From: Entamoeba histolytica HM-1:IMSS
Taxonomy: Eukaryota > Evosea > Mastigamoebida > Endamoebidae
Direction of reading: 5' to 3'
NCBI RefSeq assembly: GCF_000208925.1
Contig: NW_001914949.1
Coordinates: forward strand, 1-56,067
DNA length: 56,067 bases
The first letter of the stretch is position 1. Each line of letters starts with the position of its first letter. The notes beneath the pieces are model-generated. The model made no database searches and was not told the origin of the DNA. It saw nothing but the letters and a program-made list of their open reading frames with translations. Of this stretch, positions 1 to 56,067 are shown one piece after another. Both the position numbers and the translations under genes were made by a program.

Positions 1-2209
1 TAGACCCACAGAATTACAAACCAATAACTTGTTTAACTTGTCTGTTAAAAGTATATACATCAATATTAAAGATGAAAATAGAAAGCCAGCTGATGCTAAA
101 TTAAATTGAAAACCAACTTTCATTAAATCAAATTTGATATAAGAAATATACATATGCATCAAAAGAAGGATTATTATACAACACTATAATCATTCAATTA
201 TTATTAAAGAATAAATGGAAGTGGGTAGAAACATATTATGACGTCTCCAAAGCATATGATAGTATTAACCACCAATGGATTAAACAATGCTTAATATATT
301 TTAATATCCCACTAGTAGTAATTAATAGTATATTATATATATTAAATAATACACAAATTAATTTGTATTATAATCAAGAAAGTGTAGGTATAATTAATGT
401 AGAAAGAGGAATAATACAAATGATAGTTTATCTCAACTCTTATTCGTATTATCTATTAATGTAATATCTAAATATTTAGATAAACAAATAAGCAAATTAA
501 ATATTAAAATGAATGGAGAAGAAAAACAAGTCCAGTTAAACCACATATTGTATATTGATGATTTAAAGATAATGACTAATAGCCTCGATGAAATGGAAAA
601 AGCCCACAAATTAACTAAAGAAATATTTAATGCAATAGGATTAAAAATTAATGTAGAAAAGAGTGGGATAATGACTAATATTAATAGTCAAATAAATGGT
701 GAATTAGCTGAACTACCAAGAGTAACTAATGATAATCATTATAAATATCTTGGTATTGAAATAGGAGATAAAGTAAATATTAACAAATATTGTACAAGAA
801 TATTAAATGATGTATCTTCTATTTTATGATCATTAAATAATATGAAATATAGCATTCTCATTACAATAAGAAAGATTAATAGTGATATAATCTCAAAATT
901 AAGATATGGATTTAGTATTGTCAAATATAAACTAGGAGAATTGGAGAAGATAAATAAACAAATCAGAAATTCATTGATACAACTCAAATTATAAAGTAGA
1001 AACATTCCCAAAAAGTAGATTATATGTTAAAATAAATGAATTGGGATTAATGTCAACAAGAGATGAATGTGGTAAAGAATTAATAAGAATATATTTAAAA
1101 TACAAATATCAAACACATGAATATGAGAAATGATAGAAACAATAAAAGAAAGTCCAAATTGAATAATTAAAAGAATGAATAAAGCATTTGGTAAGAAGAT
1201 TAATTTTAATGAATTAATGGAGATAATAGAATTAAATGAAAGAAAGCACAATGTAAAGGAAATATTTGAATGGGTAAATAATGAATTAAATGATAGATAT
1301 TTAAGTGAATGGAAAGAAATGTGGTGAATATATAATATGTGCAAATGGCACTTTCAATGATAAGAAATTAACAGTAGCCACTTGGAGGTCATTAAACATA
1401 AAAAGAAATGCATTCCTCCAAATAGTAAAAATGCAAGAAGGAGTAACTATGACAGGAAGTATTAAATCTAAAATACTCCAAAATGATGATTTAAAATATT
1501 GTAAACATTGTCATAACACAATTGCATCTATTAATCATATACTGTTAGGATGTCCTGTAATGAAGAAGAATCAAATATTAAAACATGATTATGTTTGTAA
1601 ACAAATATATAAACAGATATTAATTACACATTTTAATGAATTTGATTCAATTGATTTTAATAATCCTCCAAAATGTATTAATAATGATGAAATGATTATA
1701 ACTTACAATAAAGATTTATTGGTTAGTGACCATTCTTTCCATGCAAGAACACCAGATATATATATTATCAAAATATTACAGAAAAGAAATGATATATTAT
1801 AGATGTTGCTATATGTCAAGATAATAATTTAGAATTAAATTATATTCATAAAATAAATAAATACAAAGAATTACAAGAGAAATTAAGAAATAATAGAGAA
1901 ATAATATATGTAGAAATAATACCTGTAATATTATCAATAAATGGATTAATACATAAAGAATCAGTAAGAAGATTAAAATCATTAAAATTAAAATTAGAAT
2001 TTCCCCTAAATCCTACGAACAATAATAATCAAAAAATGAATGATTTAATGTTTTACACATTCAATTCTGGCAGCACATTAGAAGAAGAACAATCTAATGC
2101 GAGCATGCTAGAAATGAACTCTATTACACCAATAGAGCATATTGAAGAAACTGAAATAATCATTTCTCGATATTCATAATATTCAATTGAGGATATATCT
2201 AATAATTGA
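1..2209 (+). mobile_element. LINE family A, 3' part (RT C-terminal half plus endonuclease), decayed
   Basis: This is a non-LTR retrotransposon remnant cut by the window edge. In order it shows the RT segment with DVSKAYDSINHQW (about 238-280), the YIDD catalytic box (about 550-561), a thumb-like region, and an endonuclease with a CX2CX8HX4C zinc cluster (CKHCHNTIASINHILLGC, about 1500-1553) followed by an HARTPD segment (about 1739-1756). RT followed by a CCHC/PD-type endonuclease is the Entamoeba LINE (R4/NeSL-like) layout. The frame is broken by about four small indels and by stops: TAA at 102-104, TGA at 135-137, 827-829, 1118-1120, 1124-1126, 1160-1162 and 1790-1792. It aligns over its whole length with the inverted copy at 43.0-45.3 kb, and both end at the same 3' sequence just before a T-rich run, which sets the end near 2209. 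It cannot encode an intact protein by the standard code. Confidence 0.9.
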
Positions 2210-2672
2210 TATTTTTTATTATCATATTTATTATCTTTTTTTTTATACCGTGAATATTATTTTTTGATTAATGTTCTGTGAATATTTTTTACGTTTATTC
2301 TTTTTAGGATTAAGAGCCAATACTTTTTTCTTCTTCAAAACAGATATATTTTTTGATTAAAGAATGAAAAAACATTACAAATGTTACTTTGAGAGAATAT
2401 TGAAAAATTATTGTATTATGAGAAAAAAAAAATAGGGTTTCTATTATTTGATTTATTTCTTAAACTTTTTTTATAAAAAATTCAAATATTTTTAGTAAGT
2501 ATTTTTGTATTATTTTTATTCAAAAACTTAAAAAAAATTCTTTTTTCTAGAAGTTTCCATAAGAAAAGAATTTTGAAAAATTTCTAGTAAAAAAAAAATA
2601 TTCTAAACTATAAAATAATAATAATACTTTTTTATAACTTCTAAAATTTTTTGTTTTTTTTTATAGAAACAA
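2210..2672. other. Gene-free spacer, promoter side of the Cys-rich protein
   Basis: A/T-rich DNA with long A and T runs between the LINE 3' end and the next start codon. I see no ORF, RNA gene or clear repeat. The promoter of the downstream gene should lie here. Confidence 0.6.
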
Positions 2673-4067
2673 ATGAAAAGAACATTAATCAATTGCATCT
2701 CATTTTTCTCTCTTATCTTTTTAGTTCAATCAACTACTTATGAAATATTTATTGAAAGTTGGTCTAGTAGTTCTAATGAAGAAAATGAAGAATGTTCAGA
2801 AGGAAAGTTATTTGATGAAAGAACAGAACAATGTTTGCCTTGTCCAAAAGGGTCTTATTTTGTGAACAACAAATGTCTTTTATGTGAAGAAGGAACATAT
2901 CAAAATATGGAAGGGCAATTATATTGTAAAGAATGTCCAGTTGGTAGTTATTCTTCAATGAAAGGAAGTGATAGATGTTATAATTGTTCTAAAGGAATGT
3001 ATCAAGATGAAAAAGGACAAAAAGAATGTAAAGAATGTTTTGAAGGGGAGTACCAAGACGAAGAAGGGACAATCCAATGTAAAGAATGTCCAGTTGGTAC
3101 ATATTCTCAGCTTCGAAGAAGTATTAAATGTGAATTATGTAGTGAAGGATATTACCAGAATGAAACAAGGTCAATGGAATGTAAAATATGTCCTATTGGA
3201 TCAATTTCAAATAGAGAAGGAAGTAAAGAATGTACATTATGTGAAAATGGAACATATGCTGAACGAGAAGGAATGAATGAGTGTGTTAAGTGTGGGAAAG
3301 GGTATTACTCAAATAAAGGAGATTCATTTTGTCATTTATGTCCAGTAGGAACATATTCAAATAAAGAAGGATCAGGGATTTGTGATTTATGTCCAGCTGG
3401 AACATATCAAGAATATGAAGGAGGACAAGAATGTAAAAAATGTTTTGCAGGAACATACCAAAATGAAACAGGTTCAACATATTGTAAAGAATGTGATGTT
3501 GGAACATATGCAGATTATGATGGAATAAGTAAATGTAAATATTGTTTATTAGGAACATATCAAGATTTAAAAGGTCAAAAAACATGTAAAAATTGTGGGG
3601 ATGGAATGTATCAAGATAGAATTGGAGCGAGTGCATGTTTAATATGTCCAATAGGAACATATTCAAAAGGAGAAAAAAATACATATTGTAAACAATGTGA
3701 TGGAGGGTATTATCAAAATGTTAGTGGACAAAGTTCATGTAAACAATGTGAACCAGGATATTATCAACCAATGAGTGGTCGAAGTTATTGTCTTTTTTGT
3801 GAAGATACATCTGATAAAAATCGAGTGTCATGTATTAAATGTCAACCTGGATATTCTATTAATAAAGATAAAACTACATGTGTATTATCAAAAACTAATA
3901 TAATACTTATTTTTAGTATTAGTTGTATAGTAATAGTGTTCTCTTTATTAATAATTATATTCATTATTTCTTATGTAATTTCATTAAAACGTGAGAAATT
4001 ATCAAAGAGAATTAAAAATAAACGAAAGACTGTAAACAAAGAATTACTAAAAGTGTATTTAAATTAA
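2673..4067 (+). CDS. Cys-rich repeat single-pass surface protein (GCC2/GCC3-like ectodomain)
   Basis: 464 residues. Residues 1-20 form a signal peptide. Residues about 40-400 are some 15 repeats of the pattern G-x-Y-x(4-5)-G-x(3)-C-x-x-C, typical of GCC2/GCC3 or ephrin-receptor-like Cys-rich modules. Residues about 410-437 are one strongly hydrophobic transmembrane helix, followed by a short basic tail of about 27 residues. The layout predicts a type I plasma- or endosomal-membrane protein with a rod-like disulfide-rich ectodomain. Entamoeba transmembrane kinases carry similar ectodomains, but no kinase domain follows here, so this may be a decoy, adhesion or co-receptor form; that is inference. 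The ligand cannot be read from sequence. The ATG chosen is the one that gives the signal peptide. Confidence 0.85.
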   Translation: MKRTLINCISFFSLIFLVQSTTYEIFIESWSSSSNEENEECSEGKLFDERTEQCLPCPKGSYFVNNKCLLCEEGTYQNMEGQLYCKECPVGSYSSMKGSDRCYNCSKGMYQDEKGQKECKECFEGEYQDEEGTIQCKECPVGTYSQLRRSIKCELCSEGYYQNETRSMECKICPIGSISNREGSKECTLCENGTYAEREGMNECVKCGKGYYSNKGDSFCHLCPVGTYSNKEGSGICDLCPAGTYQEYEGGQECKKCFAGTYQNETGSTYCKECDVGTYADYDGISKCKYCLLGTYQDLKGQKTCKNCGDGMYQDRIGASACLICPIGTYSKGEKNTYCKQCDGGYYQNVSGQSSCKQCEPGYYQPMSGRSYCLFCEDTSDKNRVSCIKCQPGYSINKDKTTCVLSKTNIILIFSISCIVIVFSLLIIIFIISYVISLKREKLSKRIKNKRKTVNKELLKVYLN

Positions 4068-5051
4068 GTTGATAAAGTTTGAAAAGATATTAATTCAAAA
4101 GAAATGAATAAATGAAAAACACACTTTTCAATAGTATGAAATAATAAAGAATAAAAGAATAGAGAATGAATAAACATTCTTAAAGTACAAGATGTAAATA
4201 TTCAAAGGTAAGCAAAAAAAAAAAATAATAGAAAATAAGTGTAATATCATTGAATTAACTACTTTTTAATATCAGTGTTAATTAATTTTTTTTTCATTGA
4301 GTTAATTTATCAAGTAATATTAAAAAATACATGTTATTGATTATTTTTTTTTATTAATTTCATAGTATTGTTTATTTAAAGAAAACATTTACCAACTTAT
4401 TTTTTTTTATAACTTCTAGTATATTTATTAATTTTTATAAAAATAATAGTATTATCTAACACTCATTAATTTTTTTTATTAAAGAGTTTTGTTAGCTGTC
4501 AGTTAGTTGAATCTTCAAAGTAATATATCTATCAAATTTCCTTTCAAAAAAGGAAAAATCTATTTCGTTTATTATTTTTATGTTTTTAACATTCTTAATT
4601 TTATAAAATTTCGTTAAATTAAAAAAAATAATAAAAACTTTTTTTATGTTTTAAATCAGTTAGAAATTTTATCGTTGTTATAAAAATATTTTTGCGAACG
4701 AAATCAAACGATTATTAATTATTTACATAAGAAAATAGTTTTTTTTTTAGCATTTTATTTATATCTATTAATTATTTACTTTACGAAATAAATAAAAAAA
4801 AACATATATAGAAAAATGTAGTTCAAATAAAATTGAAATGGTTTGTTATAGTGAAAATAATTATTAGTAGAAAACTAAGAAGAAACAACAAAATTTACTA
4901 AAATAAAAAGAAGAAAAGATTAAAAAAGGAAAAAATGAAGAATAATAAACAGAAATGATAAATAAGTTTTTATAATACAAAATGAATAAAAAAAAATTAA
5001 AAATTAAAAAAAAAACAACCCTTAAAATGAAAATTTAATAAAAATGTAATA
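4068..5051. other. Gene-free intergenic region
   Basis: About 1 kb of A/T-rich DNA with many poly-A and poly-T tracts. I find no coding frame above background, no tRNA-like fold and no copy of the repeats seen elsewhere in the window. Confidence 0.55.
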
Positions 5052-5061
5052 GAACTTTTAA
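5052..5061 (+). promoter_or_regulatory. GAAC/TATA-like core promoter motif (GAACTTTTAA)
   Basis: GAACTTTTAA lies 15-24 nt before the ATG of the FAR1-type gene. The same string recurs before the coiled-coil gene at 13040 and the V-ATPase c gene at 27922. Entamoeba core promoters are known to use a GAAC element and an A/T-rich TATA-like element; assigning this string to them is inference. Confidence 0.4.
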
Positions 5062-5075
5062 AAAATTATAATCAA

Positions 5076-6119
5076 ATGAATCCACCTTATACTAATCCTT
5101 TTGGATATTCTGCAGTAAATTATGGTACACTAAGTCCTACATATCATCAACAATCATTACAACAACTTCAGCCGATTTCTTCAAATCAATCAGAAACATA
5201 TCCTGATTATCATATTTCTCAACATAAAACACAACAAGATTCTCGAGCATTTACACATCGCTTTATAACGTCTTCTCCTAATATTTATACATCGCCAGTG
5301 AGATATGCAAAATTATCATCAGAAAATGAACCTTCACCATTTCCTTTTTCAGTTGATAGAACTAGACATTCATCTATGTCTTCTCCTCAACAACAATATT
5401 ATTATCAAAGAATGTCACCACCTCCTCCAATAATGACAGTACGAAGAGACCCAATGGATTATGTGTCAGACCAACGGTCATTATATGTAAATAGAGATAA
5501 TATAAGACCAATTTCTCCAGACCCTTATTTCCCTTATTCATCATTCGAAAGAACAATTTATAAACAACGAGTTGACTCACCTGATTTCTCAATAAAACAA
5601 GAATATGATATATATCCATATCAATCATCAAAACCTATACGAACAAATATGTCAGAAGATAACGAACCTAGATGTTTTTCTGTTCCTATTAAAAGTGTTC
5701 AAAAAGTTATTCAAGAAAAAGAATTTCTCGTCACAGAAGAATATACAGGTAAAAGAGAATTTGACACGATGAATGAAGCAATCAATGTATTAACTTCTTG
5801 GGCTGAAACACAACATGTTGTATTGAGGAAAGGAAGTGGTAACAATAAAACAATGAAGGATGGAACAAAAAAGAAAATTGTTTTAGTGTGTCAGTGCAGT
5901 GGTAAATATAGAAGTTGTTCATATTCTCCAAGAGGTGCTTCTTCTGCTTCTAATTCAAGTTGTGAAGAAGGACAACCAACAAATTCTACTCCACAACGAA
6001 CTGTCAAAAAAAGAAGGTCAAAGAAAACTGAATGTCCTTTTAGAATTAATTTAAATTATAGAGCAAATACTAACACATGGAATATTACTAAAATGATACT
6101 TGAACATAACCATGAATGA
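5076..6119 (+). CDS. FAR1/WRKY-GCM1-type zinc-finger DNA-binding protein
   Basis: 347 residues. Residues 1-215 are low complexity, rich in Ser, Pro, Tyr and Gln, resembling a disordered regulatory region. Residues about 225-347 fit a FAR1-type domain of the WRKY-GCM1 fold: VCQCSG and a following Cys, a long Ser-rich basic loop, ECPFRINLNYRA, a tryptophan (NTWNI), and a closing HNHE. The Cys pairs and terminal His-x-His are the expected zinc ligands, and the protein stops right after the last motif. FAR1 domains are shared by Mutator-like transposases and transcription factors derived from them. There is no transposase core here, so a stand-alone DNA-binding regulator is the likeliest role; target genes are unknown. 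The ATG at 5076 is the first in frame after the promoter-like motif. Confidence 0.75.
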   Translation: MNPPYTNPFGYSAVNYGTLSPTYHQQSLQQLQPISSNQSETYPDYHISQHKTQQDSRAFTHRFITSSPNIYTSPVRYAKLSSENEPSPFPFSVDRTRHSSMSSPQQQYYYQRMSPPPPIMTVRRDPMDYVSDQRSLYVNRDNIRPISPDPYFPYSSFERTIYKQRVDSPDFSIKQEYDIYPYQSSKPIRTNMSEDNEPRCFSVPIKSVQKVIQEKEFLVTEEYTGKREFDTMNEAINVLTSWAETQHVVLRKGSGNNKTMKDGTKKKIVLVCQCSGKYRSCSYSPRGASSASNSSCEEGQPTNSTPQRTVKKRRSKKTECPFRINLNYRANTNTWNITKMILEHNHE

Positions 6120-6401
6120 CAGATGTATTTCTTATTATTGTAAATCCATTTATTTCTTTTTCATTGATTCTTCTCTTACTTGTCTTATTTTTACTCTATT
6201 TTTTGTCTTTATTTGGAAAAGTCAGAAATTTAAAATTTTTTATAAATTTATTCTTTTCATATAAATGTTTTGAGAGAAAATAATAACAAAATCTTTATTA
6301 AGATTATTTTTTGATAATAAATAATTTAATAATAGTAATGGGAGTTAAATAATAATAATTATTAATTGAAAGGATAATCTCATAATTATTAATAAAAAGG
6401 A

Positions 6402-8651
6402 ATGAGTGAAGACAATGAACAATCTGGATCTTTGTCAAGTAATCAATCTCAAGAACTTTCTAGTCAAGAATCAAAAAGTTCTTCTGAGGAGTTTGGAGGA
6501 TTGGAACTGTTTAATAGTGATGAGTTTGATCCAAATGACTATGATGATTATGAACTTACAGTTATTTATCATAATACAATCTGTGATCTTTTTGAACAAA
6601 TGAAAGAGTTCAAAACTATGTATGATGAAAAACTTAAAAACTACCAAGAAATGTTAAGACACTCTACTCAAAATGAAACTAAATTAAAGCAACACGTTAG
6701 TCAGGCACAAGAAATTATTAAAGAACTTAAAGAGGGATATGACAAAAGTTCAAAAAGTTTCAATGAAATTACTGAAGCATATCAAAATGAACAAATTGCT
6801 CATAATAAAACATTACAAGAATTAAATGAATTGAAACTAGCACAAAAAACTATGTGCAGTAATATGACAGTGTGTGCAGCAGTAGAAATTGTTATAAAAA
6901 ATGGTAAAGTTACTGGTCTTAATATGAAAGAAAGCTTAGATGCCACAAGAGATGATGCAATGATGCAATTAAATTTAATGACTCGTAAAGTAGATGAGCT
7001 AAGAAGAGAGTTAACTGCAACAAAAGTAGAAACAACTAAAAGTAATGAAGAAGTTGAAAAAGAAAGAAAAAATTCTCAAGAGCTTATGCGAAAAATTGAA
7101 TTAATGAAGACTGAAAGTATTAATTTACAAAATGATATTAAATTAAAAGATAATGAAATAGAAGAACTTAAGAAAAAGATAGAAGAAGATAATTCTCTTC
7201 AAAAAAAAATTACATCAAGTAGAGAACAAAAAATACGATCTATTATTGAAAAAAAGAAATCTCTTAGAACTAATAGAAGATTGGATAGACCACAATTAAT
7301 TTCTAGTATAATTAGTGATATTGTAAAAACAGATGATAAAACAATACAAAATACTACAGAAGGATTTGACAACCCACTTGCTTCTAAACAAATTCAAACA
7401 TCAAATAGAAATGCTTTTACTCCAATAATTGAAAAAAGTGATTCATTATCAACTGTTCTAAATGATACAAATAATGGTCTATTTTCTAAATCAAGTAGTT
7501 CATGTATTAACCCATTAAGTGCTTTAAGTAGTAATACCTCTTCTGGAACTTATTCATCAACACTCCATCCTCCACTTAATTCATTATTATCTCAAACAGA
7601 TAGTAAATCAAAAATATTTAAAGGAAAGAAGTCTTCATCAAAATTATTAAGTGGTGTTTTAGACTCAACAAATAGTGATATAATATTAAGTGATAGAAAT
7701 ATAAGTGATGTAGGAATAATAGAAGATGGGATTGTTATTGTTTATACTACACAAGAAGGAAGTCAAGAAGTGTCATTACTCAAACATAAAACATTCGTAC
7801 CTGAATTTTCCTTAGACATTGATGTAAAATATTCAACACAAACTTCATTTGGATTTTGTGTTGCTAGTAATAATAGTATTGTTTTACTTTCAAGAGTTAA
7901 TAAAACATATGAAATTAAAGGAATTACAAATATTGGACAGAGTCAAAAGGGAATATTGGTATTAAATGAATCTGGAGAATTAACTGAAATAGTAGATGAT
8001 AATAAAAAATTGATTGGTACATTACCATGTAAAGTTGATGGTAATATATTTATGGTTGATGACCTTATTATATTCAAAGATAAAGAAGATAGGCTAGTTA
8101 CTTATCTACCTAAATTAAAGAATATTTGTTATTGTGATCATTTTGTCAAACAAGTTATTGTAGTAAATCACTTGATTTATTCAATTGATAAAGAAAATCC
8201 GAATAAAATATATATTTATAACCTTAACCTTACAATGAAATTAAATAAATTAATACAAAACAATATTAAACGTATTTGTAATTTTGGTGAATTTATTGTT
8301 GCTGTTTGTGCTAATTCTGCTTTTGTTGTTAATGAAAAAACAGTTAAACCCTTAATTAGTCTTTCTTATGAAATTCCAATTATTACCATTACATTTAGTA
8401 TATACGATAAAAAAGTTTATCTAATTGTAGTTACAAATAACCAACTTTTAAAAATACAAACTGATCTTCACGTTCATGAACTTAAAGAGTACAAAGACAA
8501 TAAACATAATCCTCAATGCAGTCTTTGCTCTAAACCTATGAAAAAAGGAAAAAAATGTAAAAGATGTGGTATTTGCTTTGACGTTGAATGTGCTAAAACA
8601 TATGCCGGTCAGATGGAGTCTTGGTTTATTCCTTGTCTAGAACAAAATTAA
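6402..8651 (+). CDS. Coiled-coil protein with beta-rich region and C-terminal zinc cluster
   Basis: 749 residues, name not recognised. Residues 1-55 are acidic and Ser-rich. Residues about 60-290 are a long charged coiled coil. Residues about 290-420 are Ser/Asn-rich and probably disordered. Residues about 430-710 have many short beta-type strands (IVIVYTT, SIVLLSR, and similar), which could be a beta-propeller or CNH-like fold. Residues about 713-747 hold a zinc cluster: CSLC, then CKRCGIC, then two more Cys, resembling a C1 or degenerate RING finger. Coiled coil plus propeller plus zinc finger is reminiscent of membrane-tethering or Rho-effector scaffolds, but no single family can be assigned. 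The gene runs in the same direction as the FAR1 gene, 282 nt downstream. Confidence 0.7.
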   Translation: MSEDNEQSGSLSSNQSQELSSQESKSSSEEFGGLELFNSDEFDPNDYDDYELTVIYHNTICDLFEQMKEFKTMYDEKLKNYQEMLRHSTQNETKLKQHVSQAQEIIKELKEGYDKSSKSFNEITEAYQNEQIAHNKTLQELNELKLAQKTMCSNMTVCAAVEIVIKNGKVTGLNMKESLDATRDDAMMQLNLMTRKVDELRRELTATKVETTKSNEEVEKERKNSQELMRKIELMKTESINLQNDIKLKDNEIEELKKKIEEDNSLQKKITSSREQKIRSIIEKKKSLRTNRRLDRPQLISSIISDIVKTDDKTIQNTTEGFDNPLASKQIQTSNRNAFTPIIEKSDSLSTVLNDTNNGLFSKSSSSCINPLSALSSNTSSGTYSSTLHPPLNSLLSQTDSKSKIFKGKKSSSKLLSGVLDSTNSDIILSDRNISDVGIIEDGIVIVYTTQEGSQEVSLLKHKTFVPEFSLDIDVKYSTQTSFGFCVASNNSIVLLSRVNKTYEIKGITNIGQSQKGILVLNESGELTEIVDDNKKLIGTLPCKVDGNIFMVDDLIIFKDKEDRLVTYLPKLKNICYCDHFVKQVIVVNHLIYSIDKENPNKIYIYNLNLTMKLNKLIQNNIKRICNFGEFIVAVCANSAFVVNEKTVKPLISLSYEIPIITITFSIYDKKVYLIVVTNNQLLKIQTDLHVHELKEYKDNKHNPQCSLCSKPMKKGKKCKRCGICFDVECAKTYAGQMESWFIPCLEQN

Positions 8652-8786
8652 TTCAATTTCTTTCTTTTTATTGTGTTATGAAAATTAACACAAAAGAACT
8701 ATTAAATGAAAGAGCATTGAAAGAAAAATAAAAAAAGAGTAGTTGGAAGGGTTTGGAATGAGAACTGTTTATTAATAAAAGCCATA

Positions 8787-11039
8787 ATGACTGAAGAGAA
8801 TAATGCTGTTCCTATTGTTAATGAAGAAATAACCGAAGAAAAAAAATTGGAAACAATCCAAAATACTGATGAACAAATAATCGACGAGAAAAAGGATGAA
8901 CAAAAATCTGAAAACGCAACAGAAGAAAAAAAAGAAATTAACGAAGAAACTAAAACTTGTGAGAGTGATGAAAGTACAACAAAGACTGAAGAAGTAATAT
9001 CGAGTGAAAAGAAAGAGGAAGAAGAGAAAGAGGCAGAAGAGAAAGCAAGACAAGAAGCAGAGGAGAAAGCAAGACAAGAAGCAGAGGAGAAAGCAAGACA
9101 AGAAGCAGAGGAGAAAGCAAGACAAGAAGCAGAGGAGAAAGCAAGACAAGAAGCAGAGGAGAAAGCTAGACAAGAGGCAGAAGAGAAAGCTAGACAAGAA
9201 GCAGAAGAGAAAGCTAGACAAGAAGCAGAGGAGAAAGCAAGACAAGAAGCAGAGGAGAAAGCAAGACAAGAAGCAGAGGAGAAAGCAAGACAAGAAGCAG
9301 AGGAGAAAGCAAGACAAGAAGCAGAGGAGAAAGCAAGACAAGAAGCAGAGGAGAAAGCAAGACAAGAAGCAGAGGAGAAAGCAAGACAAGAAGCAGAGGA
9401 GAAAGCTAGACAAGAGGCAGAAGAGAAAGCTAGACAAGAAGCAGAAGAGAAAGCTAGACAAGAAGCAGAAGAGAAAGCAAGACAAGAAGCTGAAGAGAAA
9501 GCTAGACAAGAAGCAGAGGAGAAAGCAAGACAAGAAGCAGAGGAGAAAGCTAGACAAGAAGCAGAGGAAAAGGCTAGACAAGAAGCAGAAGAGAAAGCTA
9601 GACAAGAAGCAGAGGAGAAAGCTAGACAAGAGGCAGAAGAAAAGGCAAGACAAGAAGCAGAGGAAAAGGCTAGACAAGAAGCAGAAGAGAAAGCTAGACA
9701 AGAAGCAGAGGAGAAAGCTAGACAAGAGGCAGAAGAAAAGGCTAGACAAGAAGCAGAGGAAAAGGCTAGACAAGAAGCAGAAGAGAAAGCTAGACAAGAA
9801 GCAGAAGAGAAAGCTAGACAAGAAGCAGAGGAGAAAGCTAGACAAGAGGCAGAAGAGAAAGCTAGACAAGAGGCAGAAGAGAAAGCTAGACAAGAAGCAG
9901 AAGAGAAAGCTAGACAAGAAGCAGAAGAGAAAGCTAGACAAGAAGCAGAAGAGAAAGCTAGACAAGAAGCAGAAGAGAAAGCTAGACAAGAAGCAGAGGA
10001 AAAGGCTAGACAAGAAGCAGAAGAGAAAGCTAGACAAGAAGCAGAGGAGAAAGCTAGACAAGAGGCAGAAGAAAAGGCAAGACAAGAAGCTGAAGAGAAA
10101 GCTAGACAAGAAGCAGAGGAGAAAGCTAGACAAGAGGCAGAGGAGAAAGCTAGACAAGAAGCAGAAGAGAAAGCTAGACAAGAAGCAGAGGAAAAGGCTA
10201 GACAAGAAGCAGAAGAGAAAGCTAGACAAGAGGCAGAAGAAAAGGCTAGACAAGAAGCAGAGGAGAAAGCTAGATTAGAGGCAGAAGAGAAAGCTAGATT
10301 AGAGGCAGAAGAGAAAGCTAGATTAGAGGCAGAAGAGAAAGCAAAGAAAGAAGCTGAAGTTGCTATTACCACATCAGCTTCTAGTGTTCCTATTAAAGAA
10401 GAAAAAGCTGACACTGCAATTAATGTTGGAGAAAACTTGAATGAGCAAATGAAAATGAAACTTATTATGATTGGAGAGTCTTCAGTTGGAAAGACATGTT
10501 GTATGAATAGATTTGTAAGTGATCAATTTAGCGAAGTAACAAAGTCAACAGTTGGAGTAGGAATGGTTTCAAAAGAAATGGAAGTTAATGGAATCAAAGT
10601 TAAGCTTCAAATCTGGGATACTGCTGGACAAGAAAGATTTGCTACACTAAGCAGTAATTATTTCAGAAACGCCATGGGAGGAGTTATCATGTTTGATGTC
10701 AGCAATAGACAGTCCTTTGAAAACGTTTCCAATTGGATTGATGCATGTAATAAAATTGAAGAAAAAAGAGTTTTAGTGTTAGCTGGAAATAAAACTGATT
10801 TAGATGAACGTGTTATTACCAAAGAGGAAGGAGAGGCACGAGCCAAAGAATTTGGGTTGAAATATTTTGAAGTATCTGCTAAAACAGGGGTTGGAATAAA
10901 TGAGATGTTTGAGACATTAACAAAAGAAATTGTTGCTTTACCAAAAGCTGAGGCACAAAATAATAATGAAGAAGTTTCCATTAACTTAGCGTCAGTTGAC
11001 AAAGAAACCTCAAAGAAAGGTAAAGGAGGGTGTTGCTAA
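8787..11039 (+). CDS. Rab-like small GTPase with giant N-terminal KARQEAEE repeat
   Basis: 750 residues. Residues 1-80 are acidic. Residues about 82-522 are about 55 copies of an 8-residue unit (KARQEAEE, with KARLEAEE at the end). Residues about 553-750 are a complete Rab-type G domain: P-loop GESSVGKTC (about 562-570), switch region with a conserved Thr, WDTAGQERF, the NKTD guanine box, the SAK box, and a C-terminal GGCC for double geranylgeranylation. The GTPase should cycle on vesicle membranes with a very long helical arm attached at its N terminus. Large Rabs with N-terminal coiled coils (Rab44, RASEF, CRACR2A) are known in animals, but they carry EF-hands and this does not. The repeat spacing of 8 suggests a single alpha-helix rather than a heptad coiled coil. 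No specific Rab subfamily is claimed. Confidence 0.88.
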   Translation: MTEENNAVPIVNEEITEEKKLETIQNTDEQIIDEKKDEQKSENATEEKKEINEETKTCESDESTTKTEEVISSEKKEEEEKEAEEKARQEAEEKARQEAEEKARQEAEEKARQEAEEKARQEAEEKARQEAEEKARQEAEEKARQEAEEKARQEAEEKARQEAEEKARQEAEEKARQEAEEKARQEAEEKARQEAEEKARQEAEEKARQEAEEKARQEAEEKARQEAEEKARQEAEEKARQEAEEKARQEAEEKARQEAEEKARQEAEEKARQEAEEKARQEAEEKARQEAEEKARQEAEEKARQEAEEKARQEAEEKARQEAEEKARQEAEEKARQEAEEKARQEAEEKARQEAEEKARQEAEEKARQEAEEKARQEAEEKARQEAEEKARQEAEEKARQEAEEKARQEAEEKARQEAEEKARQEAEEKARQEAEEKARQEAEEKARQEAEEKARQEAEEKARQEAEEKARQEAEEKARQEAEEKARQEAEEKARLEAEEKARLEAEEKARLEAEEKAKKEAEVAITTSASSVPIKEEKADTAINVGENLNEQMKMKLIMIGESSVGKTCCMNRFVSDQFSEVTKSTVGVGMVSKEMEVNGIKVKLQIWDTAGQERFATLSSNYFRNAMGGVIMFDVSNRQSFENVSNWIDACNKIEEKRVLVLAGNKTDLDERVITKEEGEARAKEFGLKYFEVSAKTGVGINEMFETLTKEIVALPKAEAQNNNEEVSINLASVDKETSKKGKGGCC
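9029..10350 (+). repeat. 24-bp coding minisatellite, about 55 units
   Basis: Tandem 24-bp units encode the KARQEAEE repeat. Synonymous variants (gcaaga or gctaga, gaggag or gaagag) occur in blocks, suggesting expansion by slippage or unequal exchange of multi-unit segments. The last three units change Gln to Leu. The array has no stop in several frames on either strand, so long overlapping open frames arise by chance. Confidence 0.95.
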
Positions 11040-11465
11040 ATTAATTTTATTTTAATGGAGTAAAGAAAATTATTTTGTTAGTTTTGTTAAGTTAGAATAA
11101 AAAAGTTTTTTTGTTATAACTTAGAATTTTTTTTGTTAAATCACTGAGATTAATGAATTTAATTAAGTGGTTAAACCTTATAATAGGAATAATATGAACA
11201 TTCCAACTTCAGTAATAAATAAAACAATATGAATTATAATACAATAGAAAAACAACGGTAAAATAATTTATTGATAATTGTTATAGTTCAAAAAATTTAA
11301 TTTATTAATATTTATAAATAATAACAACAATAAAATCATAAAACTATGTTTTTAATTAAGAAATTTAAAAAAGAATAGTTAGACATATTGAGTCTTAAAA
11401 ACAATTTAAATGTTATTATTAACATTAAATCTTCTTTTTTTCAGTTTTGACTATTAAGAAGAGAG
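11040..11465. other. Spacer between the GTPase and the eS30-like gene
   Basis: A/T-rich, with no ORF of note. A pyrimidine tract ending in TTTCAG (about 11436-11444) lies just before the next start codon and could be a splice acceptor, but I found no good GTTTGT donor to pair with it. Confidence 0.5.
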
Positions 11466-11636
11466 ATGTTTGGTTCTCGGTATAATACTGGTAAAGTTAG
11501 ATTTAATACTCCTAAAGTAAAAAAAAGTACTAAAAGGCGTGTTAATGGAAGAGCTCATTTAAGAAAATTATATAATCAAAGACAAGTATTATTTAATGAT
11601 GATCCATTTTTTGAATTTAATAAAAATATTAAATGA
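11466..11636 (+). CDS. Divergent ribosomal protein eS30-like microprotein
   Basis: 56 residues, below usual ORF cut-offs. The string FGSRYNTGKVRFNTPKV followed by KR, NGRAHLRKLYNQR and a Val lines up by eye with the conserved eS30 pattern (HGSLARAGKVR..TPKV....GRA..R..YN.R.V) without gaps over about 45 residues. eS30 is a small basic protein of the 40S subunit near the decoding region. The C-terminal part differs: canonical forms end in a Gly/Lys-rich tail, while this one ends in an acidic and aromatic stretch (NDDPFFEF). The normal N-terminal Lys-Val-His is also missing, so an upstream exon is possible. It may be the organism's fast-evolving eS30 or a diverged paralogue. Family known; identity inferred from remembered family pattern. 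Confidence 0.62.
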   Translation: MFGSRYNTGKVRFNTPKVKKSTKRRVNGRAHLRKLYNQRQVLFNDDPFFEFNKNIK

Positions 11637-12064
11637 AACAGTGTCTAATTAATTAATTGATAATTAATAATTCACTCACTACAAACTTTTATTTTTCATT
11701 AAACAACAAAAGTTTCATTCCAAAATACTATTTTTTATATAAAAAATAATATTTTGAAAGATTCATTCAATATTAATAAGTAAATCTAATTAAGTTAAAT
11801 AGCAATAAGTTTTAGTTAACAATAACATAACTTTATTACTCATTTATTTTCTTGAGTCAAACTTAAAATTAGTTTTATTATTATTATTATTTTAATGAGA
11901 TAAATGAATTGATGAAAATATGAAGCTCTTTATTTGGTGTTTTCATAATGACTTAACTTAATTTAAAGATGGTATTTTTAGTTTCATCAGTTTTCTTCTC
12001 TTTTAATTTATTTCCTTATCTTAGAATGTTTTATATAACAATAATATGAAAATAACAAATCAAT
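11637..12064. other. Convergent spacer
   Basis: A/T-rich 3' flanks of the eS30-like gene (+) and the basic secreted protein gene (-). Nothing else was recognised. Confidence 0.5.
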
Positions 12065-12787
12065 TTATTTGCATTTTGTTTGCATGAAGGCATTCTTAAT
12101 CATAGCATGATTCTTATCCATTGATTTGTAATGTTTTTCAAAATGATATAAACTAGATTTTACTGCTTTAGAAACTTTCTTATGAGCAACAGTAGATATA
12201 TGTTTTCGTAATTGAATAACACGTTCTAATTTAGATTGAACTCTTCTGGCTTTGTGATTAAATCTTCTCATTATCTTTTTGCATAATTTGTGGAATTTTT
12301 GACATCTTCTCATATTAAAAACTTTTCTTGATTGACTTTTAAATTGTTGATAGAATTCTCTTGGTTTATTTCTGTATTGTCTTCTTAAATCTTTCATTAA
12401 TTGTCTTAAATGTCTTCTAACAGTTTTTCCTGCAACTCTTCTTTGTCTTCTTAATCTCTTTCTTTGGGTTCTTCTAATTTTTCTAATTGAACGAATTTGT
12501 TCAGCCAATGCTCTACGGATTTCAGCGGCTTGTTTTCTTAATACAACTAATTGTTTCATCATTCCTCTCTTTTCATTAATTGGTTTATTTGCCATTGTTC
12601 TTTCAATTTTTCGAATCATTTTAACTGTTTGTTTCAATTGGGTGTATAAAGCTCTAACATTATTTTGATGTTTACGACTGTATTTTTCAAACCATCTACC
12701 ATTAATAAAACGATGGACTCTATGATTTACAAAACGGTCTTCTGCATTAACAGCAAGTAATACACAAAAAATTAATAACACCTTCAT
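12065..12787 (-). CDS. Secreted, extremely basic helical protein of unknown function
   Basis: 240 residues. Residues 1-15 (MKVLLIFCVLLAVNA) are a clear signal peptide with an Ala-x-Ala-like cleavage site. The mature chain is about one third Lys plus Arg, with many RR and RRxRR clusters between residues 90 and 175, spaced as in an amphipathic helix. There are only a few Cys (CQKFHKLCKK region and the C-terminal CK) and no transmembrane helix. It should enter the secretory pathway and could bind nucleic acid, anionic polysaccharide or membranes. That is inference from charge; no domain family was recognised. It is transcribed away from the coiled-coil gene at 13040, across a 252-nt divergent promoter region. 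Confidence 0.75.
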   Translation of the reverse strand: MKVLLIFCVLLAVNAEDRFVNHRVHRFINGRWFEKYSRKHQNNVRALYTQLKQTVKMIRKIERTMANKPINEKRGMMKQLVVLRKQAAEIRRALAEQIRSIRKIRRTQRKRLRRQRRVAGKTVRRHLRQLMKDLRRQYRNKPREFYQQFKSQSRKVFNMRRCQKFHKLCKKIMRRFNHKARRVQSKLERVIQLRKHISTVAHKKVSKAVKSSLYHFEKHYKSMDKNHAMIKNAFMQTKCK

Positions 12788-13023
12788 CTTAACTATAAAA
12801 ATATATTTTTTTTTAGTTTTAAGTTCTTTTTTATTTTTTTTTTAGAATTTGTATTTCTTGATTTTTCTTGTTTTTTTTATATTTCTTTTTTTTTTTTTAT
12901 TGATTTTTCTGAAAATTTTTGTGATTCTTGCAAAAAATTTAAATTCTTTTGATTTTTTCTTTTTTTAAGGGTTTTTAGAAAAAGAATAAAGAAGAGGAAA
13001 AAAAGATAGACTTTTCTTATCTA

Positions 13024-13035
13024 GAACTTTTTAAG
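13024..13035 (+). promoter_or_regulatory. GAACTTTTTAAG motif directly before the start codon
   Basis: The GAAC/TATA-like string ends only 4 nt before the ATG at 13040. A TATA-like element so close would put the transcription start inside the frame, so either the motif is not a TATA box here or the 5' UTR is almost absent. No in-frame Met follows for about 175 codons, so the ATG is kept. Confidence 0.35.
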
Positions 13036-13039
13036 ATTA

Positions 13040-15757
13040 ATGAGTAGTGAAATAACAAAGGAAAGATTTTTTCATAAAATCAATGAAGAGATTGGTGTTG
13101 CAAAAATTGTTGTTGAAATAGGAGGACTTTTATTAGGACTTGAGAAACAACAGAATGGAAATGGGGTTCAAATAATATCAGATATTATTAATTTTTATCA
13201 AACGAATGGAGCAACAGTATTAACTGAACTTATTAACAAGTCGCTTAAAAAGTTAGAAAGTGAAAGTTATGAAGATAGTATAGAAGAATTAAAATCTAAG
13301 TTATATTCCAAATTTTCAGGAGAGTTTCCATTTAATAAGTCTATTGAACATAATATCAAATTAAGAAAAGCATTTGATAAACTTTATAAAAATCTTATTT
13401 CACAAGAAATACAAAATACTAGTGTTGGACTAAATCAAAAAGAATACCAGACATTAAAAGAAAAATATAATAATGCTATTAAACAAATAAATCAATATAA
13501 ATTTGATATTATTGAAATTAAAAATATTATTGACGGTAAAGATAAGTCTACTACTTCTTTCAATCAAATTAATAATAATCCTGAAATGTTTTATGATTTA
13601 AAAGAGGATATTGAAAAAATTAAAGAGTTTTGTAGTCAAGCTACTACATTAGAAAAACAAGAGTCATTTGAAACACCATCAATTTCCACTCCACCACTAA
13701 ACATTCCTCAAGACAGAAGAAGTTATATTCCTGATGATGAAGACGAAGATGAATTAAAAGAACTTGAAGGGTATGATCCAAACATCACAGTTGATGAGGC
13801 TAAGAGAATGAATTTAATTAAAGATATTAAAGAAATTAAAGCAACTTTAGAAGCTAGTTTAGCCTCAAACCAAATGATTCAAAATAAAATTTCACAAGAA
13901 CAAAAAGAGATTAGAAAAATTAAGGGGGTAGGAGAAGATAAAAAAACACCTGAAGATGAAGAATTAGAAAAAGATATTTCTCAAATGAAGAAAGAATTAG
14001 AAGATAATAAACAATATACTCAGAAAGAAATTGACAATCAAACACTTATCAAAACTAGTATGGATAGTGTAGAAAAATGGGACATTAGCAAACTTCATGA
14101 ATATCAAAATTCACTTGTTCAAGAATATTCTAGGTCTCTTATCCGACATAATTTCTTATATGGTAAAGAAAGGTTAATGACATCTATAATTGAAGGTAAA
14201 AGTAATAGTGATGAATGGAAGAAAAGTATTGAGTTGGTTATTAAGAACGCTGATTATCATTATCTAGTAAATGAAATGAATGAAATTAAAAAAAGTATAG
14301 AAGGTGGTATCACTGAAAAAAGAGAAAGTATTAAAATGCAAGAACGTGCAAATGAAAGAAAAAAAGCTATTTCAAGTGGAAGAAGAAGTGTTAGTACTAT
14401 TCAAGAAGATGCGTGCGATGATATTAAGAAGCAAGTTGAAGAGAAAAGAAATACAATTGAAGATATGTTAAATAAATATGATGAGAAATTAAGTTCAATA
14501 AAGAAAAGAGAAAAAGAATTAATGGATAATGCTGTTGATGAGAATGAAGTTAATAATGTTAGTCAACTCCAAAATAAAAAAAAAGAAAGACTCACATTAT
14601 GTAGACAAGAACAAAAGAAGAGTATACAAGATATGAAACTTGGAGAATTAAGATGTGAATATGAAAGACTTGAGACAATGGAAAATGAGATTCATAGAAA
14701 AGAAAAAGTTATGGAAGAATATGAAAAAGAATTAGCTAATGCTGAACAACAGAGAAACAACCATCAGAAAGAACTTCTTAGGAATAGTATTGAAAACAGA
14801 ATTGATGAAGAGGAAAATAAAATTAAAAGTGAAAGAAAAGAATTAGAAGAGAGAATCCAAAAAGGTGAAGAAGATACAGAACAATATGAAAGAGATATTA
14901 CATTGTTAACTATTCAATGTGACAATGAAAAAAAAAGAAAAAATGAACTTTTGGAAGAGACTATTGATTTATGGAAGAAACTAAGAGAGCGAGCAGGAAT
15001 TATTAGAGATGAACAAGACAAACAAACACAAAAAGATTATGAAGAAAGTGTGAAAAGAGTAGAAGAATTGAAAAAGAGTATTGGAAGGGAATTAACTTTA
15101 AAAGAACAATGGTATAAAGTTAAATATGATTATATAAATATTCCTGTGAGTATATCAAGAATTATGGGATATAAAGAACGATGGGAAAATGAATATAATA
15201 ATAAATTAGATGGTACAGGGTTATTTGTAAATGTAGAGAATGTAGAAAAATATAATGAATCTGTTAATGAAGAGAAGTTTTATGAATCTATTAAAGATGG
15301 AACTATTGACACATTAATGAAAAAGATAGTTGAAGTTCCTGATACAGAGATAAGTGAAGAAGAATATATTACATCAGAAGATGAAGATTTAGAAATTGAA
15401 GATGGAAAATTAGAAGAAGAAAAAGTTGATGTAACAACAAAACAAATGAAACACTTTGAACCATTTGATGAAGATGATGTTCAACCTTATGAAAAGAAAT
15501 CATTTTCACCCATTAATTTTACTCCTACTCTTTCTCAACAATCAAGCACTATTGGAGAAGAAGTAGAAAGTACAAACCAATGGTTCCAAGCTGATCCAAA
15601 TGATGCATTTGCAAAGAATAAAGAAGAATTTGTTCAACAAATGGTTTCTGTTAGAGACCAATTGGATGGACTAATTATTGAGTGTATTGGATTGATGGGA
15701 ATGTATGCTGTTGATGATATGACTGAAGATCCAGAGCAAGCTAATAACAGCCATTAA
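13040..15757 (+). CDS. Long coiled-coil protein, 905 residues, function unknown
   Basis: No family was recognised. Residues about 1-110 are a mixed, less charged head. Residues about 145-200 and 245-690 are long Glu/Lys-rich coiled coils with heptad-like spacing. Residues about 215-255 are Pro/Ser and Asp/Glu-rich linkers (DDEDEDELKELEGYD). Residues about 770-830 are strongly acidic (EISEEEYITSEDEDLEIED), followed by a Ser/Pro stretch and a final helical segment ending NNSH. There is no signal peptide or membrane helix, so it is probably a cytosolic or cytoskeletal scaffold. It is an intact single-exon frame in strong contrast to the LINE frames. Confidence 0.75.
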   Translation: MSSEITKERFFHKINEEIGVAKIVVEIGGLLLGLEKQQNGNGVQIISDIINFYQTNGATVLTELINKSLKKLESESYEDSIEELKSKLYSKFSGEFPFNKSIEHNIKLRKAFDKLYKNLISQEIQNTSVGLNQKEYQTLKEKYNNAIKQINQYKFDIIEIKNIIDGKDKSTTSFNQINNNPEMFYDLKEDIEKIKEFCSQATTLEKQESFETPSISTPPLNIPQDRRSYIPDDEDEDELKELEGYDPNITVDEAKRMNLIKDIKEIKATLEASLASNQMIQNKISQEQKEIRKIKGVGEDKKTPEDEELEKDISQMKKELEDNKQYTQKEIDNQTLIKTSMDSVEKWDISKLHEYQNSLVQEYSRSLIRHNFLYGKERLMTSIIEGKSNSDEWKKSIELVIKNADYHYLVNEMNEIKKSIEGGITEKRESIKMQERANERKKAISSGRRSVSTIQEDACDDIKKQVEEKRNTIEDMLNKYDEKLSSIKKREKELMDNAVDENEVNNVSQLQNKKKERLTLCRQEQKKSIQDMKLGELRCEYERLETMENEIHRKEKVMEEYEKELANAEQQRNNHQKELLRNSIENRIDEEENKIKSERKELEERIQKGEEDTEQYERDITLLTIQCDNEKKRKNELLEETIDLWKKLRERAGIIRDEQDKQTQKDYEESVKRVEELKKSIGRELTLKEQWYKVKYDYINIPVSISRIMGYKERWENEYNNKLDGTGLFVNVENVEKYNESVNEEKFYESIKDGTIDTLMKKIVEVPDTEISEEEYITSEDEDLEIEDGKLEEEKVDVTTKQMKHFEPFDEDDVQPYEKKSFSPINFTPTLSQQSSTIGEEVESTNQWFQADPNDAFAKNKEEFVQQMVSVRDQLDGLIIECIGLMGMYAVDDMTEDPEQANNSH

Positions 15758-16227
15758 AAAATATTTTGATTAAACTACTTTTTTTTTAATAGGAAGAAGG
15801 AATTTATAATTTTCAAGTATGTTAATTCTTAAAGGATTATTTAAATACTAGATTTGGTTATAAATTTATAATCTAGTTTTTATTTTTAGAACATTCTAGT
15901 TTATTGGATATATTTTCTTTATACATATTACCTAGCTTTGTTAGCAAGTAAAATTGGTTTAATATTTCTTATTGTCACTACTAACTAATTTAATAATACT
16001 ATTTTATGTCATGCTATTCTTTGATACTTAACATAAAGTTTATTACACCTTAATTTAATACAAGAAAATAAAATTGCTTAATAGATCAAAACTTACCTAA
16101 CAAGTTATGGCAAATAGTTGATTACTTTTTAATTCATTTGTTGTTCTAATTATTTGGTTTACCAAGTGAAGTCTAAGAACTGTTATTAATACAAAAACCT
16201 AATTACCATATTTAATTCAATTATCAT
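15758..16227. other. Convergent spacer between coiled-coil gene and Hsp70
   Basis: A/T-rich 3' flanks; no ORF or structural RNA was recognised. Confidence 0.5.
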
Positions 16228-18247
16228 TTATTCAGAATTTTTGATGTAAGGTTCAAGATGTTGCTGAAGCTTCTTGAGCATATCTTCATCAAATCCTAAA
16301 TTCACAAATGCTTTCATTTTTTCAAGATACTTCCCTGTCTCTTTTTTAACGATTTCGACTTCAACAAGACCACTTCTATTTACTGTTGTTTTGTCAATTA
16401 TTTTAAATTCTCCTGCTTTTAATCCAGGTGGAAGTCCTTCTATTGTTACTTTTGTAACAAGTTCCATTCCTTCTTCATTTGTTTTCTGACCTTCTCCTTT
16501 ATAAATAGTGTCAACAATATCACTCTGATTATCAAATGCATTAAAATACTCTCCCTCAAAAGTAATTGGTAATTTTCTTCCTTTAGGTGCAAAAACATCA
16601 TATTTATTATTAACCATTCCAAATCCAAGTGTATATGGCATTACTTGTGTTATATCATCTTCTTTATTTATTGATATTTGATATGCTCTATAAGAAGCTC
16701 CTTTCACAACACTTAGATATCCATCAGAACCAAATCCAATAATTTTCTTCTCTCCAAACATATCACAAATTGTTTTTTTAACAAGTGGAATACAACACGA
16801 ACCACCTATTGGTAAAACATAATCTACATCACTTACATTCCAACGTGCACCTTTCATCACATTTTCTATACATCTTTTAATTCTTTCAATAAGCCCATCT
16901 TTCTGGCATTGTTCTTCAAATTCTTCTCTTGTGACTTCTATGGAGCCATCAAGTTCTTCAGAGATTGAATATAAATCAATTGGAGAATAACTTAAATTGC
17001 CAGAAAATGACTTTTTGACATCTTCAGCAATATTTCTTATTTGTTTCATTGCTTTTAATTTCATTTTCTTAGTTTTTTTTGTATCAGAATTCTTTACAAC
17101 AAAGAGTTTGTTGAATGTACTATCATCAACACTCTCTTTGATTTTATCAAGAATGATTTTAATAAGAGAATCATCAAAATTATTTCCACCAAGATTAAGA
17201 TCACTTTCATTACATATACATTCTGTTTTTATTTCATTTAGAGCATTTGGTTCTTGTTGTTTTCTAAAGTCTTTTAGTTTTAATGTTATTTCATTATTCC
17301 AATTTGGATTTATTTCAGATATATTAAATGTAAATGGTTTGTCTTGATTTAATATTCTAGAAGCAGATCTTGTTAATTTGTCAATACTCAAATAAACATC
17401 TCTTTTTAATTGTCGTGTGCTTGGCAGATCACTCATTTTTTCTGGCTCAAATAAGGCTAATTCATCTGGCTTTGTTTGTAGAGTTTCTTTTACTTTATCT
17501 AAAATACTATTTCTGATTTCTTCATCGTCTAGTTTTTCATACGTTGGCATTCCATCTCCATTTGAAAATACAACAGGCAACATCTGTTGTTCCTCCACCA
17601 CAGTCAATTACAATAATTTTAGATTTATCTTTCACATGATGTTCTCTTTGATATTCCAAGATTGAAGCAAATGGTTCTTCTAATGAAGTAATATCTTCAA
17701 ATCCTGCCATTTTACAAGCTTGAATTGTTTCTTTCTTTTGTTTTGGTGTAAAAGAAACAGGGACAGTAATAACTACTTTTCCTATTTTTCTATTTCCAAT
17801 TCTTTTAACAAGTATATTATACAATGTTCTAAGAACCATTGCTGATACTTCAATTGGATAAAAACTTTCTTGCTTTGATGAATCAAGAGGGTCATCAACA
17901 CACATTTTTATTTCATTATTGTCGGTTGAAACTTCAAATGATGTAAAAGTTGGTAATAAGTTTTTTTGTTCATTATAATGTTTAACTGTTTCTCCTATTA
18001 ATCTTTTAGAGTCATGAAGACAAATACCACCATTTTTCTTTGCAATAAGACCAACATTGTACTTTTTTAATCCATCACCTCCTTTAAATATTTCAACCCA
18101 TGATGGTATTGAAAATTCATTATTTGATATTTGTAGTACTTCGACTGGGTTTGTCTCATTTTCAGAATAAATAGCTATAGATGAATATGTTGTTCCTAAA
18201 TCTATTCCAATATGAATAGGTACTTCTGTTAATTCTTGTAAACTCAT
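16228..18247 (-). CDS. Divergent Hsp70-family protein, split by a frame change
   Basis: Two overlapping frames make one Hsp70. The first (17537-18247, 236 residues) has the phosphate-1 motif IGIDLGTTYSS, a VVITVPVSF segment, and phosphate-2 IDCGGGTTDV. The second (16228-about 17575) continues with LGGNNFDD, the adenosine motif PIGGSCCIPLV, a SYRAYQ segment, and a beta-type substrate-binding domain. The frame changes by one base near a TTTT run at about 17560-17570. About 130 extra residues lie between GGGTTDV and LGGNNFD, where typical Hsp70s have about 25. The helical lid and the EEVD tail are missing, and the end is YIKNSE. It is probably a cytosolic, lineage-specific Hsp70 with altered client handling. 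The break may be a sequencing error, a real pseudogenising indel, or a non-canonical intron (candidate 17529-17574). Confidence 0.8.
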
Positions 18248-18967
18248 AATGAATCATAGAGATAATCAGTTCTTTAAAAATTGGTAACAAACATCATTTA
18301 ATCTATTATAAAAATTCAAGATCTTTCATTTATTATAATAATACTAATTAAATTAAAAACAAATAAAGTATTATTTGTTATTAACAGAAGCTTTATTCAT
18401 TTTCTATTTTTTTGTTATATAAGAGCAGAGTGACATTGAAATGAAAAGGTATTAAGGTAAATAAACAAAGAGATATTAGAAAAGATAATGTTTGGGTAAT
18501 ATAATTAAACTAACACTAAAAAAGTCTAAAAAAATAGAAAAGTATTACTTAAATGAAGTGATAATGAAATTTATGTTTTGGTTTATTGAAGAATATAAAG
18601 AATAAAATAAAAAGTGAGAGTTAATATATTGTTGGTTGTTTTGAACAAAATAAATTTCATTTAACACCTTTCTTTATACTAATGAACATACTTATATAAA
18701 CTATTTTTCTCTTAAATGAGAAACATGTCTAACTTATTTTTTATATTCTTCTTAATACTTCTTTGATAAAAATATACTAAACGCTCAGCAACTTATACTT
18801 GTATGACAAAAAAGTCACAAGCATGAACTAATAGAAAAAAAAGAATAGTCATAATCAATGATATATGTATCAAAAAGAAGGTATTATAACAATGACTTTT
18901 ATTTATTTAATAAGAATTTTAAATAATAAATATAATAAAAAGTATCAATAATAAAATAATGATAAGT
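18248..18967. other. Hsp70 upstream region, up to the gap
   Basis: 720 nt of A/T-rich DNA. On the minus strand TTTTTAAAGAACTGATT lies about 20-40 nt before the Hsp70 ATG and resembles the TATA/GAAC pair seen at other genes. Nothing else was recognised. Confidence 0.45.
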
Positions 18968-19067
18968 NNNNNNNNNNNNNNNNNNNNNNNNNNNNNNNNN
19001 NNNNNNNNNNNNNNNNNNNNNNNNNNNNNNNNNNNNNNNNNNNNNNNNNNNNNNNNNNNNNNNNNNN
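18968..19067. other. Assembly gap (100 N)
   Basis: Exactly 100 N, a conventional size for a gap of unknown length. Repeats or genes may be missing here. Confidence 0.99.
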
Positions 19068-19330
19068 CCTTTAAATATACTTTTAACAAATGACTCATTG
19101 ATTTTTCCTAATTAATCATAGTTTTTCTTCATTTAATAAGTTTCAATTTCTTCTTAAAATTGATTTGATTATATGAAAGAATTAAGAATTCTTGAAAGTA
19201 TTATTTTTTGAATAACTATTATTAAAATAAAACATTAGTTTTAATAAAATTAAATTAGTTCATCCTTAACTTTATTACTCTAATTTATATATTTGTTTAA
19301 TTATATCAAACGTTTAAATTAATTTAATCC

Positions 19331-22300
19331 TTAATATATTTCATTTGTTTTGTTTTCTTTTGTCATATCAATTCTAAACTTATTTATTTCATTAGCCCAA
19401 CTTTCTGTTTTATAACTTTCAATAATTGAAATAACTTCTTCATTATTTAAAATATACTGTTTGATAATTCTATTTACATTAATAGTTTCATCAAAGTCTG
19501 AGTCATATACTTCTTTACTTTCTTTACAATAAATTGCAATCACTCCTTTATTTGATGATAATTTTTCAGTAACATTAATTTCTTCAACACTTAAATCATT
19601 AAAATTATACCACCTGTTTTTACTAACTCTACACCAACAATTATAATGTCCTGCATCCAAACTACCATAATGATTTATTATACAAATAAGTCTCATTTTT
19701 TCACCATGTATAACTTCAATTTCTTCGTCAAATTTAATGTCATGATTATTTCTTCTTCCAACTACATCATATTCTGTTCTATTTATTTCTACTATTAAAT
19801 AATTACTTGTTTCAATAATTTTACTCTTTCTTTCTATTCTCTCTGTCTGATGACACTTTTCACAATAATATCCTTCAATAGACTCAGTTAAACTACTATT
19901 TATGGATTCTATAATACTATTATTTGGTTGAACATGTAAATAATAGCAATTTTCTTTAACAACTTGTTCTATATGACAAAATGGACAAACTTTTTTAAAC
20001 TCTTTTTCAATTTTAAAATGATTGTTTATTAACTGTTCATTTCCTGTTTTAATTCTATTAATAATACTATTTAACATTAATGTTGCATCGTCTTGTTGTT
20101 CAACATTAATTTGTTTGTCTGTTAACATTTGAATTGAGTCCGATATATTTACTTGTGTTTTTCTTGCCATTTCTTTAAAAATAGTTGAAATACTTCCAAT
20201 ATCTAACTTTTCTTTAATTACATCATCTCTGAATAATTTACAATGAAATAATGCTTGAAGACTACTATTAACATAACATGTGTTTGTTAAATTTTTAATT
20301 CCAACATATTCTTCACCACTACTTAAAACCTCTATTAACACTTTATTATCATAATTAATATTCATTGGTTTTAATATGTCTTTAATTTTTGTTCCAATAA
20401 GATTTTTATAGTCATTACTTTCCTTAATCATTTCAATTATTAGTAATTCTAATTGTTTTCTTTTACTTTTTTGTTCGTATGTTTCACTAATTTTTTTTAA
20501 ATCAAAACAATAATGAATAATATTATCCATTTCATTCATAAGACAATCTTTATTTTCTTGGCTTATTAATTTATTCTTAATGAGCATAAGAAGTCTTTCA
20601 ATCGAGTCATCTCTTTCAATAATATTAGGAATAATAGATTTAATCTCTTCATTTATAGAATCATAATTTAAACCATTACTACTACTATAGTCATATGTTG
20701 TACTATCATAAATATCTTCTTTTATTTTTCTAGTACAAGGATTTTTATAGTCAGTATCTGATTTTAAAATATCTTTTTGTTGTGTTGAACTGATTGTTAG
20801 TATTTTCTTTTTACTATCTATCTCTTCAATTACAAATATTTTAATACTATTAATTTCATCCATAAATCCACAATTTCTTGGATAGTTAGTATCACCACAA
20901 GCAAGACAGTTTAATAAAAGGAATGTATTATTATATTTATTGTTATATAACTTATTATAAAAACAATGATAATTTATTTTAAGTCTTGGAAATAATAATA
21001 AATAACCCATAACTTTTTTACTAATTGGCTTTGATAATATCTTAGTCATTAAATTTTGGTCACATAAAATTGTTCCTTGACATTTAATAATAAAATACTT
21101 TTCTTTTCTATCAATACACATCAATGGATATTTTCTTGGAAATCCTATCCCAATTTCTTTAATTTCTTTTTTTCTATAATCTTCTTCAATTTCTTCAACA
21201 GTTTTGACAATATTTGTTCCTTGTATCTTTTTGTGTTTTTTAATATATTCTAAAATACTTTCATTTTCTTTATAAAATGCAGTAGTTATACAAATCCCTT
21301 TTTCAATAATTGAAATATTATCAGTCATAAGACATACCTTTTGAATTGTTTGTGCTAATTGGCTAGTAAAATTAGTTTGATAATAACTAAATTTTTCAAT
21401 TTCTGTCCAAAACCATTGATTTGACATCATTGACATTAAAATTTCAATTTTATATTCATTACAACTATTTATTTTAATTAATAATATTTTAGATTTTTTG
21501 GTGTCATGTAATACTTTTATTAGACTTTCATATACTTCATAGGGAAATATTGTTTTATAATTTTCAATAAATTCTTTCATAATCTCATATTGTTCTCCAC
21601 TCCATCCATGTTCATTTATAGTTGTTTTTATCATCTCATAGATATCCTCAGATCTTTTTGAACAAAAGAATGTAATAATTTGTTGTAATACTTCTTTTTC
21701 ATACCTTTTATTTAATATACTATCAAGACATTTATAAATCATAATTGTTTCTTCACTTGGAACTGTTTTAATAACTTTAGTTTTACGATGAGAGTGTTGA
21801 CGTTTTACTCTAGACTTCTTCATAATATTAACAATATCAATATCTTCTTTAATACCTTTGTTTTGATATTTTTCTACTAATTTAACATATCCTTTATAAA
21901 TGTCTTCCATTCCTGGTTTAATACGTAATGCATGACAACTCTTTTTATCAAATATTATTTGTCTTAATACTACAATTCCATTTATATTATAGTCTAATAC
22001 TTTAGACTTTAATTCTCCTTTAATTACTTTAAGTAATTCATTTTTATCCATCACAATTTTTTTCATTTGTAAATAAGCTAAGTAAATACCAAAATAACTG
22101 ATTTCATTGATTTCTATAAACAATGAATAGCCAACAGTACCAATATATTGTTCAAAGCAATTAAGTAATATTTTATTGTAAGGATATTCATCACATACTT
22201 TATTTGTTTTAATAATATTATATAAAATACTAATATTTCCATATTCTTCATTTTGGCTTAATGTTCTTGAAATTGTCTTCTTACTAAAAATTTGTAGATA

Positions 22301-22849
22301 TAAACATTTTTCCCCTTCCCAAAAACTTTGAATCATTTTGCAAATTTTATAATAACTATCATTATCTGTAATATGAATATTATAATTACCACTATCATAA
22401 TTAATAAAGTATATTATCTTAAAATATTTTTCAATAACCTTCCATACTTTTTCTTCAATTCTATTGTTTCTTAAAAATATTTCCATTCCTTCATTCATTC
22501 TTTCTTCTTGAAATTTAATAAGTTTTATAAAATAACTGTAAAAATATTGACCATCATACGTTGAACCATTTAAATTGATGATAGTACAACATTCATATAA
22601 TACATTGATCCAATACTCCCATTCATTTTCAAAAATAAACATTCTTTGTACAACACTGGTAAGTTCTCTCAGTAATTCATTACTGTTAACACTTCTACAA
22701 CCTCTTTCTTTTAAAAATCTAAGTAGTACTTTTGAAGTTATATCAATATTATTTAACATACTGTCAAGTTGTTCCTGTTCCATCATTCCAAACAACAGAT
22801 AATACATTTCCCATACATTATCACTGTAATATGTAAAGTTATTCATCAT
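19331..22849 (-). CDS. Ubiquitin carboxyl-terminal hydrolase, USP family
   Basis: 1172 residues. The catalytic domain lies in the C-terminal third. The Cys box is GIKNLTNTCYVNSSLQALF with the nucleophile at Cys858, and the His box is GSLDAGHYNCWCR with His1068, followed by RWYNFNDLSV, which supplies the third catalytic residue. Between them, CPFC and CEKC pairs form the usual zinc ribbon of the fingers. The domain should cleave ubiquitin from proteins by a Cys-His-Asp/Asn mechanism. Residues 1 to about 840 are helical and Asn/Lys/Ile-rich without a recognised domain; such N-terminal extensions in large USPs often scaffold substrates, but that is inference. The RMNEGM..RNNRIEEK-type helices suggest alpha-solenoid-like packing. 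The frame is intact. Confidence 0.9.
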   Translation of the reverse strand: MMNNFTYYSDNVWEMYYLLFGMMEQEQLDSMLNNIDITSKVLLRFLKERGCRSVNSNELLRELTSVVQRMFIFENEWEYWINVLYECCTIINLNGSTYDGQYFYSYFIKLIKFQEERMNEGMEIFLRNNRIEEKVWKVIEKYFKIIYFINYDSGNYNIHITDNDSYYKICKMIQSFWEGEKCLYLQIFSKKTISRTLSQNEEYGNISILYNIIKTNKVCDEYPYNKILLNCFEQYIGTVGYSLFIEINEISYFGIYLAYLQMKKIVMDKNELLKVIKGELKSKVLDYNINGIVVLRQIIFDKKSCHALRIKPGMEDIYKGYVKLVEKYQNKGIKEDIDIVNIMKKSRVKRQHSHRKTKVIKTVPSEETIMIYKCLDSILNKRYEKEVLQQIITFFCSKRSEDIYEMIKTTINEHGWSGEQYEIMKEFIENYKTIFPYEVYESLIKVLHDTKKSKILLIKINSCNEYKIEILMSMMSNQWFWTEIEKFSYYQTNFTSQLAQTIQKVCLMTDNISIIEKGICITTAFYKENESILEYIKKHKKIQGTNIVKTVEEIEEDYRKKEIKEIGIGFPRKYPLMCIDRKEKYFIIKCQGTILCDQNLMTKILSKPISKKVMGYLLLFPRLKINYHCFYNKLYNNKYNNTFLLLNCLACGDTNYPRNCGFMDEINSIKIFVIEEIDSKKKILTISSTQQKDILKSDTDYKNPCTRKIKEDIYDSTTYDYSSSNGLNYDSINEEIKSIIPNIIERDDSIERLLMLIKNKLISQENKDCLMNEMDNIIHYCFDLKKISETYEQKSKRKQLELLIIEMIKESNDYKNLIGTKIKDILKPMNINYDNKVLIEVLSSGEEYVGIKNLTNTCYVNSSLQALFHCKLFRDDVIKEKLDIGSISTIFKEMARKTQVNISDSIQMLTDKQINVEQQDDATLMLNSIINRIKTGNEQLINNHFKIEKEFKKVCPFCHIEQVVKENCYYLHVQPNNSIIESINSSLTESIEGYYCEKCHQTERIERKSKIIETSNYLIVEINRTEYDVVGRRNNHDIKFDEEIEVIHGEKMRLICIINHYGSLDAGHYNCWCRVSKNRWYNFNDLSVEEINVTEKLSSNKGVIAIYCKESKEVYDSDFDETINVNRIIKQYILNNEEVISIIESYKTESWANEINKFRIDMTKENKTNEIY

Positions 22850-22933
22850 GTCTTTATTAGTTCTCTTTATTATTCTTATTATTAATTATAATTTAAAAAT
22901 AAAAATAACTTTTCAAAAATCATTTATTTATTT

Positions 22934-23551
22934 TTAATAATTATATTTTGTTTTAAAATAACTTCCCCACTTAAATTCACATTCACTAAATTGATTTACA
23001 AAACTTTCTACTTTATTTTTATCTCTTTCATTAAATTTGTCAACAGTATCTTTTCTACCATACTTATTATATATAAAAAGCATTGTTTCTTCATTATGAG
23101 GATAAAGTTCTTCAGAGTATTTATATAATTGATACATAAAACCATTATTGGGGCTTATATTTTTTCTTCTTTGTTGAACATATTCATATGCCTCTTTTAA
23201 AGTCTTTCCTTTATACATTAAATAACCAATAACAATGGTAGCAGAACGAGAAACCCCCATTTCACAATGAACCAATACAGGTTTTAGTGCATTATCAATA
23301 AATTTAAAACATTCAGTAAAATAAGAGCTTATATTTTCACTTGAAGAATCTTCTAAAACAATCCACTTTTTTTCTTTAATAACACTAGGTAAATATACCT
23401 CATACCCAAGTATAGAAAGTACAGATTTAATTTGATATTCTTGAATAACTTCTTCATCTTCTGCTGCATAAACACTACCTAGAAACAACGTCCCTTTTTC
23501 AATAGTACTAATCATCCAATTTGATTCACCAACTTCTTGAATATCTGACAT
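22934..23551 (-). CDS. Dual-specificity protein phosphatase
   Basis: 205 residues. The active-site loop VHCEMGVSRSA gives the HCxxGxxR signature with nucleophile Cys96. It is followed by the conserved YLMYKGKTLKEAYEYVQQRR helix region and SPNNGFMYQL, as in classical atypical DUSPs. Upstream, FLGSVYAAEDEE matches the FLGS..A start of the DUSP fold. The general acid is probably the Asp in VLEDSS at about residue 68. It should dephosphorylate Tyr and Ser/Thr on protein substrates; the specific substrate is unknown. There is no docking domain or membrane anchor. The start codon lies only 59 nt from the 479-bp repeat (copy 1), so its promoter must be very short or lie within the repeat. Confidence 0.9.
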   Translation of the reverse strand: MSDIQEVGESNWMISTIEKGTLFLGSVYAAEDEEVIQEYQIKSVLSILGYEVYLPSVIKEKKWIVLEDSSSENISSYFTECFKFIDNALKPVLVHCEMGVSRSATIVIGYLMYKGKTLKEAYEYVQQRRKNISPNNGFMYQLYKYSEELYPHNEETMLFIYNKYGRKDTVDKFNERDKNKVESFVNQFSECEFKWGSYFKTKYNY

Positions 23552-23610
23552 TAATAAATTAAATTTTATATTTTATTTTTCAGATTTATCAAAGATGATA
23601 TGAAGAATGT

Positions 23611-24089
23611 AAGTCAGAACCAGCACATAAACCCTAATACAAATTCATGCTTTGATTCTTATACTTATTATTTGATTATGATGTTTTCTTTGAAGAGGAA
23701 ATATATTAATTAAAAGTGTAATGAATGAAATTGGAATACGCAAGAATAATAACAAAAGAAAATGGTATAAATGAAGATGTTAATATCAAAGTCATTAAAC
23801 AGAATAATATAATAATAATGAAATAATCAAATATCATTAAATAAGGAAAAATGAAGTAAAAAAGATATTTCAAATTGAAATAAAAAAGAAGAAGATAAAA
23901 AAGAAGAAATAAAGAGACAGCAGAAAAGACAATAAAAGAAATACAAGGAATTCTTCATAAAATAAGAAGAAACACTAAATAATACATAAAACAAATCATT
24001 TAATTTAATGATATATGATGTGAATAGTATCTATTAATGAATAAATGACAATTTTATTACCACTTAACTATCTATTTTTTATTAACTTA
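23611..24089 (+). repeat. 479-bp dispersed repeat, copy 1
   Basis: This segment matches 34108-34586 in the same orientation over 479 nt with no difference found by eye. It begins AAGTCAGAACCAGCACATAA and ends at TTTATTAACTTA. It has no ORF, and I see no RNA polymerase III boxes or terminal repeats. The length fits an Entamoeba SINE, but I could not match it to a named family, and it does not share the 3' end of either LINE family in the window. Confidence 0.9.
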
Positions 24090-24484
24090 CTTTTAAATAA
24101 AAACAAAGATAAATAAATGAAAAGTAGTACTAAATTAACTTCAAATATCTTATGACGACTAACAATAAAAGAAAAAGATGATTGAAATATATTAAATTAG
24201 AGAAATTGAAAATGATAAAACAAAAAGAAGAAAGATGTTGAATAATAAATTTAAATAGATAAATAATATACCAATAACAAATAAAAGAACAAATTATGAA
24301 AAAATCATTTATTTTTATTAACCTAAAAAGAAGTTTAAATCAAGAAAAAATACAAAAGAGAAAATACCAAATAATTTTTAATTACGTTTATAAGAAAACA
24401 ACTCTTTTTAAATTTATTTCATTTAACCATAGTTCATCACAAAAAATAAAAAAAAATATTATTTGGAAAGTATTAAAATTAGTT
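24090..24484. other. Spacer downstream of the receptor gene
   Basis: A/T-rich. A 65-codon open frame (24296-24493) runs into the opposite gene end and has only Lys/Ile/Phe-rich background composition, so I do not call it a gene. Confidence 0.5.
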
Positions 24485-27199
24485 TTAAGCTAAAGTAGCA
24501 TATCCAGAACTTCTACGTTTCAAAATGATAGCAATAACACATCCAGCAAGAATACCAGCAAACAAAACATAGACAAGAACACCAAATACAATCCATCCAA
24601 CTGGAGTAGAATGATGACTATCATCATCTTTATCATCAGTTGAAGAAGATGGTGTTGGTGGTACTGAAGAAGAGTCATCTGGTTGTGGATCTTCTTTAGC
24701 ATCCATAAAGAATTGAACATCGACAAAACCTTCTTCAGCGAAATTTTCTGGACCAACAAAAACATAATACTCTTTATTTGGAACAGTGTCAAATGTGAGA
24801 TAAGTACCATGGACATCACAATTAGTAATAGATGATGATGCAATTCCAATATCTTCATTTGGAACAGAAATTGGTTGATCTGATGATCCTTGGACAATAC
24901 ACTTACCATAAAGTGCAACAAATGAATTCATAGTAGTCTTTGAAGAGCATGTTCTAACTGTAACAGTATAAGCTACATCTGGAATTTGAACTTTGAAATA
25001 ACTACCTCTTGTAATTCCAACACTTCCAAAATCAGTTTTGTAAGATAATCTGTTAAGAATCAAATAATCAGCATAATACTTTTGATATGGTACGACAATA
25101 GCTGAATCACATACTGACTCTTTTGGAATTTCAAGTGAGAAAATAACAACTCTATATTGTTTAACATTAAGAGCAGCAACAGCTTCAGAATATACAGAAA
25201 GTGTATATTGAGTATTTGCATTCAAATCAACAGACAATTTAGCTGCTCCAACAGCACAACCTCTTCCTTCAGTATTTGAACCAATACATTTAGCAGTTGG
25301 TTCTCCATAACATCCTTTAGTAATTTCAACAGCTGTATTAACTAATGTTTTTGGGAAACAAGTAGAAACATCAACACCAATATCTTTATTAAGACTGAAT
25401 CTATAATAATTAGCTGGTGCCATTTCTCCTGAACAAAGTTGTCTTGTTTTTGTATTAGAGAATGTATGAAGAGCAGTATATGGAAGTTGAACATCAAGTG
25501 CATCTTGACATTTATAGAATGGGGTAGATTCTTCACTAACGAATTGAACAATTAAAGCTTGTTGATGATCAGTAGCATCAGGATAAACAAAAATAAGTTG
25601 ATATTCTTCGTCAGAACTGAAACTTAAATGAGCTTCTCCTTGTTGAAGAGATTCACATTCAATAAGCATACATCCATTAGAAAATTCAATATATCCAATT
25701 TTACTTCTTTGTGCATTCATAGCAAAAATAGTATATTTTTCATCAGTAATAGATTTAGTATGAACAAATTTATACCATAATCCTGGATCTGTTTTAGCAA
25801 CTGAATTACATCCATGAATTGATTCTTCAAGATTTGAAATTACTGCTGCTTCACTAAATACTCCTGGGTTATTAAGCTCAAGTGCAATATCACATCTATC
25901 ATGTGATGCAGTTTTTTCATACATATTAAGAGTCATATCACATGGACCATCTGGACAATATGCCTTAATATAATAAGTTTTTCCTACTTCCATATTAACA
26001 ATAAGATAATTATTTTCACCACATAAACCAAATTCTTTAGAATTAGTAGTGTTGACTGCACATTTTTCTTCTTCACAATTATTTATTAACTCTACTGCCA
26101 CTCCAATTGGCTTCAAATTAGAATCAACTGATTTACATGTAGAAATTACAACAGGTTTTCCATATCCTACAAATGATAAATAAACTGGTCTTACATCAGT
26201 ATGATAGGAAATACATGATGGCTTTCCTGTTGGCCATACATCTGGAATATCAAATGATCTTGAAAATGGTAATTCTTGAATTGGAAGTGCACGTGAACAA
26301 ACAGATGGAATAGAGTCAGCTAAATGATCCATTCTAATTTCAAATTGACCTTCTTGATTTGCAGCAGCTGAAACACCAACATAATAAATCTTTTCTGCTT
26401 CTGTTTTAAGAACAAGAATAGATGAATATGATGTTTTTCCACATCCATCATCAGCAAATTTAACACATTTGGCACCATTACATTTACCATTAATAAGAGT
26501 ATCAACTACAACAAGTCTTGTATCAAAATTAGTATAATAATTACATGTATTAATAACTATATATTTTCCATCTCCCTTAAATTTATACCATAATGTTGGT
26601 GCTGAGGTTGTACATTCTACTTTAGTTTCTGGTACTTGACTTCTTACAATTTGTGCTTGGTCTGAATATGGGAAAATACTTGCTCCATTTTCTTCTGGTA
26701 CTGAACGGGCAACATCACATTCAATATGTGAATTATCTTCATATGATTGATCAATTGCAATAGAAACTGTACCATCAACATTTTCTTCAACTAACTTAAC
26801 TAATACATAATAAGTTTTTCCTTGTACTGCATGGAAATTAACAATTGGATATTCACTAGAAGCACTACATGAATTATCAATACCTGATTCTGCAAGTTTA
26901 TTTTGAGCAACTCCTTCATCACTACATGAATCAAATATGTAAATTTCTGTTGGTAAATTAGTTGTAGCAAAACATGTATTAATATTAACAAGAAGAGATT
27001 CCATATCTTCTCCAACTGATGTAACAAAATATTGTCCTTGAACCTCTTTTAATGATCCTGATTCAGGTGCAATTTTAGATTTAGGTGTATTTGTACCAAA
27101 TACAATTGATGTATGGTACTGTGGCAAATTAAATTTTGTAGCAGAAGAACATGTGTACTGTCCATACGCAACAAAGAGGATGGCGAAGAGTGCCAACAT
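24485..27199 (-). CDS. Cysteine-protease-binding-family-like lysosomal sorting receptor
   Basis: 904 residues. Signal peptide at 1-13 (MLALFAILFVAYG), then a large luminal region built of repeated beta-sandwich units of about 110-150 residues with motifs such as LWYKF, Y-x-V-x-V and paired Cys, consistent with prepeptidase C-terminal (PPC)-like domains. A Ser/Asp/Pro stalk precedes one transmembrane helix (about residues 868-892) and a short tail KRRSSGYATLA. The tail has a YxxPhi sorting signal (YATL). This size, topology and tail are those of the Entamoeba CPBF receptors, which bind hydrolases such as cysteine proteases and lysozymes and deliver them to lysosomes or phagosomes. Which member it is cannot be told from this window, nor which hydrolase it carries. 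Confidence 0.78.
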   Translation of the reverse strand: MLALFAILFVAYGQYTCSSATKFNLPQYHTSIVFGTNTPKSKIAPESGSLKEVQGQYFVTSVGEDMESLLVNINTCFATTNLPTEIYIFDSCSDEGVAQNKLAESGIDNSCSASSEYPIVNFHAVQGKTYYVLVKLVEENVDGTVSIAIDQSYEDNSHIECDVARSVPEENGASIFPYSDQAQIVRSQVPETKVECTTSAPTLWYKFKGDGKYIVINTCNYYTNFDTRLVVVDTLINGKCNGAKCVKFADDGCGKTSYSSILVLKTEAEKIYYVGVSAAANQEGQFEIRMDHLADSIPSVCSRALPIQELPFSRSFDIPDVWPTGKPSCISYHTDVRPVYLSFVGYGKPVVISTCKSVDSNLKPIGVAVELINNCEEEKCAVNTTNSKEFGLCGENNYLIVNMEVGKTYYIKAYCPDGPCDMTLNMYEKTASHDRCDIALELNNPGVFSEAAVISNLEESIHGCNSVAKTDPGLWYKFVHTKSITDEKYTIFAMNAQRSKIGYIEFSNGCMLIECESLQQGEAHLSFSSDEEYQLIFVYPDATDHQQALIVQFVSEESTPFYKCQDALDVQLPYTALHTFSNTKTRQLCSGEMAPANYYRFSLNKDIGVDVSTCFPKTLVNTAVEITKGCYGEPTAKCIGSNTEGRGCAVGAAKLSVDLNANTQYTLSVYSEAVAALNVKQYRVVIFSLEIPKESVCDSAIVVPYQKYYADYLILNRLSYKTDFGSVGITRGSYFKVQIPDVAYTVTVRTCSSKTTMNSFVALYGKCIVQGSSDQPISVPNEDIGIASSSITNCDVHGTYLTFDTVPNKEYYVFVGPENFAEEGFVDVQFFMDAKEDPQPDDSSSVPPTPSSSTDDKDDDSHHSTPVGWIVFGVLVYVLFAGILAGCVIAIILKRRSSGYATLA

Positions 27200-27877
27200 G
27201 ATCTGATTTTCTTTGTTTTTACTAAAATCTCTTTAAAAGACTCGAACTAAAAAAGGTTCCATCACCTCAGAATTTTTTCCTTTGTAATTCTTCAAATTCT
27301 TTTTCTCTTCGATAGAACAATTTATCCGCTTCTTTTCTTATTAGAATTTTCTATTATCGCTCTGTTCTTTTTGTTTTTCATTTATAGTTTCTTTTAAAGT
27401 CATTTATAAATTATAAATTTTTTTTCCTAGTTTAATCATTAACGAAGAAATAAGAAAGCACTATTCTCTGTAAGAACAATCTACGTGGTACTTTGATTAT
27501 CCTTTTTTTTTTCTTTCTTTCTTTCTCAATCTTTCATAAGAAAAAGTAATTTAGAGTTTATTTATTCTTTCAATAATTAAAGTTCTTCTTAAAATTGAAT
27601 CTTTCTTAAAATAATTTTGTTATTCTTATTTGTTTTAATTCGTTATAAATAACAAATATAATAAATAACATAATAACATAAATACAACAAAAAAGAATAA
27701 GAAAAACAATTAGGGTAATTCCATGTTTTATTTTTGTTTATCATGACTTTACATTGTTTTTTCTGTATAGAACTAATTCTTTTGACTTAATCATTTTTAT
27801 ACAAAAATCCCTTTAAATTACATTATAAATATGTAATTATTTCATTATTTGAAGTTTTTTATTTTTTAGTCACATAA
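27200..27877. other. Divergent promoter region (receptor gene - / V-ATPase c gene +)
   Basis: About 680 nt of A/T-rich DNA that must hold two promoters pointing apart. On the minus side GAGTCTTTTAAAGAG lies 30-50 nt before the receptor ATG. No ORF was found. Confidence 0.5.
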
Positions 27878-27888
27878 GAACTTTTAAG
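27878..27888 (+). promoter_or_regulatory. GAACTTTTAAG core promoter motif of V-ATPase c
   Basis: The motif ends 33 nt before the ATG at 27922, which is close to the spacing expected of a TATA-like element with a short 5' UTR. Of the three copies noted, this is the one placed best for a core promoter. Confidence 0.5.
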
Positions 27889-27921
27889 TCATCTTAAAAA
27901 TCATCAAAAAACAAAACAATC

Positions 27922-28455
27922 ATGTTGATGTCTATCCTTCTTCGTTCAGTCACTGAGTTATGTCCAGTTTATTCTCCATTTTTCGGATCAATGGGAATTA
28001 CTGCTTCTATTGTTTTCACTGTATTTGGTGGTGCATATGGAACTGCTAAAAGTTCAGTTGGTATTAGCTCAGTAGGTGTTATGAAGCCCGAATTTATTGT
28101 GAGATCAGTTGCTCCAGTTGTTTTTGCTGGTATTATCGGTTTGTATGGACTTATTGTTTGTATTCTGCTTTTTATTAATGTAACTAAATCTGAATATTCT
28201 CTTAATCGTGCCTTTTTGGATCTTGGAGCTGGATTAACTTGTGGTTTGTGTGGTTTGGCTTCAGGTATGGCAATTGGTATTTCTGGTGATTGTGGTGTAA
28301 GAGGAGCTGCACAACAACCAAAACTTTTTGTTGGTATGCTTATTTGTCTAATTTTCTCAGAAGCTCTTGCTTTGTATGGATTTATCGTTGCATTGATTAT
28401 GGCTTCAACTGGAGAAAATTCATGTGTTGCTACTGCTTCTTCATCAAGTGCTTAA
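27922..28455 (+). CDS. V-type H+-ATPase proteolipid subunit c
   Basis: 177 residues with four hydrophobic helices, the length and double-hairpin layout of eukaryotic V0 subunit c. The Gly-rich first helix ([20 protein letters not shown]) and the fourth helix ([18 protein letters not shown]) are characteristic, and Glu147 in FSEALALYG is the proton-carrying carboxylate. [18 protein letters not shown] is the conserved loop before helix 4. The ring of c subunits turns with ATP hydrolysis in V1 to acidify endosomes, lysosomes and phagosomes. Two near-adjacent Met codons (residues 1 and 3) leave the exact start slightly open. Codon use is richer in G and C than in its neighbours, as expected for a highly expressed gene. 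Confidence 0.95.
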
Positions 28456-28684
28456 ATTAACATACTTGTTGAGGTTAATTGATTAGTTTTTAAGTTAATT
28501 TGATATTGTTGATGTTGAAAAATATCTTTTAATTTTTAACTAACTTTATTATTTTCTTTTTTTCTTCAGTAAAAGTCAATAACTTAGTTTCTTATTAATG
28601 TAAAAATATTTTTTATTCATTGTTTAATGTCTTCAAAATGTCATTTGAATTAATAACATTTTCTCTTTCTTATATGTTTCCTTA

Positions 28685-29298
28685 ATAAACAGCGAAAGAA
28701 AGATGAACAAAAATTAGTTAATTAAGTGTTAATAGTTTTTCATCTATTCTTCCGAGTTTAGTGGAGATTAATCACTTCTTTCAATTTGTTGTTTTAATCA
28801 TTAATCTCTCTGTTTAACTTCTCATTTGGTTTTCTATAATAATATATGAAAAATATACTTCTTTGATTTCTTCTTATTAACGTCTTCTCATCCTTCTGCT
28901 CTTTATTCTTTAATCTTTTTACCTTTTTCTTTGTTTTCTGATTGAATTTTAACCTTTTTCATTTCGTTTATTCTATGAATGATTGAATCATCAGACTATT
29001 TCATTCCCACTTTTTATCAATTTTAGTCTTAACCTCTCATTCCCAATTCCTTTCCTTAGCTAATGTGTATTTCTTATTTTCTTTATGATTAAACACTGAC
29101 TCTTATATCACATTTTCTATTATTCTACCTTAATACCCTGCTACTCTATTTGCTTTATTACCTAATCTATTTCTAATTCAATGGCATGGTAATAATCAGA
29201 TAATATCACTGAGAGTTAATCTTGAATTCTATTAGTGTTTGTAATATTTCAAACTTGCCATTTTCAATCTATAATAACTAATCTAAAAAACAAAAACA
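28685..29298 (-). repeat. 614-bp dispersed repeat, copy 1 (inverted relative to copy 2)
   Basis: The reverse complement of this segment matches 34613-35226 over 614 nt with no difference found by eye. It has no coding frame. It lies 230 nt downstream of the V-ATPase c stop. The second copy also lies downstream of a gene, and both have the same orientation relative to that gene. It has the size range of a SINE, but its family is unassigned. Confidence 0.9.
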
Positions 29299-29685
29299 TT
29301 AATTAACAAGAACAAAATAATAAATAAAAGAATTTTAAGGAAAAGATAATTGTTGAAGAATTATAGATATTTCACTTACATTTAAGATTAGATGAAATAA
29401 GAGATTAAATAATTCTTCATTTATTATTACACACCTATGAACCAAAAACACATAAGGATATTGGAACTGAATGTGTATTTTAATAAAACAAAGAAAATTT
29501 TTGGTTTATATAAACCCTATTATTAGGGTTTATTAATGTTATTTTTTTTTTATAAATGAAAAAAGGAATGTTAAACAGTTGAATATTTTAGAATATTTAA
29601 AAATAAACTACTCATTATGTGTCATTACGTGGAATTTTATTAAAAAAGGAACTCTGAATTTGTGGCAATTAATTAATAAAACATT
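29299..29685. other. Spacer with a small AAACCCTA...TAGGGTTT palindrome
   Basis: A/T-rich promoter side of the Pmp3-like gene. At 29512-29531 an 8-bp inverted pair (AAACCCTA, 4-nt loop, TAGGGTTT) stands out from the A/T background. AAACCCT strings also occur before the TMEM164-like and GDPD genes. Confidence 0.5.
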
Positions 29686-29865
29686 ATGGGAGATTCAGAT
29701 TCAGATACATTGATTATTCTTATTTTATGTATTTTCATTCCACCATTGGCTATTTGGTGGAAAACTAGAGCTTTTGACATGGACTTTATAATTTGTCTCT
29801 TATTATGGCTCATTTGTTGTGGTATTGGAGGAATTATTTATGCATTCATTAAGTGTTTCGCATAA
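29686..29865 (+). CDS. Pmp3/UPF0057-family small membrane proteolipid
   Basis: 59 residues, too short for common ORF cut-offs. After an acidic start (MGDSDSDT) comes [15 protein letters not shown], then a short loop with FDMDF, then a second hydrophobic helix ([20 protein letters not shown]). The PPLA-(x)n-D-F, two-helix hairpin and G-(x)n-IIYAF ending fit the Pmp3/RCI2/UPF0057 family, whose members are small plasma-membrane hairpins affecting membrane potential and salt tolerance in fungi and plants. The role in this organism is unknown. It is in the same direction as the following TMEM164-like gene, 177 nt upstream. Confidence 0.85.
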
Positions 29866-30042
29866 AATAAATGAAGTTTTAAAGTGATATTTTTTGTTTA
29901 AATTTTAATGTCTTAAATTGAAGAAAAATTTTAAAGGAACTGTATATTTAAAAATAAGTTATTTTGAAATAATTTGATTTCGATATATTTATAAAACCCT
30001 TTTTTATTTTCATTTTTTTTTTTTAATATCTACAAATGAATA

Positions 30043-30944
30043 ATGTTTGATTTGTTTATGGATCAATTTAATACATTCATTGAAACATGGATGAGTCCTA
30101 TTATTGATATATTAGAACAAGGATTAATTAATATTGCAATCAAAAATGATGATGAAAGATTTTGGACAGTATCCCCAAGAGAAAATGTTCATCAATTACT
30201 CTTTGCAATTCCATTTTGTTTAGTTGATTTAGTTCTATGTTATTTAATATTTCCTAAAACATCTACAGTACATAAAAATGAAAAGAAATGGTATTATAAT
30301 ATTCTTGGTTGTCTTTGTATATTTTTCTTTATAATGCAACTTATTTACAAATATTTAAGAGGTGTTATTGTTTCAATATTTATGCCGTGTCATTGTGTAC
30401 TTCTTGTCCAGTCAATAGTTTTGTTCTTCTATCCACAACATACCCCATTTCTATATTATTGCTCATGTCTTCCTGCTGTAGCATTAATTTTTCCTGATAC
30501 AAAAAAGAATATATTATTCTTTGAAAAACCAATGTATTTTATTCAACATACTTTTCAATTTTTAATGCCAATTGTTTTTAATGTAACTAATACTCGTCCA
30601 ACAATTAGACAATTCTTTGGTTATTATTTCTTTGGTGTATTTTTATTCCTTCTATTAGCTTTTTATGTTATGGTTCCTTTTTCATATGCAACTGGATTAA
30701 ATTTGTCATTTATGTTATATTACCCACATTCTTGTTTGTTTTTTCTTTATTATCACTTATTTAATACTCATTTCTAGCACCTTGGAAAGGAGAACGTTAT
30801 CGTTTAAATGCAATGTTATTTGTTCATTATTTAGGATGGATATTTGGATTTGTTGTTTATTATTTACATGTACTTTTCCAATGGTTTATTCAAAACGTTT
30901 TAATGTTATTTAAATCAACTCAACGGTCTAAGAAAGAAGAATAA
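30043..30944 (+). CDS. TMEM164-like multi-pass membrane protein, two exons
   Basis: Exons 30043-30733 and 30778-30944 join to a 285-residue protein. Unspliced, the frame stops at 30777; removing 44 nt with GTTTGT...TAG borders restores a frame reading through YYPHSSPWKGERYRLNAM to a stop at 30944. There are about six to seven hydrophobic helices. The MPCHCVLL segment (Cys116, His117, Cys118), a later NTRPT loop and the P-x-G-x-x-YR segment resemble the TMEM164/YwaF-like family. Human TMEM164 has been reported as an acyltransferase acting on ether phospholipids with a catalytic Cys, and Cys116 is the candidate here. The family assignment is from remembered motifs, so moderately sure. The full length (285) is close to the family's usual length of about 300, which supports the splice model. 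Confidence 0.7.
30734..30777 (+). other. 44-nt spliceosomal intron in the TMEM164-like gene
   Basis: Begins GTTTGT and ends TTTCTAG, the borders typical of Entamoeba introns, with a T-rich interior. It splits a Ser codon after its first base. Confidence 0.85.
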
Positions 30945-31114
30945 ACAAATAACTATTATTATTTTATAAGTTGTTGTTAATCTTGTTTTATCTTTTGTTT
31001 TTTCCTATCCTTACGCTTTCTGATATAATTAAAAACTACATTATCCTCATAGTTAATTATCAAACAGAGTAATAAAATGGAAATATTTAATTATTCTTTT
31101 TAATAAACTAATTA

Positions 31115-32790
31115 TCTAAAAAAATTTTTTCTTTTGTTGATGAAGAAAATATTTGCTCTTTTCCCATAAAAAACTTAATAAATGTTGTTTCATGGATATT
31201 GAGTAAAACCTTTGTGTATTGTAAAGAAAAACAAACAAGATATAAAAATTCAATGTCATACAATAAAAGAATGAATGCCAATAGCATAACAACAATAGTA
31301 ATAAAGGTAAATGAAATAACAAGGAAAAAAGGATTAAAAGACGAAAGACACAAAGAAAAACAAATAAACAAAACAAGATAAATACAATAATAATAAAGAT
31401 TATACAAATAACAATAAATGATTAACAATAAATGATAAACAAGAAAGAACAAAAAGAATAACAAGTGAATGGAATAAAGGGGAGTATGAAGAAATACTTA
31501 AGAAGTAAGAAGATAAAAGAACAAGATTGTATTATATTCTTCAAGAAGTATATTCAATAAAAAAGAAAAAGATAAATGAAAAAATTAAAGAAGAAATTAA
31601 AAACAAAAGACAATGAAGAAAAAGACATTAAAATAATTGAAGAAGAAATTAAAAACAAAACCAATTAAAGAAATGAATGAAAGATGTAAAATTGCAAGAA
31701 TAATAAATAGCAAACAAGAGATGATAATCAGACAAGAAATACAACAGAAGGAAGAAATAGAATTTTAAATGAAGTGTTGTATTGTTTTGAAATTAATTGG
31801 TTAAATAAGAAATTATATAAGAAATTAAGATGGGAACAAATTGAAAGTATAATAAAAGCAATAAACATCAATGTCAATAATGAAAATGAATATATTAAAT
31901 ATATTAAAATGTCACATAAAATAAAAGAAAGCACTAAATAATACATTAAAGTAAAAGTAAATGATATAATAGAAGAGTAGAGTGTAATTCAATAATAAAA
32001 AACATCATAATAAAGAATAACTCTACAGAAATTGATGAAGAATACTTTAAAACTCTCATCAATAAAATTAAAGAAATGAAAATAGAAAAATGTACAAACA
32101 TTAATTACTACTTTCAAAGAAAAGAAACTTATGAATTAATAAATGAAATTAATAATAAATGGATAATGTCAGGAAGCAGAATGCATGAACTGCAAGATGA
32201 TATGAATATTTCAATTTATATGCACCTCTATCTCCAAAATAAAATAATAAGAGATAAAAATGATGAAATAAAAGAAATCCTAAAGAAAATCAATAGACTA
32301 GAAGATTTAGTCAAGGGAAGGAAATGGTACAGAATATAATGCAACATGAAATTAAAAGAATATGATGAAGAATGAATAAAAGTTAAATCACTATAAAGAA
32401 TAAAGTACCTAAAATATATGATGACAATGATAAAAGAAAGAATTAAATTTAATAAGGAAGAAAGGGTCAGAATCAATACAAATAAAATCATGTTTGATTC
32501 TAACAAGAAAATTAGAATAAGGAAAAAAGACCCAAAAAATGAAATATACCCAAATAACGATATTACTTTAGAATAAATGAAGAAAAGACATAGACATAAT
32601 GAAACAAAGAATAAAATAGAGAAATTAAGAGATGTCAAAATAATTCCAGTAGTAATTTCAATAAATTGAAAAGTAAATAAAGAAAGTATTAAATTAAATA
32701 AAGGAATAAAAAATGAGACTAACAACGTTAAATAAGTTAAAAGCCACATAACTAAAAACATGAAGGATGTCATTGGAATACTGATTCAAT
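31115..32790 (+). mobile_element. Internally deleted LINE family B (non-autonomous derivative)
   Basis: This element is collinear with the family-B LINE at 50.3-54.3 kb but lacks two internal blocks. The 5' part (the CKEKQTR-like basic frame at about 31214) matches 50.3-50.9 kb. It then jumps, at about 31709, to sequence matching 51745, dropping about 870 nt of the ORF1 coiled coil. It runs to about 32573, then jumps to sequence matching about 54060, dropping about 1.45 kb that holds the whole reverse transcriptase core and most of the endonuclease. The shared 3' end (AAACATGAAGGATGTCATTG) is kept. Both ends are retained, which suggests mobilisation in trans or deletion after insertion. The frames are broken. 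Confidence 0.8.
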
Positions 32791-33301
32791 TACATACAAA
32801 CATACTCTGTAGAGCTGCTATAAGAAGACTCATTGGGATTAGTCTCCCCTAAGCCAGAAACAATCGAAGCTAATTGTATTAATATTTAGCTAATTGCTTT
32901 TATTATAATTAGTCTTTTCTTTATAAAAACATAAACATCTATTAAATTGTTTATTTCATAACTTTGCATAGTAGAATTATATGCAGAACCTTGTTTTTTA
33001 ATACTAAAAGAATTTTATTTTTTTAAATAAATAATACCATCTAATGAATATGAGTTTATTCAATGAGAATATCTTCTATTATATCTCTGTTGTTGATCTA
33101 AAAGAAAAGTGAATTATTTATTTAATATATTTATTGTTCCATTTAAATAAAAACAAGAAATAAGAAATTTCTTCAAAATTACATTTAAATATTCAAAAAA
33201 TTTATGAAACAATTTTATTAAAGAAGAATAACAAATTTATAACTCATCCTTTTTATAAAAAACAAAATGAGAAAAGGAAAAATGATATTTAATTCAATAA
33301 A
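32791..33301. other. Spacer with a locally G/C-richer patch
   Basis: 32800-32875 is clearly less A/T-rich than its surroundings and can form a short hairpin (GGGATTAGTCTCCC). No tRNA or snRNA was recognised. The remainder is the A/T-rich 3' flank of the C2 gene. Confidence 0.4.
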
Positions 33302-33928
33302 TTAGAATGGGTTGTAGTAAGGTGGTGGACATCCTCCCATTGGATATCCTCCTGGTCCTGGCATAGGTGGTGGACATCCTCCCATTGGATATCCCCCTGG
33401 TCCTGGCATAGGTGGTGGACATCCTCCCATTGGATATCCTCCTGGTCCTGGCATAGGTGGTGGACATCCTCCCATAGGTGGTGGTGGATAAGCTCCCATT
33501 GGTGGTGGACATCCTCCCATAGGTGGTGGTGGATAAGCTCCCATTGGTGGTGGGCATCTATGTACTGGAGCACCAACTGTTAAGCCATATATAATTTGGA
33601 TATGGATCTCACCCTTTTTTGAAAGACCTAACCAAGTATCAACCACTTGACCCGGACTACCACCTAATACACGATAATGGGTGCTTCCAAGGTTATCGTT
33701 TTTACCGAAATTATCATAATCATATACTTCAAATCTAAGATCTTCTCCAATAGTAACATCCATATTGAATGATTTATTCCATGATGGGTTTCTTGTCATT
33801 TTACATACATGAGTTTGTTGAGTGCATTGTCTACTGATGACCTTACAATAAGGATCACTTGATAATCCACAAAAATCAGAACCCTTTAAGTTTTTAGCTT
33901 CAATTATCTTTAATTCAATCTTGATCAT
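33302..33928 (-). CDS. C2-domain protein with Pro/Gly/Cys-rich repeat tail
   Basis: 208 residues. Residues 1 to about 118 are a C2 domain: IKIELKIIEAKNLKGSD, then SSDPYCKV with the first Ca2+-binding Asp, RNPSWNKSFNM, and YDYDNFGKNDNLG with further acidic ligands, ending in a WLGL and IHIQIIYG strand. The tail (about 125-205) is tandem units of PPPMGGCPPPMPGPGGYPMGG, probably disordered and possibly self-associating or SH3/WW-binding. Such proteins bind acidic phospholipid membranes in a Ca2+-dependent way; similar small C2 proteins in Entamoeba have been tied to phagocytosis, but this one's role is inferred. The frame is intact. The 479-bp repeat (copy 2) ends up 179 nt before its start codon. 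Confidence 0.85.
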   Translation of the reverse strand: MIKIELKIIEAKNLKGSDFCGLSSDPYCKVISRQCTQQTHVCKMTRNPSWNKSFNMDVTIGEDLRFEVYDYDNFGKNDNLGSTHYRVLGGSPGQVVDTWLGLSKKGEIHIQIIYGLTVGAPVHRCPPPMGAYPPPPMGGCPPPMGAYPPPPMGGCPPPMPGPGGYPMGGCPPPMPGPGGYPMGGCPPPMPGPGGYPMGGCPPPYYNPF

Positions 33929-34107
33929 TTGATATTTTTAAGTCTTTTCTCTTTCTTCTTAAACTCAAAGCAAAAATGTATCTTTGTCTCTTCTGTGTTT
34001 TGGTTAATTTTGTTAAAATAAAAATTGTATCTTCTAATATAATTCTTTGATATTAATATTTTTTATTTCTAATATTCTATTTTTTATTTCCTAGATTCGA
34101 AATTGAC

Positions 34108-34586
34108 AAGTCAGAACCAGCACATAAACCCTAATACAAATTCATGCTTTGATTCTTATACTTATTATTTGATTATGATGTTTTCTTTGAAGAGGAAATA
34201 TATTAATTAAAAGTGTAATGAATGAAATTGGAATACGCAAGAATAATAACAAAAGAAAATGGTATAAATGAAGATGTTAATATCAAAGTCATTAAACAGA
34301 ATAATATAATAATAATGAAATAATCAAATATCATTAAATAAGGAAAAATGAAGTAAAAAAGATATTTCAAATTGAAATAAAAAAGAAGAAGATAAAAAAG
34401 AAGAAATAAAGAGACAGCAGAAAAGACAATAAAAGAAATACAAGGAATTCTTCATAAAATAAGAAGAAACACTAAATAATACATAAAACAAATCATTTAA
34501 TTTAATGATATATGATGTGAATAGTATCTATTAATGAATAAATGACAATTTTATTACCACTTAACTATCTATTTTTTATTAACTTA
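34108..34586 (+). repeat. 479-bp dispersed repeat, copy 2
   Basis: Direct copy of 23611-24089, 10.5 kb away. It is followed after 26 nt by copy 2 of the 614-bp repeat. Both copies of the 479-bp repeat lie just upstream of a minus-strand gene (59 nt and 179 nt from the start codon). Confidence 0.9.
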
Positions 34587-34612
34587 GTTATGCTGTATTA
34601 TATTTTCTTTCT

Positions 34613-35226
34613 TGTTTTTGTTTTTTAGATTAGTTATTATAGATTGAAAATGGCAAGTTTGAAATATTACAAACACTAATAGAATTCAAGATTAACTCTC
34701 AGTGATATTATCTGATTATTACCATGCCATTGAATTAGAAATAGATTAGGTAATAAAGCAAATAGAGTAGCAGGGTATTAAGGTAGAATAATAGAAAATG
34801 TGATATAAGAGTCAGTGTTTAATCATAAAGAAAATAAGAAATACACATTAGCTAAGGAAAGGAATTGGGAATGAGAGGTTAAGACTAAAATTGATAAAAA
34901 GTGGGAATGAAATAGTCTGATGATTCAATCATTCATAGAATAAACGAAATGAAAAAGGTTAAAATTCAATCAGAAAACAAAGAAAAAGGTAAAAAGATTA
35001 AAGAATAAAGAGCAGAAGGATGAGAAGACGTTAATAAGAAGAAATCAAAGAAGTATATTTTTCATATATTATTATAGAAAACCAAATGAGAAGTTAAACA
35101 GAGAGATTAATGATTAAAACAACAAATTGAAAGAAGTGATTAATCTCCACTAAACTCGGAAGAATAGATGAAAAACTATTAACACTTAATTAACTAATTT
35201 TTGTTCATCTTTCTTTCGCTGTTTAT
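34613..35226 (+). repeat. 614-bp dispersed repeat, copy 2
   Basis: Inverted match to 28685-29298. It lies 138 nt downstream of the stop of the WH2 protein gene (minus strand), mirroring copy 1, which lies downstream of the V-ATPase c gene. Confidence 0.9.
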
Positions 35227-35364
35227 GTATTTTTGAAAAAAATATGTTCTATTTCATAAAATTGTAGTAATATTGTTTTTTTTTTCATAGTCTGTACTTA
35301 TTTAAAATATACTTGAACCAAATAGACTTGGAAATGAATCTCTTCTTAATATTCATCATCAAAT

Positions 35365-37968
35365 TCACATTGCAGTTCCTCTTCCTCTTGGCATTCCTCT
35401 TGGTGCTCCTCTTGGACCACCCCTTGGCATACCTCTTGGTGCTGGACTTCCTCTTGGTGGCATTCCTTGTGGTGCTGTATGCATAACTGGTGTTTCTTGT
35501 TCTTCAGGTTCTGGTGCTTGTGTTGGTGGCATCATTCCTCCTCTTCCTCTTGACGGCATTCCTCGTGGTGCTGGTGCTCCTCGTGTTGGATGTGGTGTAG
35601 ATCCTCCTCTGTTTGCTCGTGCAGCAATAGCTGCCATTAATGGATTACCTCCTCCCATAGGCATTCCTCCTCCCATTCCACTTGGTGATGAATTGCTTGA
35701 CTTGCCAATAGCTGGTGCTGATTTATCTACTGTTGTAGTTTTCTTCAATTTAGTTCCTCGTTGAATTTGAGACAATAAATCACCTCTACCAGCAGATGAT
35801 GGTGGTGGTACATTAGCAGGACCAGGTGGTGGTAAGTTGTTTGATGGAGGAGGAGGTGGCATCATTCCTCCCATTGGTGCTCCTCTTGATGGCATACCTC
35901 GTGGTGTTGGACTTCCTCTTGATGGCATACCCCTTGGCATTCCTCGTGGTGCTGTATGCATAACTGGTGTTTCTTGTTCTTCAGGTTCTGGTGCTTGTGT
36001 TGGTGGCATCATTCCTCCTCTTCCTCTTGATGGCATTCCTCTAGGAGCTGGTGCACCTCTTGATGGTATACCTCCAGCTGGTGCACCTCTTGATGGCATT
36101 CCTCGTGGTGCTGGTGCTCCTCGTGTTGGATGTGGTGTAGATCCTCCTCTGTTTGCTCGTGCAGCAATAGCTGCCATTAATGGATTACCTCCTCCCATAG
36201 GCATTCCTCCTCCCATTCCACTTGATGATGAATTGCTTGACTTGCCAATAGCTGGTGCTGATTTATCTACTGTTGTAGTTTTCTTCAATTTAGTTCCTCG
36301 TTGAATTTGAGACAATAAATCACCTCTACCAGCAGATGATGGTGGTGGTACATTAGCAGGACCAGGTGGTGGTAGATTGTTTGATGGAGGAGGTGGTGGA
36401 CAATTACTTGGAGGAGGAGGTGGCATCATTCCTCCCATTGGTGCTCCTCTTGGACCACCCCTTGGCATACCTCGTGGTGCTGGACTTCCTCTTGATGGCA
36501 TACCCCTTGGCATTCCTCGTGGTGCTGTATGCATGACTGGTGTTTCTTGTTCTTCAGGTTCTGGTGCTTGTGTTGGTGGCATCATTCCTCCTCTTCCTCT
36601 TGGTGCTCCTCTTGGTGCTCCTCTTGGTGCTCCTCTTGGTGCTCCTCTTGGTGCTCCTCTTGGTGCTCCTCTTGGTGCTCCTCTTGGACCACCCCTTGGC
36701 ATACCTCTTGGTGCTGGACTTCCTCTTGGTGGCATTCCTTGTGGTGCTGTATGCATAACTGGTGTTTCTTGTTCTTCAGGTTCTGGTGCTTGTGTTGGTG
36801 GCATCATTCCTCCTCTTCCTCTTGATGGCATTCCTCGTGGTGCTGGTGCTCCTCGTGTTGGATGTGGTGTAGATCCTCCTCTGTTTGCTCGTGCAGCAAT
36901 AGCTGCCATTAATGGATTACCTCCTCCCATAGGCATTCCTCCTCCCATTCCACTTGATGATGAATTGCTTGACTTGCCAATAGCTGGTGCTGATTTATCT
37001 ACTGTTGTAGTTTTCTTCAATTTAGTTCCTCGTTGAATTTGAGACAATAAATCACCTCTACCAGCAGATGATGGTGGTGGTACATTAGCAGGACCAGGTG
37101 GTGGTAAGTTGTTTGATGGAGGAGGTGGTGGACAATTACTTGGAGGAGGAGGTGGCATCATTCCTCCCATTGGTGCTCCTCTTGGACCACCCCTTGGCAT
37201 ACCTCGTGGTGTTGGACTTCCTCTTGATGGCATACCCCTTGGCATTCCTCGTGGTGCTGTATGCATGACTGGTGTTTCTTGTTCTTCAGGTTCTGGTGCT
37301 TGTGTTGGTGGCATCATTCCTCCTCTTCCTCTTGGTGCTCCTCTTGGACCACCCCTTGGCATACCTCTTGGTGCTGGACTTCCTCTTGGTGGCATTCCTC
37401 GTGGTGCTGTATGCATAACTGGTGTTTCTTGTTCTTCAGGTTCTGGTGCTTGTGTTGGCGGCATCATTCCTCCTCTTCCTCTTGACGGCATTCCCCTTGG
37501 CGCTGGTGCACCTCTTGATGGCATTCCTCGTGGTGCTGGTGCACCTCTTGATGGCATTCCTCCCATTGAATGTTGTGCAGGTCCTCCTCGATTACCTCTT
37601 GCAGCAATAGCTGCCATCATAGGATTACCTCCTCCCATAGGCATTCCTCCTCCCATTCCACCTTTGGGTTGTTCTATCATTGGTTTTGATTTATCTATAG
37701 TTTCACATTTATTTAATTTCTTTCCTTTTTGAATTTGAGACAATAAATCACCTCTACCAGCAGATGAAGGTTTTGGCATGCTATGATTTGATGGTGGTGG
37801 TGGCATTCCAACAGGTGGTGGTGGTGCACCAGCAGGGGGAGGAGGGGGTGGTGGCATTCCTCCTGAAGGTGGTGGTGGTGCACCAGCAGGGGGAGGAGGG
37901 GGTGGTGCATTTGCTCCTTTGCGTTTAGAATCATCTTTATCCTTTTTCTTATGCCCAAATAATCCCAT
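35365..37968 (-). CDS. Proline-rich multi-WH2 actin regulator (WIP/verprolin-like)
   Basis: 867 residues. After a basic N terminus (MGLFGHKKKDKDDSKRKG) come polyproline runs (APPPPPPAGAPPPPSG) suited to profilin and SH3 binding. Four WH2-like motifs of the form RGDLLSQIQxGxKLxK occur near residues 72-86, 305, 550 and 730; such motifs bind monomeric actin. Between them lie long Arg/Gly/Pro/Met-rich segments and copies of PPTQAPEPEEQETPVM. The blocks are near-identical at DNA level over about 540-740 bp, showing recent internal duplication. WIP/verprolin proteins stabilise WASP and promote Arp2/3-driven actin assembly. No WASP-binding C terminus was recognised, so verprolin-like is a best fit, not proof. 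It probably acts at the cell cortex in motility or phagocytosis. Confidence 0.82.
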   Translation of the reverse strand: MGLFGHKKKDKDDSKRKGANAPPPPPPAGAPPPPSGGMPPPPPPPAGAPPPPVGMPPPPSNHSMPKPSSAGRGDLLSQIQKGKKLNKCETIDKSKPMIEQPKGGMGGGMPMGGGNPMMAAIAARGNRGGPAQHSMGGMPSRGAPAPRGMPSRGAPAPRGMPSRGRGGMMPPTQAPEPEEQETPVMHTAPRGMPPRGSPAPRGMPRGGPRGAPRGRGGMMPPTQAPEPEEQETPVMHTAPRGMPRGMPSRGSPTPRGMPRGGPRGAPMGGMMPPPPPSNCPPPPPSNNLPPPGPANVPPPSSAGRGDLLSQIQRGTKLKKTTTVDKSAPAIGKSSNSSSSGMGGGMPMGGGNPLMAAIAARANRGGSTPHPTRGAPAPRGMPSRGRGGMMPPTQAPEPEEQETPVMHTAPQGMPPRGSPAPRGMPRGGPRGAPRGAPRGAPRGAPRGAPRGAPRGAPRGRGGMMPPTQAPEPEEQETPVMHTAPRGMPRGMPSRGSPAPRGMPRGGPRGAPMGGMMPPPPPSNCPPPPPSNNLPPPGPANVPPPSSAGRGDLLSQIQRGTKLKKTTTVDKSAPAIGKSSNSSSSGMGGGMPMGGGNPLMAAIAARANRGGSTPHPTRGAPAPRGMPSRGAPAGGIPSRGAPAPRGMPSRGRGGMMPPTQAPEPEEQETPVMHTAPRGMPRGMPSRGSPTPRGMPSRGAPMGGMMPPPPPSNNLPPPGPANVPPPSSAGRGDLLSQIQRGTKLKKTTTVDKSAPAIGKSSNSSPSGMGGGMPMGGGNPLMAAIAARANRGGSTPHPTRGAPAPRGMPSRGRGGMMPPTQAPEPEEQETPVMHTAPQGMPPRGSPAPRGMPRGGPRGAPRGMPRGRGTAM
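35390..37480 (-). repeat. Internal tandem duplication within the WH2 gene
   Basis: Three successive blocks, with WH2 cores near 35760, 36300 and 37030, share long near-identical DNA. Shorter runs of GGTGCTCCTCTT (the Arg-Gly-Ala-Pro unit) are expanded up to eight times at about 36600-36690. Copy number is likely to vary between strains and may be miscounted in assemblies. Confidence 0.85.
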
Positions 37969-38526
37969 TGAATTAGAATAAACTTATTAAGTTCATCCAA
38001 GAATAAATTTCAAAAATAACAGTATTAATGAACTCAAAAATTAATTTTTTAGTTTTAATAACGTGATAATTTCTTCTTCTTTATGTAGAAATTTTCATAT
38101 TTATTATTTACAAATGACTTAATTACGATTAAGTTTTATCACAGTAGATTTTTTTTGGACTTAATTTATTTTAGTCATTTAGTTCAAAATTTTTCAGTAA
38201 TTTTTTATGAACCGATATTAGACTAACCGTTTTTCCTTTTAATAACTAATAAAACATGAATGAACAAATTTAATTGCACTACCAATGAAAGAAGGAACTT
38301 TAAATAAGAATATCAAAAAGACAAATTTTTTAATTAAGGTTATTAACTAACAGACTTGTTTATTATTATTTGATAAGAAGAATATAAAGAATATTTTTAT
38401 TAATATTCTTATGCAATAATAATTCTTCCAAAAAGAATAACAAAAGAAAAAACCCGCAATAAAAACCAGGAATTATTTAAAATCGGACTTTTTAAACCCT
38501 AAAATAAGTTATTTTGAAACAGTATA
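37969..38526. other. Divergent promoter region (WH2 gene - / GDPD gene +)
   Basis: On the plus side AAACCCTAAAATAAG at about 38496-38510 lies just before the GDPD ATG, and on the minus side a GAACTTAATAAG string lies before the WH2 gene ATG. No ORF was found. Confidence 0.5.
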
Positions 38527-39687
38527 ATGAAAGTAATTAGAAATGCTTTTGTCTTAACTATTATAATTGTTGGAGGAATATATTATGCAAATTCTATCTT
38601 TGAACCAAGAAGTTTATTATCAAGTAATGCAAAGAATATGAAATTAAAACACAAACCAGCCATTGTTGCACATAGAGGAGGAAGAGGAATTAAACCAGAA
38701 AATACTATTGAGGCAATGAGGTATAGTTATGAAAACTATGATGCAGATATGATAGAAACAGATATTCATATTACTAAAGACGGAGAATTTATATTTATTC
38801 ATGATGATACATTAGAAAGAATAACTAATGGAACTGGATTTATTAAAGATTATACATTAGCTGAATTAAAACAACTTGACTTTGGTTATTGGTTTACTGA
38901 TGGTAAAAGATATCCGTATAGAGGAAAAGGAATTCATTGTAATACTTTAAGAGAGGGGTATGAAGAATTTAAAGATAAAAATGTTATTATGTCCGTTGAA
39001 ATTAAAGATAGAGATCTTACAGTTATTGACAAATTAGTAGATTATCTTAATACTCTTTCTGGATATGAGAAGTTTATGTGTTTTTGTTGTGCAAATCATA
39101 CAATGACTAGTTATTTTAAAGAAAAAACTAATCATCAATTATGTTATGAGGCAAGTGAAATAGATGCGGTTGGTTATGTTATTGCTACATCATTAGGAAT
39201 AACTAATCTTTGGTATCATTTTATTCCAAATGAAAATAGATTTTTTCATGTGCCATTTATTTCTCTTGGAGGTATTGATTTTTTGGATAAAAAGATGTTA
39301 CAAATATTACCAAAAATTGATTTAGAAATTATGTATTTTACTATTAATAATAAAAGAGATGCTGCTATTTGTATTGGAAAGAAATGTGATGGTTTAACAA
39401 GTGATAGACCTGATATTATTGAAGAATTACTTCATTCTATCACTGAAAGAGAATTAGTTCATAATGAGAGATTTAATGGTGTTATATCATTAGATGCTAA
39501 AGATATTTCATGGGAATGTGAAAGTATTTCTTGTAAGTTTATAGATGTAGTAACATCTACAATTCCAATTCCATTAATTTTTATTTGTAGTATTTTTATA
39601 ATAAATATTTGTCTATTTAGTGTTATTCATATTCTTATGATGATTCTTTCTTTGCCATTTAACTTATTTAAAAAGAAAAATGAATAA
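38527..39687 (+). CDS. Glycerophosphodiester phosphodiesterase-family membrane protein
   Basis: 386 residues. A hydrophobic N-terminal segment (about 7-20) acts as signal or anchor. The GDPD TIM barrel starts at VAHRGGRGIKPENT with His49-Arg50, then MIETDIH with metal ligands Glu77 and Asp79, then the second catalytic His92 in IHDDTLERITNGTG. A VEIKD strand follows later. These are the full GDPD active-site residues, so hydrolysis of glycerophosphodiesters to glycerol-3-phosphate (or release of lysophosphatidic acid, as in GDE4/7) is likely. The C-terminal region (about 340-378) is a second hydrophobic segment followed by KKKNE, a possible dilysine-like ER signal. Membrane GDPDs of this size with two anchors resemble GDE4/GDE7 more than bacterial GlpQ. 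Confidence 0.87.
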   Translation: MKVIRNAFVLTIIIVGGIYYANSIFEPRSLLSSNAKNMKLKHKPAIVAHRGGRGIKPENTIEAMRYSYENYDADMIETDIHITKDGEFIFIHDDTLERITNGTGFIKDYTLAELKQLDFGYWFTDGKRYPYRGKGIHCNTLREGYEEFKDKNVIMSVEIKDRDLTVIDKLVDYLNTLSGYEKFMCFCCANHTMTSYFKEKTNHQLCYEASEIDAVGYVIATSLGITNLWYHFIPNENRFFHVPFISLGGIDFLDKKMLQILPKIDLEIMYFTINNKRDAAICIGKKCDGLTSDRPDIIEELLHSITERELVHNERFNGVISLDAKDISWECESISCKFIDVVTSTIPIPLIFICSIFIINICLFSVIHILMMILSLPFNLFKKKNE

Positions 39688-39718
39688 ATTCTTTTTTAAT
39701 TGAATTATTATTAATCAT

Positions 39719-40693
39719 TTAGTCTAATAATTCATAGATAATAATTTGTTCTACTTTAAATTTAGAGTCAAAAATATCATTTGTATTTTTAAATTCATAA
39801 CACTCTTTAATAGTTTTGGTTTCTCCATATTCTTTTAATGTACTAACTGTAACACTTCCAGTTTCTTCATTTCCAAATGAAAATAGTATTTTAGAATTAT
39901 TGCTATTTAACTTCATTCCTACCTTCTGTTTAGGATAAACACAAACACTACTTAATTCTCCTTTATGTGCAAAACTAAAAGCAAAATGATGTTCATCATA
40001 AATCCAATGATCAAAATCAACTTTATCCTCTAAATAACAACCAAACATATCACTTTCATTCATTACAACAAATGCCAAATTTTTTTTACCTTTTATTTTT
40101 TCGTTCATTTCTTTACCATCAAATTTTAATTTTTCTGAATTATAAATTTCTTCACATTGTTTTTTTCCAGTCCATTTTTTAAGGCAATCACTTTGTAATA
40201 ATTTAATTTCACTATCATCAATAACTTTATTATTTTTTTTTGTTTTCTTTGTTTTCTTTGCTTTTTTTGTTTTCTTTGTTTTTGTTTGAGTATTTGATTT
40301 AGTTTTCCATGGAATTATATTATTCAGATCAGTATTGGGACATAAGTTTAAAAGCTCTTTAGAGTTAACTGTTTTGTCTTTAGTAGATGAGGTTTCAATA
40401 TCATCCATAATATCTTCTTTTACTTCTTTAGCTCTCTTCAATTGATTTTCAACATACCACTTTAATTTATCACTAAGATAATCACAAAATGAGATAAATT
40501 CTGTTGTTTGTTTTATTTCTTTTATTATTTCATTGAATTCTTTTCTTTTGTTATCAATTCTTTTATAGGTATCTTCTTCTATTACTGCGGGTTGTGGTTT
40601 CCTTTTGTTTTCAAGAGAAATAAGATAAGGTTCTATCGCTTCAAAAAATTTTTCAGTTTCATCGAAGAAGTGACTATCAAGTATGGTTTTCAT
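39719..40693 (-). CDS. TLDc-like domain protein with helical N terminus
   Basis: 324 residues. Residues 1-105 are helical and charged. Residues 110-160 are Lys/Thr-rich (runs of KKTKKAKK), basic and probably disordered. Residues about 185-324 fit a TLDc-type beta-sandwich: IYNSEKLKFDGKEMNEKIKG, then NLAFVVMNESDMFGCYLED, HHFAFSFAHKGELSS, and a closing IFDSKFKVEQIIIYEL. Families with similar TLDc domains are expanded in Entamoeba, but their function is unknown. In animals TLDc proteins bind V-ATPase and are linked to oxidative stress resistance, and I make no such claim here. There is no signal peptide or membrane helix. Confidence 0.68.
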   Translation of the reverse strand: MKTILDSHFFDETEKFFEAIEPYLISLENKRKPQPAVIEEDTYKRIDNKRKEFNEIIKEIKQTTEFISFCDYLSDKLKWYVENQLKRAKEVKEDIMDDIETSSTKDKTVNSKELLNLCPNTDLNNIIPWKTKSNTQTKTKKTKKAKKTKKTKKNNKVIDDSEIKLLQSDCLKKWTGKKQCEEIYNSEKLKFDGKEMNEKIKGKKNLAFVVMNESDMFGCYLEDKVDFDHWIYDEHHFAFSFAHKGELSSVCVYPKQKVGMKLNSNNSKILFSFGNEETGSVTVSTLKEYGETKTIKECYEFKNTNDIFDSKFKVEQIIIYELLD

Positions 40694-41968
40694 TCAGTGA
40701 CATTATTTTTTGAAGTTTATTTCTTTATATATAATAATAATTTATAAGTTAATTTATTATTTTTTATATGTTATGAGTTTGTGTTTATTTTTTCTTTAAA
40801 ACTAATAGTATTGTTATTTACCATTTAATAGTTTATATTTTATCTTTTTTATATTTTTTATATTTTTTTTTTTAATGAATATATTCTTAACTAGATTTTA
40901 TGGATATTGAGAATTGAATATTTCAGTGATTAACAATCCTCTTTTTCAATTATAAAGTTAAGTTCATGTTTATCATTGTTTTACCATAATCCCAGAATTA
41001 TATTAATGAAGTTGAATATGTAAAATATTACTTATGTTATGTTTTAATCATAATTATTCATATCGTTTTATTGAAACCTACTTGTAATTTTATTACTTAT
41101 AATATCCTAATTTATTATTAATGTTATGGTGATTATTTCTTTTTATGTGTTTTTCTATTTTATTTTAATTTCAACTTTATTTACAATCCAATCAAACACA
41201 TTATTTATATGTGTTTTCAATTAATTGTAATACATTTATTAATGCATTAGTACTAATCATCTTATTTAGTACTTTCTTCATTCTTAGAATTTTTCAAAAG
41301 AAATATCTTTTATTACTTCTATTATTTCTTTTTATTCATTTATTTGTTTTTTTAATATTGTTTATATCGTTTTTTGTATTTTATTATGACTTTTATTTTA
41401 ATTTGATAATATGTATTTATGTCAATTAAATTATTGTTAAAGTAGTTTTTATCAATATAAAGTTGTTTGAATTAATGAGTGAAATAACTCTTATCATTTT
41501 TAGCTAATTATTATGATGATTATATATTAATTCTTACTGTGACTATAATTGTTGTATTTTTATCATTTACATTTGAAAGGTGTGTTGTTTGTTTCTTCTT
41601 TTGTTACAATCATTGTTTGTTTTTCTTATACTCTATACAATCCATCTAAAAAAGTTATAAAAATAATTAAAATACATAGTAAATTACATTCATTGTTAGT
41701 TAAACATTAATATTATTGAAAAATAATTATTAAATTCGTTATGTAAGAATGAAAAAAGAGACAAAATATACGTAGAAAAGACAAAAAGAAAAAAATGAAG
41801 TTAAATTACCAAACCTTTTTTTTAAATTAAAGAAAGTTAATGTTATACTACAATATCAATATCATTTAATTGAAACTCATTTGAAACAAAAAGTAATAAA
41901 ACATATAAAAAGAATTTTTTATTTTTTAACAAAATTTTACCAAAAAAAATGAACAAAGTAATGTAGTT
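40694..41968. other. Gene-free intergenic region
   Basis: About 1.27 kb, very T-rich on the plus strand. One open frame (41211-41429) codes only for Leu/Phe/Ile runs expected of poly-T DNA. No repeat or RNA gene was recognised. Confidence 0.55.
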
Positions 41969-42988
41969 TTAAGGAAATGGTATATTACCAAGATGAATTT
42001 TATGTCTAATAACTGGAGAACATCCATTTAGAATTGAAACGAGTGTTTTCGCTGAATGGTTATATACACTAGTAACAGCCTCTGTAAAACAAATACGTTG
42101 AGAACAAAATTCTTTAGTAACACTCAAGTGGTTTAGTTGTCCAGTATAATATACATAATTAAGTGCTGCTTGGTCAAGACCCCAATTAAGCCTTTTTCCT
42201 TTAATATTTTTTACTTCAATTGTTAATAGTTCAATAACTTTATCAATTCCACCAAAGAAAAGACCTCCATTTATTATGATTTCTTTACGTTTTGCAAATA
42301 AACTTGCAGTTTCTCTTCCAAACCCTTGTTGAACCCATCTAAAATTAGTTGGTTCAGTAAATGTTGTACATTTTCTTGAATTTATTCCATAACATTCCAT
42401 TAAAAGAATTAAATCATCTTTTGTGAACGTTGCAAACGCATCACTGAAATAGAAAACATCTCTAAAATCAGAAAATATTACTCGGTTATACTTGTTTTTA
42501 TTTTCTTTTAAGTACTCTAATGAAACAAAAATTCTTTGAACTACTGCAACATTCTTTGATACTTCTTGAGAACTATTTGCCCTTTGAATAACTTTCACTC
42601 CATATCTTTTCATTTCTTCTAAAAATGTTATTGTTGGAGGTTTTCCAATGAGGAGAAACACTTTTGTAACATTTGGCATAACTTCATTTATCATTGGCTG
42701 TATTATATCAGAGTATTTCTTTATTTCCTTCCATGCACCCAATTCAACAGAACCACAATATAAAATTAAATCTTGTGCATTACTTGGTTGATATTGAAAA
42801 ACATTTCCACAACTCTCTTTGTAATTGAATTTGGATAAATCAAAAAACTTGTTCTTGTACTTTGGTTGTGGCGGTTGGATATGTTTTGTTTCATATTTGA
42901 ATGGAATTTCATTTGGATGATATAACAATAAATATAAATAAACAACTACTAAAAATATAGAAAGGGTTACTAATATCTTTGTTTTCAT
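41969..42988 (-). CDS. Type II membrane glycosyltransferase-like protein
   Basis: 339 residues. A short cytoplasmic start (MKTK) precedes a signal anchor at about 5-23, then a Pro-rich stem, the topology of Golgi glycosyltransferases. The catalytic-like region has YNRVIFSDFRDVFYFSDAF, which resembles the SDxRDVFF segment that carries the DxD-type nucleotide-sugar site in several GT families, then INGGLFFGGIDKVIELL and WGLDQAALNYV, also typical of GT-A folds (a donor-side Gly-Gly and a DQ box). Conserved Cys residues late in the chain could form disulfides. Donor and acceptor cannot be told. The LINE at 43.04 kb ends only about 50 nt before the start codon. Confidence 0.68.
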   Translation of the reverse strand: MKTKILVTLSIFLVVVYLYLLLYHPNEIPFKYETKHIQPPQPKYKNKFFDLSKFNYKESCGNVFQYQPSNAQDLILYCGSVELGAWKEIKKYSDIIQPMINEVMPNVTKVFLLIGKPPTITFLEEMKRYGVKVIQRANSSQEVSKNVAVVQRIFVSLEYLKENKNKYNRVIFSDFRDVFYFSDAFATFTKDDLILLMECYGINSRKCTTFTEPTNFRWVQQGFGRETASLFAKRKEIIINGGLFFGGIDKVIELLTIEVKNIKGKRLNWGLDQAALNYVYYTGQLNHLSVTKEFCSQRICFTEAVTSVYNHSAKTLVSILNGCSPVIRHKIHLGNIPFP

Positions 42989-43061
42989 ATGAACTTGTTA
43001 TACTCAAATTATCCAGTTCTTCTCTGAAAAAAAAAGGTCAATTAATAGATATATCCATAAT

Positions 43062-46000
43062 TAGATTTTCTTCATATTGAGAAATGATTATTTCAGTTTC
43101 TTCAATATGCTCTATTGGTGTAATAGAGTTTATTTCTAACATACTCGCACTTGATTCTAATTCTAAATGTGCTGCCAGAATTGAATGTGTAAAACATTAA
43201 GTCTTTCATATTTTTTATAATAATTGTTCGTAGGATTTTGGCAAAGTCTAATTGTAATTTCAGTGATTTTATTCTTCTTGGTGACTCTTTATGAATTAAT
43301 CCATTTATTGATAATATAACAGGTATTATTTCAACATATATTATTTCTCTATTATTTCTTAATTTCTCTTGTAATTCTTTGTACTTATTTATTTTATGAA
43401 TGTAATTTAATTCTATATTCATATCTTGACATATAGCAACATCTATAATATATCCTTTCTTTTCTGTAATATTTTGATAATATATATTATGTCTTCTAGC
43501 ATGGAAAGAATTGTCACTAACCAATAAATCTTTATTGTAAGTTATAACCATTTCATCATTATTAATACATTTTGGAGGATTATTAAAATCAATTGAATCA
43601 AATTCATTAAAATGTGTAATTAATATCTGTTTAAATATTTGTTTACAAACATAATCATGTTTTGATATTTGATTCTTTTTCATTACAAGACATCCTAACA
43701 ATATATGACTAATAGATGCTATTGTGTTATGACAATGTTTACAATATTTTAAATCATCATTTTGTAGTATTTTTGATTTAATATTTCCTGTCATACTTAC
43801 TCCTTCTTGCATCTTTACTATTTGAAGAATGCATTTCTTTTTATGTTTAATGACCTCCATGTGGCTACTGTTAATTTCTTATCAATGAAAGTGCTATTTG
43901 CACATCTTATATATTCACCACATTTCTTTTCTTTCCATTCATTTAAGTATATATCATTACATTCATTAGTTACAAATTCAAATACTTTCTTTACATCATG
44001 TTTTCTTTCATTTAATTCTATTATATTCATTAATTCATTAAAATTAATCTTTTTACCAAATGCTTTCTTCATTCTTTTAATTATTCCATTTGGATTTTCT
44101 TTTATTGTTTCTATCGTTTCTCATATTTCTGTGTTTGATATTTGTATTTTAAATATATTCTTAATAATTTTTAAGCACATTCATCTCTTGCTGACATTAA
44201 TCCCAATTCATTTATTTTAATATATAATCTACTTTTTGGGAATATTTCTACTATATAATTGGAGGTGAATTAATGATTTTCTTATTTGTTTATCTATCTT
44301 CTCCAATTCTCCTAGTTTCCATGTGACAATACAAAATCCATATCTTAATTTGGAGATTATATCACTATTAATCTTTCTTATTGTATTGAGGCTGCTGTAC
44401 TTCATAGTATTTAATGATGATAGAATAGAAGATATATCATTTAATATTCTTGTACAGTATTTGTTGATGTTTACTTTATCTCATATTTCAATACTAAGAT
44501 ATTTATAATGATTATTATTAGTTACTCTTGGTAGTTCAGCTAATTCACCATTTATTTGACTATTAATATTAGTCATTATCCCACTCTTTTCTACATTAAT
44601 TTTTAATCCTATTGCATTAAATATTTCTTTAGTTAATTTGTGGGCTTTTTCCATTTCATCGAGGCTATTAGTCATTATCTTTAAATCGTCCATATACAAT
44701 ATGTGGTTTAACTTGACTTGTTTTTCTTCTCCATTCATTTTAATATTCAATTTGTTAATTTGTTTATCTAATTGTTTAGATAATATATCAATAGATAATA
44801 CAAATAAGAGTGGAGATAAACTGTCACCTTGTATTATTCATCTTTCTACATTAATCATACCTACACTTTCTTGATTATAATACAAATTAAGATATGTATT
44901 ATTTAATATATATAATATACTATTAATTACTACTAGTGGGATATTAAAATATATTAATCATTGTTTAATCCATTGGTGGTTAATACTATCATATGCTTTG
45001 GAGACGTCATAATATGTTTCTACCCACTTCCATTTATTATTTATTAATAATTGATTGATTATAATGTTATATAATAATCATTCTTTTGATGATATGTATA
45101 TTTCTTACATCCAATTTGATTTAATGAAAGTTGTTTTTCAATTTGATTTAACATCAACTGATTTTCTATTTTCATTTTTAATATTGATGTATATACTTTT
45201 AACAGACAATTTAAGCAAGTTATTGGTTTGTAATTCTGTGGGTCTAATTTATCTCCTTTCTTATATATTAATATTGTCCTTCCTTGAATAAAGTGAATAT
45301 GTATTTCATTATGATTATTTAACCATTCATTAAATAATTTTAATAAATATTTCATTGGTTGTTCTAAATATTTAATCCAAAATCATTGTATTTTATCAAC
45401 TCCCGGTGCCTTCCAGTTAGCAATAAATTTAATAGTACAATCTAGTTCATTTGGAGTGATTATAGCCATTCTATCATTAATTCTATTTTCAATTAATATT
45501 TCATATAAATTAATATTCAGGAAATCTATATTAGTGTTAGTTTCATAGATTCCTTTCCAGAAATTAATAGTGGAGATATTATCTGGATATTCATCTTCTT
45601 TAGGCTTATTTAGATGTTGTCTTTTTCCAATATTTCATCATTTTATATTTCAATCTTATTCTTTTCAAATTATTCTTTCTTGCTTCTATTTCTATTCTTT
45701 TCATCTTTCGGAGGTATTTATAATAGTTTATTTGTTCATTTGTTTTTATTTTAATATGATATATATCATTTTTCTTAATATATTATTCTTTTTAATTTCA
45801 TGTATTGTTTATTATGGAGTAAATCTCTTAATCTACATATTTTTGATTGTATTATTCTTTCTATACTTTTCTTTCAACTTCTTTCTTGTTTATTTTTATT
45901 AATTATGTTAATAGTGGAAGATACTGATTTAATATAATGATAATATTCATCTAATGTATTGATTAATATTTCATTTTTATTAATAATATTAATTATTTGA

Positions 46001-46150
46001 TGTATTTTCTTCTTATTGTAATAATAATTAATAAATTGTACATCTTCTTGTTCTTTCTTTTCTTCTTCTTTAAATATTTTCATTACTTCTTCTTATATTT
46101 CTTCTTTCTTGTTCACTTTTGATACTATTTTCTTTTAATTCATTATCCTT
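43062..46150 (-). pseudogene. LINE family A ORF2 (reverse transcriptase plus endonuclease), broken
   Basis: The RT fragments include KYLLKLFNEWLNNHNE through KPITCLNCLLKVYTSIL, the FxxxKAYDSINHQW box, QGDSLSPLLF and LYMDDLKIMTNS. The endonuclease part shows CX2CX8HX4C, an HAR segment in which the PD of the other copy is changed to HN, and YIIDVAICQD, where an acidic active-site residue is expected. The family's job is target-primed reverse transcription. The changed PD motif and the stops make this copy inactive under the standard code. The C terminus reads EETEIIISQYEENLIMDISIN, so the true ORF2 end is about 43042-43062. Confidence 0.8.
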
Positions 46151-47005
46151 CCATTGATGTTTTATTATTTCTTCCTCCATTATTCTATTAATTTCTCATT
46201 TAATTTCATTCTTTATTTTAAACGTCTTCTTTAATATTTCTTTATATTCATTAATATCATTTACTTTAATTCCAAATTCATGTATTAATCTTTCTATTAT
46301 TTCTTCTTTAAGTTGACCTCTTAATTTTCTTTCAAATAATTTCAAAACAAAACATTTATAAAGTGTTAAAATTTCTTCTTTTCTATCTGTTTGCTTCCCT
46401 CGTTTTTTTGATTGTCTAATTCAAATGTGGTGATCTTCTTATGCTGAATATCCATTTCTTCAATGGATTTCTGCGTTAACTTTCTTTTTTTTTTGGAAGA
46501 TCATCTTCACTTGATGATATTTCATCAGCTACTACCACATTGGGGGAGAGGTCATTCACAATATGTGTTTCTGATGAGTCTGTTATATTGTAAGTTACCT
46601 CATCTTTCTTCTTTTCTTCCTGTGTATTTTTATTTTCTAATTTAGATAATTTATCTTTCAAGAGTATTAATTGTTGTGTTAAATTGTTTACTTCAAATAT
46701 TTTCCTTTCAGATTCAGCATGGAATTTGAATATTTTTTATCGCACTCGTGGTTTTTTGTGCTTATCTCCTTCTCATGCTTCTTCTTTAATGCCATAATAT
46801 CCTTTTGTTAATTTATTAATGGTTTGGTCTTTTATTTGTATTTCCTTTTTCATTTCTTCTTTCTCTTTCATATCCTCCTACATTCTTTCTCTAGTTCTTT
46901 TACTTTTTCTCCTTTTCTTTGTTTTCTTCTTCCTCTTCTACCAGCCTATTCTTCTCTCCTTTTTATTAAATTCTTTATCATCATTGTCTTCATTTTCAAT
47001 ACTCA

Positions 47006-47554
47006 TTACATAGTTATTATATGTTTTATTATCATTAATCTCAATTGGTTGTATTGATTATTGTCTTCTTCAATCGTCATACTAATAGTTTCTTCTTCCT
47101 TTCTAATTGTTTTGGTTTTTTCTCGTGCAAGAAAATACCATCTTCTCCATATTGTTGATGATGTATATTCTTTAATCTCGGTATTTTTAATTTCTTCTAC
47201 TTCTTGTGGTAAAAATATTTTAATTTCTTCTTCAAAGAGTCTTTTCCAATAATCTTGATTTTGTATTTCAATCATTTCTTTTCTTTGATTTCTGTTTTGT
47301 TTCTTATTTTGATAATGTTTGTACCTTCTTTGTTTTTTATTATGGTATTTATTTCTATTATATTGATATTGTTTATTTCTATTGAAGTTGTTATTATTAT
47401 GAAAGTGTTTATGACGATGATTATGAATGAAGTGATGAGTGAAATAAATTATATCATCTATGTTGTGATAGTTATTGTGATAATTCTTATTGTAATGATT
47501 AGTATGATTATTCATGTATCTCTGTCCATACAGATAATACCTATTTTCACTCAT
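47006..47554 (-). pseudogene. LINE family A ORF1 N-terminal part, Asn/His/Arg/Tyr-rich
   Basis: 182 codons. The first about 95 residues are very rich in Asn, His, Tyr, Arg and Lys (HNHRHKHFHNNNNFNRNK), a basic disordered region suited to RNA binding. The next part has EYTSSTIWRRWYFLAREKTK, which has a counterpart in the family-B element. After the stop the homologous frame continues with indels through a Lys/Glu coiled-coil region to about 46.4 kb. In non-LTR elements ORF1 packages the RNA. The ORF is probably a fragment of a longer protein. Confidence 0.65.
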
Positions 47555-47645
47555 TCTTCTATCATTTGTATTTCTTGGTTGATATGAATTTCTTCTTTTT
47601 TGGTTATTAGTTTTTCTATATTTTTTGTGGTGTTTATTGTAACTT

Positions 47646-48329
47646 AAGTCGAACGTGCTTGAAAAAACTTTATATCAATAAAAATAAAGCATGTTGAAGA
47701 AACTAGTTTGCTCACTTCTCAGTATGATGAAAATGAACTATTAGGTTAATCATAGATGACATACTTATTTTTATTTTTTGTGTTGTTTCTTGTAATGCTT
47801 GTTGTTTTTTGTAGGAAGTATCAAAAAAAATAAAGAATTGAAAATGAAAAAGATAATAACAAATAAGTTAAAAATTATGTTATTAAAAACCAGATAAATA
47901 TAATAGAGCATTGGTTTTAGTCACAATAAATATGAATGAATAATTCGGTAACAATAATAGTATTAATTCCTAATAAATAAGGAAAAATCAAAACTAATTT
48001 TATTTATATTTAGTTAATTGGTTTATGACTTTTTTTACACAATGATTTTTAAATATTTTGAATATTGAAAGATACAGAAAAGTAATTTACATATTTAGAG
48101 TTTTTATGATATTATTCGTCATAATGAATGACGTTTATTTAATTTTTTTTTTGAACATTCATTCCTTTAAAGATTAACCTATAAATTTATATTAAATATT
48201 ACTAGAGAATAAAATTATTCTTTTTGTCATTTATTTTACTTTTAAGAAGAATTTTCTTGTTACCGATTATGATACTTAATTTGATTCTACTTAAAACAAA
48301 TTACCAAAACGAAGTAGGTAATATAAATA
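47646..48329. other. Gene-free spacer 5' of the LINE and 3' of the phosphatase gene
   Basis: A/T-rich, with no ORF or repeat copy recognised. The exact LINE 5' boundary could lie a few tens of bases inside this segment. Confidence 0.5.
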
Positions 48330-49610
48330 TTAATTTGAACAAAATGTATTATAATCAAAGTCTTTTGTAATTTTTCCATAGTACTTCACAAAATCCTCAA
48401 ATAAACAAATTTCTGATCCACAAGGAGGTAAAACTATAGCTTCTTGATTAAAATAAGTTCTTACATAATATTGTCCTTTTTTTGATTTTAGAAGAACAAA
48501 CATGAAATGGACACTATATGGACTAACCTTAGACATATTCCATTTTCTCTGATTCTTTTTTGCTTCATTTAATTTTACAGTTAAAGCAAATTGATCAATA
48601 TTAACTCCCATTAAAGTCATTAAGGGAGTAACAGTTTCTGCATGTGCAAATCTAAAATTACCAAGAATATTATTCTCCTGTTTTGTTAATTGAATATTTT
48701 TATCATTTACAACAGCTAATTTTAATCCATTAATAATAGAGTCCAAAAGAGGGATTGCAATTTTATAATTTAACTCACTAGAATTACCTTTTGTATAATA
48801 TGTTTCTAAGTCTTTGATATACTCCATTATATGTGCATCTCTAATATTAAAATACTTTAATAGTCCATCACTTTTATTAAATACAACATACTCATGTGCT
48901 CCAGCAGTGAAAGCAAGTTGTGTAAGACTTTTACTAGTACTTTCATCAATATCAGTCATTCCAATTGCTTTTATAAATCTATTTGCCGTTTCATTTAATT
49001 TCATTTGAGCATATTGGTTAGACTGTTTATGTGTTGAACTACTTTTTTCATATTCAACATATCTTCTACAATTTTTATGAAAGTACAACTGAGTGTCTTT
49101 GTCTTTAGGAACAACAGTAATATTTATTTTGTTATCAATAACCATTTGTTTTTTTTCAGGTTCATCATCATAAAACCCTTCTAACCAACTTATAGCACTA
49201 TCTTGAGTCCTCTTTTTAAAGGTAGCAGTAACGTTAATATTAAGTAAAGATTTCCCATAAAATAACTTTTTAAATTCACCCTTATAATATTTTCCCAAAC
49301 TAAATAATTCTTGTTTTCCTCTGTCACATAACTCTCCTTCCATTTCCATTGGAAATGGGTTTTTCCATGTAATTTTAGAATTTTCAGCAAATGTTTCAGC
49401 CATCATATTCATTGCATTTATGTCATTTGATGTTGGATATCGAGAGCCATGTCGCTGGACTAACTCTGCATGAACCACAGTGAAATGGTCCAGCGTTGGG
49501 TCTCTGATATCTTTGAGTAAGTAGGGTGTTCTAGTACTTAAACAATGGGTTATATCTTCGTTATAGCCACAACAGCCAAGGGCCATGTTCACTAGAAGAA
49601 CAGCCAGCAT
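48330..49610 (-). CDS. Secreted histidine acid phosphatase, MINPP/phytase-like
   Basis: 426 residues. A hydrophobic N terminus (1-12) with early Cys acts as signal peptide. The catalytic loop is QRHGSRYPTSND with nucleophile His54, and the proton-donor motif is FRFAHAETVTPLM with His323 and Glu325. HAE, rather than the HD of the prostatic acid phosphatases, points to the multiple-inositol-polyphosphate phosphatase branch. The product should strip phosphates from inositol polyphosphates or other phosphomonoesters in an acidic vacuole or outside the cell. Several Cys (CCGYNEDITHC, CGSEICLF, final CSN) are likely disulfides. There is no ER-retention tail at the end. It runs opposite to the family-B LINE that starts some 680 nt away. 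Confidence 0.85.
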   Translation of the reverse strand: MLAVLLVNMALGCCGYNEDITHCLSTRTPYLLKDIRDPTLDHFTVVHAELVQRHGSRYPTSNDINAMNMMAETFAENSKITWKNPFPMEMEGELCDRGKQELFSLGKYYKGEFKKLFYGKSLLNINVTATFKKRTQDSAISWLEGFYDDEPEKKQMVIDNKINITVVPKDKDTQLYFHKNCRRYVEYEKSSSTHKQSNQYAQMKLNETANRFIKAIGMTDIDESTSKSLTQLAFTAGAHEYVVFNKSDGLLKYFNIRDAHIMEYIKDLETYYTKGNSSELNYKIAIPLLDSIINGLKLAVVNDKNIQLTKQENNILGNFRFAHAETVTPLMTLMGVNIDQFALTVKLNEAKKNQRKWNMSKVSPYSVHFMFVLLKSKKGQYYVRTYFNQEAIVLPPCGSEICLFEDFVKYYGKITKDFDYNTFCSN

Positions 49611-50289
49611 GGATCTATTTAACTATTTTTCATCGTTTAAATAATAACGTTATGCTTTTTTTTTTAATAGTAACAATTTGATTTAATTTAATAACTTTTA
49701 AATAACTTTTTTTAGAAAATTATTTGTTGCTTTAAGTTTAACTTTTTGTAAAGTCTAAATAATTTTTAACGAAAAACAAAAATATTTTTTCTTTTCCTTG
49801 ACTTTTCATTAACAAAATAAAATTTTTTATAGAAAAACAAACGTATAAGAATTTAAGCTAGTTGTTGAGGTTGAAAAGTGGTTGACTTATTCAACACTTT
49901 TTTCTTTTTTTCTTTTTTCCCTTCATCACTTTCTTATCTACTATTTTCTTTGGAACTTTTATTTAAAACCTTTTTAGCTATAAGAGATAGGTTGCAAGAG
50001 TATTGTATCTCCACCTAATAAGAAGACAACTATTATAGCTGTATTTATAAAGTTTATATTCAATGTTCTAAGTTGTCCTAATCTTGATACTAATTTCAAG
50101 TTCAAACTTTCATTTCTAAATTAATTTAAAATTATTTATAATTTTGACGATAATTTTTTTTCTTCTTTTATCTATGGAATGTGATGAAGTTTCTTTCCTC
50201 AAATGAACGATAGTTGATTCAATAGGATTTACACACTCAGCCAGGGTGTGTGTAGAATGTTTTTGTTTGGTGTTTTCTTTTTTATATCT
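49611..50289. other. Promoter side of the phosphatase gene and LINE 5' flank
   Basis: A/T-rich, without a gene. A minus-strand open frame across 50116-50436 overlaps the LINE 5' end and has a similar counterpart at 31108-31464; I treat it as a shadow. Confidence 0.5.
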
Positions 50290-50687
50290 ACTAAAAGATC
50301 CTTTTCCAATGCAGGATATACAATAAATTTTATTGCCATTGTTATGGAGTAATGCCTTGACGTCTTGTAAAGAAAAGCAAACAAGACATAGAAATACAAG
50401 GTTAAATGCCAATAACAACAATAAAAGATATTCCAATTATAATAAAAGATATCACAATTATAATAAAAGAAATACCAAGAGAAAAGGGTTTAAAAAACAA
50501 CAAAGACAAAGAAGAACGAATAAAAAACAGGATAAACACTGAAATAATAATGAATATACAAACAATAGACATATATGGTTAACAATAAAAGAGATACATG
50601 AAAGAATAAAAGGAATAACAAGCAGATGGGAAAAAGGAGAATATTCAGAAATACTTAAAAAATACGAAGGTAAAAGAAAAAGATGGT

Positions 50688-51761
50688 ATGATATCCTTCA
50701 AGAAGTATATGCAGTTAGAAAGAAAAAGAGAGTTGAAAAAATTAAAGAAGAAATTTAAGGAAAGAACAAAAGGATGGGAAGAAGAAGACGTCCAAGCGAT
50801 TGAAACAGAAATCAAAAGTAGAAACCCAATTAAAGAATTACAAAAAAGATGTAAAATGGCTAAAATAATAAATGAAACAGAAAAAGAAAGAAAAACACAA
50901 GAAGAAAATAAAGAAGAAACAAAGAATGAAGAGGAAAATAATAGAGAAAAAGAAGAAATTAAAATACTTCAAAAACAGATTAAAAAATTAGAAGAAGAAA
51001 TTAAAGGATATCAAGCAAAAAGAAAGGAAGAAGAACAAGCCATCTCAGAATAAATGATAGAAAAAGCAAAAGAAATAGTCAGAAAAGAATTTGAGAAAGA
51101 GATAGAAAATTTGAAAAAAGAAATTAAGAAAGTACAAACGAATTATAATGAAATGAAGAAAGAAAATGAAAAACTAACAGAAGAAAATATAAAATTACAA
51201 GGTGAAATAAATGAGATAGAAGGAAGGAAAATCATGGAAATGAATAACAAAGAAGAAACCATTCGAAGTCTAAAATCCACTAAAGGGAAGTTACAGAAGG
51301 AAAAGGATGAACAAAAGGAGAAAACAGAAGAGCTGAAGAAAAAAGGAGAAATACTGGAGAAGAAGAATAGTGTGTTAGAGGAAAAAGCGGAAGCACTAGA
51401 GAGAAGAGTTGAGGAGCTGAAAAGTGAACTAAGAGATAAAGAAAAACAAATCTCTGAAATTCAACAAACAGCAATAATAAGTCATGAGATTGCAGAAATA
51501 ACAAGAGAAGAATTAGACAACACACAAAAAGAAAATGAAACACAAAAACAAATAATATCAAAACAACAAGATGATATTCAAAATTTTATCTCACAGAAGG
51601 AACTGGAGAAGAAGAAAACGATGACACTTGTGATAAATACACACCCAGTATTGAGGAAAGCATCATCAGGAACAATGGAGATGAACGAAACTACTCCTAT
51701 GAAAAAGACAGTAGTTGAAATCGAAGAGAAAAGCAATGATTGTCAAAAAAACAAGAGATGA
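50688..51761 (+). pseudogene. LINE family B ORF1, Glu/Lys coiled coil, one in-frame stop
   Basis: The frames 50688-51053 (121 codons) and 51054-51761 (235 codons) are in the same register, separated only by a TAA at 51051-51053. Residues are overwhelmingly Lys and Glu with heptad spacing, ending in a Ser/Thr stretch (TLVINTHPVLRKASSG). Upstream, the basic frame at 50333-50542 probably belonged to the same protein. This fits a non-LTR ORF1 that trimerises or oligomerises by coiled coil and binds RNA through its basic part. The deleted copy at 31.7 kb lacks most of the coiled coil. Confidence 0.65.
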
Positions 51762-54271
51762 TAATCAGACAAGAAATACAAAAGAAAGAAATAGAATTTT
51801 AATTGAAGTGTTGTATTGTTTTGAAATTAATTGGTTAAATAAGAAATTATATAAGAAATTAAGATGGGAGCAAATAGAAAGTATAATAAAAGCAATAAAC
51901 ATCAATGTAAATAATGAAAATGAATATATTAAATATATTAAAATGTCACATAAAATAAAAGAAAATACTAAACAATACATTAAAGTGAAAGTAAATGATA
52001 TAATAGAAGAGTAGAGTGTAATTCAATAATAAAAACATCATATTAAAGAATAACTCTACTGAAATTGATGAAGAATACCTTAACACTCTCATCAATAAAA
52101 TAAAAGAAATGAAAATAGAAAAATGTACAAACATTAATTACTACTGGAAAAGAAAAGAAACTTATGAATTAATAAATGAAATTAATAATAAATGGATAAT
52201 GTCAGGAAGCAGAATGCATGAACTGCAAGATGATATGAAGAAGATTTCAATTTATATGCACCTCTATCTCCAAAATAAAATAATAAGAGATAAAAATGAT
52301 GAAATAAAAGAAATCCTAAAGAAAATCAATAGATTAGAAGATATAGTCAATGAAATTGTAGAGAATAAAATGCAACATGAAATTAAAAGAATATGATGAA
52401 GAAGGAATTAAAGTTAAAGCACTAGAAAGAATAAAGTACCTAAAATATATGATGACAATGATCAAAGAAAGAATTAAATTTAATAAGGAAGAAATAATCA
52501 GAATCAATACAAATAAAATCATGTTTTATTCTAACAAGAAAATTAGAATAAGGAAGAAAGACCCAAAAAATGAAATATACCCAAATAACGATATTACTTT
52601 AGAATATTGGAAATCGTTATATGAAACACAGGTGAAATTAAATAAAGAGAATTGGAAAATAAAACAAATCACCTCGTGGAATGAAAGATATTTCAATTAT
52701 AATAATGTCATAATAACAATAAATGAATTAAATTTAAGTATAATGAAAATAAATAACTGGAAAACACAATGAATAGACACTATATATGGGTATTATTGGA
52801 AAAGGATGTCATCATCATGAGAAGCCATTCTCAATATCTTTAATGAATGGTTGAACTTCCCTGAAAACATCAAATTAGACATGGTAAGTGGAAGAACTTT
52901 ATTAATCCACAAAGGAGGTGATATGAATAATGTCATTAATTATTATCATATCAGTTGTACAAATGTAATTATGAAAGTATTTACATCAATATTAAAAGAA
53001 AAGATTCACAGAAGACTTAACATGAATAATGAATCATTTAAAATTAGTAAAAATCAATTGGGATGTAAGTTACAATCTTTAGCTGCTAAAGAAGGAATAA
53101 TTAATAGTTATATGATGAAGCAGCAGAAAGAAGAAAAATACCCAAAATATGTGGAGTCATATTATGACATTAAGAAAGCATATGACACTGTCAACCACGA
53201 ATGAGTCATTGAATCATTAAAATATTTTAATTATGAGTTTGTTATCATTGACATAATTGAAAGTATGATGACTAGATGGAAGATATTCATCGGTTATAAA
53301 TTTAATGAATATCTATGATGTATTAAATTAAATAGATGAATTTTACAAGGTGATTCCTTATCCCCTCTACTCTTCATCATCCAGATGAATGTGATTTCTC
53401 AAATCATCGAAGAGAAATTCCCAAAATCAAATCACACATTATATATGGATGATTTGAGAATAATAACAGAAAGTAGTGAAGAAATGTGAATAATCCACAA
53501 AGAAATTAATGACAAATACATCAAAAAATGGAAGTGTCATCAAATAGTGGATATTTTAGAAGATGTTTTGAATCAAAATGAGTAGATAAAACTACTATAG
53601 TGAAAGCATGGAAGTCAATCAATATTAAGAAAAATGCATTTCTACAATTAACTAAAATGCAAGATGGAGCAATATTTTGTGGGTATAAGAAAGCAAAAAT
53701 AATGAAAAATGAAAGATTAAAATACTCAACACTTTGTAAAGACAAGATAGCTACAGTACAACACATTCTACTATCTTGTATTTATCATAATAAATCACAA
53801 ATTGAAAAACATGACAATATTGGCATTATAATATTGATTAATAAGAAAATATACAAGAAATAAACAATATAAAAAAACCTCCATATGAAACAATGTTCCA
53901 ATATAAAGACATCACAATGATATTTAACAAACAAATAATGCATAAAAGTGAATGACAATATCACAAAATACCATATATATGTATTAGATAAAAAGAATAA
54001 AACTAGTCTATTATTTGATATGACTAATATTGTGGCTGATCACAATATTAGTTGAGTGTAAATGAAGAAAAGAAATAAGTATAAAGAATTAAAGAATATT
54101 CTAATGAAAATAGAAAAGTTAAAAGATGTCAAAATAATTCCAGTAGTAGTCTCAATAAATGGATTAGTGAATAAAGAAAGTATTAGATTAATTAAAGAAT
54201 TAAAAATTGAGATTAACGTCATTAAAGAAATTAAAAACCATTGTAATACAAAACATGAAGGATGTCATTGA
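51715..54271 (+). pseudogene. LINE family B ORF2 (RT and endonuclease) interrupted mainly by TGA
   Basis: The start overlaps the ORF1 end by 47 nt in another frame. After a TAG at 52012-52014 and a frame change, the N-terminal part continues at 52109. From 52377 the frame runs through EYWKSLYETQVKLN and the RT core. In-frame TGA occur at 52770-52772, 52818-52820, 53202-53204, 53316-53318, 53337-53339 and 53487-53489; the first other stop is TAG at 53583-53585, after a frame change. The RT active site YMDD is intact. The last part (54062-54271) matches the end of the family-A endonuclease (IIPVxxSINGLxxKES). By the standard code it is inactive. Confidence 0.75.
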
Positions 54272-54275
54272 ATAC

Positions 54276-56067
54276 TGTTTTTATCATAACAAAACAGGCA
54301 ACGAAAAAAAGCAAATAATTGAAAAAGAAGAGAATGAATGATATAAAAGAATAAAAAGAAAGTAAGAAGTTTGATATGATGAAGAAAGAATAAAAGTAGA
54401 AAGGAGAGAATATAAAAAGAAAGAAGATAAAGTGTAATAAAACAAAAGAGATGATAAAAGAAGAAAAGAAAGAAAAAAAATAAAGGATGCGAATTTTATT
54501 GAAACAAATAAAAAAAGCGCAAAATTTAATGATGCGAAAATTAATAATGCGAAATATTTAGCAACATTTTTATTGATGCGAAATATTTTGAAATAAAAAT
54601 AAATCATCATTTGATATTATTATTATATTTGATAATAAATTATATTATATATTAAATACATCATATTTCTTTATTATTTATCTTTCTTTTCTTTTTATTA
54701 TTTCATGTATTAAATTATTATTCATTCATTTATTATTTATATTTCATTTATTAAATAAAATGAAAATGAAATTGTAAAATAATAATCAATTAATTAAATA
54801 TTCATGAATAATAATTTATTAATATTTAATAATTGAAATAACAAATAATAAAGTAACAATAATGATATATTCAATATATTCTTTATTTGATTTGTTCAAT
54901 ATTAGATTATTCTATTTCATTATCATTTCATTGTCTTCATTATTTTATTTCATTTATTATTTCATATTCATTTATTATTTTTTAAAATCAAATAAACAAT
55001 AATATTGATATTCATTCATCATATTCATTTAATATAATAAACATACACAACATTTCAGAATAAAGAATGAATAATTAAGAATGAAAATATTGATTTATTC
55101 AATATTTTGTTCAACATAAATCAATAAAACATATATTTTGATAATATACAAATGAATGAAATAATAAAGAAATATACAATACTCAAGAATTAATAAAAAA
55201 GAAATAAAAAGAATAAATGAATATAAAAGTGATAAATAATAGAAGAAAGAAATAGAAAAACAAAGAAAAACAAATAATATAAAAAGAATAAAAATATATA
55301 AAAAGAATAAAAATAAAGTAGAAGAAGAATATAAAAATAATAAATCACAAAGATGTAATAAAAGAAGAAATAAAAAGTGTATTTTTATTGTAAAAATTAG
55401 AAATATTCAATAAAAAGTATCTAATTTAATGATGTAAAATGATTAACAATATTTTATTAATGAAAAATATTTTACTCTTTTTTATGTTTATTATTTATAT
55501 GTATAATTTCATCATGATATTTATTATATAATCAATCATATGTGTTATGTTATTATAACATATAATAAGTGATAAAATATAAATGAAAATGATATGAATA
55601 TATAACATAGATAGAATATAAAACAAAAGAATAATAAGAATAAATGATAAATAAAAGGAGAAATGATAATCAATGATATAATAATAAATAACAAGTATAA
55701 AATATAAAAGATAAAAGATAAAACAAAAGAGAATAAATATAAAATGAAAATAGATATAAATGATAATAATATAAAAATGATAAGGATGAATATTCAAATA
55801 ATAAAATACAACTAAATAGAAAAGAATAACAATAAGAAAATCTAAAGAATATAAACATAAAAAACATAAAATAAGAATAATATAATAATATATAGATAAT
55901 AAGAAGAATACAATGATATAAATAATATAAACAGAGAAATATATATAAAAATACGATAGATAAATAACATATAAATAAAATAATAAAAATAATAAAAATA
56001 ATTATGATTCATCAAATAATCTATTTCATTAATATTTCATACAAAATGAATATAAATGATTATAAAA
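54276..56067. other. Gene-free, very A/T-rich tail with a diverged duplicated segment
   Basis: No gene can be supported. Two segments (about 54420-54600 and 55350-55490) look like diverged copies of each other: both go from Lys-codon-like AAGAAG runs to TTTAATGATG, then AATATT(T) and TTATTAATG or TTATTGATG. The first is studded with TGCGAAA motifs (about five), the only CpG-bearing strings nearby. Simple A/T words (AATAAT, ATTCATT) dominate the rest. It could be a subtelomeric or contig-end repeat; I cannot tell. Confidence 0.5.

Follow-up and report, generated by a model that had tools for sequence, protein, structure and literature searches.

Excess TGA stop codons in LINE copies of Entamoeba histolytica as a probable by-product of a motif-specific mutation process

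A LINE reverse transcriptase (RT) frame that is interrupted repeatedly by TGA raises the question whether UGA was tolerated in the source elements, by readthrough or recoding, or whether mutation in such repeats is of a kind that generates TGA. An earlier note offered both explanations for a frame of Entamoeba histolytica HM-1:IMSS. The frame lies in a stretch of 56,067 nucleotides (the window; contig C303, NW_001914949.1), to which coordinates refer unless another locus is named; the contig is one of 392 in the 16.95-Mb genome. In the 402 codons of the frame 52377–53582 there are exactly six stops, i.e., TGA at 52770, 52818, 53202, 53316, 53337 and 53487, all of them in frame. When the stops are read through, the frame matches the RVT_1 domain at 1e-18, with the YxDD and QGDS boxes of this class in the forms YMDD and QGDSLSP. 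The lack of TAA and TAG that had drawn attention to the frame is confirmed for the interval 52377–53582 and breaks down in the rest of the copy, where TAA is present at 53861, 53870, 53936, 54059 and 54287. The whole aligned ORF2 of this copy has 10 TGA and 5 TAA. The absence of TAA and TAG is a property of the interval chosen, while the TGA bias itself is general.

The interrupted frame is part of a family-B copy, of which the ORF2 remains extend over 52193–54313 on the forward strand (tblastn to the ORF2 of locus L010, 88% and 66% identity; RVT_1 at 1e-18). The RT part (52362–53513) is joined at about 53513 to a C-terminal part (53513–54313), with the deletion of about 226 reference codons. 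Compared with other family-B copies, the six TGA, which all lie on the forward strand, fall at four Gly sites (GGA commonest at three), one Arg site and one Trp site. The Gly sites are 52770–52772 (reference codon 201; GGA commonest, 11 copies), 53316–53318 (codon 383; GGT in 24 copies, GGA in 16, TGA in 16), 53337–53339 (codon 390, preceding the QGDSLSP box; GGA in 48 copies, TGA in 10, with nine separate gains on the tree) and 53487–53489 (codon 440; GGA in 48, TGA in 12). The GG route was not used at the Arg site 52818–52820 (codon 217; AGA in 24 copies), nor at the Trp site 53202–53204 (codon 345; TGG in 54 copies), where the change was G→A. A further family-B fragment, at 32160–32624 on the forward strand, contains three TAA and one TGA.

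Family A is represented by two copies in the window. The first, at 3–2035 on the forward strand, was recovered as the tblastn pieces 3–419, 422–763, 1359–1790 and 1760–2035; the second, at 43237–45779 on the reverse strand, likewise consists of tblastn pieces and includes an RVT_1 place (C303:44487–45041). TGA occurs in the second copy at 45078, 44958 and 44838 within the RT part and at 45383 upstream. The TGA that the two copies had been said to share was found in both, at 1124 and at 44121. The count of six TGA against one TAA in each copy was not reproduced, as the homology-limited alignments, which cover parts only, give two TGA plus one TAA in one copy and four TGA in the other. A TGA at the Gly before QGDSLSP had been ascribed to both families; it is indeed present in family B (53337) and in the family-A copy at 43–46 kb (44838), while the copy at 1–2.2 kb reads Gly. 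LINEs of this type have C-terminal CCHC and restriction-like endonuclease motifs. In the family-A frame a CxxC...H...C arrangement can be seen by eye, and a Pfam search of 43102–43878 gave zero matches. With an RT ORF2 near 950 amino acids (945 codons in L010 versus 956 amino acids in Ed_LINE2, the latter from excerpts of PMC2657916) and with most copies interrupted, the elements resemble the non-LTR elements of the EhLINE/EdLINE type. The 945-codon frame of L010 is open throughout, at 1779–4613 of that locus; the same excerpts know LINEs with one complete ORF and none with both.

RT places were collected by an RVT_1 search of the 17-Mb Entamoeba genome. The class is dispersed, with 150 scored RT places out of 309 candidates. 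Stops counted in the RT-matching stretches of these 150 places amount to 163 TGA, 30 TAG and 60 TAA (253 in total); 33 places are stop-free, TGA is the sole type of stop in 61, and 14 contain other stops but not TGA. The TGA bias is thus not confined to the window copies, and a share of 163/253 is far above chance. Host gene families served as rough controls, since introns register as stops in such genes: HSP70 (48 places) gave 7 TGA, 4 TAG and 20 TAA and, among the matches listed, LRR_5 (of 173) gave 1, 4 and 3 and Ras (of 164) gave 7, 16 and 16. The TGA share in the LINE RT stretches differs from that of the three host families (15/78 among the matches listed; Fisher p 1e-12) and from that of HSP70 alone (p 1e-5).

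The codon-by-codon alignment of LINE copies that had been proposed in the earlier note, with stops tallied by source codon, was carried out, and it traces the TGA excess mainly to GGA. Copies were fetched from 100 of the 150 RT places, plus the window, and each was aligned with one open reference copy per family (A, B and C). Sixty-eight sources matched family B and 34 family A; removal of rows covering less than 60% of the RT stretch left 62 B and 35 A rows, window copies included. Two highly divergent B rows were excluded from the age fits (60 used), and family C, with six sources, was left out of the motif analysis. Family B contains 170 TGA, 93 TAA and 31 TAG in 29,402 codons, family A 54, 19 and 4 in 8,087 codons, and family C 5, 1 and 1 in 1,261 codons. 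Judged by the commonest codon of the site, GGA→TGA accounts for 81 of the 294 stops in B and 42 of the 77 in A, while GAA→TAA accounts for 8 and 6, respectively. On the trees, 55 of 89 stop gains in B and 24 of 46 in A are GGA→TGA. A reading of UGA as Trp was rejected as the main cause, since TGA stands mostly at Gly sites (GGA, GGT or GGG for 102 of 170 in B; GGA for 42 of 54 in A), with TGG at only nine in B and none in A.

The dominant change in the aligned RT copies is (A/T)GGA→(A/T)TGA, or WGGA→WTGA, at 240/1023 (23.5%) in B (n=62) and 102/450 (22.7%) in A (n=35). In B and A, respectively, G→T amounts to 1.6% (98/5980) and 1.3% (24/1804) before A, 2.1% and 1.6% before T, and 5.5% and 3.9% before C. 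For NGGG, the value is 5% in B (21/417) and 19% in A (20/105), the latter being close to the WGGA rate of that family. The base 3′ of GG matters, GGA being hot and GGT cold, and a plain GG→TG motif was therefore discarded as too broad. G→T before G is elevated at all three codon positions, and so is the complementary C→A after C. Expressed per site and branch length on the trees, G→T in NGG has a rate of 1.17 (B) and 1.93 (A), compared with 0.12 and 0.17 in NGA, 1.30 and 1.38 for the complementary C→A in CCN, and 0.52 and 0.57 for all G→A. As parsimony at a hotspot overstates precision, tree-free counts were made as well. Disjoint pairs at GGA show G↔T versus G↔A in ratios of 92:32 (B) and 50:6 (A). 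The change is found in frame at 77/413, in the other sense frames at 72/304 and antisense at 91/306 in family B, and at 39/138 (28%), 18/140 (13%) and 45/172 (26%) in family A. Summed over both families, the stop-making in-frame changes (116/551) do not differ from those in other frames and antisense (226/922; p 0.14); taken separately, the in-frame rate is lower than the rest in B (p 0.003) and higher in A (39/138 versus 63/312, p 0.07). Rates of individual sites at the motif span 0 to 45%, and hot sites more often have T two bases past GGA. The four-base motif is therefore incomplete and the true motif longer.

Identical sites are changed again and again. Among GGA/TCC sites, 19 of 21 in B and 10 of 15 in A have a variant in at least three copies, compared with 21/170 and 9/117 for G not followed by G, and seven B sites each gained TGA 5 to 11 times on the tree. 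Counted over disjoint nearest pairs, shared GGA variants number 54 in B (expected 36.5) and 17 in A (expected 18.9), and shared transitions 205 in B (expected 110) and 98 in A (expected 66). GGA states are inherited less than transitions, though B retains some inheritance. Old polymorphism that was shared and reshuffled by recombination was rejected, since close copies share GGA variants less than transitions.

In family B, the load of changed GGA also varies with divergence. In 13 long B copies it rises from 1.9% to 23% (rho 0.63, p 0.02), a trend carried by the two most diverged copies: these have 39/183 versus 91/1160 in the other 11 (p 2e-7), and without them rho falls to 0.38 (p 0.25, n=11). 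The two least diverged long copies carry 2/80 and 0/27 (L011) and 4/80 and 0/27 (L014); the third least diverged, L020, carries 12/105. Load and age are correlated in the 60 B RT copies (rho 0.36, p 0.004), and no age trend was seen in the 35 A RT copies. The numbers of GG→TG per copy are near Poisson (mean 5.5 and variance 7.5 in B; 4.1 and 3.1 in A), with p values for heterogeneity of the GGA load of 0.11 (60 B copies) and 0.76 (35 A copies). When the 13 long B copies are divided into six bins, WGGA changes exceed other G→T by a factor of 7.5 to 12.5 in four of them; the excess is absent from the bins 0–800 (2/99) and 3300–4000 (5/160) of the L010 element, where the motif is present. Across four segments and all available copies, GG→TG frequencies are 0.044, 0.111, 0.073 and 0.122, compared with 0.008, 0.015, 0.015 and 0.026 for other G→T; in the ORF1 segment CC→CA does not rise (1/99). 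The relation to age, the limited sharing and the near-Poisson counts fit a process that continually hits inserted copies, with a component at birth of the copy being possible.

Outside the LINEs, the effect was looked for in several kinds of repeated DNA. Six non-LINE duplicate pairs without a common locus, two of them from one repeat group, were picked by hand from 25 alignments of tRNA-bearing loci. They have no clear excess at GG (7/142 versus 49/1425 elsewhere, p 0.34) or GGA (3/54 versus 40/1387 elsewhere, p 0.2), and LINEs differ from them at GGA with p 3e-9 and 1e-8 (4e-10 to 1e-8 over the GG and GGA comparisons). The GG excess is likewise absent from all 25 alignments together (11 per 344 unchanged GG versus 82 per 2161 GA) and the GGA excess from 27 other AT-rich repeat alignments (3/27 versus 177/1022), and intergenic DNA is not depleted of GG (ratio 0.99–1.05). 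A repeat of about 13% GC (13–14% in three copies), reached via the 3′ side of L010, served as a SINE test with three GG sites; it has WGGA changes at 5/63 versus other G→T at 59/1669 (p 0.08), which is below LINE family B (p 0.003). The control with DNA transposons comprises one MULE place only, and no relatives were found on viral contigs. From few controls (six duplicate pairs and three host gene families), the bias looks LINE-associated. Some of these repeats have features of their own. At 55084–56003 the window contains part of a very AT-rich dispersed repeat that is 84% alike to L016 4850–5801; copies of a repeat of about 13% GC terminate in a conserved tail of some 115 bases, which recurs on the 3′ side of the L010 family-B LINE, and the repeat may be SINE-like or ERE-like. 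At the loci L046–L050, stretches of about 100 bases match the tRNA model and ARAGORN calls no tRNA there; the loci are 91–99% alike over about 1–3 kb, with weaker side pieces at 77–80%.

In our judgment, the TGA excess probably arises in the main because LINE DNA undergoes a sequence-specific mutation process, with TGA as its by-product. The motif, its independence of frame and strand and its recurrence at the same sites are direct observations in the alignments; the higher load in older family-B copies and the absence from the non-LINE duplicates tested are supported as well. T replaces the first G of (A/T)GGA, which yields (A/T)TGA, and A likewise replaces the last C of TCC(A/T). The process operates irrespective of strand and frame and re-hits identical sites in different copies; it does not act on GAA, AAA and CAA, the sources of TAA. 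TGA is produced because GGA, the usual Gly codon of these A/T-rich elements, is itself the hot motif. Several observations count against this explanation: the uneven distribution along the element, the missing age trend of family A and its in-frame rate above the other sense frames, the variable site rates, and the stop excess and TAA shortfall on terminal branches described below. In addition, a first predictor of the stop ratios, which used GG-context rates from all non-stop changes, gave TGA shares of 38% (B) and 29% (A) versus 64% and 71% observed for single-step changes, and over-predicted TAA and TAG; we think it failed because such rates blend selected and unselected history. The earlier note had expected neutral decay to favor TAA; this is correct under a context-free spectrum and fails here because of the motif. 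Its second proposal, a TGA-making mutation process in the repeats, is supported and can now be specified as (A/T)GGA→(A/T)TGA, occurring on either strand and in every frame.

The process may act on double-stranded LINE DNA after insertion. The lesion could be an oxidized guanine paired with A, which LINE chromatin would either form more often or repair less well. Such guanine damage at the DNA level, or its deficient repair, is tentatively preferred to RT error as the cause. From excerpts of PMC12795821 and PMC3784513, guanine oxidation is expected to turn the 5′ G of GG into T, and this 8-oxoG-like pattern is found here on both strands. According to excerpts of PMC3784513, GG and a purine on the 3′ side lower the ionization potential of a triplet, which is lowest for GGG. 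The preference for A after GG fits oxidation only partly, and the cold GGG of family B does not fit; moreover, the present effect differs from general 8-oxoG mutagenesis in that it appears LINE-associated. Methylation of LINE DNA, which is discussed for Entamoeba in excerpts of PMC1779778, could be the reason why LINEs differ from other DNA.

The main alternative raised by the stops themselves is that UGA was decoded in the source LINEs, e.g., as Gly or Trp, with TAA and TAG being removed and TGA free to build up. Besides the TGA share of 163/253, several ratios would agree with this. A branch-based predictor of the stop ratios was built from missense rates, and splitting by the base after GG closed most, not all, of the TGA gap. 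On terminal branches, the missense-based prediction is exceeded by TGA (53 observed versus 18.5 in B) and undershot by TAA (9 versus 21.6 in B, 9 versus 15.5 in A), and stop versus missense changes in the GGA context stand at 2.27 versus 1.27 (B) and 2.85 versus 1.64 (A). The in-frame rate of family A also exceeds that of its other sense frames. Against recoding, the change is overall as frequent where no stop is made and on the opposite strand, which leaves tolerance of UGA unnecessary as an explanation. TAG, moreover, is undepleted (6 versus 8.2 predicted in B, 3 versus 2.5 in A), and the ORF2 frame of the B copy L010 is stop-free, as are 33 of the 150 RT places. In family B, the ratio of stop-making to non-stop GGA changes is 9:30 on inner and 46:44 on terminal branches (p 0.004), a deficit on inner branches that is expected if UGA is still harmful; family A has no inner deficit (9:10 inner, 15:23 terminal, p 0.58). 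The search for a UGA-reading tRNA, as suggested earlier, gave no TCA anticodon among 9 clear anticodons at 22 tRNA places, and no tRNA-Sec match; this counts little, as most tRNA genes are seemingly missing from the assembly or the search. Decoding of UGA has a very low probability and is unlikely as the main cause. The TAA deficit probably stems for the most part from the contrast of selected with unselected branch history, and some UGA tolerance may be left as a residual component, given the in-frame hits of family A and TAA that is scarcer than predicted.

Among the mutational alternatives, copying error by the LINE RT, inserting A opposite the 5′ G of template WGGA during first- and second-strand synthesis, is not likely, yet deserves some weight. 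R2-type elements have an RT that synthesizes both strands. Strand symmetry would be possible if the LINE RT did likewise, and the LINE-associated signature, the near-Poisson counts per copy, the age-independent load of family A and the non-zero intercept (0.10) of the binomial fit for B all agree with error at birth. The least diverged long B copies, L011 and L014, carry little load although they were presumably reverse transcribed, and the two most diverged carry most, which speaks against an error confined to birth; this is not decisive, given the load already present in L020, next in divergence. An error of 20% per site would also leave scarcely any intact offspring. Among the papers listed on non-LTR RT fidelity and on RT error spectra, none pointed to the WGGA motif. 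It is rather improbable that an oxidation-type bias, e.g., from poor 8-oxoG repair, acts genome-wide and is merely revealed by LINEs as unconstrained DNA. Such a bias would leave the mark expected of guanine oxidation, T for the 5′ G of GG (excerpts of PMC12795821 and PMC3784513), and the profile search finds two HhH-GPD places and no match to the OGG1 N-terminal domain; for E. histolytica, excerpts of PMC6052137 list both MutY and Nth, and the word OGG is absent from that text. Yet the non-LINE duplicates lack a clear excess, the host families are rich in TAA and TAG rather than TGA, GGG is not the hottest context, and intergenic GG is undepleted, though a recent onset would scarcely show there. 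An artifact of assembly or base calling at modified LINE DNA, uncorrected since repeats are hard to polish, is the kind of explanation to which the methylation discussed in PMC1779778 (in part), the lesser sharing of GGA variants between close copies and the missing age trend of family A would lend themselves. It is highly improbable in view of the higher load of diverged B copies, the sister copies that share states with high local support (L083/L114, 0.999; L122/L051, 1.0) and the other duplicated DNA without a clear effect.

The preferred reading, a mutation process in LINE DNA, invites comparison with known systems. RIP and APOBEC-type hypermutation produce motif-dependent C→T/G→A transitions in bursts, which make stops and are concentrated in mobile DNA. 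A motif-dependent, stop-making mutation concentrated in mobile DNA is seen here as well, but the change is a transversion (G→T/C→A), affects both strands and has near-Poisson numbers per copy. Transitions of the RIP or APOBEC type as the dominant change at the motif are contradicted by the excess of G↔T over G↔A at GGA, and bursts by the near-Poisson counts and the heterogeneity tests. The process might still be a LINE-directed inactivation by transversion, turning the main Gly codon into a stop through WGGA→WTGA on both strands; such a RIP-like defense of novel chemistry, for which LINE methylation or small RNAs might serve as guides, is a speculative and quite unlikely reading. Reassignment or readthrough of UGA is known from TGA within otherwise conserved frames. 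The LINEs differ in that, taken overall, out-of-frame and antisense sites show the change just as often. In excerpts of PMC2657916 and PMC2996970 on Entamoeba LINEs, stop codons are mentioned, and the TGA bias and the motif are not. If it holds, the novelty is a G→T process that is specific to a motif, affects both strands, marks LINE copies and generates TGA. What looked like a possible anomaly of the genetic code becomes a measurable mutation signature and, if confirmed, the LINE DNA of a gut protist would be a site of unusual damage, repair or targeted mutation. It would also be a warning that a one-sided excess of one stop codon in mobile elements can reflect motif-specific mutation instead of recoding.

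The window contains several other features besides the LINEs. At 9028–10359, a 24-base unit, repeated in tandem about 55 times, lies in one open frame of 772 amino acids that ends in a Ras/Rab GTPase domain. A large proline/glycine-rich open frame with long internal repeats is found at 35365–37983; the segment 36001–38000 has 49% GC, compared with 26% for the window. Among the host proteins, the one encoded at 48330–49619 is 96% identical to an Entamoeba nuttalli protein, and the one at 22934–23569 has its best match, at 52%, in E. marina.
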